A stretch of DNA of 64,000 bases from assembly GCA_950295325.1 (NCBI GenBank), contig OX485804.1:14756001-14820000 (forward strand). Reading direction: 5' to 3'. The notes below the pieces were generated by a model. It saw nothing but the letters and a program-made list of their open reading frames with translations. It was not told the DNA's origin and made no database searches. Made by a program: the position numbers and the translations under genes. Source of the stretch: Polytrichum commune (lineage: Eukaryota; Streptophyta; Polytrichopsida; Polytrichales; Polytrichaceae). Of this stretch, positions 1 to 64,000 are shown in pieces (the stretch's first letter is position 1; each line of letters starts with the position of its first letter).

Positions 1-23
1 TAATGTGCATTTGGGTATTGTAG

Positions 24-3000
24 AATCATGGAGGAGGAAATTCCGGAGTATGAGAGGATGCGGAAGAAAAACATCGAGGCCAACAACCAGAAGCTGCGGG
101 AACTGGGTCTGTCACCGATTGGGACTTCTCATTTCAAGAGGCCTGAGGACCCCGGGTATGTATGACCAAACCCTAATACAACGGACCCGCTACCGCTAGG
201 GTTGCTTCTGAATTTTGAAACATTTATGAGTCCTTGTAGTCATAAATTGCATACAACTCGCTGAAGACATGACTGTTTGCAGTCATAGTTCAAATTATTA
301 TGACTCCCTGTAGTCATACTTTAAGGTCATTATGACACAGTCCAGTCACATTTGCTTGATTATGACTCCTCCTAGTCATAAAAATATTGTAACTTCTTCC
401 CACCCCTTTGTTGTTGTGCATCACATGTGGCTTCTATTGGTTTTCTATGATCACGCAGTTATGATCATGTGTATGAACAATGTTCTTGTTTGTTATGACA
501 TAATGCGCGAATAATCTAGTGGAAAGAAGGGCAAGGTTGGTGCCCACAATGAAGATGAAAGTTTGAACTATTGGAACTCAATTAATACTAGCTAGAACTT
601 GTGTATGTGTTTGTTGCATATTCCTTTCGTAAGATGAATTCACAAAAGTGCAAACTTTAGCTCTTGACCATTAGAATCTCTCAATTTTGGAGTTCCTCAA
701 CCCTCTAAATCCACCAATCTTTGTTACACAATTTTTGATTGAATTTTCTAATAAAGGTATTCAAGATCGTCTTGAAAGTGGGAAGGAATCTAAGGCACAC
801 TTCCATGTGACACTATGGTTTTCATCACATTTGCAAGCTTGCCACCTACATCTTAACCAAGACCATACAAATATCAATTCCTCTTAATTTTGGTTTTTGG
901 TTTCACATCCTCAAATGTTGGATTTAGAAAGTGAGACTTTGCTCACTGGGTTTTGTCAAGACTTTTCATTTTGACAAGTTTATCACAAACACATAGTGAG
1001 CCGTTGAAGACCAAAGAAATTGTTGGAGTTGTTGAGGGAGGGTGCCACTATACATAACTTATCACCTCACTTTTGAATGTTATTTTAGGTCCAACTTGTG
1101 TAGGTGTTTGTTACATATTCCTTTCGTAAGATGAATTTACAAAAGTATGATGAACTGAGATCCTCATATAGGGGTTCAATTTCAATCTTTATTTAGGACC
1201 AATCTCATTACATGTTGTGACCAATTTCATGATTATGACTCCTCCCAGTCATACAAACGTGGAGACCTCATGACTCATTTGAGTCATGTTTCAGCATTGA
1301 CAGTCGTTGGAGTCACGATTTTTGTGAGATGTAATGTCCGTCTAATAACTCCCGCTCGTACTGAACAGTGTGGTTCCCGCGACTTCCACCAAAAATGCCG
1401 AAATGAACAATGTACTAGTCAATTTGATAACAAAAATAGCTAATCTGCCTGATGGCATGCAAGTGGAAGTATTTCGCACAATTGCTAGTTTCCCAGCAAT
1501 TTCATTGCCGGTTTTGAAAATGACTTCGAATGAGGTTGCGCGTGTTTTTGAGAGTAGCCGTGGCGTGCCTGTGGGAGAGCCGGGCCCATCTCTAGAGCAG
1601 GGTGGTGGCTGGGGTGTGACCACTCGAGCGAAGGGAAAAAAACAACTTCCTGAAACGGACCTCGATGATGACGAGGACGAAGAGGACGAAGAGGAGACTT
1701 CCGAGGACGAGCGGCCCAAACCAAGGAGGCGGAAGGTAAAAACATAAATCTCCGTAGTCTCTTGCATTTGCAAACGCATTTAGTCGTCCGCGTTATTTGG
1801 GCCTCATTCCAAACACATATAGAAAAAATGTTGGTAACATATGTCCGTATATGAATATCAATCCATGAGGTCATAATTTGACCCCGAACATGATACTTAG
1901 TACAGTCATGTAATATGACTATAGGTAGTCACATGACTTTGTCCAGTCATATTATGCAATCATATCCTTCCACTCGGCCATGTAGTGTGACTCGATGCAA
2001 TCATGTAACTCAGTACAGTCATGCAGGGTGACTCCACGCTCACATATAGTGTACTGTACGTTTGGGTGTGTAGGGTAATGCAAATGAACCCAGGTCATGG
2101 CCGTTGCAATCTAGCGGAAAGAAGGGCAAGGCGGTCGATGAGGAGGATATCCTGCTGTCCCAAGACATGCAAGATACTATCCGGGCTTGTGAGATGGACG
2201 CCGACGAAGCATCGGCGGACAGCGAGGAGGCAGACATAGGCGTAGGGCATCGTAACGAGCTCCTTGACGAGCTGGAGCTCCGGGAAGTAAGCATTTTGCG
2301 GCGTATGGCTAAAAAAGGAGCTGATCCGACACAACTTCGCGAGAAGGTGCGTTGCCTTGGCCGGACGGCAGAGGTTGAAGGCGGCGATGGAAGCGCGCGG
2401 CTTCGACAGTCGAAGTTGAAGAACCTTAGGCGGTCCTTGAAGAAGAGTGACGAGCTGCACACTTCCAGTGGTGGTCAGCGTTTGTGGGTCGAGGTCGACG
2501 AGGCCGGGTGCCCGACAGGGATACATAGGCCTGACTGGCTGACGCGACTACGCGGGTACTCTCGCGACCTCGACTGGAGCGTCGACAACTTCAGGGCACA
2601 CCCACGGCCCTTGTTGTTGGCGATTAAAGACAAGATGGCCGCACAGTTCGAGTACCGTGGTGGACTCGGAGACGTGCCTGAAGCTATTTTTTTCTTCAGA
2701 TTTTGCGGCAGCAGATGCGGACTCGCAGGTCGAACATGAAGAAACTCATAGAGAGTTGTGGCCCGCTCCCACTGTATGTGAAGAAGGCGCACGTCGACAA
2801 CTTCAAGCGGTTAATTGCCCGGACGGACAAAATCGCGGAAGCCACGCGCATGAAAGCCGCACGGCAGACCGTGCAGACCTTGTCGTATTCTGGAAGGTCC
2901 AAAGGGGAGGTGCGCTCTAGACTGGTAAGTGATTTTGTGTGCAAGTCATTCAAACATAAATATGTGACAACCTGCAGTCATATAATTGAGTGATATAATG

Positions 3001-5675
3001 AATGATATCACTTTACATAGTCATACCGGAAGTCATATGACCATAGATAGTCACACGCTACCTGAATATGACTTCATCTAGTCATATTCAGAGACATATG
3101 ACTTCACCTAGTCATATGTTGAGTAATATGACTATACCTAGTCATATGTTGAGTAATATGACTTCAGCTAGTCATATTCCGAGTAATATGACTTCAGCTA
3201 GTCATATTCCGAGTAATATGACTACAGCTAGCCATATTCTGAGTCATATGACTTTCCATAGTTCCGATTAGTATGTTTACGTATTTTTCATGGATCCACA
3301 GTTGCTCCTTTCACAGGCCGCAGATTTAGAACGGCCCCCCACGCAGCTGGAGGTGGAAACCGAGCTAGCGACACCCGGGAAATCAGGACGGGGCCGGTCA
3401 TCTTCGTCCAGAGGGCCACTCCCAAATGCAAGAGCGGGAGATAGAGCCCTCTTTGTTACGCGGAGCGAGCTGCACGACTTCCAGGATAGCATGAAGGGGG
3501 AGATGGAAGATGTGAAGGCTATGATGAAGTAGCTACTGCTGGAGGTGTAGAAGCGAACGACGCCCACGGACATGGAACCCCCAGCCACGGCGGAAGCGGG
3601 AGTCGACGTGATCCAAGTAACCGCCGAAAAGGTTGCGTCTGTATACCCTCTAGTACTCCATTCGATTACATATATGGAACACCTTTGCTTCAGCAATGTT
3701 GTATGTCATGCATGAAGATCGTTCACTAATACACGCCTCATGTGGATCATTACAACATGCAGGCAACTGGGAAGTCGGCGGAATCCGGGCATACTGGCTC
3801 GACCGCGGATTCGGAGCCACTGCGTAACACCCTAGCAGATATGAGTTGCCAACCCGTCATTGAAAAGAAGAAACCCATAGCCAAGAAGAGGAAGGGCGAA
3901 GCGGAGAAGCTATTGGCGGAACACGATGCACGGCCTACCCGGCGTGCAATGGCTCGACAGAAAGAGGTTGACATTCATGTCATATGCACATTATACTTGT
4001 CGGATAGTTATACTTACGTGCAAGCTTTATGTCTTTGATTTGGCCTCAACATTGGACAGTCATATGACTATGTCGCATAATACGACTGAAAGCAGTCATA
4101 TAATATGACTCTAGGCAGTCATGTTATACGACTATAGGCGGTCATACTATATGACTCAATGCAGTCATGAACATGACAAGTAGCAGTCATATAACATGAC
4201 ATGAGGTTATTACAAGCAGTCAAGTATGACAGGGCCGAGTCATACTCTAACGCGTGCGGCTTACTGGGTTGTGGCCTTCCAGGTTATGACGGTTGGAGCG
4301 AGTCAAGATCAACCCGTGGACTTGCAGGAGGACGAGGACAATGAGGCGCCTGGCTCGAAGAGGCCGGCAAAACGGGCTCAGAAAGGAGGCAGTCCACAGA
4401 AGAAGAAGAAAAAGGCTGGCAATGCTCCGAAGACCCAGCCGTTAGCCGCGAAGGTCCCCTCGGTAAGAGTGTCGGACTCCGGGCGTAGGAAAATTATAGT
4501 ATTGAATGTTGTAGGACTTCTTTGCGATATCAGACCTTTGCACGATAGGAGAGAGTGGGGCCCGGATCTAGTCATCCACTACGCAAAGGACCTGAATGTA
4601 AAAATCAAAAAAAGAACCGACTGCGACAAGTTTTTGTCGATGTTGTTCTCTAATTTTGATGTCGGGATATGGTCCCCCGTAGAGCAGAACGTACTAGAGG
4701 TTGTAGGTGCATTTCTTGCATCGGGAACGACAGCTCAATGGAGCTTTCTGTGGGGGAGGACTTACCCCCTGTAGAACCCAATAAGAGACCTCCGCAATCT
4801 ATTTGATATGATTCCGGACCCCACGCACGGCTCAACACGGTGTTTCCAAATCGATTGGGATACAACGGCGACGGCGCGTTCCCCCCCCCTCAAATGTCCT
4901 AAACTTTCTGCGTTGGGATTCCCTAAACCCCAACGATGACTTCCTCCGCAGAATCTGCGGGCCATTCGAAGCATTGGCCCGCAAGCAATCCGACATTGAA
5001 TATTGCTTGGCGTATCTGACCAAGGAGGTCCATCTAGCGTCGGTATCTGCGAACCTGGTAGGTTCATCGACACATGTAAGCTGCTCTTGGATATTTTTTG
5101 TTTCTATTTGGTTCTCACTCCAATCGCAAACAAGGAAAATGCTGATAACACATGTCCGCGTAGGTATGTCATTCCACGAAGTAATATGAGGACCATAGGC
5201 GAATATGTTATTCATTGTGGTCATTCTAATATGACTATGGTCAGTCATAGGTCATATGACTATGTGCGGTCATATGACTATGGCTAGTCACGGGTTGTAT
5301 GACTACGTCCAGTCATATGACTATGCTCAGTTATAGGTCGTAATGATATTACTCATTGTTGTCATATCTGATGACTACGGTGCGGTATATGAATATGTCC
5401 TATCAGATTATGCAATCATGGCCTAGTGTGAGGTCATATATTGAGTATTAAAGCTCCAGTAACTCAACGCGGATTGTTTTACTTGTTGATAATTACGTTT
5501 TCTGCTGCAGACACAAGCAGAAGAGGTCGCCACCGTATTGTCGGAGACGGCTAATGCGATGGTGGAGGACGCACCCTTGCCGTTGGCCACGGGGTCCAAT
5601 GTCGCATTGTTCGACCTGGACTATCCCGTTAGAACCTCAACAAGCCACTTAGATTTCGGTAGTTTACACATTTAG
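24..5675 (+). CDS. CACTA-1 transposon protein gene (Transposase_24-like), multi-exon, damaged
   Basis: Exons inferred from coding bias and GT-AG borders: 24-155 (ATG at 28, protein starts MEEEIPEYERMRKKNIE, a motif common near the start of CACTA proteins), 1369-1735 (ends in a Glu/Asp-rich then RRRK tail), 2115-2924, about 3299-3631, 3763-3966 (Lys/Arg-rich), 4282-5056 and 5511-5675 (TAG at 5673). The 2115-2924 exon holds the most diagnostic part: a basic region with LRQQMRTRRSNMKKL, then MKAARQTVQTLSYSGRS before a GTAAGT donor, resembling the Transposase_24 (Ptta/En/Spm) domain. Damage: a frame change or very short intron near 2680-2700, two in-frame TAG codons at 3530 and 3548 where Gln would fit, and a frame change in the C-run near 4880. 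Exon borders are approximate; the role (DNA binding for CACTA transposition) follows from family knowledge. Confidence 0.55.
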
Positions 5676-6465
5676 GGGTCATGTAGGAAAGATGAACACA
5701 TTTGGATATGCTTGGAGACATGGACTACATAAAGTCGTTCAAGTTATTGAAATTTATCTGCTCAATTTGTGCGCTCAATTTCTTATTTGGCTCAGTCATG
5801 TAGCGCATGACTTGAATGTGTCGTAATTGCTTGGGTTGTGCCTGGAAATGTGACTGACATTCAGAATTGCTAGTAATACAAATCTAACTCAATACAGTTA
5901 CCACAACGCACAAAGAACTACGCAATGTGACTCTCCATCTACGCGAATATCACTCCATCATGTCACATTATGCATCACATGTTACTAAGAATATGACTAT
6001 AGGACATCATATAATAATGTCATCCCCGCAGAAAATATGACTATCGCCTCAAAAAACATGACTACAAGTAGTCAAAAAACTAGTAGTCACATTCCACGTG
6101 GCCTGCCACGTCGGCAAAATTATGACACATGTAAGTCATATTACACGTCAGCAGAAAACATGACTACATAGAGTCACATGCCACATCGGATAGGTATTTT
6201 TTCTGCCCGGGCAGGTCAAAAAAGGGCACAGACTCCAAGGCTAGTCAAGATATGCCCCACGTGCTGTGGGGATCGTAGAATCTGTCCTTTTATACGCCCC
6301 CACAACCATATATATTCATATGACTCATGTCCGAAGCGACTCGTCGGTAATGACTAGACCCAGTCACCGTGCGCGTCATCCTCATCCGGAGCCTCGTCAG
6401 TCATATTTTGGGATTTTATGACTTAAGGCAGTCATAAATTTCAGTCATAAAATACCCAATCTGTT
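200..6465. repeat. Dispersed TATGACT / AGTCATA inverted-motif repeats in CACTA-1 introns
   Basis: Short units of the form ATGACT, 5-8 bases, AGTCAT recur dozens of times between the exons of the CACTA-1 gene (clusters at about 230-350, 1230-1320, 1880-2050, 2960-3270, 4060-4250, 5220-5450, 5990-6470) and are essentially absent from the exons. Both halves are reverse complements. CACTA elements usually carry such motifs only in subterminal regions, where the element's own protein binds them. The stretches 156-1368 and 5676-6471 contain nothing else that I recognise; a degenerate duplicate of the start of the 2115 exon lies at about 512-545. Confidence 0.7.
3061..3265. repeat. 30-bp tandem repeat, about 6-7 units
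   Basis: A direct tandem array with a 30-bp period, each unit being one TATGACT-spacer-AGTCATA module plus a linker ending in GAGTAA. The unit is a multiple of three and so stays open in frame, giving a 10-residue repeating translation that is not evidence of a protein. It lies in an intron of the CACTA-1 gene and is a local amplification of the element-wide motif. Confidence 0.8.
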
Positions 6466-6471
6466 GTAGTG

Positions 6472-6626
6472 CCGCTCGCCGTCCACCAGCAAAAGATGGT
6501 CATGAAAGTGGTGTCCTTCGCAAAAAATTGAGTTCTTTGTGCTTGCGTGAGAAGCTCGAGGAGCTGTCGCCGGGCGGGCAGTACTAGTGCATTATAATTA
6601 ATTGTGATTAGTCAATAGGATGCCAC
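6472..6626. other. Spacer between the two CACTA elements
   Basis: The 155 bases between the TAGTG end of CACTA-1 and the CACTA start of CACTA-2. No complete coding frame; no feature recognised. Confidence 0.5.
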
Positions 6627-6811
6627 CACTACAACAAAATTGACAAAAAATGACTTTATTTTTGTCGTTGAGGACTACAATGACTATTAATTTTTGTATT
6701 ATTACGGACGAATCATAACGGACAAACATTCGTTGGGGACGTGACGTGGGAACCTGGATGCTATAGTCGTATAGGGTAGTCGTAAACATGTTGAGCGGAC
6801 GTGGCAAGCCG

Positions 6812-6960
6812 AGATGACACAGATTTCACGTGGCATCCACGACACGACCTCACATCCAGGTCATCATCTGACGTGGCATCCACGCCACAACCTCACATCT
6901 AGGTCATCATCTGACATGGCATCCACGCCACGACCTCACCTCCAGGTCATCATCTGAGTT
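6812..6960. repeat. About 43-bp tandem repeat, 3 units
   Basis: Three near-identical units containing ACGTGGCATCCACG and AGGTCATCATCTGA. The unit includes the short palindrome CGTGGCATCCACG. Subterminal position in CACTA-2 suggests a binding-site array; that is inference. Confidence 0.75.
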
Positions 6961-7802
6961 GGCTCTCACGCCATATCAACAAACACGTGGCTTCCGAGTC
7001 AATTGGCCATGTCATCGTTACATATGGGCAACTAATATAATGTCACGTATCCATAAATATAGTTCTTGTGTAGTCATTTGCCGGTTGTTAAACATGACAC
7101 GGCGCATATGTGAAGCACGTTGGGTTTCGCCATGTGGCCATGTGTATCCGAAATGACTATTATGTTACTATTGAAGAACTATATGCTAGTGACATGTGCA
7201 CGGGTTTCGGCCATCTATGAGCACATTGAGCCTTTGTTTATTCTTTCATTAGTGGGACATTTCATTAGTGCCGAGGTGTCAGGGTACACGTGTCTTTTGT
7301 AATGACTCAGACCTCCACGTGGATGCATAAATGACTAGAATTCGACATCATGTACAAATTTTTGTGCTTTCTGTGCGGCCATGATTGTTCCAAGACGGAT
7401 TTGTGTCATGCCATTTTGACTACGAGGAGACTTTGAATGGTTAACAATGACTACACTGCAAAATCTGTGCAGTCATTGATATACAATCAGCATCCATCTC
7501 AACTTCACAGTGACTACAAAATCTGCGAAGAACTCGACCTCAACGACGACAAAATTACTATTTAATGCATACCAATGACAATGAGAAATTGCGTTAACAA
7601 TACCTTTCAAACATGCAACTACTATTCAAGCATTAAAGAGGGAGACTCAATTGGTGAATCGGGATCATATTTGAAAAAGAATACATATTTCAAATTTATT
7701 GTTCAGTTCCCAACAAAATGCGTGGGCGTGTTCTTGAGTGGGTTTAGAATTTACAGTGCGGAAGTCTTCTATATCCTTCCTGATAAGTACGTGGGAGAAA
7801 AA

Positions 7803-8165
7803 TCATGCTGCTCTCAGGTTCCTTTCATTCCACAGTATGCACCCTCCCACCACATCTTTCACTACCCATTGGTCTCCGTCCTCATGTGGATGTGCAAGTT
7901 TCACGTCACCTAGGTAAACAATGGTCACGTCCACTTTGTAGCAAAATTCCGGAATGACCTTAAAATGAAACTTATCCACACCCCCCACACCGCTGATTTT
8001 ACCAATGGCCACCTTCCGTCTCTTGTTTTTCGGGCTCATCATATGCACGGATTGCCCAACATTGAACTGCACCCATACACCATCCACAAAACAGTCAATG
8101 GCATACCTCATACAATGTAAGTATCTAATTAGCAATGTGTCAGCAATCAGGGCTTCATGTGGCAC
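7803..8165 (-). CDS. TNP1/Transposase_23-like C-terminal exon of CACTA-2
   Basis: About 120 codons. The order of features VGQSVHMMSP, then KVAIGKISGV, FCYKVDVTIVYLGD, then VVKDVVGGCILWNE matches the TNP1/En/Spm (Transposase_23) domain, in which a conserved MSL/MS-x-P core is followed by an 'E-V-x-V' strand and a terminal 'G-x-x-I-x-W' motif. Such domains sit at the C-terminus of CACTA proteins and take part in DNA binding. The exon lies about 1.2 kb from the CACTA-2 terminus in the expected orientation. Its start is open upstream (an acceptor is likely near 8165-8200). I am fairly sure of the family; completeness is unknown. Flanking 6961-7802 has only AATGACT-type repeats. Confidence 0.6.
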   Translation of the reverse strand: MPHEALIADTLLIRYLHCMRYAIDCFVDGVWVQFNVGQSVHMMSPKNKRRKVAIGKISGVGGVDKFHFKVIPEFCYKVDVTIVYLGDVKLAHPHEDGDQWVVKDVVGGCILWNERNLRAA

Positions 8166-8269
8166 TGACCAATGTCTTCGTTGCCCTCCAATGTCACTTC
8201 CATAATGGACTAAAAAACCACACCAAACAATGCATACGACATTTATACGGTTCTAAAAATGTTCAGGGA

Positions 8270-8400
8270 TGCATTGCTTAAGGACTGCTGAATGATTGCT
8301 AAATGACTGCTCAATGACCACTAAATGACTGTTGAATGACTGCTAACTGACTGCTAACTGACTGCCGAATAATTATTGTCTGACTGTTAAATGACTTTAA
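8270..8400. repeat. Array of AATGACTGCT-type motifs (CACTA-2)
   Basis: About a dozen short direct units such as AAATGACTGCT, TGAATGACTGC and TAACTGACTGC in 130 bp. A sister array lies at 14325-14470 (units like GTGAATGACTG), so the motif marks both sides of the CACTA-2 gene region. Confidence 0.7.
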
Positions 8401-8537
8401 AAAATGTTCAGGGATTGATTGGACAAACCGGACGTGAAGGCAATATTGTATTGCCTGATGTGCTATCCCCTGTTTTGGCACCCCTTCCCAGCAATTTCAT
8501 CTCGGGAACCACATACACATGCAAGTAAAATCCAAAT

Positions 8538-9811
8538 TCAATTAGTCATGGACCAACTAAGAGGAGGGGGGGGACAATGTTCATTGTGAATTTCAAGTTC
8601 ACAACTCCCCTCATCTCCTAGAGCCGTCACAGTAGTCTTTGCCATGTTCTTCGAAAATTGATTCAGTTCACACGCCCCTATTTGAATTATGGATAGATTG
8701 CAAGTGGACCAAAAACTTCCAACATCCTGGTGCACATAGAAGCCTTGAAGAACTGGCCATAAGTTTTGCTGTAAATAATCTTTGTCCTCAAATAAATCCT
8801 TCAGATTTGCAACATAGAAAGGGAGGGGGAATGATCACATTTGATTGTGGGTTGAAGTTCACCCTAGGCTCATGGTGGTCTATGATAACAGTGTTGGTAG
8901 CATCCCAACATGGCCATTTCTTCCAAACCTTGGTCATGAGTTTCACCTACAATGAAACATGATCACTCTTTGGAATTAACTCGCAATTATTTGCTGATCA
9001 CGTAAAAATTGGTATATGGCCTCCCAAATGTGAGAACACTGGTAGGATCTCCCGTAGAACCTCTTCTATATACAACTATTCTTAGTACCCCAAAATGCTA
9101 TTTTGAACATTTTAAAACAGCAGCCTAAGAACTCCATCATCCATGGCCTGAACACGAACCTACGTGTGTAAGTTTTTTTGGTCACACGGATGTTGCAGTT
9201 TAGATTTGGTTGAGTCAATAGGTTGGTATCCAGAAGTGTACCATGCACATTGAAGATCACTAGTTTGGTTTGATTGTAGAGTTCCGCTATCGAATTTAGC
9301 GGCGGGCTTACCTGACCACCATGCGCACTGTTTGAACCACCAATGTCACCTATCTTGCTTGGTGACATGATCTTGGGATTTTTGCTCACAGATTCCGGAG
9401 ATTCTCCCTTTTCCACTGACGCAACAAGGGATGCATCCTCAGCCAACACGACAACGTCTATGCCCTCTACATGCTCATTCTCCACAATTTGCTCCAGCCC
9501 TTTCCCTCCTCCCAAACTCCCACCTCCACCACTAATGCGCTCCCCACTCCCATCTATTTTTTGTGCCACTCCCCTACTTGCGTATTCCATATTTCCTCTC
9601 TTTCCCCCCCCTCTCCACTATCTTCCACCCCACTCCCACCCACTGCAATGTTGGGAGGGCCACTGCTATGTTCTACACCCCCACCTACAACAGCTCCAAC
9701 TTCCTGCTTCCCATCATCTGGGGTTATTGGCTGCCCAGTGGCCGCCGCTCCTGCAGCTCGCCTATTTACACCTCCCTTTGCTATCCTCCCTTTTTTTGAG
9801 ACGTCTCGCGT
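8538..9811 (-). pseudogene. FCP1/CTD-phosphatase-like HAD domain captured in CACTA-2, catalytic Asp residues lost
   Basis: Reading on the minus strand, an open frame runs from the LTR-C junction at 9811, Gly-rich and acidic, through KLVIFNVHGTLLD (about 9220-9260) to RRFVFRPWMMEFL (about 9100-9150). A second exon starts at 8946 after an AG acceptor and contains VWKKWPCWDATNTVIIDHHE, then after a one-base frame change in a C-run near 8820-8830 continues to NLWPVLQGFYVHQDVGSFW. This is the layout of FCP1/SCP-type HAD phosphatases (motif DxDGT, a RPW/RPF segment, then NT-x-x-x-D-D and a NP-x-N segment). Here DxDGT reads NVHGT, so both catalytic aspartates are replaced. The gene is also cut upstream by LTR-C. 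Probably a dead or non-catalytic host domain captured by the transposon. Confidence 0.6.
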
Positions 9812-11014
9812 TGTCGTGATGTAAATACGTACACTATATAGATGTGTACGTATTTAATATTGCATTGTGATTCTTGGTCTTGGAGAAAAATAATAAAGAA
9901 TAGAAGTAGATTACTTTTTTTATTTACTCATAGTTTATTTTAGCTATCATTACCTAAGGATAGAAGTGGATAGAAGTTGCTTACCTTTATGTGTACTCAT
10001 AGTTACTCTTAGTTACCTTTACCAAATGATAGAAATAGATTACCTTTTTATTTACTCATAGTTTATTTTTGTCTTTTAGTTATCTTGAGTTACTTTGGAC
10101 CAATGGGTGATTAGAAGCCATGTGATGAGGATAAGAGAGAACTTTGTCTCTCGCATGGATAGGGAGAGGTGGTGAAGGAAAGATGTTATGTGATTATTGT
10201 GGGAGGGAAGTTGTTGAGAGAGAGAAGTGGATTCGAAGCTCACGGTGTGAGTTGTTTTTTAGAAGAATATGAAATAAAATACGAGGGATTTGTGATTCAT
10301 GAGAGATCTCACTTGTTGTTTTGGAAGTTAGCAATCAAGATTTGTGCTTGTTTGAGTGGAGGGAAGTCTGTTGGTTCTTAAAAGAAGAGCTGAGACTTCG
10401 ACCGACCATAGAAGACGGACAGATTAAAGAATTGAAGGCTTCAAGACTCGAATGTGTGGTTGCTTGTGGCACGTTGTCTTTTTCTTGTGTGTGTGATTCC
10501 AAGCCGGTTTTGGAGGCTAGTTGCATTTCATTTCTGCATCGTAATTTGTTTCATGTGTGACAACGAAGTGGGATTAATGACCCACAAGGTTGTTTGTGAC
10601 AACGAAGTGGGATTAATCACCCACAAGGTTGTTTTCTGTCGTTCCCACTGGTGAGGCGCGATTGCTGGTCACCGTGGGTTTGAAAGTTTAGGAGCCAATC
10701 TTTCGGACGTCAGCTCGTGTTCTGACGTCCCGTTTTACCCGTCCGAAGCCCGTGGTTTCTTATCACACTACCCTTACCCTTTATCCATATAGAGCCGCAA
10801 CAGGATAGGTCGACGGGAAAGAGGTTGAAGATTAGAAGAAATTGAAGAAATTGAAGACTAGAAGACCGGAAGATTCGATTGAAGACCAGAAGATTCGACG
10901 GGTCCGATAAAATCTAGTTGCAGCCAGAAGCCCAACGCTTTCCCAAGGCGGAACCCTCTCTACCCGACAACGTGCACGGCCTTTGCTCCCCACCTGACTA
11001 TTGTCTTGCGACAC
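9812..11014 (+). mobile_element. LTR family C, copy 1 (about 1.2 kb)
   Basis: Starts TGTCGTGATG at 9812 and ends CTTGCGACA at 11014, giving TGTCG/CGACA ends. The first ~278 bp are identical to 37076-37353, defining a shared start. The flanks CGCGT and CGGTA do not match, so it is either recombined or mis-bounded at the right. It interrupts the minus-strand FCP1-like frame. Contains a duplicated hairpin unit at 10561-10631. No protein of its own is recognised. Confidence 0.5.
10561..10631 (+). other. Two tandem two-tier stem-loops in LTR-C
   Basis: Two units 39 bp apart. Each has an outer CAAC/GTTG stem, a GAA/AAG internal loop, an inner GTGGG/CCCAC stem and an 8-base loop, ATTAATGA in the first and ATTAATCA in the second. 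Related structures occur in LTR-A (16554-16634). Seen directly as inverted complementarity; RNA function is inference. Confidence 0.6.
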
Positions 11015-12973
11015 GGTAACCCCCTTCAATTTAGCATCTTTGTTCCTAGTCAATACATTGTAACAACGACACATATAGCGGGATATACAACTACATAATG
11101 ACACATAAAATACATGATACGACTAAACAATGATACATAAAACATTGAATTACGACTGTACAATGACTAATACTGGCTACTGGAAATAATTATACAATGA
11201 CACATATTGTGTAAGATATAACTACAGAATGAAACATTGATCACTTCATATATACAACTGACCAGCAACCAGTAAAATACACATGCAAACACTTTGTGGA
11301 TCTTACAGAGGTGCATGCCCATGTCTGCTCTGAATCTTGCAGGTCCTCCGTTATTTCTGTAATCCCGGTGTCAAGAAAAATGTGCACTATCCGGTAAGCA
11401 CGGGGCTGTTTTTTTTTTATGGTAGTCTTTAAAAATTTATGGTACCTTTCCCTTCTCCTACACCCTTATTGTAAATGCCTCTCAATATTGTCCTACTAAA
11501 CTTCAGAATAGTATATCACTCACCTAACCCACTCTCTTCAAGTGAAACTTGGTACAGTTATTAAATACCTTACTAAAAGTATCCACACCAAATTTCAGCA
11601 CAAACGGAGCTCAAACTGAAACGTTATGTATGTTTTTCTAATTCTAACTTCCTAGCATGAATGTCGTGGTATAACATCCGGTCATTAAAACTCTAATAAC
11701 TTCTAACCATTAAGTCCAATCAATGTTAAATTTTGACACATAATAGATAAATAAGATCAAAAGGTACTGTCAAATTTTTGAAGCCATAGCTATAATACGA
11801 AAAAATATTCATATTTTCAAACCTTCTTATTCTAGTTGTCTTTAATCCTAGACACCCTTCACTTTAATTTTTTACAATTTTTTCTCCCTAAAAACTGAAG
11901 CTTCCAAATTTTTACCTCAACTTCTATATCTCATAAAGAACATCCTCTCAAATTTTCATAACAATCAAACACCCTAATCATCGACAATTCACAAATCCTT
12001 CATTCCAAAGTTCTGCTCACTTAAAAATCAATGAAACAATATAAATAATGCACATAGTGCAACGTAATCATTCTAAAAGTCTCACCCCCTCATCCTCTTG
12101 TATAGATGAGCTTCCTTGACACTTTTTCTTCTCACAATGCTCAAAGCTCCTTCAACTCTACACAAGTACTAACTCCAAATGCTAACATTCGTCCTCCTTA
12201 ACACACTTCTAACACCCCTTAAATACGCTTCTTCTTTGCCCCTTTCGGCCAATAGAAAATCATTGGGGTAAGGATTTCTAGAACCCCAAATGGCTAATTG
12301 ATAGGAGACATTTTGGGTAAAAGGTTTCTAGAATCCTTATCTTGCTGGAAATAGGAAATGTTTGGGTTAAAGGTTTCTAGAACCCTTATCCCGCTAGAAA
12401 TAAGAAAGTTTTGGGTTAAAGGCTAATCCGGCAAGCCAGTAGGAAAATTTGGGTTTAAGGCTTCTAGAGATCTTATCTAGCTAACAAATAGGAAACTAAA
12501 AATTTAGGCCTTCTAGAACCCATAGGTAATTAAATAACGGTCCGCTGGCAAATCCTATCTTTTCCAAATCTTACCTATCACATCCATCTACCGAGTCACC
12601 CGGTCTTGAATTTAAGACCGGTTCTCAATTTAAACAACTAACTTATATCATCATATAAATATCAATTTGAAAAAAACAATAACATATAAAATGCCTAAGT
12701 TCTAACTAGTAGTCGGCCCACATCACGACACTGGGACTCCTCTGTCTGTTCTTGCTCTGTCATCATGAACACGCGCTCAATTAATGGCTCACATTTCAAA
12801 GTCACCAAGCCCAGCTCAACATAATGGTGAAAGAATACTAGAAAATCATTATTAATCATTACTAAACACTACACTTACCAACTGTGCTTCTTTTCCAACT
12901 TTGCCAGCCCGCCCAATGGTGGACTGGTTCTTCACTGATTTCCTTGCATTTTCCATTTTGATTGCCTTCTGCT
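11015..12973. other. Non-coding AT-rich interval of CACTA-2
   Basis: Short AATGACA/ACGACT motifs at 11030-11260, then AT-rich sequence to 12250 with no convincing coding frame. At 12255-12520 there are about five degenerate ~55-bp tandem units containing TTTCTAGAACCCTTATC and GGGTTAAAGG. Nothing else recognised. Confidence 0.5.
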
Positions 12974-13231
12974 TCATTTCTGGTTTTGACCAGTACTCAC
13001 AAAGACGTGCTTACTAATCGGGCTCAATATAAATCGGGCATGGTTTCTTCCACTCAAAAACCATGCCTTCATTTTAGACCTCTCAGTTTTTATCTGCCTC
13101 TTTACTGCATTCTTGAATCCCTTCTCTGATAGTTTGCTCCCCACATATTCAAACTTATTGTCCAGGGCACTCCTTAGTTTCTCAATGCTGCAAGCGGATT
13201 GGTCCTTCCACTCTACACAACTCACGTCCAA
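12974..13231 (-). CDS. Transposase_24-like exon of CACTA-2
   Basis: About 80 codons rich in Lys and Arg, with LDNKFEYVGSKLSEKGFKNA and VKRQIKTERSKMKAWF. The pattern (FEY..., then Q-I/M-K/R-T-x-R-S-K/N-M-K) matches the corresponding exon of CACTA-1 at 2640-2760, so both CACTA elements encode the same domain family. This region of CACTA proteins is DNA-binding by family knowledge. Open upstream at the 13231 side; exact exon borders not resolved. Confidence 0.5.
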   Translation of the reverse strand: MDVSCVEWKDQSACSIEKLRSALDNKFEYVGSKLSEKGFKNAVKRQIKTERSKMKAWFLSGRNHARFILSPISKHVFVSTGQNQK

Positions 13232-13370
13232 TATCCTAGGGATCAGGCTCCTAAGTGCTTCGTCAAATTCATTCTTACCTTTGCAACCTCAATCTATGCC
13301 TCCACCCACCTTGACCCTCACCTTTTGCGGTTTTTATCCCACAACTCTCCTTGCATCCACTATTTCCTTC

Positions 13371-13640
13371 CTATGCGCTCTCTGGCTTCAATGTGGGACC
13401 CTCGTTATGTGGGGCTACGGGAGCTTGTTGTGGCTGCATCCAAGGACTAGGAAATTGTTGACCCATCATCCACGGGTCATGTTGCCCCATCATCCACTGT
13501 TGTTGTTGTGTGGATGGCGGCGCCATCCATGGTTGTTGCATCCACGAGGGATTGGTCGGGAGTGCAGCTTCTGGTTGAGGAGGAGTTGTTGTTTTTGGTT
13601 GGGAGACGTGCGCCTTCGTACAAAGAACCAACATCATCAT
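13371..13640 (-). CDS. Met/Gln/Pro-rich exon, probably part of the CACTA-2 protein
   Basis: About 89 codons dominated by WMQQPWM, QQQQWMMGQ and PWMMGQQ, i.e. a low-complexity W/M/Q/P segment of the kind that links domains in transposon proteins. It sits between the Transposase_24-like exon (12974-13231) and another candidate exon (13819-13960) on the same strand. No catalytic motif; assignment to the gene is by position. Confidence 0.35.
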   Translation of the reverse strand: MMMLVLCTKAHVSQPKTTTPPQPEAALPTNPSWMQQPWMAPPSTQQQQWMMGQHDPWMMGQQFPSPWMQPQQAPVAPHNEGPTLKPESA

Positions 13641-13818
13641 GAGCGCATAACTACATTCATTTCGACAGTTCCGGTAATTGTCTTAGGAATGTGAAGCGAT
13701 ATGTTACTACACGAGAACCTACACACACGAGAACCGATTGAATTCGCAATTCTTCACATATTCACATCCAGAAACTATCGCATCGGATATTCTGAGACAA
13801 ACCTACAAGAAGGCATGA

Positions 13819-13960
13819 AAATTACTTTTTTGGCTGGGCTCTTGAATATTTGCCTTGTGTGCCTCTTTGTTGCACTTGACCCTGGTAGATCCGAGGTGCC
13901 TTCTCGTAATGAGTGAACATCTTCGTCCTTTTCCTCATCTACAAGTGGCTCACCAACCAC
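13819..13960 (-). CDS. Candidate acidic/basic exon upstream in the CACTA-2 gene
   Basis: About 45 codons (GEPLVDEEKDEDVHSLREG, then SATKRHTRQIFKSPAKK) ending at a GTAATT donor-like site. Charged composition fits the N-terminal parts of CACTA proteins. No domain recognised. 13961-14532 holds only AATGACT-type repeats (14325-14470). Confidence 0.3.
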
Positions 13961-14699
13961 ACAATCAGGTACATACGGACAGTTGCGGTGGCAATGCCGA
14001 TCATGTAGCGTAGAGAAAAGTCACCGTGCAGAAATGTACCGAAATTGGAGCCACTAGAATCCCCCATGCCTGTTCAATCAAAAATTGCAACGTGGTTTAG
14101 AGGGGTCATTTCAAAGGGATCAGCTCTAGTGCTCAGCCAAGAAAATATGTTAGTTGAAGCCTACAAACCCTTGTATATTGTTCCAGCTTTGTGAATGTTG
14201 CAATGTCCCGGCTCCATGAGTGTTGGAGCTTATGGAAAATGTCAGTTGGTCAACAGTCCCTACACAATATATGATGTAGGCTTCATATAGGTGCGGTCGG
14301 GACTAGGATTTAGGGAATGTATGGGTTTTGAATGACTATGAATTACTACTTAATGACTAGTTTGCAACTAGTGAATGACTGGTGAATGACTGCTCAATAA
14401 CTAGTGAATGACTGCTGAGTGACTGTTGAATGACTTCTTACTAGCGAATGACTAGTTGGATATGCAAGCAATGACTGGTTAAAGACCATAAAATCACTCT
14501 GACATACAAATACGATTGACCTATACACACTTTGTGAACCCTTTGAGTGGTCCACCACTCTGCGGGATCACTTTTAGTTAGAATGTTAGCATTAAAAGTT
14601 AGAATTGATAGGGAATTTAGGAAAAATTAGTTCATTTAGCATTTAGCATAGAAGAAGGAAGGTCAAAATGAAACTAAGTAGTGCTAGAAGATAGCAAAG

Positions 14700-14805
14700 T
14701 AGAAAAAATGTGCTAGCTAGTAAAAACAACTAGCTAAGCAAATATTAGTAGATGCTAGCTATTAAGCAAATGTTAGTAAATGCTAGCTAAGCAAGTGTTA
14801 GTTTA
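14700..14805. repeat. Minisatellite inside LTR-A (GCTAGCTAAGCAAAT-type, ~29 bp)
   Basis: Imperfect units of ATTAGTAGATGCTAGC plus TAAGCAAAT. The equivalent place in LTR3 (about 55935-56065) has one extra unit, accounting for most of the 29-bp length difference (2870 versus 2841 bp). The unit contains the palindrome GCTAGC. Confidence 0.6.
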
Positions 14806-15093
14806 TTAGTAGTGTGAGGCACACAAGACTATTAGAGGTGGTTTAGGTAAGAAGATAAAATCGGCGTGAAGAATTTTGAAGACAAAAAAGAAAGAGAGCA
14901 AGGGGGATACTTGCCCACTTGCCCCCTTGCCAACTCGATGGCGGAAAAATTAGAAAGATTTCTAAAGGTTTTTTGTCGGAGCCACCTCGGCGAGAGGGTG
15001 GCAACCTCAACCGGGAAAACCCCCGAGCCAAAATTTCGGGAAAGGGTTTGAAAAATGGATCCGGTGGAGGAGGGGTCCAACCCTTTTGTGAGA

Positions 15094-15107
15094 GGGTTTA
15101 AAAACCC
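15094..15107 (+). promoter_or_regulatory. TATA-like element of LTR-A
   Basis: GGGTTTAAAAACCC, itself near-palindromic, followed by a CT-rich stretch (CTCTCTCTCTTTCTC) that resembles a plant initiator region. A likely polyadenylation signal AATAAAA lies near 15279. Both suggest a promoter and an R region here. Inference from composition and position; same site in LTR2 at +30243. Confidence 0.4.
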
Positions 15108-16439
15108 CTCCTTCCACCTTGTAGCTCTCTCTCTTTCTCTAGTTTTTGGGCGAAGCCCTGCTTCAATGTAGTTAGGAAAAAATCCTTTAGCATGTATTCT
15201 CAATGGTCTAAAAGAAAGGCTTGAGAACCTCCTCTACTCTCTCTCTCCTAGTTAGGTTGTATGTTTATTAACACACCAATAAAATTATTCCTTCTTTTGT
15301 AGAGGTAGGTTGGATGGTAGAGTTTTGAGTAGAGGCATTATAGACCTCATCTGCCAATGCCCTGAAGGCTTAGTTCAAAAGCTAGAACAAGATACTTATC
15401 ATTTTTCTCTTAGAGAGATTTCATATAGCTATCCATAGCCGTTTCCCATTTGTGATTTGGTTGAGATGACAATTAGTTATGGATTTTCAAAGATGGAGTA
15501 GAAAAACTGGGTGGTCTTGTGGGTAGCGGCTGCTGGATCAGACCTGCGAGCCCAATAGGAATTTTAATTCCAAGAAATTATATTTTTCCCAAGTAGAACT
15601 TTTGTGTAGCTTTCCAAAATGGCTTAGAACATTTGATTTGAGCATGAATTGAATTAGATATGAATTGTGCAAGATGGGACACATAGTTTGAGAACTTTTG
15701 GTTGACTGCTGCATTACAGAGGACCTGCTGGGTTCACTTCGGCTTACCTTTCTAATCACATATTTTTATCAAATACATCTTTTTAATATCTCTCCAGGGT
15801 CATATAGAACGTTTGATTTGACTAAGATTTGAATTAGATATGAATGGTTGAAGGCGAGATACATAGTTTAAGCCTTCTTGATTGACTGCTGTGTTACAAG
15901 GAGTCCGCTGAATTTCTATTAGCTTAACCTGCTGATGTCATAATTTTTTCTAGTTAGAGCTTGTTCATAGCTTTCCAATGGTATAAGGAAAGCCTAGATC
16001 CAAGTAGTAAGGAATGTGCTATGAATTTTTGAAGTTAGAAGGTAGATAGGTGGGTTGGAAGGGTCGGTTGAATCGACCTCACACTTCCAACCCTCATAAC
16101 TTTTGCATTTCTTATCCGATTAGAGTGATTTTTAGATCATTGGAAAAAGATAATTTGGTGCACTAAGTATAAATATTATGCTTAGGATTAAATTACAGGG
16201 CAGAATAACACTTTATATTTTAATTGTTAACTAAGGTACGCTTACTACCAAACTAGTTACAAAGAAGGAGGCAAGGTCGACGCTCGGAAAGTGGAGCAAG
16301 GAAGGAGGTAGCGGCTCGGCCTACATCAAGCCCAAATCAACCGAGGAAAATTGAGGTAAATTAACTAACCTTAAGCCTTCCATTTAGGATCGGAGGGAGC
16401 ACGGCTAAGGTACGCATCTCTAAACCCACTCACCTATCT

Positions 16440-16690
16440 CGTAAGGTCAAGTGGCTTGACCACTTGACCGCCAAGGGAGTACCCAATTCCATTGTTTTCG
16501 GGGCCCTTGGTATGTTTTGTGGTAGTAGCTTCATTTATTAGCAAGTTTCGTGTGTGGTAAGTCGGATTAATCACCGACACGACCACTCTGAATGTTGTTG
16601 GTGGAAAGGTGGGGTTAATGACCCGCGAATCCACTATTATGTTGTTGGCCCCATAGATTGGGAGTAATGGCCCCAATTTATGAAGATTGC
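16440..16690 (+). other. Dense stem-loop cluster in the 3' part of LTR-A
   Basis: In order: GGTCAAGTGG/CCACTTGACC with loop CTTGA (16445-16469); CCAAGGG/CCCTTGG (16471-16510); outer GTGGT/ACCAC with inner GTCGG/CCGAC and loop ATTAATCA (16554-16586); outer GTGGA/TCCAC with internal loop AAG/GAA, inner GTGGG/CCCGC and loop GTTAATGA (16601-16634); outer CATA/TATG with inner TTGGG/CCCAA (16652-16682). Present in all three LTR-A copies. It would lie in the leader of the genomic RNA; a role in packaging, dimerisation or translation is inference. Confidence 0.6.
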
Positions 16691-17398
16691 GCAACAGGTT
16701 GAACCTACAGGTCGCCCGTCACCCTGGTCCCATTGAGTTGCATTTCGTGGTCTATCCAGTGTAAACACATTTAACAATCAAAACATACCAAATAAATCGT
16801 AAACCCTTGTTGGCAAGAGACCCGAGGTAAGGGGTGATGCCTAATATGTTAATGTAGTGAGTTAGGACGTGCAAACAAAAGTAAGTAATTAAGAAGGAAT
16901 TTGTGTGAAGGGTGGGACTTAGGCCAAGTTCCCCCGCTTAGAAAACTAAATAGAACTAAATAAAGAAATAGGAAGAATTGAATGGTCCATCAAATTGTCG
17001 TTATTCCGTTCGTTGAGTTAGGGTGGTATGAGTCACACCCGGTTGGGTGTATCAGAACCATCCCAATTCACAAATTAGGATTGCCTTGGTTTCAAGGCTG
17101 GTGCGTCTGCGCGTAGAATAGGTTGTAGGTTAAGGTTAGAACTAGATATGAAATTGGTTAGTGGAGTTTAAAGCCACACTAGTAAAAAACTAAGGCCTAA
17201 CCTCCGGAGGTACTACGACGCATATTTAATCTCCCTTAAAAATCTAACTACTCACGTTATACACCTATCATCCGGGTTCGGCTTGGGCGCCTGCAAATGC
17301 AGGCCACCTTCACCGAAGGGCTTGTGTGATACTTTTAGGCTCCCTCGAAAGGGGGTGGCCCAAAAGTACCACACAAGCCGAAGCGGATTAGCCTCACC

Positions 17399-19000
17399 AT
17401 GGCTAACACGCTGTTTGGTGCAATGTCCGGAGTCCGGCCGGTGAATTGGGGCCTGATCATCCAGGAGATAGTCGGACGGGCCCTCCCCCACATCGGCCGG
17501 AAACCCTCCTTCCTCTCCCCCTTCATTCTACACCTTTACCAGCACTTTGACTGCATCCTGGCGGAGGAGGAGGACCTGCTAACGATAGCGACGGACGAGG
17601 TCACCTACAAGCTTCTTCCGGAAGCCGGAGACGTCGAGACGGAAACATCCAGCGACCCCATTCTTCCGGAAGCACCTCCCTCGTCGCCCGGAAGCCCGCC
17701 GCCGACTGTCTCGAGGCCACTCTCTCCTCCTCCCTCGCACCATCATCCGGAAGCCGGACCCAGCCGGGAGACCCCATGGCGGAATGTGGACCTATCCGCT
17801 TGGGACTTTCCGGAGAATCCGTTCAAACGGTTCCAGGAGGGCATGGAGGACCTCAAGACCCAATATTACCGACTGGAGCACATCGTCAAGGGGGCGAACC
17901 ATGCTCTGGACGACTGCGGACCCGGAAACATTCTCCGGGAATTGGCAAAGAGGGCGGACCGGAAGGAGCTGGAGCAAGCCAAGACGGAGAACGCCCACCT
18001 CACCGCACAGGTAGCGGCCATGACTCAGGAGCTGAGTCAGAAGAGCGAGGAGATCCGGAAGTACCATGCGGAGCAGGCAGTGCTCTTCAGCCGGATCCGG
18101 GAGCTGGTGGGTCATCCGGCGGAGATCGTGAACAAGGCACATCTCTACGACCGGATGATGGAGTCCGGAGATCCCGTTTCCGCCAGGCAGACCCTCCCCA
18201 TCCTCGTGAAGTATTCACGGACGATGACGGCGGAAATCCAGAGGGTGGTCCCGCCAAGCGGAACACCGCGGAGGGTGCTCTATCCGGGTCTGCCAGGGTC
18301 ACCAACCGGAACCCTCTACGAGGTGGTTGGTGAAGTAGCCCTGGTTCAGAACCCGCCGTCCTCTGCAGGACCCAGCCAGCAGGGAGGCGGCTCTCGGCCT
18401 GGTAGTTCCGGAGGGGCTCCGGAAAGGGTCCGTTCTCCCCAGGTGAGGCAGAAGAGCACCGGGTCGGTCCGATCCGGAAGGGGCCAGTCCCCTGTTCCAC
18501 GGAACTCGGATAGGTCCCGGACTCCGGATAGGGCTAGGACGCCGATCCGGCACCAGACTTCTGATCGGGATGCAACTCCGAGTAGGGGCAAGGCCCCTAT
18601 GACCCACGCCTCGCCATCGTCTCCACGGGACTGCCAAGTGGTGAGTCCATTTCCTCCGCCACCCTCAAGGGCGGCCTCCAACAGGGATCCGCGGACGGCT
18701 TCACTCTCGGGCGGACGGAATCCCGAGCAGGGCACCGGAAGCGATCCTTCTCCAGTCCGAAGCATCCGGATGGGAACAGCTTCCGGAAACCCAGGGACAG
18801 TCTCCGGGACACCAGGGACCGCTACCCCACGAACCGAGAGGGCAGCGGATTCGGAGGACGAGGTTGCTCCGTCTCCGAACATGAGGAGGATGCTCACGCG
18901 GCTGCAGAAGGCGTCGCCGGCAGGGGGCTCATCCGCCGTCAGCGGGTTAGGGAGCCACTCAAAGGAGGGATCGGCTCCTAAGAAGCACCGGTCTTCTTAG
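17399..19000 (+). CDS. Element B protein, C-terminal ~533 residues (plant mobile-domain/Transposase_32-like, coiled coil, S/R/P-rich tail)
   Basis: The visible frame starts at MANTLFGAMSGVRPVNWG, but in intact context it is internal: in B1 the frame runs through from an upstream segment ending LPILNPDK. The PVNWGLIIQEIV...SPFILHLYQHFDC pattern resembles the 'putative plant transposon protein' (Transposase_32) and plant mobile domains. Residues ~40-65 are acidic, ~70-130 Pro/Ser-rich; ~175-240 form a heptad-like coiled coil (KELEQAKTENAHLTAQVAAM); the tail to ~510 is rich in Ser, Arg and Pro. It stops at 19000. The 5' part of this gene copy is at 56248-56689 (minus), separated by LTR insertion and inversion. 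Relative to B1 it lacks three codons (KDL region). Probably a gag-like or DNA-binding structural protein; no catalytic motif seen. Confidence 0.6.
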   Translation: MANTLFGAMSGVRPVNWGLIIQEIVGRALPHIGRKPSFLSPFILHLYQHFDCILAEEEDLLTIATDEVTYKLLPEAGDVETETSSDPILPEAPPSSPGSPPPTVSRPLSPPPSHHHPEAGPSRETPWRNVDLSAWDFPENPFKRFQEGMEDLKTQYYRLEHIVKGANHALDDCGPGNILRELAKRADRKELEQAKTENAHLTAQVAAMTQELSQKSEEIRKYHAEQAVLFSRIRELVGHPAEIVNKAHLYDRMMESGDPVSARQTLPILVKYSRTMTAEIQRVVPPSGTPRRVLYPGLPGSPTGTLYEVVGEVALVQNPPSSAGPSQQGGGSRPGSSGGAPERVRSPQVRQKSTGSVRSGRGQSPVPRNSDRSRTPDRARTPIRHQTSDRDATPSRGKAPMTHASPSSPRDCQVVSPFPPPPSRAASNRDPRTASLSGGRNPEQGTGSDPSPVRSIRMGTASGNPGTVSGTPGTATPRTERAADSEDEVAPSPNMRRMLTRLQKASPAGGSSAVSGLGSHSKEGSAPKKHRSS

Positions 19001-19168
19001 TTAGGGGAGTAGCTAGAATAGTTAGACAGAATAGAGGTAGGCAGGTAGGACTTAGGAGTTTTCGAAGACGATTAATAAAACTTTCCCTTGGTAAGTGTCA
19101 GCGGAAAACCCGGATCTGGATTCGGGAAATCCGGGAGACCGGGTGTAGTTAGGGTTTTTTTTCTTGAG

Positions 19169-19193
19169 CGGCGGCCACTTGGGCCGCCGCCTT
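19169..19193. other. GC-rich hairpin in element B 3' region
   Basis: Stem GGCGGCC/GGCCGCC with a short ACTTG loop inside a longer GC-rich inverted repeat. Conserved in B1 at about 36451-36473. Lies ~170 bp after the stop codon, before an AATAAATG polyadenylation-like site near 19288. A 3' processing or RNA-stability structure is possible. Confidence 0.5.
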
Positions 19194-19439
19194 CAGTTTA
19201 GGGATTTTTGAGCCTCTACTTAAGGCTGAATAAGGAGCTTGAGAAGGGTTCCTTCTCAATTGTTGTATTGCGATTACTCCTATTCTGAATAAATGTCTTT
19301 GCTTCTCACTCCTTGACTTCTCTTTATTGTTGTTTGTGTGAATGATCCGGAGATCGTTAGTGGAAGAGAGAGAGAGCATGAGGGATAGGAGTTCCGGATA
19401 GGACATGAGAGAGGAGACCCAGATCAGATCCGGTTATCG

Positions 19440-19930
19440 CCTTGTAGATCCTCTCTGAGTGTAGTGGGAAGGAAACCTCACTAATCCGGTAGGTTGGGTA
19501 ACGTCTAGGTGGGATAGCCGCTGGGAAGATTGGGTGAGATCCGGAAGGGATCCGGACTTACGCCAATCTGATCTTCTGAAGAGGTCCCACCGTCCTTAGA
19601 CGGACCTATCCGGATTAGTGGTACGGATCGCCCAGTTAGCTCAGATTGAGTAGAATCCAAGGTAGAGGTAGCCGAACCGATCCGTCGGACGGAGAAGGAG
19701 AGGTCCGGATCAGTAAGGATTCCGGATTGGAGGCCACCTCCGGAGTGCAGTAGGAAGAGATCCTCATTGTTCCGAATGCCTGGGTAACGTCCATGTGAGA
19801 TAGCCGTCGTTAGGACTGGGCAAGATCCGGAAGGTGCCGGACTTACGCCATCCGACCTTCTGAAGAGGTCTCACAGTCTTTGGACGGGGTAATCCGGAAA
19901 GTGGTACGGGTCACCTACTCATCCCGTCGA
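19440..19930. repeat. Degenerate internal duplication in element B 3' region (~290-bp period)
   Basis: 19453-19640 and 19745-19925 share GGGTAACGTC, GATAGCCG, CTTACGCCA, CTTCTGAAGAGGTC and GTGGTACGG in the same order. The same pair is partly present in B1 (36740-37075), so the duplication is old and part of the element. Confidence 0.6.
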
Positions 19931-20424
19931 GTTAGATCTCCGGTCGGAATCCGGACTCCTCTGGCCACTATGGTCCCAAGAAACAATCCAGATCTCTCTG
20001 CGTGACCTGCCAGGACGGACCTGATCAATCCGGATTGGTTGTGAGGGAGTTTCCGGATTCTAACCTTATCAAGGACGTCTTCACCGGAAGAAACCACTTA
20101 TTCTAGAGGGTAGACGTAAAGGGGTGGGTAAGTATTATAAAGAGGACCTAGAAATAACATCCGGAGAGGCACACTCCGGAAAAAGGCTAAGAATGTCCCC
20201 AAAGACCAAATATCCGGAAATTTGGCTAAGGAAGAGGAAATAAGCAGGTACGGAGAGTTTTAGACCTCCTACACTTCACAGAATCCCTGGACGATACTAG
20301 GGTCATCCGGACAACCCAGATTTGGCACTTAAAACCGCCAATCCGGATCTTTTGGTGTTCGCGTGTTCCCACAGAGGAAATTAAATCGAGTGAAAGACAA
20401 TTATGAATCATGAAGGGGATTTAC

Positions 20425-22530
20425 CAGTTCCATGAAACCACCCCATTGAAGGTAGCGGAAGTGCCAGAAAGCAAGCCATAGCTGGAGGTGCTTGAGACTG
20501 TCCTCACTTGTACAATTCGATGATGCCCACCAAGCCTTGATAGCTAGGTACCTAGTCTCCGCCTCTGCCATAGAGGACGCATTGCGATATTGAAGGCAAA
20601 GGTGTCTATGTTGGTCTTGTAACTCATGCTTTATGTAGGATTTCGTATGTTTCTCGAGCGACTGTTTCCAATGGAAAAAACAAGTGCGCTCACGGCCCTC
20701 CATAGGAACTTTGGGATCTCCTGAACCATACACAATGCGCACAACATTCCAATTGGTTTGCGCACTGTCCGCCATGAAGCCAATAAAGTTAGGATGCGGG
20801 ATACCGTGGCGGGCCATGACATGGTTGAGGTTCTGCCAGAAGAGCACTTGGGCATCCTTATCCTCCGATTGGAAATCACAACATGAAATGGTCATGACCC
20901 GTTGATAAGTCCCATCGTAGACATGAGCGGCCATGGTGGTCCACCCTTTGACACGCTTGACGTGATCGGACATAATCCAGGCGTTCTCAAGGTCCCCACC
21001 CGGTTGCATCCGACGAACCAAATCCACCCCGCTTCCAGGACCAACCTCAGACATCTTGAAGACGAACACCTTGTCGGCATCGTCACCTTGTCCTGGGAAT
21101 TGGTTCCGTTGGACGTAGGCCCAATTGCTAACGCCTCGGAGCTTTGCGATGCCATCCATAACACCGAACCTCCGCAAAAATTTGAAAGAGGTAACCTTAG
21201 ATCGAAGGTTTGGGGAATTCAACCCTCTACAGCTCTCAAACACAGTGTCGAGCTCTGTTAAGGAGAGGAGACGGTGTTTCTCACTATTTTCAGAAAGGAG
21301 GAACTCACCAACAATGTCCTTGCTGGCTTCAAGGACGATCTTGTTGTACGTGGCCTGAGGCGTACGCTCAACGTGCTCCTCGATAAGAGCATTGATGCGC
21401 TTCCGACTGTCTCTGCAGTCCCCAACCTTCACTGGATGTTGATGGTTTCCGATATGAATGCAGGCTCTTTGGGAGAAATTCTTCCCATGGACGTAGAAAA
21501 TCTTCGCCTCGCAAAATGCAATGCATTTGGGAGGTTGTTTGCAGATCTTGCACACAAGAGTAGATCCGGATGGCACAATGCCAGAGAGAGGGAAAGGCTG
21601 AGTAGTGAAACCATCAAATTCCGTGTCGTTGACATGAGAGATACGATGGGCGCGTTGAAGGAAATCACAACAAGTGTTTTGGCATTGGAGATGGCCAACA
21701 CAGGTAGAGGAACGAAATAGAAGGCCAACGTCGTTTGTAATGTTGGTGGTCTGAGTCTTCGTCCAAACATGGCCATCATATTGCTTGTCCATGCCGTCCA
21801 TGGACCTGGCCCTGGAAAGAGATGAAGAGACTTCTGGTGCAGGGAGGACAAATAACTGGGTACCATCGAAACGAGGGGGGAGGTGATTAACCTCTTGGAT
21901 TTTGATCTTATCGTAATCTATTTTCTTGAGGACGCTTTTACTACCGGGTATAGAACCTAGACGACGAAGACATTGAACAATAGGTGGAGGAGGTTTGGAC
22001 GTAGACGGTACGGAAGGAGATAAAGGAACATAGCGAGAAGGTGAAGGTGTTACAAAGGAATCAGAGGGAAACAAAGGAGGGGAATCATGAACATCAGCCT
22101 TCCTCATAGATACATCTTCAATCGAAGAATCAGACAAGTCTACAACATTGTCTATGTCAGGCTCGGTCTTGACACTTACTACCGGAGGTGTGCTAAAGTC
22201 ACCAGTGGAAGATCGAAGAGGAGCATGGAGTTCTGTTGACACTCCCATCTAAGAAGCTGGCCAACCAATAACCCTATACTTTCCAGGGCCAAGCTCCCAC
22301 ACTACATTGCCATTGTCAGTTGCCTTGGAGGATTCATGGAAGGAATGAACGAGCAATCCAGTATCAGGATTGAAGATCTCACGATCTACCCATATTGTAT
22401 TAAGTTGAAGAGAGAACCTAATGCTAAGATGAAGCTCCGAGACAACAGCAATACCCTGTGCACCAATGGGGAAGAGAATAGGGACATCGTTGGCATTGGA
22501 ACGAAGTTCGGCCATTGAGCTGGAAGCCAT
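20425..22530 (-). CDS. MULE transposase, 5' exon(s) (zinc finger and first two catalytic Asp)
   Basis: ATG at 22530 (MASSSMAELRSNAND), frame open to 20425 except for TAG at 22251-22249, directly followed by ATG; a TTCTTAG acceptor at that point may mean a small intron instead. Contents: Ser/Pro-rich region; a Cys/His cluster (CQNTCCDF, CKICKQPP, HIGNHQHP; WRKY/GCM-like zinc finger of MULEs); then the DDE core with HVYDGTY (D at ~20915) and FMADSAQ (D at ~20768) and CFFHWKQSLEKH. The exon ends at ATGGAACTG before GTAAAT. The third acidic residue and SWIM finger are on the plus strand at 57391-58848, in matching phase. In the undisturbed order both pieces are one gene with element B2 in the intron (TSD GAGGA). 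The protein cuts and joins MULE ends. Confidence 0.75.
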
Positions 22531-22832
22531 GAAGGCAAAAAAACATAAACGTAAATGAACAAAGATGCAAAGATTTATAAGGAAGAAGAATGGTGAAGAC
22601 AAACGTTGTGATGTCACCATGTGCATCACCGAAGGAACAGATGTTGAGGAACTAATGTATATAAAAAAGGAGTAGGGGGAGGATGCCAAAAAAGGAAAAC
22701 AAGGGACGGCTGCCAAAAAGAGGGAAACCCTAACCCTGAAGCACTGGCAATATAAAGAACAATACAAGCAAAGGAACGAGTTATTATGTGAGTGCGATGC
22801 CCTAATAGAAGAGTATAGGAGAGAGACGATTA
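22531..22832. promoter_or_regulatory. Putative bidirectional promoter region of the MULE
   Basis: About 300 bp separate the divergent starts of the MULE transposase (22530, minus) and the first exon of the ParB-like/methyltransferase gene (22833 or 22854, plus). AT-rich stretches such as GTATATAAAAAAG near 22657 fit a minus- or plus-strand TATA box. Shared regulation of transposase and cargo is inference. Confidence 0.35.
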
Positions 22833-25800
22833 TTGGGACGCCGGGACGCACACATGAAGGAACCAGGAAATAGTCAAGTCTCCACAGCCGATCCTGGAAG
22901 GAAGAGGAAGAAAAGAAAGGGAGGGACGAGTTTTAGCAATTCAAAGCAGAGGCGACAGAGAGAACTTAGGAAGAAGGAGCAATCTTGTACACAGGGAAGT
23001 GAACCACCAACAAATTTGAGCAAGACGGGGGGAGAGGCAGAGACAGGGACGTCTAGCAGGAACGAGGAATTGGAACGGATAGAGGAAGAACGGGAGCAGA
23101 GTGGATCGCGCGAACCATCGATGGGAGAGAGCAAGCATCGAAGTGATTCGGATTCAAGCGAATCTGAGGAGGAGATAAAAGAGGACTCAATTGGCACAGT
23201 AAGTTTGGGTTTAGCGTATTACGCACTAGGCTCATATATACATTTAGGATATTTACAGGATGGAATTTGATATTGAGTTATCTAATGTGATTCTTAACGA
23301 CCAACATGTGAAATATTGGAAGTTCTTATTTTGTTTAAGTTGGTTAGAGGGGAATATAGAACCAAACCCTCTCGGAACCGAGAGGGTCAAATATTATGCA
23401 CCACGAATAGGCTATAAGCTAAGCACGAAGTTGTGCGGGGCCGCCACCTCCCAAACATGGCACATAGGACATAGGCTTTCGGCCCATACCCTTTTGGGGT
23501 GAGGTACATAGGCCAAAGTATCCCGATTCCTCTAGCTCCTAGGAACCATCCACCACACCAAGGAACCCTTGAGTCTAACCTAGATTAGTCTTCGGAGGCG
23601 CCTCCACTATATGCCGGCCGAAGCAAGGAGGAGCGCATTCGTGAGAGGTTGGAAGTTCGGGATTCTCAGGTGGATGTCTACTTGTGATATTCTGAATGTT
23701 GATTTCTCAAGACAGGAATCTGAAATGTAGATATGGAGTCCATATAGGTAGTTTTGATTTTCAAAAGTTGATAATATGGTTAGGATAGTTAGACAGGGAC
23801 ACCCTCTCGGTTCCGAGAGGGTGGAGAAATGTGGAAATTTGAGGCTTATGACTAGAATCTGATTTGTAATTAATGGGACCATATAGGTAGTTTTGATTTT
23901 CAAGAGTTGAAAATATGGTTAGGATAGTTAGACTAGGACACCCTCTCGGTTCCGAGAGGGTGGAGAAATGTGGACTTTGGAGGCTCCTGACTAGAATCTG
24001 AAATGTGGATTAAGGGCCCATATAGGTAGTTTTGATTTTCAAAAGTTGAAAATATGGTTAGGATAGTTAGACTGGGACACCCTCTCGGTTCCGAGAGGGT
24101 GGAGAAATGTGGAAATCTGAGGCCCTTCACTAGAATCTGAAATGTGCATTAAGGGCCCATATAGGTAGTTTTGATTTTCATATGGTCAATATATGGTAAG
24201 CTTAGTTAGACTGGGACACCCTCTCGGTTCCGAGAGGGTGATGAAATGTGGAAATTTGAGGCTTATGACTAGAATCTGATTTGTGGATAATGGGACCATA
24301 TAGGTAGTTTTGATTTTCAAAAGTTGAAAATATGGTTAGGATAGTTAGACTGGGACACCCTCTCGGTTCCGAGAGGGTGGAGAAATGTGGAAATCTGAGG
24401 CCCTTCACTAGAATCTGAAATGTGGATTAAGGGCCCATATAGGTAGTTTTGATTTTCATATGGTCAATATATGGTAAGGTTAGTTAGACTGGGACACCCT
24501 CTCGGTTTCGAGAGGGTGATGAAATGTGGAATTTTTAGGCTCATGACTAGAATCTGATTTGTGGATATGTGGCCAATTTAGGATGTATTTATTTTCATAT
24601 GGTCAATATATGGTCATTATAGTAGGAAGGGGACACCCTCTCGGTTCCGAGAGGGTGGAGAAATGTGGACTTTTTAGGCTCATGACTAGAATCTGATTTG
24701 TGGATAATGTGACCATATAGGTAGTTTTGATTTTCAAAAGTTAAAAACATGGTTAAGATAGTTAGACTGGGACACCCTCTCGGTTCCGAGAGGGTGGAGA
24801 AATGTGGACATTTGAGGCTTATGACTAGAATCTGATTTGTGGATAATGGGACCATATAGGTAGTTTTGATTTTCAAAAGTTGAAAATATGGTTAGGATAG
24901 TAAGACTGGGACACCCTCTCGGTTCCGAGAGGGTGGAGAAATGTGGAAATTTGAGGCTTATGACTAGAATCTGATTTGTAATTAATGGGACCATATAGGT
25001 AGTTTTGATTTTCAAGAGTTGAAAATATGGTTAGGATAGTTAGACTAGGACACCCTCTCGGTTCCGAGAGGGTGGAGAAATGTGGACTTTGGAGGCTCCT
25101 GACTAGAATCTGAAATGTGGATTAAGGGCCCATATAGGTAGTTTTGATTTTGAAAAGTTGAAAATATGGTTAGGATAGTTAGACTGGGACACCCTCTCGG
25201 TTCCGAGAGGGTGGAGAAATGTGGAAATCTGAGGCCCTTCACTAGAATCTGAAATGTGGATTAAGGGCCCATATAGGTAGTTTTGATTTTCATATGGTCA
25301 ATATATGGTAAGCTTAGTTAGACTGGGACACCCTCTCGGTTCCGAGAGGGTGATGAAATGTGGAAATTTGAGGCTTATGACTAGAATCTGATTTGTGGAT
25401 AATGGGACCATATAGGTAGTTTTGATTTTCAAAAGTTGAAAATATGGTTAGGATAGTTAGACTGGGACACCCTCTCGGTTCCGAGAGGGTGGAGAAATGT
25501 GGAAATCTGAGGCCCTTCACTAGAATCTGAAATGTGGATTAAGGGCCCATATAGGTAGTTTTGATTTTCATATGGTCAATATATGGTAAGGTTAGTTAGA
25601 CTGGGACACCCTCTCGGTTCCGAGAGGGTGGAGAAATGTGGACATTTGAGGCTTATGACTAGAATCTGATTTGTGGATAATGGGACCATATAGGTAGTTT
25701 TGATTTTCAAAAGTTGAAAATATGGTTAGGATAGTAAGACTGGGACACCCTCTCGGTTCCGAGAGGGTGGAGAAATGTGGAAATTTGAGGCTTATGACTA

Positions 25801-28800
25801 GAATCTGATTTGTAATTAATGGGACCATATAGGTAGTTTTGATTTTCAAAAGTCGAAAATATGGTTAGGATAGTTAGACTAGGACACCCTCTCGGTTCCG
25901 AGAGGGTGGAGAAATGTGGACTTTGGAGGCTCATGACTAGAATCTGAAATGTGGATTAAGGGCCCATATATGTAGTTTTGATTTTCATAATGTCAAAATA
26001 TGGTCATTATAGTAGGACAGAGACACCCTCTCGGTTCCGAGAGGGTGGAGAAATGTGGAAATTTGAGGCCCTTCACTAGAATCTGATTTGTGGATAATGG
26101 TCCCATATAGGTAGTTTTGATTTTCAAAAGTTGAAAATATGGTTAGGATAGTTAGAGTGGGACACCCTCTCGGTTCCGAGAGGGTGGAGAAATGTGGACA
26201 TTTGAGGCTTATGACTAGAATCTGATTTGTAATTAATGGGACCATATAGGTAGTTTTGATTTTCAAAAGTTGAAAATATGGTTAGGATAGTTAGACTAGG
26301 ACACCCTCTCGGTTCCGAGAGGGTGTAGAAATGTTGAAATCTGAGGCCCTTCACTAGAATCTGATTTGTGGATAACGGGCCCATATAGGTAGTTTTGATT
26401 TTCATAATGTCAAAATATGGTCAGTATAGTAGGACAGAGGCACCCTCTCGGTTCCGAGAGGGTGGAGAAATGTGGAAATTTGAGGCCCTTCATTAGAATG
26501 TGATTTGTGGATAACGGGCCCATATAGGTAGTTTTGAATTTCATAATGTCAAAATATGGTCATTATAGTAGGGCAGGGACACCCTCTCGGTTCCGAGAGG
26601 GTGGAGAAATGTGGACTTTGGAGGCTCATGACTAGAATCTGAAATGTGGATTAAGGGCCCATATAGGTAGTTTTGATTTTCAAAAGTTGAAAATATGGTT
26701 AGGATAGTTAGACTGGGACACCCTCTCGGAACCGAGAGGGTGGAGAAATGTGGAAATCTGAGGCCCTTCACTAGAATCTGAAATGTGGATTAAGGGCCCA
26801 TATAGGTAGTTTTGATTTTCATATGGTCAATATATGGTAAGGTTAGTTAGACTGGGACACCCTCTCGGTTTCGAGAGGGTGATGAAATGTGGAATTTTTA
26901 GGCTCATGACTAGAATCTGATTTGTGGATATGTGGCCAATTTAGGATGTATTTATTTTCATATGGTCAATATATGGTCATTATAGTAGGAAGGGGACACC
27001 CTCTCGGTTCCGAGAGGGTGGAGAAATGTGGACTTTTTAGGCTCATGGCTAGAATGTGAAATGTGGATAATGCGCCAATATAGGTAGTTTTGATTTTCAT
27101 TAGTTCAGACTTTGGTCATTATAGTAGGACATGGTCACCCTCTCGGTTCCGAGAGGGTGTTGAAATGTGGAAATTTTAGGCTCATGACTAGAATCTGATT
27201 TGTGGATAATGGGCCCATATAGTTAGTTTTGAATTAGTTAGACTGCGTGTATGTCCTCTCGGTTCCTAGAGGGGGAGACATGTGGAAATTTGAGGCCGAA
27301 CACTAGAATCTTATATGTGGTTATATAGCCTTTAAAGGTATTTCTGATTTCTGAAAGTTGAAAATATGGTCTGGTTTGTTAGATTGGGTCACCCTCTCGG
27401 TTCCGAGAGGCTGGAGAATTGTGGATTTCTAGGCTCATCACAAGAATCATATATGTGGTTTAAGGTTACTTTAGTAGGACAGGACACCCTATCGGTTCCG
27501 AGATGGTGGAGAAATGGTGTTTATATGGGCTCTTCACTCTATTCTTATTTCAGATTTTCGGATTCAATAGGCTAGGTTTGAAGTGTATGGATTATTTGTA
27601 TGTGTATGGAGTGCGTTGTATAAGGTTAAAGGGTGCATTTCTAAAAGGACTGGGGCATCATCTCGATGTATTTTGTGCATACAGGCATCGCAGGCTTTGG
27701 CCCTTACTGTGGCGCGTGTCTAATACATGGCGGATGGGCATATTCTATTGTCGCCTCGTGAAGATTGCCATAGGGCACTGGATGACATCTCACAGGGAGA
27801 GGTGTTTGATTCGTTGAAATTCTGTTGTATTTTTGTTTGCCTCTGCTTCTTGTTTGTTTCGTCTTATAGTTTTTTTCTGATGTTTCCCTCCTCTTCTCTT
27901 GTAGATTGATGTTCCGCTTGTTTCCGACTGCATTCGACCTCTTGATGAGGAGAATCCAGATGAAGCCGAGCTCAAGGTTCGGAGATCGCAGAAGCAAGAC
28001 TCTAACACCGTGATTCAGCGGGTGCGATTCAAGCCTCTTGGGAAGTCTCATTTCTCTATTCCATTGTGTTGCTTGCGGAGTCTTCCTCTTGTTCGGCCAA
28101 TCAACAACGTTGATGTTTCTCGTTTGGAGAATGAGTTCGTCATGGGATACCGTGATGGTGACCGCGCTTTGTACGTCTCTCTAGGAAACAACCTCGATGA
28201 GGTCCTTCATGTCTCCGATGACGTCAAGTCCTCCTGGAGTCCATTATGGCAAGAGGCCAATGCAGAGTTTGATGCGATTCTCGAAAGAGACCCCGACCTT
28301 GCTAACTTTGTTGGCAAAATGTTCTACGTGTGGGAGGGGAACCATCGGTTGACAGCTTGGTGGAGGCACATCAACAAGCATCACCCTTTGGACAAAGATT
28401 GGCATATATGGGCTGATTGTATTTTGGTGGATCCAAGAAATTGCACCGCCCTCTTCCTTAATGCTATGAATGACATCAACTGGTGAGTTCAACATTTAAT
28501 GTTGCTGATATTCTCTTTTGTTTGTTCTCATTTTTCCCTCTAACATTTTGTTTGTTATAGGTCCACGGAGCATGACCATGTTAAGGATAACCTCCCCGCC
28601 AAGTTACTTCGCATTCGCACGTTTGGAAAGATGAGGCTAGAGGAGTTCAAAGACCTCCTTTCCGTTTCGGACTACAAGATGTGTGAGTCCAAGATGGAGA
28701 AGACTCCTACTTGGTATCCCCTGACATTAGATGTCTTTGTCAAATTCTTATACAAGGTAAAGTTTGTTTAAACTTTCCTTGACTTTCCTTCTCCCATGTT

Positions 28801-31800
28801 TATGTGGGTTCCTTATCCTTCTTTGTGTTTGTTTCAGAGAGAGATATCCAACGCGGCTGATACGGCTGCGAGGTTATACCGTGAGGCCACTCCCGAGGCT
28901 CTCCGATCTTCGACAGAAATTTGGGATATTATGTCAAAAGCCCAGGATAGGTTGATCAAAAGCATTCGTTCTCGGAACTTTGAGAAGTTCATTTCTGTTG
29001 CCCACAAGGACAACGGGGATGATTTCTTCAACGAGGTGTCTCTCTTATCCTTGTGTTTTCATTTATTCTTTCATTCTCATTTACATCATGTCGTGCTTGA
29101 TATCTCTTTCTTACTTATCTCTATTCTTACTTCATATCTATGTGGCAGATTGACCGTCATTTCTCCACCTTCCTCGTCCCTGATATGACAATCGAAAAAC
29201 TTCAAAAGGTGGCTACCGCACATGTGGATGCCCATTTCAAGGCCAAGTGGCTTCGTTGGTGGAACTCCCCTGCCGATGTCAAGGAAAAGAATAGATTTCC
29301 GTCGTCTCTCCCTCTTAGGGAGAAAGTCCTCGAAAACTGGCTCAACAAAGCTTCTTTCTGGGCGCAGGTGCAACTCTTGTTTTTTTCCTCTTTCTATTAT
29401 TTGAAATCTTCATACCAAGGACTAGGACACCCTCTCGGTTCCGAGAGGGTGGAGAAATGTGGATATCTTAGCCTCAAGACTATAATATGAAATGTGGATA
29501 TTGAGCCAATATAGGTACTTTAGATTTTCAAAAGTTGAAAACATGGTCATTGTAGAAGGACTAGGACACCCTCTCGGTTCCGAGAGGGTGGAGAAATGTG
29601 GAAATCTCAGGCTCAAGAATAGATTCTGACTTGTGGATAATGGGCCCCTATAGGTAGTTTTGATTTTCAAAAGTTCAAAATATGGTTAGGTTAGTTATTC
29701 TGGGACACCCTCTCGGAACCGAGAGGGTGGAGAAATATGGAAATATTAGGCTCATGTCTAGAATCTGATTTTTGGATAATGGGCCCATATAGGTAGTTCT
29801 GATTTTTACAAGTTCAAAATATGGTTAGGTTAGTTAGACTGGGACACCCTCTCGGAAATTAATGGCTCATGACTAAAATATGGTTTGTGCTTATTTAGCC
29901 AATATAGGTAATTCTGGTTTTTAAAAGATGAAAATATGGTGAAAATGGTAGGACAGGGACACCCTCTCGGTTCCGAGAGGGTGGACAAATGTGGAAATTT
30001 TAGGCTCATGACTAGAATTTGATTTGTGGATAATGGGACCATATAGGTAGTTTAGATTTTCAAAAGTTGAAAATATGGTTCGGATAGTTAGACTGGGACA
30101 CCCTCTCGTTTCCGAGAGGGTGGAGAAATGTGGAAATTTGAGGCCATTCACTAGAATCTGATTTGTGGATAATTGGCCCATATAGGTAGTTTTGATTTTT
30201 AAATGTTTAAAATATGGTCATTATAGTAGGACAGGGACACCCTCTCGGTTCCGAGAGGGTGGAGAAATGTGGAAATTTTGTGTTCATGACTAAAATCTGA
30301 TTTGTGGAAAATGGGCCCATATAGGTAGTTTTGGTTTTCCAAAGTTGAAATTGTGGTTAGGATAGTTAGACAGGGACACCCGAGAGGGTGTAGAGGTGTG
30401 GAAATTAATGGCTCATGACTAGAATCTGGTTGGTGATTATTTAGCCAATATATGTAATTCTGATTTTCAAAAGTTCAAAATATGGTGAAAATAGTAGGAC
30501 AGGGACACCCTCTCGGTTCCGAGAGGGTTGAGAAATGTGGAAATCTTAGGCTCGAGAGTAGAATCTGACTTGTGCATATTGAGCCAATATATGTAATTCT
30601 TATTTTCAGAACTCGAAAATATGGTCATTTTTTATTTTAGTGTTTTCCGAAATTTGGATTTGGGGTTCCCATGACTAGAATCTGATATGTGGTTATGAAG
30701 CCAATATCGGTATTTTTGGTTTTCAAAACTTTAAAATATGGTCAGTCTAGTAGGACGGGACACCCTCTCGGTTCCGACCGGGTGGATAAATGTATATATT
30801 TGAGGCTCAATACTAGAATCTGATTTGTGCTTCTTGAGCCAATAAGGGAATTTCAAGTTTTGATACTAAGGTTATTTTGGTATTAGTGGGTGCCTAGATG
30901 TGGAATTTGGGTTCTCAAGACTAGAATCTGTTATGTGGATATTGAGTTCATATAGGTAATTCTGATTTTCAAAAGTTATGGTCATATAGATAATGGGCCC
31001 ATTTAGGTAGTGTTCATTTTGAAAAGTTCAAAATATGGTTAGGTAGTTAGACTGGGACACCCTCTTGGTTCCGAGAGGGTGGAGAGATGTGGAAATTAAT
31101 GGCTCATGACTACAATCTGTTTTTGCTTATTTAGCCCATATAGGTAATTCTGATTTTCAAAATTTGAGAAAATGGTCATTATAGTAGGACCGGGACACCC
31201 TCTCGGTTCCGAGAGGGTGGAGAAATGTATGTTTTGAGGCTCAAGACTAGAATCTGATTTGTGCTTATTTAGCTAATAAGGGAATTTCAGATTTTGAGAA
31301 TATGTCACTGTGGTCATTTTGGGTGAGAACTTGAAAATATGGTCTGATTTCCCGGTCCAGTTTTCTAATGTGCATAAGTGATGCTAATATGTGGTGCTCA
31401 TATGTGGATTTATTTGGCTCGTCACTAGAATCTGATATCAGGTTATTCAGCTAATATGTTTATTTCTTGTTTGGAAATATAGAATGTTTGACTGGGACAC
31501 CCTCTCGGTATGAGTGGGACACCCTCTCGGTCTTTTTGTCATGTCTAAGGTTTTTTTTATGTGTCTAGAGTCTAAGTTCATGTTTGTAGGTTATTGAGTT
31601 GTTCTTTTCTTACTATTTTCCTTTTCTGTCATAGTTGGAGAAGGGGGTTGAGGCTGAGATTGCTTCATTTGAGAATGTTTGTTCCGTTGAAATCGATTGG
31701 AGTTCCACGGAAGATATTTTTCAACCGGGAGATTATGTTGAGCATTGGAGGCTGATTCTTTGGGACAAGGCATTTTTGGTTTATTTTGACGATAAGGGAG

Positions 31801-33930
31801 ATCTAAAATTTGTCAAAGGCCTTGATCTCATGGATTTTAGGGACGGCCCCATATCAATCAAACGCGTCGCTTACCGGTAATATTCTGAGTTTTCTTTGAG
31901 TACATGTTGTTTTTGTTTCATTTCCTTTTCCCCACCGTCTTTGTTTCTCATGTTTTTCATTTTTCAGGTTCATTCACCGTGAGCTCGTTGTGAAGAATGC
32001 ATTGCCTTTTTCGTGCTTGCCAACTTTTCTTTTACATTGGGTCGATGTCAACTCCGATCTTTGTGTTTTTACGCCCAATCAAGTTGCCAAGTTTCCGCAG
32101 TCTCATTTGTAAGCTGGGGGATGGTACTTGGATTGTTCTGGAGGATTTGTGCATGCGGAAGAAAAGCCTCTTCTTACTAGCCTTGTGCGTAGTGCTCCCG
32201 AGGTGAACATTGTCCCGGATGAGGAGCTCGACATCGTTGAGCTTCCTCCTCCACCGCCCAAGGCACCCAAGGCAAAGGGCAGAGGTAAGAATACCGGCAC
32301 TCAATTAACTCGGTCCGCCTCAAAGACCCCCGTTCAGCCACCCACCTTACTACAGAGTCCACCTAGCACTCCCTCCGTTGCTCCATCAGCTGCCCCCTCT
32401 ATCACTCCCTCCGCATGTCGGCCACCAACTGTTGCTACTCCTTATCACAGTGGCACTTCTCTTCTCTCCTTGCCTCGCAAGAGGAAGGCCGCCCTCTTGG
32501 ATACGAGTGCCACCTCTTCGGATTCACCTACCACGCTTTCCCTCATCGAAAATGTGGACATGGTACAATTCATGCTCGATTGCGACCTTGCAGGAGGTCC
32601 CCTCCCGGCATATACGCGCATCCAAAAATTCATTGCCAAGGTTTGTATGTTTTTTATTGGCATTCATCAAACTCCTTTCCATTTGGTTTGCGTTTTTTTT
32701 TCCTTCTTCATTTTTTCTCATGGATTTTTCATTGCAGGCCGGGGAAGGTCGTTCCCATGTGAACACCTCCTCTACACATCACAAGGGACTGGATTTACTC
32801 TTCGCGGACATTCCCGAAAATTTGCCGGTGCCCAACATCTCCACGGATGTTCCTGATTGGAACAAGCTCTATGACTCTTACTATGACTGTCTTTTTGCTT
32901 TTGCAAAATCTAACCTCTATGATCATGGCATCCTTGTTATTTTCCATTGTGCGAGTGCAAGTGTTTCTAGGCTTATTTTCGATTGGGCTCACACTTACGA
33001 CTTCTACATCGCCGAAGATTGGTTCGGTATGGCTGATTTGGACCTCCAATCTCCGATGGACCCCTCTGGAGTGGTAAGCAACTATCCCTCTCCTAGTCCA
33101 TTTTTTTTTTTTTTTTTTCATTTCACTTCTTCCGATTCTTATGGAATCGTTTTCATTTTTTCAGACTCGTAAATTCAGTATCAAGGTTCTTGTTTGTGTT
33201 AACTTCGTTCTGAAAGTGCGACCGGAGGCCGCCAAGGAGTATGGTTACTACCTCCAGCGAGATGGATGGTTGAATGCTGTCACTGATGAGAAGAGCCAGA
33301 CGATGCGCAGTGATGGGATACCCTGGAGAGGTGCTCGCGAGAAGCATCAAGTTTTCTTCTCTATCCTTTTTGCTACTCTCACAGATAAGAATGATGTTAT
33401 TATAGACTGGCATTGTGGTGTAGGTGGTTCAATTACAGCGTGTCGCTCCATTGAGCGGCATATTGTGGCCCTTGAGAGTGACCCAGTGATTTTCAATGCG
33501 ATCCTACTCCCCATGCGTGAAAACCAACCTTCGCAACCCTCCCGCTCAAATGCCCCACCGTCCACCTCTATGTTTGATCCGCCTAAGAAGATGACCAAAC
33601 GAGCATTCGGTTTTCTTTGTGCGTAAGTTTTCTTTCTATGTTTTGTCATGTTTGCCTTCTAGTGATTTTCTCATCTTCGTGTGTCATCTTGTTTCTAATC
33701 TTATTGTTTTTTGGTTCAGAGTGCCAAGGGAGAACGCATGTATGAGTTCGAGTCCTTCCAAGACATTTGAGCTCCCTTGCTATGCGGCTGGGCTTCCCAA
33801 TCTTTTGGCGGAAGCTCCGTCTCCACCTCCCAGTCGCATCCGACCTTTCAACAAACTAGTAGAGGAGTATTTAGACGTAGAGGTGGAGGAGGGCGAGGAT
33901 AGTGATAGACATGGTAGTCCTAGTTCTTGA
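22833..33930 (+). CDS. ParB-like domain + beta-class DNA methyltransferase-like protein, 10 exons, MULE cargo
   Basis: Exons (GT-AG, phases agree): 22833-23198, 27905-28482, 28561-28756, 28838-29035, 29149-29367, 31635-31876, 31968-32640, 32738-33073, 33165-33622, 33720-33930; about 1158 codons. Exon 1 (basic, RKRKKRKGG, then Ser/Glu-rich) is joined by inference across a 4.7-kb intron. Residues ~165-300: PLVRPINNVDVSRLENEF and later VWEGNHRLTAWW, the pattern of ParB/Srx-like domains (which have a D/E-G-x-HR motif). Middle: SSTEDIFQPGDYVEHWRLIL. Residues ~845-1050: LLFADIPENL (motif IV position), GILVIFHC, then VIIDWHCGVGGSITACRSIE and IVALESDPVIFNA (motif I), in the order IV to I of beta-class N4-C/N6-A methylases. 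Motif IV DPPY is DIPE, so activity is doubtful. One in-frame TAA at 32110-32112. ParB-methylase fusions are known in bacteria and phages; here the gene is intron-rich and transposon-borne. Confidence 0.65.
23690..27530. repeat. 139-bp palindromic satellite, array 1 (~27 units), in intron 1 of the ParB-like/methylase gene
   Basis: Exact 139-bp period (for example 23940, 24079, 24218; 26998 is 23 periods after 23801). Each unit carries an inverted repeat CACCCTCTCGG / CCGAGAGGGTG with a two-base centre, then GGAGAAATGTGG. Higher-order structure: 23933-24408 recurs at +1112 bp (8 units) and 24476-24690 recurs at +2363 bp (17 units). A lone palindrome lies at 23367-23390, before the array. Units at the right edge (27230-27530) decay. 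Stop-free minus-strand frames here are an effect of the repeat. Confidence 0.9.
27531..27904. other. Unique tail of intron 1
   Basis: Non-repetitive, T-rich toward the 3' end (TTCTCTTGTAG acceptor at 27894-27904). No further exon convincingly recognised. Confidence 0.4.
29405..31530. repeat. 139-bp palindromic satellite, array 2 (~13 diverged units), in intron 5 of the same gene
   Basis: Same unit and palindrome as array 1 but more diverged; several units are shortened or have half palindromes (29848, 30377, 31498, 31518). It fills the intron between exons at 29149-29367 and 31635-31876. The two arrays share orientation and consensus. Confidence 0.85.
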
Positions 33931-34490
33931 CTACGCCTCGGACCTCCATTTTGTTTATATTGATTTTACTTTATAAGTTTATTTCTTGAATTTTTATGTG
34001 GCTTTTGCAAACCTTATTCAATCCCTCATTGAAGTTCGTTAGTGTTTGATTTCAATTCTTTAGATAGGTTCGGGTGGACAGGTTGAGTATACTTTGAAGG
34101 TTGTCTTCTTTAGTTGTACTTGAGAGATGGTAAGGTTGTGAGTGACTTTGAATGGTTTGAATGTTTGTGTTCAACTTTAACTCTTGGCCACATTCCATAC
34201 CGCTTTAATGTTTGTGTTAAGCTTCAATTGATGACGTAAGCCCTAATTTAATATAAACGTATTCGAAACCTATACTATAAGATGTTTGATAACAAACACT
34301 ATCTTCCACGCCTATAGGTTCGGTTCTTATTTACACGGGAATGGGGTGCCTTTCCGACAAATTGAAGACAAACTATCACTAAAATCCACGGAAATAGGCA
34401 CGACTTCTCCTATAATTACCCAACAAATTTGAAAATCTCCGCTCTCCGCTCTCCGCTCTCTGAGCTATGCTCGCATACTTCAGTTTCCCT
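33931..34490. other. MULE terminal region
   Basis: Downstream of the methylase gene stop; AT-rich, then CCACGGAAATAGG and repeated CCGCTCTCCGCTCTC near 34440, ending CAGTTTCCCT at 34490. The matching arrangement at 59920-60112 (CACGGAAATAGG, CTCTCCGCTCTCC) supports it as an inverted terminus. Confidence 0.6.
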
Positions 34491-34499
34491 CCTCGGGGG

Positions 34500-36353
34500 A
34501 TTACAGAAGGATGGGCCGGCCGCCGCGAGGGCTTGTTCGCCGGAAAATTTAGAAGAGACGCGGATCCGAAGGACAGCTTCCACCCCGGGAACTGCCGGAA
34601 CCTAAGAGAGAGGAGGGTATTGGAATTCCTCCTGCCTATCCTTAACCCGGACAAGCCGAAGCGGATTAGCCTTACCATGGCTAACACGCTGTTTGGTGCA
34701 ATGTCCGGAGTCCGGCCGGTAAATTGGGGCCTGATCATCCAGGAGATAGTCGGACGGGCCCTCCCCCACATCGGCCGGAAACCCTCCTTCCTCTCCCCCT
34801 TCATTCTACACCTTTACCAGCACTTTGACTGCATCCTGGCGGAGGAGGAGGACCTGCTAACGATAGCGACGGACGAGGTCACCTACAAGCTTCTTCCGGA
34901 AGCCGGAGACATCGAGACGGAAACATCCAGCGACCCCATTCTTCCGGAAGCACCTCCCTCGTCGCCCGGAAGCCCGCCGCCGACTGTCTCGAGGCCACTC
35001 TCTCCTCCTCCCTCGCACCATCATCCGGAAGCCGGACCCAGCCGGGAGACCCCATGGCGGAATGTGGACCTATCCGCTTGGGACTTTCCGGAGAATCCGT
35101 TCAAACGGTTCCAGGAGGGCATGGAGGACCTCAAGACCCAATATTACCGACTGGAGCACATCGTCAAGGGGGCGAACCATGCTCTGGACGACTGCGGACC
35201 CGGAAACATTCTCCGGGAATTGGCAAAGAGGGCGGACCGGAAGGAGCTGGAGCAAGCCAAGACGGAGAACGCCCACCTCACCGCACAGGTAGCGGCCATG
35301 ACTCAGGAGCTGAGTCAGAAGAGCGAGGAGATCCGGAAGTACCATGCGGAGCAGGCAGTGCTCTTCAGCCGGATCCGGGAGCTGGTGGGTCATCCGGCGG
35401 AGATCGTTAACAAGGCACATCTCTACGACCGGATGATGGAGTCCGGAGATCCCGTTTCCGCCAGGCAGACCCTCCCCATCCTCGTGAAATATTCACGAAC
35501 GATGAAGGATCTCCTGGCGGAAATCCAGAGAGTGGTCCCGCCAAGCAGAACACCGCGGAGGGTGCTCTATCCGGGTCCGTCAGGGTCACCAACCGGAACC
35601 CTCTACGAGGTGGTTGGTGAAGTAGCCCTGGTTCAGAATCCGCCGTCCTCTGCAGGACCTAGCCAGCAAGGAGGCGGCTCTCGGCCTGGTAGTTCCGGAG
35701 GGGCTCCGGAAAGGGTCCGTTCTCCTCAGGTGAGGCGGAAAAGCACCGGGTCGGTCCGATCCGGAAGGGGCCAGTCCCCTGTTCCGCGGAACTCGGATAG
35801 GTCCCGGACTCCGGATAGGGCTAGGACGCCGATCCGGCACCAAACTTCCGATCGGGAGGCAACTCCGAGTAGGGGCAAGGCCCCTATGACCCACGCCTCG
35901 CCATCGTCTCCACGGGACTACCAAATGGTGAGTCCCTTTCCTCCGCCACCCTCAAGGGCGGCCTCCAACAGGGATCCGCGGACGGCTTCGATCTCGGGCG
36001 GGCGGAATCCGGAGCAGGGCACCGGAAGCGATCCTTCTCCAGTCCGAAGCATCCGGATGGGGACAAGCTTCCGGAACCCCAGGGACAATCTCCGGAACAC
36101 CAGGGACCGCTACCCCACGGACCGAGAGGGCAGCGGATTCGGAGGACGAGGTTGCTCCGTCTCCGAACATGAGGAGGATGCTCACGCGGCTGCAGAAGGC
36201 ATCGCCGGCAGGGGGCTCATCCGCCGTCAGCGGGTTAGGGAGTCACTCAAAGGAGGGATCGGCTCCGAAGAAGCACCGGTCTTCTTAGTTAGGAGAGTAG
36301 CTAGATTAGTTAGGCAGAATAGAGGTAGGCAGGTAGGACTTAGGAGTTTTTGA
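34500..36353 (+). pseudogene. Element B protein, copy B1 (interrupted by MULE; frameshifted C-terminus)
   Basis: Continuous with the plant mobile-domain-like segment (GLFAGKFRRDADPKDSFHPG, then LPILNPDKPKRISLTMANT) that B2 lost here, so it shows how the halves of B2 fit. Coiled coil and S/R/P-rich tail as in B2. A one-base gain near 36060 (GGGGACAAG against GGGAACAG in B2) shifts the last ~95 codons to an unrelated frame ending at 36353. The first ~100 codons are at 60122-60397 (minus). Not translatable as a whole protein in the present order. Confidence 0.65.
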
Positions 36354-37075
36354 AGACGATTAATAAAATTTTCCCTTGGTAGTGTCAGCGGAAAACCCGG
36401 ATCTGGATCTGGGAAATCCGGGAGACTGGGTGTAGTTAGGGTTTTCTTAAGCGGCGGCCGCTTGGGCCGCCGCCCTCAGTTTAGGGATTTTTGAGCCTCT
36501 ACTTAAGGCTGAATAAGGAGCTTAAGAAGGGTTCCTTCTCAATTGTTGTATTGCGATTACTCTTATTCTGAATAAATGTCTTTACCTCTCACTCCTTGAC
36601 TTCTCTTTATTGATGTTTGCGTGAATGATCCGGAGATTGCTAGTGGAAGAAAGAGAGAGAGCATGAGGGATAGGAGTTCCGGATAGGACATGAGAGAGGA
36701 GACCCGGATCAGATCCGGTTATCGCCTTGTAGATCCTCTCTGAGTGTAGTGGGAGGGAAACCTCACTAATCCGGTGGGTTGGGTAACGTCTAGGTGGGAT
36801 AGCCGCTGGGAAGATTGGGTGAGATCTGGAAGGGATCCGGATTTACGCCAATCTGATCTTCTGAAGAGGTCCCACCGTCCTTAGACGGACCTATCCGGAT
36901 TGGTGGTACGGATCGCCCAGTTAGCTCAGATTGAGTAGAATCCAAGGTAGAGGTAGCCGGACAGATCCGTCGGACGGAGAAGGAGAGGTCCGGATCAGTA
37001 AGGATTCCGGATTGGAGGCCACCTCCGGAGTGTAGTAGGAAGAGATCCTCATTGTTCCGGATGTCTAGGTAACGT
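36354..37075 (+). other. Element B1 3' untranslated region
   Basis: Homologous to 19080-19790 in B2, with the GC-rich hairpin (36451-36473), AATAAATG signal, and first unit of the degenerate duplication. No gene. Confidence 0.6.
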
Positions 37076-37542
37076 TGTCGTGATGTAAATACGTACACTA
37101 TATAGATGTGTACGTATTTAATATTGCATTGTGATTCTTGGTCTTGGAGAAAAATAATAAAGAATAGAAGTAGATTACTTTTTTTATTTACTCATAGTTT
37201 ATTTTAGCTATCATTACCTAAGGATAGAAGTGGATAGAAGTTGCTTACCTTTATGTGTACTCATAGTTACTCTTAGTTACCTTTACCAAATGATAGAAAT
37301 AGATTACCTTTTTATTTACTCATAGTTTATTTTTGTCTTTTAGTTATCTTGAAATGGGTTACCGACTAAGGGGTGAGTCCCGAAAGCAAAGTAGGAGGGT
37401 TGGTTCCCTCCTATGAACTATTGGTCCGGGGTAAGAGGAGCTATCCATTAGCATGGCGGAATGCGAAGGGTTAGCGACTCGTAACCTTTGCTAGAATTGA
37501 AAATTGGCAAGATTATTAAGGGACCTAGCAAGGGTTGCGACA
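37076..37542 (+). mobile_element. LTR family C, copy 2 (467 bp, shortened)
   Basis: TGTCGTGATG at 37076 to GTTGCGACA at 37542. First ~278 bp match copy 1 (9812), the rest differs and includes a TAGGAGGG/CCCTCCTA hairpin near 37395. Left flank AACGT belongs to element B1, right flank CTGGT belongs to LTR-A (17098-17102), so it looks like the product of recombination between two C insertions with loss of the DNA between. The base after it starts CTGGTGCGTCTGC, which resembles a primer-binding site. Confidence 0.55.
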
Positions 37543-37818
37543 CTGGTGCGTCTGCGCGTAGAATAGGTTGTAGGTTAAGGTTAGAACTAGATATGAAATT
37601 GGTTAGTGGAATTTAAAGCCACACTAGTAAAAAACTAAGGCCTAACCTCCGGAGGTACTACGACGCATATTTAATCTCCCTTAAAAATCTAACTACTCAC
37701 GTTATACACCTATCATCCGGGTTCGGCTTGGGCGCCTGCAAATGCAGGCCACCTTCACGGAAGGGCTTGTGTGATACTTTTAGGCTCCCTCGAAAGGGGG
37801 TGGCCCAAAAGTACCACA
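37543..37818 (+). mobile_element. LTR-A 5' LTR remnant (3' 276 bp) of gypsy element A
   Basis: Matches 17098-17373 of LTR1 with one or two changes (AATTT for AGTTT; CACGG for CACCG) and ends TACCACA directly before the primer-binding site. The first ~2.57 kb of this LTR are missing. Confidence 0.8.
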
Positions 37819-37822
37819 TAAT

Positions 37823-37840
37823 TGGTGCGTCTGCCGGGAG
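37823..37840 (+). promoter_or_regulatory. Primer-binding site of gypsy element A
   Basis: TGGTGCGTCTGCCGGGAG, four bases (TAAT) after the LTR end CA. TGG start matches a tRNA CCA 3' end; I do not name the tRNA. The same spacing and a similar sequence occur at 63418 in the LTR-D element. Confidence 0.6.
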
Positions 37841-37956
37841 GGTGGATGCCCCTGCCATGCTCGAATGATATTTCTTTGAGCACTTATACGTTTAGACTAA
37901 GAGAAGAAGAGTTTAGTCCAATATAAATTAGTCATACGTCATGGGCCACTTGTGCT

Positions 37957-39643
37957 ATGGTTAGTACTAGGGGACGATCGTACGACACCCCAACAACAAC
38001 AACCGCATTTGCATCGGAGGCAACACCAGGTAAGAGGTCGAAGAACGAACCACCAAAACCCGGAAAGACTAAGGAAAATAAATATCAAGGTCTAGGTCCA
38101 GAGTCCGAGCGCGAGAGGGAGAAATCCCCCACCTCACAAAGTCCGGTTAGGGTGGCACGACCCCAATTCATGGCGAATCCTTTGGATGCAATGATGGCTC
38201 CTAGAGGGCCTCCCATTGTAATGCCACAAGCATTAGCGCCAAGGGCGATGCCGAGTTATTTTCCGAAGTTCGGTGGCCTCCCGCATGAGGATCCTTCAAC
38301 CCACATTGAACGATATATTGAGGTAATGTTGGCCAACGTGATAGCCGAAGACACGTACAAACTCGTTTGGTTTTCTAGTACGCTAGAGGGTATAGCGTAT
38401 GAGTGGTACCGATCCCACGATGAGGGGACATTTAGGGACTGGCGAGCATTGCAGACGGCATTCCTTAGACAATTTAGACCGGAAATGGGCCAACAAAGCG
38501 CACTCGTGGCGTTAACGAACATGCGGCAAGGCCCATCCAAGGGTATTACATCATACATCCGACGGTTCGAGACGGTGGTAACTCGTTATGTAGGAACCCT
38601 TCTCACAAATGACACGATTAAATTCTACTTCATACAAGGGTTCAACAAACAAGGTACAATCCGAGAAATTCTTAACTCCAACCCTCAGGATTTGGAAGAA
38701 GCTAAAGCCGAGGCTAGGAGGATCGAAGGTGTAGACAAACAAAATGAGCGGATGTGGAATTGCACTATTGCACCTGTGCCAGCCTTCCTACCCACAACCT
38801 ACATTCCTCCCGAGCAGAGTAAGCCTCCTCAGCTGGAGCCATCCCGACCGGATGCATACGCAGTCCACCGAGCGGCCCCGGTTCCTTTGGCTACGAGGCC
38901 ACCCCCTGAGCTCTTAGCACTCCCTAGCCCTCCGAGCCACACCACGATCGAGGAGCTAGAACTTAGAGTTAAGAAGGCCAACGACGAGTTGAGGAGCGAT
39001 GTCATGCAGTCGCTCAAGACCCTCACAGAGCAGCTAACAATGGCAATCACGTCTAGGCCCTTAGCACAACCAGTTCCGCCGGCCTCGGAGGCAGGTAATT
39101 ATGGCACCAACATTTGGTGTCGTAATTGCAACAAACCTGGCCACAGTAATCAATTTTGCACGGAGCCTAGGTTCACAGGTAACCTAGTAGCCCCACCCCC
39201 CCCGTCCACAACAAGGCCACTCCCAGACTCAAGCCCGGAACAACGGTAAAGGAGTTTGTCCCACTTGCGGCAAGGTTCATATTTTGGGGCCAGGTAAGTG
39301 TTGGATCGAGACGGGGGTGGTCTGCAACCATTGTGGGGGTAATCACCCGGTCGATAATTGTCGTAGGATTCTCGCGGAGCGACCCTCCCATTACTCTCAG
39401 CTGAATCAACAACTTCCGGCATTCTTCTATGATAGGAATCAACAGAACCAAGGAGGAATGTCGGTTAATTATCACCAAGGTAACCCTCAAAGCAATGGCC
39501 AACAAAACTACGGTCCACCCAACCACCAAAACCAAGGTAATAGGGGGAACAACTATCAAGGTCCACAAAATTTGTACCCTCAAAACCCCCCAGCCGGTGG
39601 TAGGCAAGCCGACTCGAATTTGGTAGGAATGGTAAGCCAATAG
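37957..39643 (+). CDS. gag: Gag of gypsy element A, with zinc knuckles; one frame change
   Basis: First frame 37957-39249 (ATG, MVSTRGRSYDTPTTTTAF). Residues ~95-260 form the retrotransposon gag domain (FPKFGGLPHEDPSTHIERYI, AYEWYRSHDEGTFRDW, RFETVVTRYVG). A CCHC knuckle CRNCNKPGHSNQFC lies at about 39118-39160. After the C-run at 39191-39200 the plausible coding passes to the +1 frame, which holds two further Cys/His knuckles (CPTCGKVH..., then CNHCGGNHPVDNC near 39328-39366) and a Gln/Asn-rich stretch to 39643. So the original gag seems one frame, broken by a single-base change in a homopolymer. A TAG at 39641-39643 then separates it from the pol frame in the same phase. Structural protein for particles and RNA packaging. 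Confidence 0.8.
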
Positions 39644-39655
39644 TATGTCCCTCAG

Positions 39656-42600
39656 ATGGGCCGGAACCAACCAAATAGGTTCAACAATGGACCCCAAGTT
39701 GCACAACAAGGTAATACCTTCAATAACTCCCCTAATGAAGGCAACCCATTCTATGGGTACCAAATGAACCAAGGTCAGGCTTATGGTCTTAACGGTCAGT
39801 ATACCGACAACCCTCCTCAACATCTTATGGGGAGTGGACAGGATACTAACCAACAATGGGCGCAAAACATGAATGGGCCTCCAACATCCCAAGGTCCCCT
39901 TAACCTTGGTCATGCACAAACCCAAGACGCGAGGTTCATTGATAACAATAGGGCGAGCACAAGTTGTTCAGCTCCATTCCTTCCTATCCCAAATGATAGT
40001 CATAGCAACTTCATCTCTCACGAGCTAGCCGATTCTTCTTTACGGGCTATCCTGGTTCCCCCTAAAAAACTAAAGCAGAAAATAGACGTGGCAGTGGTCA
40101 CTAGGGCTCAGAAGAGGGCACAAACCGTGATGGGTGAAGGTTCCGAGAAGTCGAATGAGTATGAAAAGTCACCAAAATTCGCAGAACTTCCAGAGTTCTT
40201 GCAGAACGCAGCCCTTAAGGCTAAGGTTCCCACAACTTCCCTAGAACCTAACCCTGATGACGAACCGGTAGAAGAACCATTACTGGAGGAAGAGGAAGAC
40301 CTCTTCCGATTTGTGGATACAAGAGACACATGGGGCAATGGCCTGCCCGCTAACTTCCCACCGAAACCCCGGCCTAGTCGCGCCTTTAACCCGGCCGAGG
40401 ACTACGACCTTTGGTCAGACCTTTGTAGCCTACGAGCCAACATTTCTTTGGCACAACTAATTCAAGTAGCTCCCGCCCTAAGAAAGGAATTCAAGGAAGG
40501 AGCCACCCAGGTTAGGAAGGCTAAAATCCCAACGATGGCAGTTGAGGTCCGAAGAACCCCCTTAGGGGACGAAGGACCAATCGAGGTGGAGGTTGAGATT
40601 ATGGACAAAATAATCCCGCACACCCTGGTTGATGGGGGTAGTGGGATCAATATTATGCCACTCTCAACGTTGGAAAAACTTGGCCTCGAGCTCACTGGCC
40701 CTTCACCCTTTGTTATCAATGTCGCGGACCAAAGACAAGTCACCCCCCTTGGACAAGTAAAGGATTGCTTGATGAAAGTCGGGGGAGAAGTCTATACGAT
40801 CACGTTTCAAGTTTTGAGGCTCCCTGTAACATCCAAAAGTTATCCGATACTTTTAGGTAGAGACTGGCTTCGGAGAGCAAATGCCACAACCGAGTGGTCT
40901 ACGGGTACCTCCCAAATAACATTTGGGCCCCCTCACAACAGAACAACGACAAGAATTGCACTCCGTAAGCCTTCGACAGAATTCACGGAATCCGACCTAC
41001 CCAAATCGAAGCCAGAACCCAACATAGTTTCGGTAGACTTAGCCAACCAAACATTGGGCACTAAGACCCATTTAGGTCCAGTGAAGGACATGGGTCCCGG
41101 CCTCTATGGCTGGGAGGACACGGGCGAGTTTACGGCGTGGATGGAACTCAACCCCGAAGAAACAAGTACCCACACCCAGGTGTACACTATTTCCGCCACC
41201 TGGGACACATCGCTGGGTTATCCGGGATTCACTTTGTTAGCAGATGATCTATCCATCGAATCAGTCTACGCCCTCGAGATAGACGGCACCCAACCAATGA
41301 CGCTAGAGGATCTCTTACTCGAGGAAGATATCATGCCATCATTACACTTCAGGAACACCTCCACCGGAATTCAGGTAGGCCATGATTTCGCGTCATATCC
41401 CTCGGTGCCAAACGATTGGTATAAAGGCCCAACCAACCCCACAAGAGTGTCGGATGCAGACTGGCAGGAAATTGATGTTAGTCTACCTGGTGAGGAACCT
41501 AAATCCATCAAGATGGGTTCACAACTCTCTCCCGGAGAAATCGCTGAATACTCAAAGTTAGTCGTAGAGTTCAGAGACATTTTCGCTTGGTCCTATAAGG
41601 ACCTCAAGGGTATACCTCCACATCTAGCCCAACATTCAATTCCACTAATCCCAGGGGCTAAACCAATCCGCCAAAAGGAACGGCGAATGAACCCTCGCCT
41701 CCAACTAGTAGTGAAAGCAGAGCTCGAGAAACTATTGGAGGCTGGATTCATCCGACCAGTTGAAATCACGGATTGGGTTTCGCCAATGGTATTGGTGAAG
41801 AAGAAGAATGGTAAACTTCGGGTGTGCATCGATTATAGGAAGTTGAACGCGGCCACCCAAAAAGACCATTTCCCTCTACCATTCATTAACCAGATACTAG
41901 ATGAGGTAGCCGGCCACGAGTTGTACACGTTCATGGACGGTTACTCGGGATACAACCAGGTATCTATCAACCCCAAGGATTATCATAAGACCGCCTTTAC
42001 TAGACCTTGGGGTACTTTTATCTACTTGGTAATGCCATTTGGGCTCTGCAATGGTCCATCAGCCTTCCAGCGTGTGGTAACGGCAGTGTTCTTTGAGTTA
42101 CTCCACCTCACAATGTCGGTGTTCATCGACGATTTTAGCACCCAAACGACAAAGGTAGCTCATCTTGAGGCACTGAGGGCTTGCTTCGTGAAGTGTAGGG
42201 CCAACGGAATAACCCTCAATCCATCCAAAATGTACGTAGCCGTAACTCGGGGAGTTTTGCTAGGGTATGTGGTCTCGAAGACGGGAAAAGAACCAGATCC
42301 CGAGAAGATAGAGGTAATTACCAACTTGGAACCCCCGACCACGGTAAAAGGCATTCAAAGTGTGTTGGGCCACTTTGGATGGTACCGAGACATTATGTCC
42401 GATTACGCTACCGCAGCATTGCCCCTTACGAACTTGACTCGTAAGGAGACTCGATACGTTTGGACTCCCGAGTGTCAGGTAGGATTTGATGCCTTGAAGG
42501 CCAAACTCACCTCATATCCTTGCCTTGTACCCCCGAACTGGGACGTGCCATTTCATGTTTACTGCGATGCCTCGTCAGTCGCAGTGGGGGCAGCCTTGTG

Positions 42601-44242
42601 CCAACCTTACGGCGACGAGAAGAAAGATAGGCCAGTGGCATTTGCAAGCAGGCAACTCACAACCGCGGAGAGGAATTACTCAACCACGGAAAGGGAATGC
42701 CTAGCCATGGTGTTCAGTGTCAAAAAATTTAGACACTACCTCCTTTTGAACCCGGTAGTATTTTTCGTAGACCACCTCGCTCTCAGATACTTGGTCAACA
42801 AACCAGACCTTAGCGGGCGCTTAGCTAGGTGGGTGTTGCTTCTTGAGGAGTTTGACTACACTGTCGAATATAAGCCGGGTAGGATGCACAAACAAGCTGA
42901 CCATTTGTCCCGCATCTCCAACAAGCTAGGAACTGAAGACATTGAGGACGAATTTCCGGATGCGGACTTGTTTTTGGTAAGTGCAACCACTGAATGGTAT
43001 GGCCACGTTGCGGAGTTCCTTAGCACACAAAGAATGCCCTCGGAACTCAACAAAATTGAGAGAAGAAAGGTCCGAACAAATAGTAGACACTTTGCGATAA
43101 TCGCAAACAGGTTGTATCGACGGGGAGTCGATGGGGTCCTCCGCAGATGCTTGTCATATGCGGAGGTCCCAGAAGCTTTAATAGCCTGCCACGATAGTGA
43201 GTGCGGGGGGCACTTCTCGGGTAGGTTAACTGCCCAAAAGGCGTTGAGGGCCGGTTATTTTTGGCCAACTATGTTCGCGGATGCGCAAGCTCACGCCGCA
43301 AAGTGTGACGCATGCCAAAGGTATTCTAGGAACGACTTGAGGCTAGAATTACCCTTGATTCCATCGCTTCCCCTGACACCCTTCGAGATGTGGGGAATTG
43401 ATTACATAGGACCCGTCCACCCAACATCGCCGCGGAAAATGGCCTACATAATAATCGCGGTAGATTACCTCACGAAATGGGCAGAAGCTAAGGCGGTGAA
43501 GGTAGCAAACGCCGTGACCACTGCGGCATTCTTGCACGAGAACGTGATTGTTCGATTCGGAGTGCCAAAGGTATTGGTCAGTGATCGCGGAACCCACTTT
43601 TTGAACGAATTAATCGAAGCAATGACGGAGGGGTACGGCATTGACCACCGCAAAACCACTCCTTACCACCCTCAAACTAATGGGTTGGCTGAGAGAGTAA
43701 ACCAAACCGTAGTGAGGATCCTACGCAAGACAGTCAACGACAACAAGCGGGACTGGGACGTGAAGCTACCCTCGGCGCTATGGGCTTATAGGACGACTTT
43801 CAAGGTGACAACCAACCAAACGCCGTTTGCCCTTGTATATGGGATTGAAGCAGTGCTCCCAATTGAGTTGGAGATCCCCTCTTTGCGAATTGCAGTTGAT
43901 TCACGACTTACGGTAGCCGAGTCACTAGCAGATAGGTTGCTAATGTTAGAGAGTCTTAGCGAGCGACGACGAGCTAGTGTGCAACATCTCGAGGCAATGC
44001 AACGGAGGCGCAAGGCCGTCTTCGACAAACGACACAAGGTAAGAACTTTGCAACCCGGGACGTTGGTGATGCTCCAAGATGCGAGGAAACTGGAGTTCCC
44101 AGGTAAGTTTGACGCCTTGTGGTTGGGCCCCTTTTGGATCACGAATGTGTATGACAATAATTCGGTTCAATTGGCTACACTTGATGGCACATATTTCCCT
44201 ACGCGAACTAACGGGGGTCGGTGTAAGTTGTATAATGTGTGA
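39656..44242 (+). CDS. pol: Pol polyprotein of gypsy element A (PR-RT-RH-IN), 1528 codons
   Basis: Uninterrupted. Protease: LVDGGSGINIMP near 40626. Reverse transcriptase: LRVCIDYRKLN near 41820, MPFGLCNGPSAFQRV near 42030, catalytic FIDDF near 42121 (the YxDD box with Phe). RNase H: YCDASSVAVGAALCQ near 42559 and TTERECLAM. Integrase: zinc-binding H-x-H region with CDACQ near 43309, then DDE residues in WGIDYIGPV (43392), VSDRGTHF (43577) and NGLAERVNQ (43686); C-terminal module LWLGPFWITNVYD near 44120. All catalytic residues are present, so this is the best preserved gene in the window. The N-terminal ~150 residues (Gln/Asn/Gly-rich) continue the gag frame upstream across an amber codon. 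Confidence 0.9.
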   Translation: MGRNQPNRFNNGPQVAQQGNTFNNSPNEGNPFYGYQMNQGQAYGLNGQYTDNPPQHLMGSGQDTNQQWAQNMNGPPTSQGPLNLGHAQTQDARFIDNNRASTSCSAPFLPIPNDSHSNFISHELADSSLRAILVPPKKLKQKIDVAVVTRAQKRAQTVMGEGSEKSNEYEKSPKFAELPEFLQNAALKAKVPTTSLEPNPDDEPVEEPLLEEEEDLFRFVDTRDTWGNGLPANFPPKPRPSRAFNPAEDYDLWSDLCSLRANISLAQLIQVAPALRKEFKEGATQVRKAKIPTMAVEVRRTPLGDEGPIEVEVEIMDKIIPHTLVDGGSGINIMPLSTLEKLGLELTGPSPFVINVADQRQVTPLGQVKDCLMKVGGEVYTITFQVLRLPVTSKSYPILLGRDWLRRANATTEWSTGTSQITFGPPHNRTTTRIALRKPSTEFTESDLPKSKPEPNIVSVDLANQTLGTKTHLGPVKDMGPGLYGWEDTGEFTAWMELNPEETSTHTQVYTISATWDTSLGYPGFTLLADDLSIESVYALEIDGTQPMTLEDLLLEEDIMPSLHFRNTSTGIQVGHDFASYPSVPNDWYKGPTNPTRVSDADWQEIDVSLPGEEPKSIKMGSQLSPGEIAEYSKLVVEFRDIFAWSYKDLKGIPPHLAQHSIPLIPGAKPIRQKERRMNPRLQLVVKAELEKLLEAGFIRPVEITDWVSPMVLVKKKNGKLRVCIDYRKLNAATQKDHFPLPFINQILDEVAGHELYTFMDGYSGYNQVSINPKDYHKTAFTRPWGTFIYLVMPFGLCNGPSAFQRVVTAVFFELLHLTMSVFIDDFSTQTTKVAHLEALRACFVKCRANGITLNPSKMYVAVTRGVLLGYVVSKTGKEPDPEKIEVITNLEPPTTVKGIQSVLGHFGWYRDIMSDYATAALPLTNLTRKETRYVWTPECQVGFDALKAKLTSYPCLVPPNWDVPFHVYCDASSVAVGAALCQPYGDEKKDRPVAFASRQLTTAERNYSTTERECLAMVFSVKKFRHYLLLNPVVFFVDHLALRYLVNKPDLSGRLARWVLLLEEFDYTVEYKPGRMHKQADHLSRISNKLGTEDIEDEFPDADLFLVSATTEWYGHVAEFLSTQRMPSELNKIERRKVRTNSRHFAIIANRLYRRGVDGVLRRCLSYAEVPEALIACHDSECGGHFSGRLTAQKALRAGYFWPTMFADAQAHAAKCDACQRYSRNDLRLELPLIPSLPLTPFEMWGIDYIGPVHPTSPRKMAYIIIAVDYLTKWAEAKAVKVANAVTTAAFLHENVIVRFGVPKVLVSDRGTHFLNELIEAMTEGYGIDHRKTTPYHPQTNGLAERVNQTVVRILRKTVNDNKRDWDVKLPSALWAYRTTFKVTTNQTPFALVYGIEAVLPIELEIPSLRIAVDSRLTVAESLADRLLMLESLSERRRASVQHLEAMQRRRKAVFDKRHKVRTLQPGTLVMLQDARKLEFPGKFDALWLGPFWITNVYDNNSVQLATLDGTYFPTRTNGGRCKLYNV

Positions 44243-44775
44243 CAGGTGCAACTAGCGGATTAAATACGATGTGATACCTTTAGACCCAAGGCAAAGGCGG
44301 AGGGTTTCCAATTCCTGCAATAGGTGCTAGGTTAGAGGTCGGCCCTCCGTGGTCATTGTTTGAAGGAAACCAGTAGGGGGACCTTCTTTCTTCAGCGCCT
44401 GGGAATTGCTCTTGTAGTCCGAACTCTCTCCGAAAAGGAAGGAAGCGGGTTGAAAGTTTTTTCTTCTATAGCTCCAAGTTGCTCCCGCAAGGCGGAGGGG
44501 GTGTCCTAGATAGACACAAACCCAGTCCGGTGGGGGAGTGTGGCGGCTTTGAAGTGTTTTTTGGCTTTAGTATAGTACTATCTTTTTTTTCTCTCATCTT
44601 CACAACTTTGAAAGGATAAGATGCAAGTAATGATAAGAAAAACAAAAAAAAAAAAACAAAAATATATGTGTAAGTGGTTGTGTGCATGCAGGTGACCGTG
44701 TACCCAGGATTGGCGTGCGAGCAAGAGCTGGTGTTCGTAGCGCTCGAACGAGCAGCTCCCCTGATGGCCGACATA
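44243..44775 (+). other. Gypsy A region between pol and 3' LTR
   Basis: No gene. Purine tracts GGCGGAGGGGGTG (near 44490) and GGTGGGGGAG (44527-44536) are polypurine-tract candidates, but none abuts the LTR start at 44776; the bases just before it are GGCCGACATA. The second tract is followed by TGTGGCGG. A 13-A run lies near 44645. Confidence 0.5.
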
Positions 44776-47616
44776 TGTGAACCCTTTGAGTGGTCCACCA
44801 CTCTGCGGGATCACTTTTAGTTAGAATGTTAGCATTAAAAGTTAGAATTGATAGGGAATTTAGGAAAAATTAGTTCATTTAGCATTTAGCATAGAAGAAG
44901 GAAGGTCAAAATGAAACTAAGTAGTGCTAGAAGATAGCAAAGTAGAAAAAATGTGCTAGCTAGTAAAAACAACTAGCTAAGCAAATATTAGTAGATGCTA
45001 GCTATTAAGCAAATGTTAGTAAATGCTAGCTAAGCAAGTGTTAGTTTATTAGTAGTGTGAGGCACACAAGACTATTAGAGGTGGTTTAGGTAAGAAGATA
45101 AAATCGGCGTGAAGAATTTTGAAGACAAAAAAGAAAGAGAGCAAGGGGGATACTTGCCCACTTGCCCCCTTGCCAACTCGATGGCGGAAAAATTAGAAAG
45201 ATTTCTAAAGGTTTTTTGTCGGAGCCACCTCGGCGAGAGGGTGGCAACCTCAACCGGGAAAACCCCCGAGCCAAAATTTCGGGAAAGGGTTTGAAAAATG
45301 GATCCGGTGGAGGAGGGGTCCAACCCTTTTGTGAGAGGGTTTAAAAACCCCTCCTTCCACCTTGTAGCTCTCTCTCTTTCTCTAGTTTTTGGGCGAAGCC
45401 CTGCTTCAATGTAGTTAGGAAAAAATCCTTTAGCATGTATTCTCAATGGTCTAAAAGAAAGGCTTGAGAACCTCCTCTACTCTCTCTCTCCTAGTTAGGT
45501 TGTATGTTTATTAACACACCAATAAAATTATTCCTTCTTTTGTAGAGGTAGGTTGGATGGTAGAGTTTTGAGTAGAGGCATTATAGACCTCATCTGCCAA
45601 TGCCCTGAAGGCTTAGTTCAAAAGCTAGAACAAGATACTTATCATTTTTCTCTTAGAGAGATTTCATATAGCTATCCATAGCCGTTTCCCATTTGTGATT
45701 TGGTTGAGATGACAATTAGTTATGGATTTTCAAAGATGGAGTAGAAAAACTGGGTGGTCTTGTGGGTAGCGGCTGCTGGATCAGACCTGCGAGCCCAATA
45801 GGAATTTTAATTCCAAGAAATTATATTTTTCCCAAGTAGAACTTTTGTGTAGCTTTCCAAAATGGCTTAGAACATTTGATTTGAGCATGAATTGAATTAG
45901 ATATGAATTGTGCAAGATGGGACACATAGTTTGAGAACTTTTGGTTGACTGCTGCATTACAGAGGACCTGCTGGGTTCACTTCGGCTTACCTTTCTAATC
46001 ACATATTTTTATCAAATACATCTTTTTAATATCTCTCCAGGGTCATATAGAACGTTTGATTTGACTAAGATTTGAATTAGATATGAATGGTTGAAGGCGA
46101 GATACATAGTTTAAGCCTTCTTGATTGACTGCTGTGTTACAAGGAGTCCGCTGAATTTCTATTAGCTTAACCTGCTGATGTCATAATTTTTTCTAGTTAG
46201 AGCTTGTTCATAGCTTTCCAATGGTATAAGGAAAGCCTAGATCCAAGTAGTAAGGAATGTGCTATGAATTTTTGAAGTTAGAAGGTAGATAGGTGGGTTG
46301 GAAGGGTCGGTTGAATCGACCTCACACTTCCAACCCTCATAACTTTTGCATTTCTTATCCGATTAGAGTGATTTTTAGATCATTGGAAAAAGATAATTTG
46401 GTGCACTAAGTATAAATATTATGCTTAGGATTAAATTACAGGGCAGAATAACACTTTATATTTTAATTGTTAACTAAGGTACGCTTACTACCAAACTAGT
46501 TACAAAGAAGGAGGCAAGGTCGACGCTCGGAAAGTGGAGCAAGGAAGGAGGTAGCGGCTCGGCCTACATCAAGCCCAAATCAACCGAGGAAAATTGAGGT
46601 AAATTAACTAACCTTAAGCCTTCCATTTAGGATCGGAGGGAGCACGGCTAAGGTACGCATCTCTAAACCCACTCACCTATCTCGTAAGGTCAAGTGGCTT
46701 GACCACTTGACCGCCAAGGGAGTACCCAATTCCATTGTTTTCGGGGCCCTTGGTATGTTTTGTGGTAGTAGCTTCATTTATTAGCAAGTTTCGTGTGTGG
46801 TAAGTCGGATTAATCACCGACACGACCACTCTGAATGTTGTTGGTGGAAAGGTGGGGTTAATGACCCGCGAATCCACTATTATGTTGTTGGCCCCATAGA
46901 TTGGGAGTAATGGCCCCAATTTATGAAGATTGCGCAACAGGTTGAACCTACAGGTCGCCCGTCACCCTGGTCCCATTGAGTTGCATTTCGTGGTCTATCC
47001 AGTGTAAACACATTTAACAATCAAAACATACCAAATAAATCGTAAACCCTTGTTGGCAAGAGACCCGAGGTAAGGGGTGATGCCTAATATGTTAATGTAG
47101 TGAGTTAGGACGTGCAAACAAAAGTAAGTAATTAAGAAGGAATTTGTGTGAAGGGTGGGACTTAGGCCAAGTTCCCCCGCTTAGAAAACTAAATAGAACT
47201 AAATAAAGAAATAGGAAGAATTGAATGGTCCATCAAATTGTCGTTATTCCGTTCGTTGAGTTAGGGTGGTATGAGTCACACCCGGTTGGGTGTATCAGAA
47301 CCATCCCAATTCACAAATTAGGATTGCCTTGGTTTCAAGGCTGGTGCGTCTGCGCGTAGAATAGGTTGTAGGTTAAGGTTAGAACTAGATATGAAATTGG
47401 TTAGTGGAGTTTAAAGCCACACTAGTAAAAAACTAAGGCCTAACCTCCGGAGGTACTACGACGCATATTTAATCTCCCTTAAAAATCTAACTACTCACGT
47501 TATACACCTATCATCCGGGTTCGGCTTGGGCGCCTGCAAATGCAGGCCACCTTCACCGAAGGGCTTGTGTGATACTTTTAGGCTCCCTCGAAAGGGGGTG
47601 GCCCAAAAGTACCACA
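44776..47616 (+). mobile_element. LTR-A copy 2 (LTR2), 2841 bp, 3' LTR of gypsy element A
   Basis: Same length and, as far as I compared, same sequence as LTR1. Right flank CACTT (47617-47621) equals LTR1's left flank CACTT, so the right border belongs to a different original insertion than the internal region on its left. Confidence 0.85.
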
Positions 47617-50577
47617 CACTTCCATGATCACCATGGTAGAAAGACTCTAGATCATGATTGCCATTCGCATTCTTGGGAAACAATAGTGGTCAATTTGGTG
47701 ACTGGACTAATCAATTTGAACCTGCTTTACTGAAAGAATTGGACCACTGTGGCAGTGTGGCTAATTAAGGGCACATATGTAGAGTAATAAAATGAAACTA
47801 CTGCACATATCACATAAATATTTGCTAACAAACAGCGAAATGGGTAACATTTGCCTTCTAAAACACTATGAACTATGTTTGCAAACGTAGATCCAAATAA
47901 TTCGACAAACATAGTCTCAATCCAGAACTTAATATGAAAAATACAAACTATGATAGTGTTAATGTATCAATATTGAAAAGCTATAAATCCATGCCAAAAA
48001 TTGTATCAATATTGCAATATTGCAGACTTGCAAAGCTATATCTCCATTCCAAAAATTGTAGACCCCCTCTGCACTCACTTACCCATGTTCACATTTTATA
48101 TGAACCATCGTCATGGTTGAGGACACTCACCTGGACTGTACTCGTGCTCAGTCTTTGTCTCTACCGATTCCTCCGAACCCACCATGTCTTGAAGATCTTT
48201 CCGAGCCTCCAAGGTTGCAATTTTCCGCAGTACTCTGTGGCTGCGGCGCATTCATACCCCCGGTGCCGCCTGCCTAGCGATCGAAGCTGACTTTAGTGCG
48301 CCGAAGTTGTCACGCTTGCATTGAGCACAATGGATAGCATGCAACAATCTCTTAATAATTGAACGATACAAAATGAACAATACATAATGAACGATACAAA
48401 ATGCACTGTACATCATGACGGATACAAACCTTCATCACACCGCATTCTCAGCATATCAGAATCACCTCCCTAAATCAGCTAAGCATCGCTCGCTTATGAG
48501 AAAATAAGTGTGTCTTCACTAAGTAAAAATCAAGACTAAGTTGAATGTGGGATATTTTTGTAGAATATCCACTTTCCCCTGTCAAAGCATGCCAGTTGCC
48601 ACATGGGTCAGAAAGGAAATTTAGAGGACAATGACACCATGCAACAACATCTCAACACCATCAACATAGATGAACATAGTTCATCTTCATGAACTCAAGT
48701 ATGACACATGCAAATTGGAATTCTAGATCCTTTCGCAAGTTTACTGCTTGATTTTTAAATGCATGTTAGTATACAAATAGTTTGGGCCATAAAATATTTC
48801 GTCCTGACCAATGTGGCATGATAGAATTATCGTGGCTTGTTCTAAAGATCGTGTATGTTACAGGATTGGAATATGTACATAATGTATAACGATGTGACTA
48901 CTTATTCTCTTTAAAATACATTGGCTAGAACATAGTTCTAAAATACTTCACATAATTACAAAATATATATAATACTAATGCCTTTAGTATTGACAATTTT
49001 TTTGAATTTATGATATATTAAGTACATTTTTTGGCCGATAATGCAAGATGCTTTTGATTAGTCCAGCATTGATCTTAATTTAAGAACATTATGGTTTTCT
49101 ATGTCCACCTCTGGGTTTAATCTCTAATTAGAAAAGAAACAAATATGTTCTATATATCAAAATGAAGATGTCATTTCCTTCAATAAATGTTCAATCAGAC
49201 AATCAATGTGTTCTATGATTATGTGAAAACCACAAAACATACAATCTTTATCATATTTCACAACACTAGAAGTACTCCCACTCCCTATTCAATCAACCAA
49301 TATGATACTCATCCCTCCATAGATTGAATTTTTTGAGGACCTACCTACTGTGATAGTACAAATGCACGAGTATGTGTATGTGTTGAAGTCTTGAAATAAG
49401 TAAAACTGAGTTGAAGTTTGAGATATTGAAGTAGAGATAATAGACATGAATGAAATATAGTATGTACAATGTCATGAAGAGGTAGACATATCAAACCAGC
49501 ATAGGTAGAGCTTTCAAATCACCCAAACACAATGCTTCGATAACATAATCCATTTGTCAACTATCAAAGGATTTTGGCATTCATACCAGACATGTATGTA
49601 AATATTGAGATAAAGAAAACATAAATCAATGCCACCTACAAATTTTATATCAATTAGTGTAGACATCTAGTACTTAATTTTGCATAATTATTAAAGTGGG
49701 TTGCATCAATTCGAGAGTTGCTTGGAACTGAGGTGGACCAAATAATCTAGCCATTTGTGACCATAAATGATAATCATCAACAACTCACCACTCCCACGTC
49801 ACTCATGCAACCAACCCACTTAAAACAAAGTGCTTGTCTATTGTAGAAAAATATTAATATGAAATGTGCACTCAAAAATCAACAAACTTGGAACACCACC
49901 TTACTCCATGACACACATTATTTTGAATACAAGTAAACAACTTCGATGTAAATCCTTACACATTGATTGACCTTATTCGTAAAAGGCTGGGTGAAATACA
50001 AAAAAATAATCCAAGTTTTATAGAATTTATGTTCTTGTATGGTTTGTTTCTACCATGTTAGGACATATTAATGGACAAAGAGTGAAAGATTTTTTCCTTC
50101 TATTCTTGGCTTCACCAAAGTTTAGTCTCAAATTTGATTTCTTTTCTTTTCTTTTGGGAACATGCAAATTGAGCTTACAAATTTGTTGGTGGACCTAGCA
50201 TGTCTATATTCAAAATATTTGTTAAAATATGCAAACTTCAAGCTCACACTCAAGACAAGATGCACCTCCAAACACCGGATGGTTGCCCCCAACCTTCTAA
50301 GAATAACTTTATTATTTTATTATCAGAATTCATATTCAGCTCAAATTGGTGCGGATGCTCCATAGTTTTAGCATGGTAAACACTAATTAAAATACACAGT
50401 GTGGCGTCTCAATTTTGAGATACCAATCAACTCTTATTATCACCATGGTTGCTCAAAGAATTCCCAAAAAAATCACAACCATATGTACATGAGTATTGAC
50501 GAGGACATTGCACACTCTTCTCTGTCTACATATATATCTTTCCAAAGGAAGTCATAACGTACCTGATAAGACCGTCT
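47617..50577. other. AT-rich unassigned interval
   Basis: Continues CACTA-2 flank in the restored order. One candidate minus-strand exon at about 48131-48251 (starts MRRSHRVLRKIATLEARKDL, ends at CCAG/GTGAGT) is weak. Otherwise AT-rich, with no coding frame or repeat recognised. Confidence 0.35.
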
Positions 50578-50802
50578 CACTAGAAGAAATCTTGTCCATT
50601 TCAACCGAGGCCATCGCGACTCGTGCACCCAAAAAATGCATAAACAAATCAATTTGTTGGCACCCGGAAGGTACCCGTGGTGTACCCATGGAGGGTGCCC
50701 CCCCGGTTGCCAACCAAATTGATTTGTTTATGCATTTTTTGGGTGCGAGTTGTGATGGCCTAGTCGCAAGGCCGGTTGAAATGGACAAGATTTCTTCTAG
50801 TG
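50578..50802. mobile_element. CACTA-type foldback MITE, 225 bp
   Basis: Starts CACTAGAAGAAATCTTGTCC and ends with its reverse complement, TTCTTCTAGTG; flanked by TCT on both sides (50575-50577 and 50803-50805), the 3-bp duplication of CACTA elements. The arms pair over ~80 bp (for example AAAAAATGCATAAACAAAT with its complement), with a short GC-rich centre. No coding capacity. Its open frames (50552-50914 minus, 50496-50873 plus) are by-products. Confidence 0.9.
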
Positions 50803-51689
50803 TCTTCAGCTGCTCTCCTGAGAATTTAACACGTGTACCAATCTTCCAATTTCCAGGAGTATACAAATCATAACTGCAAGGCTTTCCAGAGCATGTAACA
50901 TTCGTGGAATGCAATCAACTGTAGTTTAGCAGAAAGGACACTCGAACCGGCTTCACGGTTCTAACACACTACACCCAGAGCATACACAATTGGGATTAGA
51001 ATTAGTAGAAGTACACTACTCACCCAGTCTCCTACTGAAGCAGATGTTACTGGAATTGCTTTACCTAGTAGATACAAGATTACTAGGGATTTATTGCAGT
51101 AAATACTACCTGACAAGTTGGAAGGCAAGAATGGTTGGCACGCCCCTGAGTTCATTTACATTTACGTCAGTGACATGCATGACATAAGAGCAAAAAATGA
51201 TTGACATCAAATAGCCACCTTGTGATGAGTTCAACATTCAGGACCGAGGGCGTGTTACAATAGTTATGTCATAACAAGCCTGCTTCAACCTTCAGACACT
51301 GGATCAAACGCACTCATTGGTCACCGGCACACGAAGTCTACAGTGTCGATACAGACAACTCGTAGTATTATATTGTACCAATATCTATTGACTGTGAGGC
51401 AGAACCTCAACAAACGTTACAGTAGCACCAAATTGCAGAAGTAACTCAATCGGTTGAACGCTTTACTCAGAATATTTACCAAACAAGGAAGAAATATGGG
51501 GGGCGAGCAAAAGATCGCTGGTTCCAGCTTTAGCATGACCTGGGCATGGAACTCAAATACCGATATTGAAAACAATAAATGATATACATACATAATGTAA
51601 CATCTGCTACAGTAAGAGAGTGGGTGATGCGACACTTGAGTAGCGTAATCGAATAAGATTGAGAGTTTCACGTACAGAAATTTCGCCTT
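50803..51689. other. Unassigned interval with weak minus-strand coding hint
   Basis: Just outside the MITE, the minus strand reads CSGKPCSYDLYTPGNWKIG at about 50830-50890, exon-like but unrecognised. Nothing else supported. Confidence 0.25.
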
Positions 51690-52540
51690 GTACTATTGAT
51701 TTGGAGTTACAATATACAAACCATTTAAAGTAATTGGACATAAAGACCGCTAAATGGGACTTAATGGACACTCTTCTTGACCCGCCATGTTGTGCAGGAG
51801 ACATGTAGGTTCTAAACGATTGATAGACCTAGTGTATGCCCACCGACTACATAAGTGCGGGAAGAAAGAGAAGAACCACAGTAAACATATCAACAACATA
51901 CCATATGAGCCGTGACTGTGATCATCTTATCCTTTCAAAGCAAGTGACATCGAAAACATAACACAATTCCCGTACTATTGATTTGAAGTTACGAAATGTA
52001 ACCATGGAAAATAATCGGAGACGAAGACCGTTAAATGGGACTTAGATGACACTCTTCTTCACCCGCCATGCTGTCCAGCAGATATTTAGGTTCTAGACGA
52101 TTGTTAGACTTAGAATCCACATCCACGTCCACATCGACTACTTAATGTGGGAAGAAGGAATCGAACTACAGTAAATATGTCAACCACAAATCAAATGAAT
52201 CGTGCTCGTGATCATTTCATTCTTTTAGAGCAAGTCATACCAGTAAAAGCATAACACAAAGCCTGTGCAACATACAAACCATTGAAAGTAATCAGAGACA
52301 AACAACGCTTAATGGGACTTTTATGAAACTCTTCTTGACTGGCCATACTGTCCAGAAGACATGTAGGTTTTGACGATTGATAGACCTAGTGTGTGCACAT
52401 CGACTACATAAATGTCGGAAGAAACAGACAAACCATAGTAAACATGTCAACGATATACCAAATGAGTCGTGCTTGTGATCATTATTTTAGAAGCAAGTAA
52501 TTGCAAAAACATAATACAAGGCCCTTATAGAAGAGGTTGA
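51690..52540. repeat. Three degenerate tandem copies, ~280-300 bp
   Basis: Copies start near 51695, 51970 and 52265. Shared landmarks in order: AATGGGACTT, ACTCTTCTT, CGCCAT or GGCCAT, GACATGTAGGTT, GATTGATAGACCTAG, ATCGACTACAT, GTGATCAT, GCAAGT. Non-coding, diverged; origin unknown. Confidence 0.65.
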
Positions 52541-52739
52541 CATACCGTGTTCATGCTGTGACGACATTGATGCGTCGACAAGAATTGCAGCACGATTTGT
52601 CCGAGATAGTCACATAATGGACAACATCATTGTGTTTTACGTGAAATGTTAGCTGATGTGTTGAAATTCTCTTGAAACTAAGATTATCGTAAGTCACGCA
52701 TCTGTTATTTGTTTCCACATTCCAGTTAAAGAAAGCGGG

Positions 52740-53365
52740 GACATAATGCTATAGCCATGTTGCAGCATGAGCGTAGCACATGTGAAGTGTCAAAATTGTT
52801 GGGTATCTCTCAATCTACATGCTCTAGGATTCATAGAGAATATGTTCCTCATGTAAAGCCTTCAAGAGGAGGGCACCCAAGAAGTATCATCCCTGCTAAA
52901 TGACGAGCGTATGTAAGAGCCATTGCAGTTGGTGGACTAGATAATGTTGTAAACGTGAAGAATGCTTTGAGTGAGCACTTGAATGTGGCGGTGAGCACCA
53001 ACATAATGAGGTGTGCACTTCATGAAGAAGATCTTAGGTCATTAGAGAAGCACAAGAAATCATTGTTGACGGCCAAGAATGTGCATTATAGGTTGGATTT
53101 TGCTGGACATCATCAATATTGGACTATCCATGATTGGTATAAAGTAAATTTTAATGACAAGACTAAGATCAATCAATTTTAGTATGATGGTCGCGCTTGG
53201 TGTTGGGTGAAGGATGGAGAATTTCAATTACAAACTCATCATGTGAGTCAAATGGTTCAACATGGGAGGTGGTGCAATTTTGTGTGGGGTTGTATGACTT
53301 CCATTAGCATAGGTTACATGTGCAAGAAAGAGGGGAAGATGACATGAGCTTTGTATCTTAGCATT
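52740..53365 (+). pseudogene. Tc1-like transposase fossil, 5' part
   Basis: In one frame with stops: helix-turn-helix CEVSKLLGISQSTCSRIHRE, then GGHPRSIIPA, LLTAKNVHYRLDFAGHHQYW, VNFNDKTKIN (first catalytic Asp), RAWCWVKDGE and NFVWGCMTSISIGYMC, the usual Tc1 order. Stops near 52902 (TGA), 53180 (TAG) and 53345 (TGA) show it is dead. It ends at TTAGCATT, where element B1 is inserted (TSD GCATT), and resumes at 61064. The domain directs cut-and-paste transposition in live relatives. Confidence 0.75.
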
Positions 53366-53377
53366 TGTGGGAACACG
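53366..53377 (-). mobile_element. Element B1 3' terminus (12 bp)
   Basis: TGTGGGAACACG on plus, the reverse complement of the B2 terminus CGTGTTCCCACA at 20362-20373. Preceded by GCATT (53361-53365), which recurs at 61064-61068 beyond the B1 5' end. Confidence 0.7.
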
Positions 53378-56247
53378 TGTGGTACTTTTGGGCCACCCCC
53401 TTTCGAGGGAGCCTAAAAGTATCACACAAGCCCTTCGGTGAAGGTGGCCTGCATTTGCAGGCGCCCAAGCCGAACCCGGATGATAGGTGTATAACGTGAG
53501 TAGTTAGATTTTTAAGGGAGATTAAATATGCGTCGTAGTACCTCCGGAGGTTAGGCCTTAGTTTTTTACTAGTGTGGCTTTAAACTCCACTAACCAATTT
53601 CATATCTAGTTCTAACCTTAACCTACAACCTATTCTACGCGCAGACGCACCAGCCTTGAAACCAAGGCAATCCTAATTTGTGAATTGGGATGGTTCTGAT
53701 ACACCCAACCGGGTGTGACTCATACCACCCTAACTCAACGAACGGAATAACGACAATTTGATGGACCATTCAATTCTTCCTATTTCTTTATTTAGTTCTA
53801 TTTAGTTTTCTAAGCGGGGGAACTTGGCCTAAGTCCCACCCTTCACACAAATTCCTTCTTAATTACTTACTTTTGTTTGCACGTCCTAACTCACTACATT
53901 AACATATTAGGCATCACCCCTTACCTCGGGTCTCTTGCCAACAAGGGTTTACGATTTATTTGGTATGTTTTGATTGTTAAATGTGTTTACACTGGATAGA
54001 CCACGAAATGCAACTCAATGGGACCAGGGTGACGGGCGACCTGTAGGTTCAACCTGTTGCGCAATCTTCATAAATTGGGGCCATTACTCCCAATCTATGG
54101 GGCCAACAACATAATAGTGGATTCGCGGGTCATTAACCCCACCTTTCCACCAACAACATTCAGAGTGGTCGTGTCGGTGATTAATCCGACTTACCACACA
54201 CGAAACTTGCTAATAAATGAAGCTACTACCACAAAACATACCAAGGGCCCCGAAAACAATGGAATTGGGTACTCCCTTGGCGGTCAAGTGGTCAAGCCAC
54301 TTGACCTTACGAGATAGGTGAGTGGGTTTAGAGATGCGTACCTTAGCCGTGCTCCCTCCGATCCTAAATGGAAGGCTTAAGGTTAGTTAATTTACCTCAA
54401 TTTTCCTCGGTTGATTTGGGCTTGATGTAGGCCGAGCCGCTACCTCCTTCCTTGCTCCACTTTCCGAGCGTCGACCTTGCCTCCTTCTTTGTAACTAGTT
54501 TGGTAGTAAGCGTACCTTAGTTAACAATTAAAATATAAAGTGTTATTCTGCCCTGTAATTTAATCCTAAGCATAATATTTATACTTAGTGCACCAAATTA
54601 TCTTTTTCCAATGATCTAAAAATCACTCTAATCGGATAAGAAATGCAAAAGTTATGAGGGTTGGAAGTGTGAGGTCGATTCAACCGACCCTTCCAACCCA
54701 CCTATCTACCTTCTAACTTCAAAAATTCATAGCACATTCCTTACTACTTGGATCTAGGCTTTCCTTATACCATTGGAAAGCTATGAACAAGCTCTAACTA
54801 GAAAAAATTATGACATCAGCAGGTTAAGCTAATAGAAATTCAGCGGACTCCTTGTAACACAGCAGTCAATCAAGAAGGCTTAAACTATGTATCTCGCCTT
54901 CAACCATTCATATCTAATTCAAATCTTAGTCAAATCAAACGTTCTATATGACCCTGGAGAGATATTAAAAAGATGTATTTGATAAAAATATGTGATTAGA
55001 AAGGTAAGCCGAAGTGAACCCAGCAGGTCCTCTGTAATGCAGCAGTCAACCAAAAGTTCTCAAACTATGTGTCCCATCTTGCACAATTCATATCTAATTC
55101 AATTCATGCTCAAATCAAATGTTCTAAGCCATTTTGGAAAGCTACACAAAAGTTCTACTTGGGAAAAATATAATTTCTTGGAATTAAAATTCCTATTGGG
55201 CTCGCAGGTCTGATCCAGCAGCCGCTACCCACAAGACCACCCAGTTTTTCTACTCCATCTTTGAAAATCCATAACTAATTGTCATCTCAACCAAATCACA
55301 AATGGGAAACGGCTATGGATAGCTATATGAAATCTCTCTAAGAGAAAAATGATAAGTATCTTGTTCTAGCTTTTGAACTAAGCCTTCAGGGCATTGGCAG
55401 ATGAGGTCTATAATGCCTCTACTCAAAACTCTACCATCCAACCTACCTCTACAAAAGAAGGAATAATTTTATTGGTGTGTTAATAAACATACAACCTAAC
55501 TAGGAGAGAGAGAGTAGAGGAGGTTCTCAAGCCTTTCTTTTAGACCATTGAGAATACATGCTAAAGGATTTTTTCCTAACTACATTGAAGCAGGGCTTCG
55601 CCCAAAAACTAGAGAAAGAGAGAGAGCTACAAGGTGGAAGGAGGGGTTTTTAAACCCTCTCACAAAAGGGTTGGACCCCTCCTCCACCGGATCCATTTTT
55701 CAAACCCTTTCCCGAAATTTTGGCTCGGGGGTTTTCCCGGTTGAGGTTGCCACCCTCTCGCCGAGGTGGCTCCGACAAAAAACCTTTAGAAATCTTTCTA
55801 ATTTTTCCGCCATCGAGTTGGCAAGGGGGCAAGTGGGCAAGTATCCCCCTTGCTCTCTTTCTTTTTTGTCTTCAAAATTCTTCACGCCGATTTTATCTTC
55901 TTACGTAAAACACCTCCAATAGTCTTGTGTGCCTCACACTAACTAATAAACTAACACTTGCTTAGCTAGCATCTACTAACATTTGCTTAATAACTAGCAT
56001 CTACTAATATTTGCTTAATAACTAGCATCTACTAATATTTGCTTAGCTAGTTGTTTTTACTAGCTAGCACATTTTTTCTACTTTGCTATCTTCTAGCACT
56101 ACTTAGTTTCATTTTGACCTTCCTTCTTCTAGGCTAAATGCTAAATGAACTAATTTTTCCTAAATTCCCTATCAATTCTAACTTTTAATGCTAACATTCT
56201 AACTAAAAGTGATCCCGCAGAGTGGTGGACCACTCAAAGGGTTCACA
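53378..56247 (-). mobile_element. LTR-A copy 3 (LTR3), inverted, 2870 bp
   Basis: Reverse complement of LTR1 with one extra ~29-bp minisatellite unit. In its own orientation its left flank is CAAGC (56248-56252 reversed) and its right flank CGTGT (53373-53377 reversed). CAAGC matches LTR1's right flank; CGTGT lies in the B1 3' end. Again a hybrid of two insertions. Confidence 0.85.
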
Positions 56248-56689
56248 GCTTGTCCGGATTGAGAATGGGCAGGAGAAACTCTAGCACTCTCCGCTCCCGA
56301 ATATTCCGGCAGTTCCCTGGGTGGAATCCGTCCTTTGGATCCGCGTCCCCTCTGAACTTCCCGGCGAACAGGCCGCCGCGGCGGCCGGCCCACCCCTCCG
56401 TGATTCCCCTGGGAAACCCGTAGACCCTGTTCCACGTATCCGGAGTCCAATGTTCCGGATCCCTCCTCTTTGTGCCTAGCCACTGATTTCCTTTCTCGAA
56501 TTTAAACTCGCGGAGGGTATCTTCCGCTCTGAGATTCCAGGGCTTAGAGAGCAATCCCGCACAACCCATGACCCTGAGATCCTCCGCAAGCTCCTGCAGC
56601 TCTCTATCCTCCCTCGGAATTGCAGGGGTGAGGGCTTTCAGCGGAATCGGGATGGGTTCCCGCTGATCCTCTTCCCGTGCTTCCGGCAT
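56248..56689 (-). pseudogene. Element B protein, copy B2, N-terminal ~147 residues
   Basis: ATG at 56689 (MPEAREEDQREPIPIPL). Acidic start, then GCAGLLSKPWNLRAEDTLRE, RRDPEHWTPDTWNRVYGFP and LPILNPDK; fits the N-terminal half of plant mobile-domain/Transposase_32-like proteins. The frame runs into LTR3; its continuation is at 17379 on the plus strand. Identical start in B1 (60397), which supports the chosen ATG. Confidence 0.65.
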
Positions 56690-56905
56690 TTTCCTCTCCT
56701 CTCACCCTTTCCGGCTTGCAATCTCTCTCTCTCTTCCGTCTAATTGCCACAAAGTCCCGGCAAGCCCACTGCCGGTGACTGAAAAGTGCAGAGTCCCAAC
56801 AATCCAACTGCTGGCGGCTCGAAAGAAGGAACACCTCACCACTCGTTCTCTCAACAAGTTGCCCTTTTTTTTCCAGAAAAGAGTGGGAGGGAGAAGGAAG
56901 GGACC

Positions 56906-56913
56906 CTTAAATA
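56906..56913 (-). promoter_or_regulatory. TATA box of element B (B2)
   Basis: TATTTAAG on the minus strand, about 217 bp before the ATG at 56689. The same element in B1 is at 60627-60634. Surrounding leader is conserved between copies (GGGACTCTGCACTTTTCAG, CACCGGCAGTGGGCTTGCCG). Confidence 0.55.
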
Positions 56914-57390
56914 TCCTTCCTCCCTCTTCCTTCCCCTGTTACCGTTTGGTTTAACGGAAAACGGTTACCAACCGTTTTCCGGCGGTTCTCACCAACGGTT
57001 TTACTTACATTTTTACCAACGGCTTTCTTTTCCCCCAACCGTCATAAGGCCTGTTATAACCGCCACTTCTGGGCCGTTGGGTAATCTTGGCGCGTCCGTT
57101 ACTTGGTCCGGACCAATGGTTTGGACCATGATTACAGGGTCCGCCCATCCTATTTGACGGACCGGTCATAGTACTTATTTAGAGTCGTTTTTCCGCACAA
57201 GGCGGGGTTAGAATACTCTATTTCCTAGTACAATTAATTTTGTCCTAATAGACCCTATTACCTTCAGATAAGCAAGGAAAAATATGGAAATGGAATCCGT
57301 ATTTCCGTATTTCCGTCTTTCCGTCGAATTTGGACTCCCACATCCTCTCTATGTGCTCCCTCTAATACTCCCTCTGCACTCCCCAATCAG

Positions 57391-58848
57391 GAAAAGGTTC
57401 TGACTCAAGACCAGTTGGCCGAGATGCCGTCGTGCAATCTTGCGGAGTCCATCCACAACAAATGGCTTCAGGCCTCGGGCAACAAGGGTGGAGATTTATA
57501 CGTGGCTACGGTGGACGACTACATTCGCGCCTTCGTACAAGTTGTTGCATACTACACATTCCTTAAAGGTGGAGTTGGCGGAGATGGTCCAAGCAAAGAG
57601 GAACTCAAGCTCAGGGGTGTTCAACGTCGAGCTCAGCGTACTGGCGACCCCACAGTGTTGCAGAAGGTCTTGCTCGATATGCCCGGTGGGGAAGAGTTTT
57701 GCACTCGCGATCCACACCTTGAGGGCGCCGAGGTGTTTGGATCGCAGAAACGAAGACCTGACACTCCAATTGGTGATGATGGCGAGACCCACCACCCCGA
57801 TACCGTGAACTTCTCACGCCCTCGTCCCGGTAAGCGAGTCACTCGATCTTAGCCAGAAACCCTACCTACTATCATTGAGGAGTGTTCCCCGTCTGTTCAA
57901 GAGGTTCAAGTGCCTTCACCTGCAGGACTTGGTTTCCATCGTGTCACCGCAGTGCAAGAAACCAAAGTAGATGTCTCTCTTTGGCATATTGCCCGCATAC
58001 CCTATACATCAAGGAAGTCTTGTTGGGCTAATCATGCGGGCACGAAGAAGAAGTGCTCTGCAAGAATCGTCACCAATAATAAGAGCGTCCCTGCGCCTAC
58101 CTACACCGATATGTGGCATCATTACAAACTCCAATCGATGAAGCGCACGGACTTCGTCTTCTGCCCCAACGACATAGAGTGTTGTGTAAAGGGCCCTCGT
58201 CGGAAATGGGTCATGCCGTTCTCTGATGGTAAAGAGAAACCTCCCATTCCCCCAATCTGGCCTGTCAAGATTGGTACCAACCTCACCCGCTCGGAGATCT
58301 TCGCACTTGAGAACGCAAGTTTTCAACTCCCACCAAAGGAGCGCATCACACCGACTCGGCTCTTCACCAACTCTGCTCCCCCGCTGGATATGTCTCGAAT
58401 CCTTATTCCTGAACACCCCGACTTCATCCCTCCCACAAGATTGTCCAAGCTTGTTCGGCGATCCAGCAACGCACCTTCGGCAAAGCAGAGGCAGATGGTT
58501 GCCTCTGCTGAAGCTATGCATGGTATCGTTCTGAAGTTAACTATGATCCCTCAACCGGGATTTGGTTGCATTATCACACTGCAGTCCAAGTCAGAACCGC
58601 AACCACCCATCTACCAAGTGACAATAAGTTCTATTCCAGAGTGCAATTGCGCGAACTTTGTGGATATGATTTCCAAGTTCGGCCGCAAACGCAATCCTTA
58701 TCAAAATTGTAAGCATTTGTATTACATCTTCATCAAGGTTTCCAATTTGGATCCGGAAGTGAATTTGTTCATTCACGCCCCGACATTTAGCTTCAACGAA
58801 GTCAAACTTATCCTCGAAGGGGGTCTTTTGACACAACCTACTTCCTAG
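57391..58848 (+). CDS. MULE transposase, 3' exon (third catalytic residue and SWIM zinc finger)
   Basis: Begins after the acceptor CCCCAATCAG, phase 0, matching the donor at 20425. SCNLAESIHNKW near 57436-57470 supplies the catalytic Glu. A middle acidic/basic region follows; TAG at 57850-57852 breaks the frame, after which the same frame runs to 58848. At 58640-58720 ECNCANF and NCKHLYYIF form the C-x-C...C-x-H SWIM finger typical of MULE transposases. C-terminal LILEGGLLTQ. Either nearly intact with one amber stop, or two exons; CAG to TAG is the simplest origin of the stop. Separated from its 5' part by the inversion, so it is now without its promoter. Confidence 0.75.
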
Positions 58849-59009
58849 AATTCCGCTCAGCCTAGCACTACATTAGGCTATGATATATGTGTCCATTTAT
58901 GGACCAACCCTAAACCAATAATTGATTGATATAATAAAGGTATAATCTCAATGATTATTTTTATTTGCTTCAAAAATTTGTATCACAATGCTTCCTATGT
59001 CTATCAATT

Positions 59010-59498
59010 CTATTTCCGATTTGCATACTTCTTGGATAATTCCGATGGAGGTGGACCCGGTCGAAGCAAATCCCTATAAGATATTGTTTTGTCTCTAATT
59101 CGATCCTTCAGCGGAAGATGATGCGGAGGCAAGGCTCTCATTCTTTGGCGTAATGAAAGAGACTTCGAAGATTCACCTTCCACATTCACCTCTTGGTCCA
59201 TTTCCTTCGAATTGTCTTCATCCAAATCAGAGTCCTTCTCCGGCACATCTTCCTGCCTTTGTTCTTTTTTCTCATATTGTTTCTGCTCCTCCTGCACCCT
59301 CCACCTCCATGCTTGTGTAGACTGCGAAAATGGAGTCAGGTCGTAGTCATCACTAGCTCGATTTACAGGCCTAAATTCAAATTCCGGCGATGAATTAACG
59401 GGAATATGGGGATCTCCTAGACTTCTAATTTCCATCTCCCACCCTAATCCAGCAAACATGTCTCTCTTTTCTCCCATTGTGTGCAAGTGTATACACAA
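59010..59498 (-). CDS. Small charged protein of unknown function in the MULE (~162 codons)
   Basis: Frame open to the stop at 59010; the better start may be the Met of MGEKRDMFAGLGWEME a few codons inside. Residues ~70-110 are Glu/Lys/Gln-rich (QEEQKQYEKKEQRQED), followed by an acidic stretch and a C-terminal basic part (RQRMRALPPHHLPLKDRIRD). Convergent with the transposase, 160 bp from its stop. I recognise no domain. Some MULEs encode extra small proteins (for example VANDAL anti-silencing factors), but no similarity is claimed. Confidence 0.4.
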   Translation of the reverse strand: MCIHLHTMGEKRDMFAGLGWEMEIRSLGDPHIPVNSSPEFEFRPVNRASDDYDLTPFSQSTQAWRWRVQEEQKQYEKKEQRQEDVPEKDSDLDEDNSKEMDQEVNVEGESSKSLSLRQRMRALPPHHLPLKDRIRDKTISYRDLLRPGPPPSELSKKYANRK

Positions 59499-60112
59499 TC
59501 ATGGTGGATATGAGTCCAATTTATAGTCTATTCGGCCACAAACGATAATTGCTAAAGTCCAACTTATAGAGTAGACTCACATATAAGACAAAGAGAAAAG
59601 TGATGAATAACAACGAAGGAAGTTTATTATTTTGATTCCTTTGTATTTTGATTGACCCATTCTTCATTTATACCAATCTTAGAAAATCCAATTTCATTGA
59701 TTATTCCTTGTAATCATCCTTGGTTTTAATAATTCTTCAATTATACCAACTTCGATATACTTATTTTGTTTGTTCTTTCTTGGGATCACCATTGATGTTT
59801 ATCATATACTTATACGTTTTATTTTGATGCTATTTCATTGTAGCACTTCTCGGGTCCGAAATGTAGTGAGACATTTTCAAATATAGGGCCTTTTGAGTTA
59901 GATGTGGACCTGTACATTCCACGGAAATAGGTCCTTTTTTTGCTATTTTTAGTAGATTCTAGCATATTTGAAGCATATTCTAGACTATTTTTTTAAAATC
60001 TAAATTTGGTCTCAGAAGTTTGCTAAATTTAATCACTCAATGCTCTCCGCTCTCCACATCACCGCTCTAAGCTCTTCGCTCCCCGCTCTACGCACACGTA
60101 CAAGTGTCGTCC

Positions 60113-61063
60113 CCCCCGAGGAAACCCGTAGACCATGTTCCAAATATCCGGAGTCCAGTGTTCCGGATCTCTCCTCTTTGTCCCTAACCACTGATTTCCT
60201 CTCTCAAACTTAAACTCTCGGAGAGTATCTTCGGCTCGGAGGTTCCAGGGTTTGGCTAGCAACCCCGCGCAGCCCATAACCCGGAGATCCTCCGCGAGCT
60301 CCTGTAGCTCCCTATCCTCCCTCGGAATTGCAGGGATGAGGGCTTTGAGCGGAACCGGGATAGGTTCCCTCTGATCCTCTTCCCGTGCTTCCGGCATTTT
60401 CCTCTTCTCTCAGTTTCCGGCTCAACCACGGAAACTCCCTCTCTTCCGGATTCCTTCCCTTCCGTCTAATTGCCACAGAGTCCCGGCAAGCCCACTGCCG
60501 GTGACTGAAAAGTGCAGAGTCCCAGCAATCCCACTGCTGGCGGCTCGAAAGAATTAACACCTCACCACTCGTTCTCTCAACAGGTTGCCCTTTTCAGAAA
60601 AAAGTGGGAGGGAGAAGGAAGGGACCCTTAAATATCCTTCCTCCCTCTTCCTTCCCCTGTTACCGTTTGATTTAACGGAGAACGGTTACCAACCGTTTTC
60701 CGGCGGTTCTCCCCAACGGTTTTACTAACATTTTTACCAATGGCTTTCCTTTCCCCCAACCGTCATAAGGCCCGTTATAACCGCCACTTCCGGGCCGTTG
60801 GGTAATCTTGGCGCGTCCGTTACTTGGTCCGGACCAATGGTTTGGACCATGATTACATGGTCCGCCCATCCTATTTGACGGACCGGTCATAGTACTTATT
60901 TAGAGTGGTTTTATCGCACGAGGCGGGGTTAGAATACTCTATTTCCTGGTACAATTAATTTTGTCCTAAGAGACCCTATTATCTTCAAATAAGCAAGGTA
61001 AAATACGGAAATTGAATCCATATTTCCGTATTTCCGTCTTTCCGTCGAATTTGGACTCCCACA
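60113..61063 (-). mobile_element. Element B, copy B1, 5' portion
   Basis: Terminus TGTGGGAG at 61063 (minus), next to GCATT (61064-61068). Leader and TATA box (60627-60634) closely match B2. Ends at the MULE duplication CCCCCGAGG (60113-60121). Confidence 0.75.
60122..60397 (-). pseudogene. Element B protein, copy B1, N-terminal ~92 residues
   Basis: ATG at 60397 (MPEAREEDQREPIPVPL), same domain start as B2, ending at GFPRG where the MULE is inserted. Continues at 34500 on the plus strand (ITEGWAGRREGLF). Confidence 0.65.
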
Positions 61064-61497
61064 GCATTCTTCAAGATAGGGTCATGAAGATAATTGAATG
61101 GTACCGTTTCAACCCTTCCCGTGTCATATTTTAGCATGATTCGATGACGTTCCTAAACATTTTGAAATTTTAATCAAGCAATGATTGTTAGTGCAAAAAA
61201 AATAATGTACTTACCTAGCCTCCTCAATCACTTGACCTAAATCCAATGGAGCATGTGTGGGTACTTGTGAAACGCCAACCAAATGAATGCTTCAATTGTG
61301 GGAATGTGCACAAGCTTCTTTCCATTTCATCACTCTTGAGCAACGTCAAAAGTTATGTCATAGCATGCCCAATCATATCCAAGTTGTTCGAGCTTTTGAA
61401 GGAGGGTGGACAAATTATTGATTTGTTGGTAGATGTAGGTTACAAAACTGAGTCAATCTATATATGTTTGTTCAAATCATTGTTTCTCCAAGTGTAG
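61064..61497 (+). pseudogene. Tc1-like transposase fossil, 3' part
   Basis: Resumes with GCATT and reads MKIIEWYRFNPSRVIF, a TAG, then HDSMT (region of the second catalytic Asp), and further on HVWVLVKRQPNECFN (the Tc1 'PDLNPIEHLW' region) and KLFELLKEGGQIIDLL. Frame changes and stops are present. Together with 52740-53365 it is one element split by B1. Confidence 0.65.
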
Positions 61498-62364
61498 TTT
61501 TGCAATAGACGTGAGACTTTGGAAATGATGTACTAGATCATGACTATTACTTTACATAGGTGAAGGTTTGTATATTCTTGTTTTTATTTGCGTGGCATTG
61601 TGTGTGAAAATTGATGTAGTGAGTCACTGACTTAGTTTTGAGACTCAGTGTATGTGTAGATTGCAGACAACATTTGTCAATGAAATTAGAAACTTGTAAG
61701 TTAGTTCATCAAATTCAATATTTTGTTATGTAATTCAAACTTCATGGGCCATAAAAGTGAATACAAAATGACATTATTGCATTTCATGAAAATTGGGGTG
61801 CTTAGAGTGAAAGGAAAAGTCCCACGCATGATCTTATTCAATTAACGACTTGAATTTTCAAAAACTATGTTTTCTTTAGCTTCTTGGGCATGATTACAAG
61901 GTGAGAACACGCCCCCTTAGTGCTTTTGCCTTCTTCATAATTGTGAAACAAATTATTCTCGGCATTTTACATAACATTACTAAGATTTGGCATGCTCCCT
62001 CATGTATTCTAAATAAAAAACATGTCATGTTCCATGGGGGATCTTGCCATGGTGTGAGCCCAAATGAGGTGCTCACACGAGTGATTAACCTTAAAAGTTG
62101 TTAGGATTTGATTTTGAAATTATTTTAATTACTCAAAAACTTAAAAAGAGTGCAAGCATGGGTTTTGGGTTGAAGTTGAATTTGACTGTGAGATAATGTG
62201 TTTTAGGGGTTTGGGAAGGAAGCATGTTCATTTAGAGTACGTGAAAAATCATTGGGGGGGGGGGGGGGAACTTGTTGTGAGGAGAGAGTTGGGTGTTGTT
62301 AGAATTAGATTAGGGTGAGTGTTCGAATTGGGATGGGCTAGTGTTCATTCATGGATGGGGTCAC
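61498..62364. other. Unassigned interval
   Basis: AT-rich; contains a run of 15 G at 62254-62268. No gene recognised. Confidence 0.4.
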
Positions 62365-63413
62365 TGTGACCTAGTGAATCCCGAACCCAGGGAACACCAC
62401 TTCAGTTGATGCGGCCGCTACCAGACTCTCTCTCGAAGGTACCGAATGCCGAACGGAGGCGGGAGGTGCCAACAACAAAGCTACTGGAATGGGCTGAATT
62501 TTTGGGAGTGAATCAAGGGAGCTAGGAAGCAGGAGAAAATGGGAAGAAGGTTGGGCCGTGCCGGAGGGAAGCGGCCAGAATGGCTGCATTAAGCATAGCT
62601 CACATGGCGAGGGGAAAAAAACAGCCATGTAGACACATCAGTGGGGGGGGGAGCATTCAGAGAGCTGATGAATACTTTTGCGAGGCAGCAGGGATCGCGA
62701 CTGACGAGGCGAGCTCAGGTTTGTTCAATTGTGGGCCTGAATTCAGTGTTGGGTTCGAAGGAAAAATTATGGAATCCCAACCAGGAAGTTCGCAGACCGG
62801 TTCAGGAAGGTGTGATTGAAGACTTGAGTGATGGGAGACGGTATTAAGCCTTGCTGTCTGCATGGATATGGGAGGTGCCCATTGCCGGATGATGGCGGAA
62901 TACAGGGCGACTGGCTGTGCGATTTGGAGGCTAAGAAGTTATGAGGCCATCTCCTGGCCGGAAGCCCAGTGACGGGCACTGACGGGCTGTCGGGAGGGCA
63001 AACAACGTAGATTGTGAGATGGTCAGGTGGGACTGTTGTCCGAGGCTGGTGCGGTTAGGGACCTGAAGAGGTGGCTGCAAGTGTTGATGGATTAGATTAG
63101 GGAATTAGGCTAGGCTAAGTGAGGGTTTAGTAAAGATTAGGGAAATGGTTCAAAGGCTGAGGTAGCTTTTGAGCCATAACTTGTAGTGTTATGGTTTTGA
63201 ATTGTTTATGTTAGCTTAGTGGGCACCAACCTTAGATTAGGAAGAGCATTTCTCAATGCTTGTACCTTGTGCTAAGTAATGGAAGTGGCGATTTTGTGTG
63301 ACATCGGGGAAGACTCCACACATGTCAAGGTTCAGTGAACAGTGGTAAGCGAGTGTGAGTCACCTGCCCCCACCTGGACTACGACGCATAAGGGTGGGTG
63401 GTTTGGCCTCACA
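62365..63413 (+). mobile_element. Probable LTR family D
   Basis: The right edge is good: GGCCTCACA at 63413, then TAAA, then TGGTGCCTCCGCCGG, the same 4-base spacing and similar primer-binding sequence as element A (TGGTGCGTCTGCCGG). CTACGACGCATA near its end also occurs near the end of LTR-A (17210-17221). The left edge, TGTGACCTAG at 62365, is a guess from TGTGA/TCACA symmetry. Small open frames here (62371-62979) are not supported as genes. Confidence 0.4.
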
Positions 63414-63417
63414 TAAA

Positions 63418-63435
63418 TGGTGCCTCCGCCGGTAG
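63418..63435 (+). promoter_or_regulatory. Primer-binding site of the LTR-D element
   Basis: TGGTGCCTCCGCCGGTAG following LTR-D. 63436-64000 would be the leader of its internal region; no gag start is seen before the window ends. Confidence 0.45.
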
Positions 63436-64000
63436 TGAAGCGGGATTAGGAGACAAGACTTGGAGGCGATTAAGGAAGACTTGGAGGCACGAACTTGAAA
63501 GAGAGGAAGAAACACTTGGTGTTGGGTAAGTGTTCACATTGGTCTTTGAGTTTTTGAGTGGATTAGATTAGTTGCCTTTCAATTCTTTCCTTGGAATGAA
63601 TTGCATTTTCAATTACGCATTTTGTTTTGAGGAAGGAGCGCGGTTTGAGGTAATTTCCTAAACTTTCTTGGGAATGGCATAAGGACATAACATTAAGCTT
63701 GCGATCATTAGCTCACTAAAATATTAGAGGGATAATTAAAGTTAGGAAGAGTCAACTTTGATGCTCATCTTCGGGCGAGTCTCCAAGTTAGGGGATTTTT
63801 GAATTTGATGAGTAGGCTACGAATGTTAATTTAGAGTTGTGGTGTTGATGTCACCTTGAGTCACGGTCGAGTGTGAGTGCTAATGTGCAGGGGGAAGCGA
63901 ATTGCTTGAGGTATGACATTCTTCCAAGTGAAATTGCTAATTAATTAAGGATGGACTTTAGTAATTGTCTTTGTCGTTGTCCGTTGTAGAGGGTAATTCC

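Follow-up and report, generated by a model that had tools for sequence, protein, structure and literature searches.

A ParB-like and methylase-like cargo gene with intronic palindrome arrays in a MULE-like transposon family of the moss Polytrichum commune

Introduction

Why would a plant transposon carry an intron-rich gene whose product recalls both bacterial ParB proteins and DNA methylases, and what could that protein do for the element? The question is raised by a 64,000-nucleotide stretch of the Polytrichum commune genome (hereafter the window). The initial annotation, made from the letters alone, described such a gene as the cargo of a Mutator-like element (MULE) and suggested that it may bind or modify DNA. 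Here we delimit the element, compare it with other copies in the genome, and weigh the possible roles of the gene and of the palindromes that fill two of its introns.

Results

The element lies in two pieces

We searched the Polytrichum commune assembly (407.8 Mb in 64 contigs, seven of which are 42–78 Mb long) and read seven sister copies, c3, c4a, c4b, c5, c6, c7 and d7, which together with the window element make eight copies. The gene had been placed between MULE ends at 20374 and 34490 with a matching 9-bp duplication. The duplication, TCCTCGGGG, exists, but it does not flank that interval: the partner of the right-hand copy is at 60114–60122 on the other strand. No duplication of 8–11 bp with at most one mismatch was found at the 20374 and 34490 ends, and wider exact-word scans found none there either. 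Position 20374 was rejected as a transposon end, since it lies just past a retroelement that has entered the transposase gene. The parts of the element are as follows.

20374–34489, no strand assigned: right-hand main piece of the MULE-like element, with the right terminus ...CAGTTTCCC at 34489
57343–60113, minus strand: displaced left-hand piece of the same element, with the left terminus GGGACGACAC at 60113
34490–34498, no strand assigned: right copy of the 9-bp target-site duplication TCCTCGGGG, beside the right terminus
60114–60122, minus strand: left copy of TCCTCGGGG, inverted along with the left piece

The sister copies bear out both termini. The right base, 34489, is common to four elements (window, c4b, c5 and c6), each with a different flank, and the c4a and c7 alignments reach as far as 34460. 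On the left, c4b and c7 extend 2.4–2.8 kb past window position 20373, and the window holds that piece inverted at 57343–60113, where it is 96.6% identical to c4b; in c4b it is contiguous with the sequence from window 20373 onward. Two other copies have 9-bp duplications of their own, GGGGGAATT in c4b and AGCTAATAG around the 12.85-kb element d7 (G000:C7:12698000-12712499).

The break at 20373/57343 corresponds to an LTR-type retroelement, R2 (TGTGGGA...TTCCCACA), which sits in the transposase gene with a 5-bp duplication, GAGGA, and is itself divided.

17374–20373, plus strand: 3' part of R2, in the transposase gene, ending ...CCCACA, with the duplication GAGGA
56248–57342, minus strand: 5' part of R2 on the inverted side, starting TGTGGGA

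Two copies of an LTR, X, at 14533–17373 and, inverted, at 53377–56247, are 98.8% identical and border the inverted stretch, so recombination between them is its likely cause. The order that we infer for window positions 14533–61063 is a nested one. The MULE-like element entered the gag-like frame of a retroelement, R1 (34490 onward plus 60114–61063); R2 then entered the element, with LTR X adjoining the break in R2; and an inversion of about 36 kb between the inverted X copies came last. A gag-pol retrotransposon of the gypsy type, whose long pol frame is open, was also noted at 37927–44239, with further parts at 37543–37818 and 44776–47617. Its full 3' LTR is 100% identical to the LTR at 14533–17373, which points to recent activity of this retrotransposon.

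The carrier is a non-TIR, MULE-like transposon

The divergent transposase gene proposed beside the cargo gene is present, shared between the two pieces and accompanied by a third open reading frame (ORF).

20401–22530, minus strand: 5' part of the transposase gene, starting MASSSMAEL, with a nonsense TAG at 22249–22251
57343–58845, plus strand: 3' part of the transposase gene, with a SWIM-like CxC...CxH pattern; ORFs 57238–57849 and 57853–58845, with one stop between them
59013–59498, minus strand: a third, charged ORF of about 155 aa and no known family, intact in c4b and c7

At the position of the TAG, a sense codon is found in four sister copies, and the 3' region of the transposase is an uninterrupted 515-aa ORF in c7. 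Only 33 residues of the third ORF were matched in d7. MULE/Mutator elements make target-site duplications of 8–11 bp, and those of the window element, c4b and d7 are 9 bp long. No MULE or SWIM family of Pfam matched the transposase parts tested up to an E value of 1. The 9-bp duplications and the SWIM-like pattern in the C-terminus, taken together with this lack of a Pfam match, indicate a divergent MULE or something very near to one. The ends, GGGACGACAC and GGGAAACTGA, have only GGGA in common and thus no long terminal inverted repeats (TIRs), which fits a VANDAL-type non-TIR MULE. The carrier is a non-TIR, MULE-like transposon family.

The cargo gene has ten exons and is broken in the window copy

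Ten exons with GT-AG borders and fitting phases, as first described, were recovered, with the start codon at 22854 and the gene spanning 22854–33930.

22854–23198, plus strand: exon 1, basic, nuclear-localisation-like; aligned in c3, c4b and c7, and in d7 at 27% identity
27905–28482, plus strand: exon 2, ParB/Srx-like domain with WEGNHR; 172 relatives, AlphaFold and PDB matches
28561–28756, plus strand: exon 3
28838–29035, plus strand: exon 4
29149–29367, plus strand: exon 5
31635–31876, plus strand: exon 6
31968–32640, plus strand: exon 7, proline-rich linker, with an in-frame nonsense TAA at 32110–32112
32738–33073, plus strand: exon 8, methylase-like motif IV region, LLFADIPEN
33165–33622, plus strand: exon 9, methylase-like motif I region, DWHCGVGGS
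33720–33930, plus strand: exon 10, acidic tail and stop

Introns 2–4 and 6–9 are 78–113 bp long; intron 1 (4.7 kb) and intron 5 (2.3 kb) consist mostly of 139-bp tandem repeats. The window copy is broken in both genes, by the TAA at 32110 in the cargo gene (where the relatives P0130 and P0131 have a residue) and by the TAG at 22249 in the transposase gene. None of the eight copies read holds a whole open cargo gene; each is interrupted by a stop, frame break or insert, or lacks a part. This is what would be seen if the gene were a captured host or bacterial gene with no role in the element. Against such passive carriage, all ten exons were matched in d7 even though its exon 2 is only 62% identical to that of the window; linkage and selection, described below, also bear on it. 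Taken singly, the exon-2 frames are mostly open (150 places scored of 1281 candidates).

The whole spliced protein had no match in the protein database at an E value of 0.001; single-exon queries did match, and no relatives were found in IMG/VR. Relatives of about 60% identity (P0055, P0057, P0073 and P0104 among them) are on contigs of 160–770 kb, so that several copies are probably present in one or more other genomes. Exon 9 of d7 and of several relatives is split by an extra intron after DWQCGVG; the window copy is without it.

Exon 2 encodes a domain of ParB/Srx-like fold

The predicted EGNHR-containing region was borne out in exon 2, for which AlphaFold gave a model with the ParB/Srx fold; one of the five models was confident (81) and the other four scored 47–62. 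In a Foldseek search of this model against the PDB, none of the 85 matches reached an E value of 0.001, and sulfiredoxin, not ParB, ranked first. Neither ParB nor Srx families of Pfam were among the matches of 54 members up to an E value of 1, and searches for ParB by Pfam or PDB sequence gave no match; the domain is therefore assigned to the ParB/Srx superfamily by fold and not by sequence. Profile similarity had been anticipated for both regions of the protein, and it was obtained for the methylase-like region (see below) but, with Pfam, not for the ParB-like one. A Pfam search of the protein found no HTH, and exon 2 matched three phage records at an E value of about 1.

The CTP-binding motifs of ParB are GERR and ENxxR, and GNHR occupies the position of the GERR-type motif. 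Sulfiredoxin has its catalytic Cys in FGGCHR, where GNHR has an Asn that is invariant in A1. The H or R of GNHR is lost at six of 30 loci. The Arg is replaced by W, Q or C in exon 2 of L012, L024, L033 and L036; these are changes such as CpG decay could give, and they may fit cytosine methylation of these elements.

The methylase-like region has an altered catalytic motif

The reported motif order in exons 8 and 9, DIPE followed by DWHCGVGGS, was confirmed. Motif IV before motif I is the order of beta-class N6-adenine/N4-cytosine methylases, and hhalign found profile similarity at an E value of 2.6e-9, where shuffled controls failed. For this comparison, seven of 81 phage records were used, all of them annotated as methylase or ParB-like, and matches to tail and hypothetical proteins were left out; taken singly, the phage methylases matched the region with a probability of only 9–80%. 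A profile search of the PDB for a methylase returned one low-complexity match only, and the AlphaFold model of the region (pLDDT 51) was not used.

The canonical catalytic motif, [DNS]PP[YFW], was found in none of the 69 family rows. In the 39 rows where the site could be read by pattern, D[IV]P is followed by E in 35, K in three and A in one. The aromatic residue of the canonical motif stacks on the flipped base. The catalytic motif of this beta-class-methylase-like domain is thus altered throughout the readable family sequences, and because the DPPY-type motif is absent from all 69 relatives, with mostly D-I/V-P-E instead where the site is readable, methylase activity of the cargo protein is doubtful. 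We therefore consider it quite improbable that the protein is an active N6-adenine or N4-cytosine methylase which the ParB-like domain directs to mark the DNA of the element itself: by the family rule, the base-stacking aromatic residue is missing, and the motif reads D[IV]P[EKA] in all 39 readable rows. Motif I and the overall beta-class order are nonetheless retained, exons 8–9 have evolved under purifying selection (dN/dS about 0.2–0.3), and a ParB-methylase fusion does exist in a phage match.

The cargo gene is linked to the transposase gene and under selection

A search of the genome for other copies with the same gene showed that the arrangement is multi-copy. For exon 2 it yielded 1281 candidates, of which 150 were scored; exon 9 gave 1395, again with 150 scored, and the transposase gave 2241, of which 71 were scored (77 matches minus six fragment rows). 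A listed ParB-like exon lies within 25 kb of 46 of the 71 listed transposase places, and the two are head to head in all 46; random placement gave a mean of 1.3 pairs and a maximum of seven in 1000 trials. At 40 kb, 52 of the 71 are paired, 50 of them head to head and two not divergent. Ten of the 25 places unpaired at 25 kb have a listed methylase exon within that distance in the same arrangement, counted against 16 methylase places chosen by eye. In the reverse direction the count is weaker: a listed transposase is found within 25 kb at 46 of the 150 ParB places on the list and not at the other 104, the transposase list being the 71 scored of 2241. The head-to-head pairing, the AlphaFold fold and the profile-profile match together support the original proposal that a ParB-like and methylase-like gene is the cargo of a MULE-like transposon.

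Over 347 non-independent pairs drawn from 30 loci, exon 2 has a median dN/dS of 0.24, and on these sequence comparisons it has evolved under purifying selection. This selection and the 46 head-to-head pairs both disfavour passive cargo, which we regard as very improbable.

The modules of the element have diverged to different degrees. Between the window and c7, dS is 0.03 for the transposase core, 0.28 for exon 2 and 0.15 for exons 8–9; between the window and d7, it is 0.27 for the transposase core, saturated for exon 2 and 0.48 for exons 8–9. These differences indicate either reassortment of cargo and transposase among elements or homogenisation of the transposase. The listed ParB-like places are also unevenly spread, 43 of the 150 falling in a 17.6-Mb stretch (G000:C4, 41.5–59 Mb) that makes up 4% of the genome and is perhaps a sex chromosome or other low-recombination region.

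Introns 1 and 5 hold arrays of a lineage-specific palindrome

The repeats of the two long introns are organised around a perfect palindrome, CACCCTCTCGGTTCCGAGAGGGTG, carried by the 139-bp units.

23740–27232, plus strand: intron 1 array of 139-bp units, most with the palindrome; 24 exact sites in intron 1
29420–31531, plus strand: arrays in intron 5 of 139-bp-type units that also carry this palindrome; seven exact sites in that intron

All 31 occurrences of the core, CCCTCTCGGnnCCGAGAGGG, in the window fall within these two introns, 24 of them in intron 1 and seven in intron 5. Over 23 units, identity is 98.5% in and beside the palindrome columns and 89.9% outside them. Palindrome counts of 25 and seven in introns 1 and 5, against 0.07 and 0 in simulated introns, are an inflated excess that says little, since an array, its sites included, is built of copies of a single unit. 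Genome-wide, 1231 sites lie within one mismatch of the palindrome, against none for the control, a reversed palindrome. The 100 sites listed are grouped in three clusters, of which two surround ParB exons on the list and the third adjoins a listed methylase exon.

Among 30 ParB loci with 1.5-kb flanks, 19 have the window palindrome, ten have a second type, CTCTCGATTCCGAGAG, and one has neither. The second type is limited to one exon-2 clade (in a quick tree without support values, with two near-identical loci), a pattern expected from linkage alone, so that co-evolution of palindrome and protein is not proved by it. A third type, GGCCTCGGATCCGAGGCC, occurs in eight copies in intron 1 of d7 and has CTCGGnnCCGAG in common with the first, and in one lineage a pair of the palindrome is broken. 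The unit that holds one and the same palindrome varies in length across clades (139, about 106 or about 95 bp), with spacers that hardly align; the 20 bases on each side of the palindrome are 43–60% identical between lineages, against about 30% expected. Array spacings (window, L015–L033 and d7) cluster near 95, 106, 127 and 139 bp, close to whole turns of DNA (about 9, 10, 12 and 13), which may place the sites on one face.

Sites that stay fixed while their spacers drift, and different sites where lineages have parted, point to a factor that binds them by sequence, for which the ParB-like protein encoded around the palindromes is the obvious candidate. Bacterial parS sites are likewise palindromic; they are the cognate sites of ParB, whereas those described here are candidate sites in introns. 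The palindromes could instead act as nucleic-acid hairpins, either pre-mRNA stems that aid the splicing of repetitive introns or sources of small RNA, or be bound by the transposase or a host protein. Their location in introns and the ready folding of a 24-nt perfect inverted repeat speak for hairpins, and the sites do not themselves name their binder. However, a protein site of dyad symmetry would account at least equally well for a two-base centre that can be TT or AA and for arms that vary from lineage to lineage, and all 31 sites of the window element are in introns 1 and 5 of the cargo gene; we consider these alternatives unlikely. Of the two activities first suggested for the cargo protein, DNA binding gains in likelihood from the lineage-specific arrays, and DNA modification is weakened by the altered catalytic motif.

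Discussion

ParB-methylase genes of this kind are already known from algal transposons. The accessory protein of Sola1-1_Ec32 from the brown alga Ectocarpus is encoded by such a gene, and a DNA-marking methylase role has been suggested for it (PMC12477816, which cites Iyer 2011 and Petroll 2025 for green and red algae). Going by the passages that describe the algal genes, they and the gene in the window both join the two domains in one transposon gene opposite the transposase. The Ectocarpus carrier belongs to the Sola1 superfamily, whereas the carrier here is MULE-like with 9-bp duplications, and the passages on Sola1 in PMC12477816 make no mention of palindrome arrays.

A second parallel is VANDAL21/Hiun of Arabidopsis, a non-TIR MULE with extra genes that include VANC (PMC5735166, PMC10398659, PMC6446971). 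VANC binds motifs that are tandemly repeated in the introns and upstream regions of VANDAL genes and that vary from one family to another (PMC5735166, PMC10398659). By these descriptions, VANDAL21/Hiun and the moss family are alike in being non-TIR, in carrying extra genes and in having accessory-gene introns with tandem repeats that hold family-specific short motifs, which have changed from one related family to the next. The VANC motif, YAGTATTAY, is not palindromic, unlike the sites here, and the passages describing VANC do not call it ParB-like or methylase-like, whereas the cargo protein is both. Anti-silencing has been shown for VANC and is proposed here by analogy.

Among prokaryotic systems, the ParB/Srx fold is in common with bacterial ParB-parS and KorB/Noc proteins (PDB 7bm8, 6sdk, 7ol9, 8qa9), from which the moss protein differs in having GNHR for the GERR-type motif, no HTH match in Pfam, a eukaryotic transposon as carrier and a methylase-like fusion. 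The Ruminococcus phage NatCom_23091 protein (XTK83491.1) has, as here, an annotated ParB-like domain before a beta-class methylase, but its gene is intronless with a normal DPPY motif, in contrast to ten exons and D[IV]P[EKA]. DNA-modification cargo is also known in retrotransposons with C5 cytosine methylases (PMC5890265) and fungal DNA transposons with TET (PMC12730594), in both cases, as described there, from enzyme families other than that found here. The palindrome arrays above all appear to be new, along with the MULE-like carrier, its abundance, its mosaic history and the conservation of a non-canonical motif; none of these was found in the open-access literature searched.

We favour, at somewhat less than an even chance, the reading that this is an accessory gene of a non-TIR MULE-like family that may combine ParB/parS-like self-recognition with VANC-like anti-silencing. 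The ParB-like protein would recognise the palindromes of its own family, as bacterial ParB recognises parS, and would spread or load at the arrays on copies of its own element. Once bound, it would counteract silencing and keep these copies active, as VANC does for Arabidopsis VANDAL elements, and the methylase-like domain would be a SAM-binding or DNA-engaging module, not a working N6-adenine or N4-cytosine methylase. A bolder version, which we hold to be somewhat unlikely, is that a complete partition-style system resides in a eukaryotic transposon: a ParB-like clamp, with parS-like palindromes in the introns of the clamp gene, palindrome and protein changing together by lineage, the cargo module being swapped between transposase backbones, and the dead methylase serving as a SAM-sensing or chromatin-facing part. 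If this were true, the palindrome type would allow a copy to distinguish its own kind from other elements.

The escape of transposons from silencing is still an open question, for which VANC is a worked plant case. In the moss family, a fold relative of bacterial chromosome-segregation proteins and of methylases sits where VANC does, beside the same kind of repeat array, and the palindromes give its candidate binding sites letter by letter. A general rule could thereby be put to the test, namely that transposon self-recognition may evolve by pairing a binder with intronic repeats.
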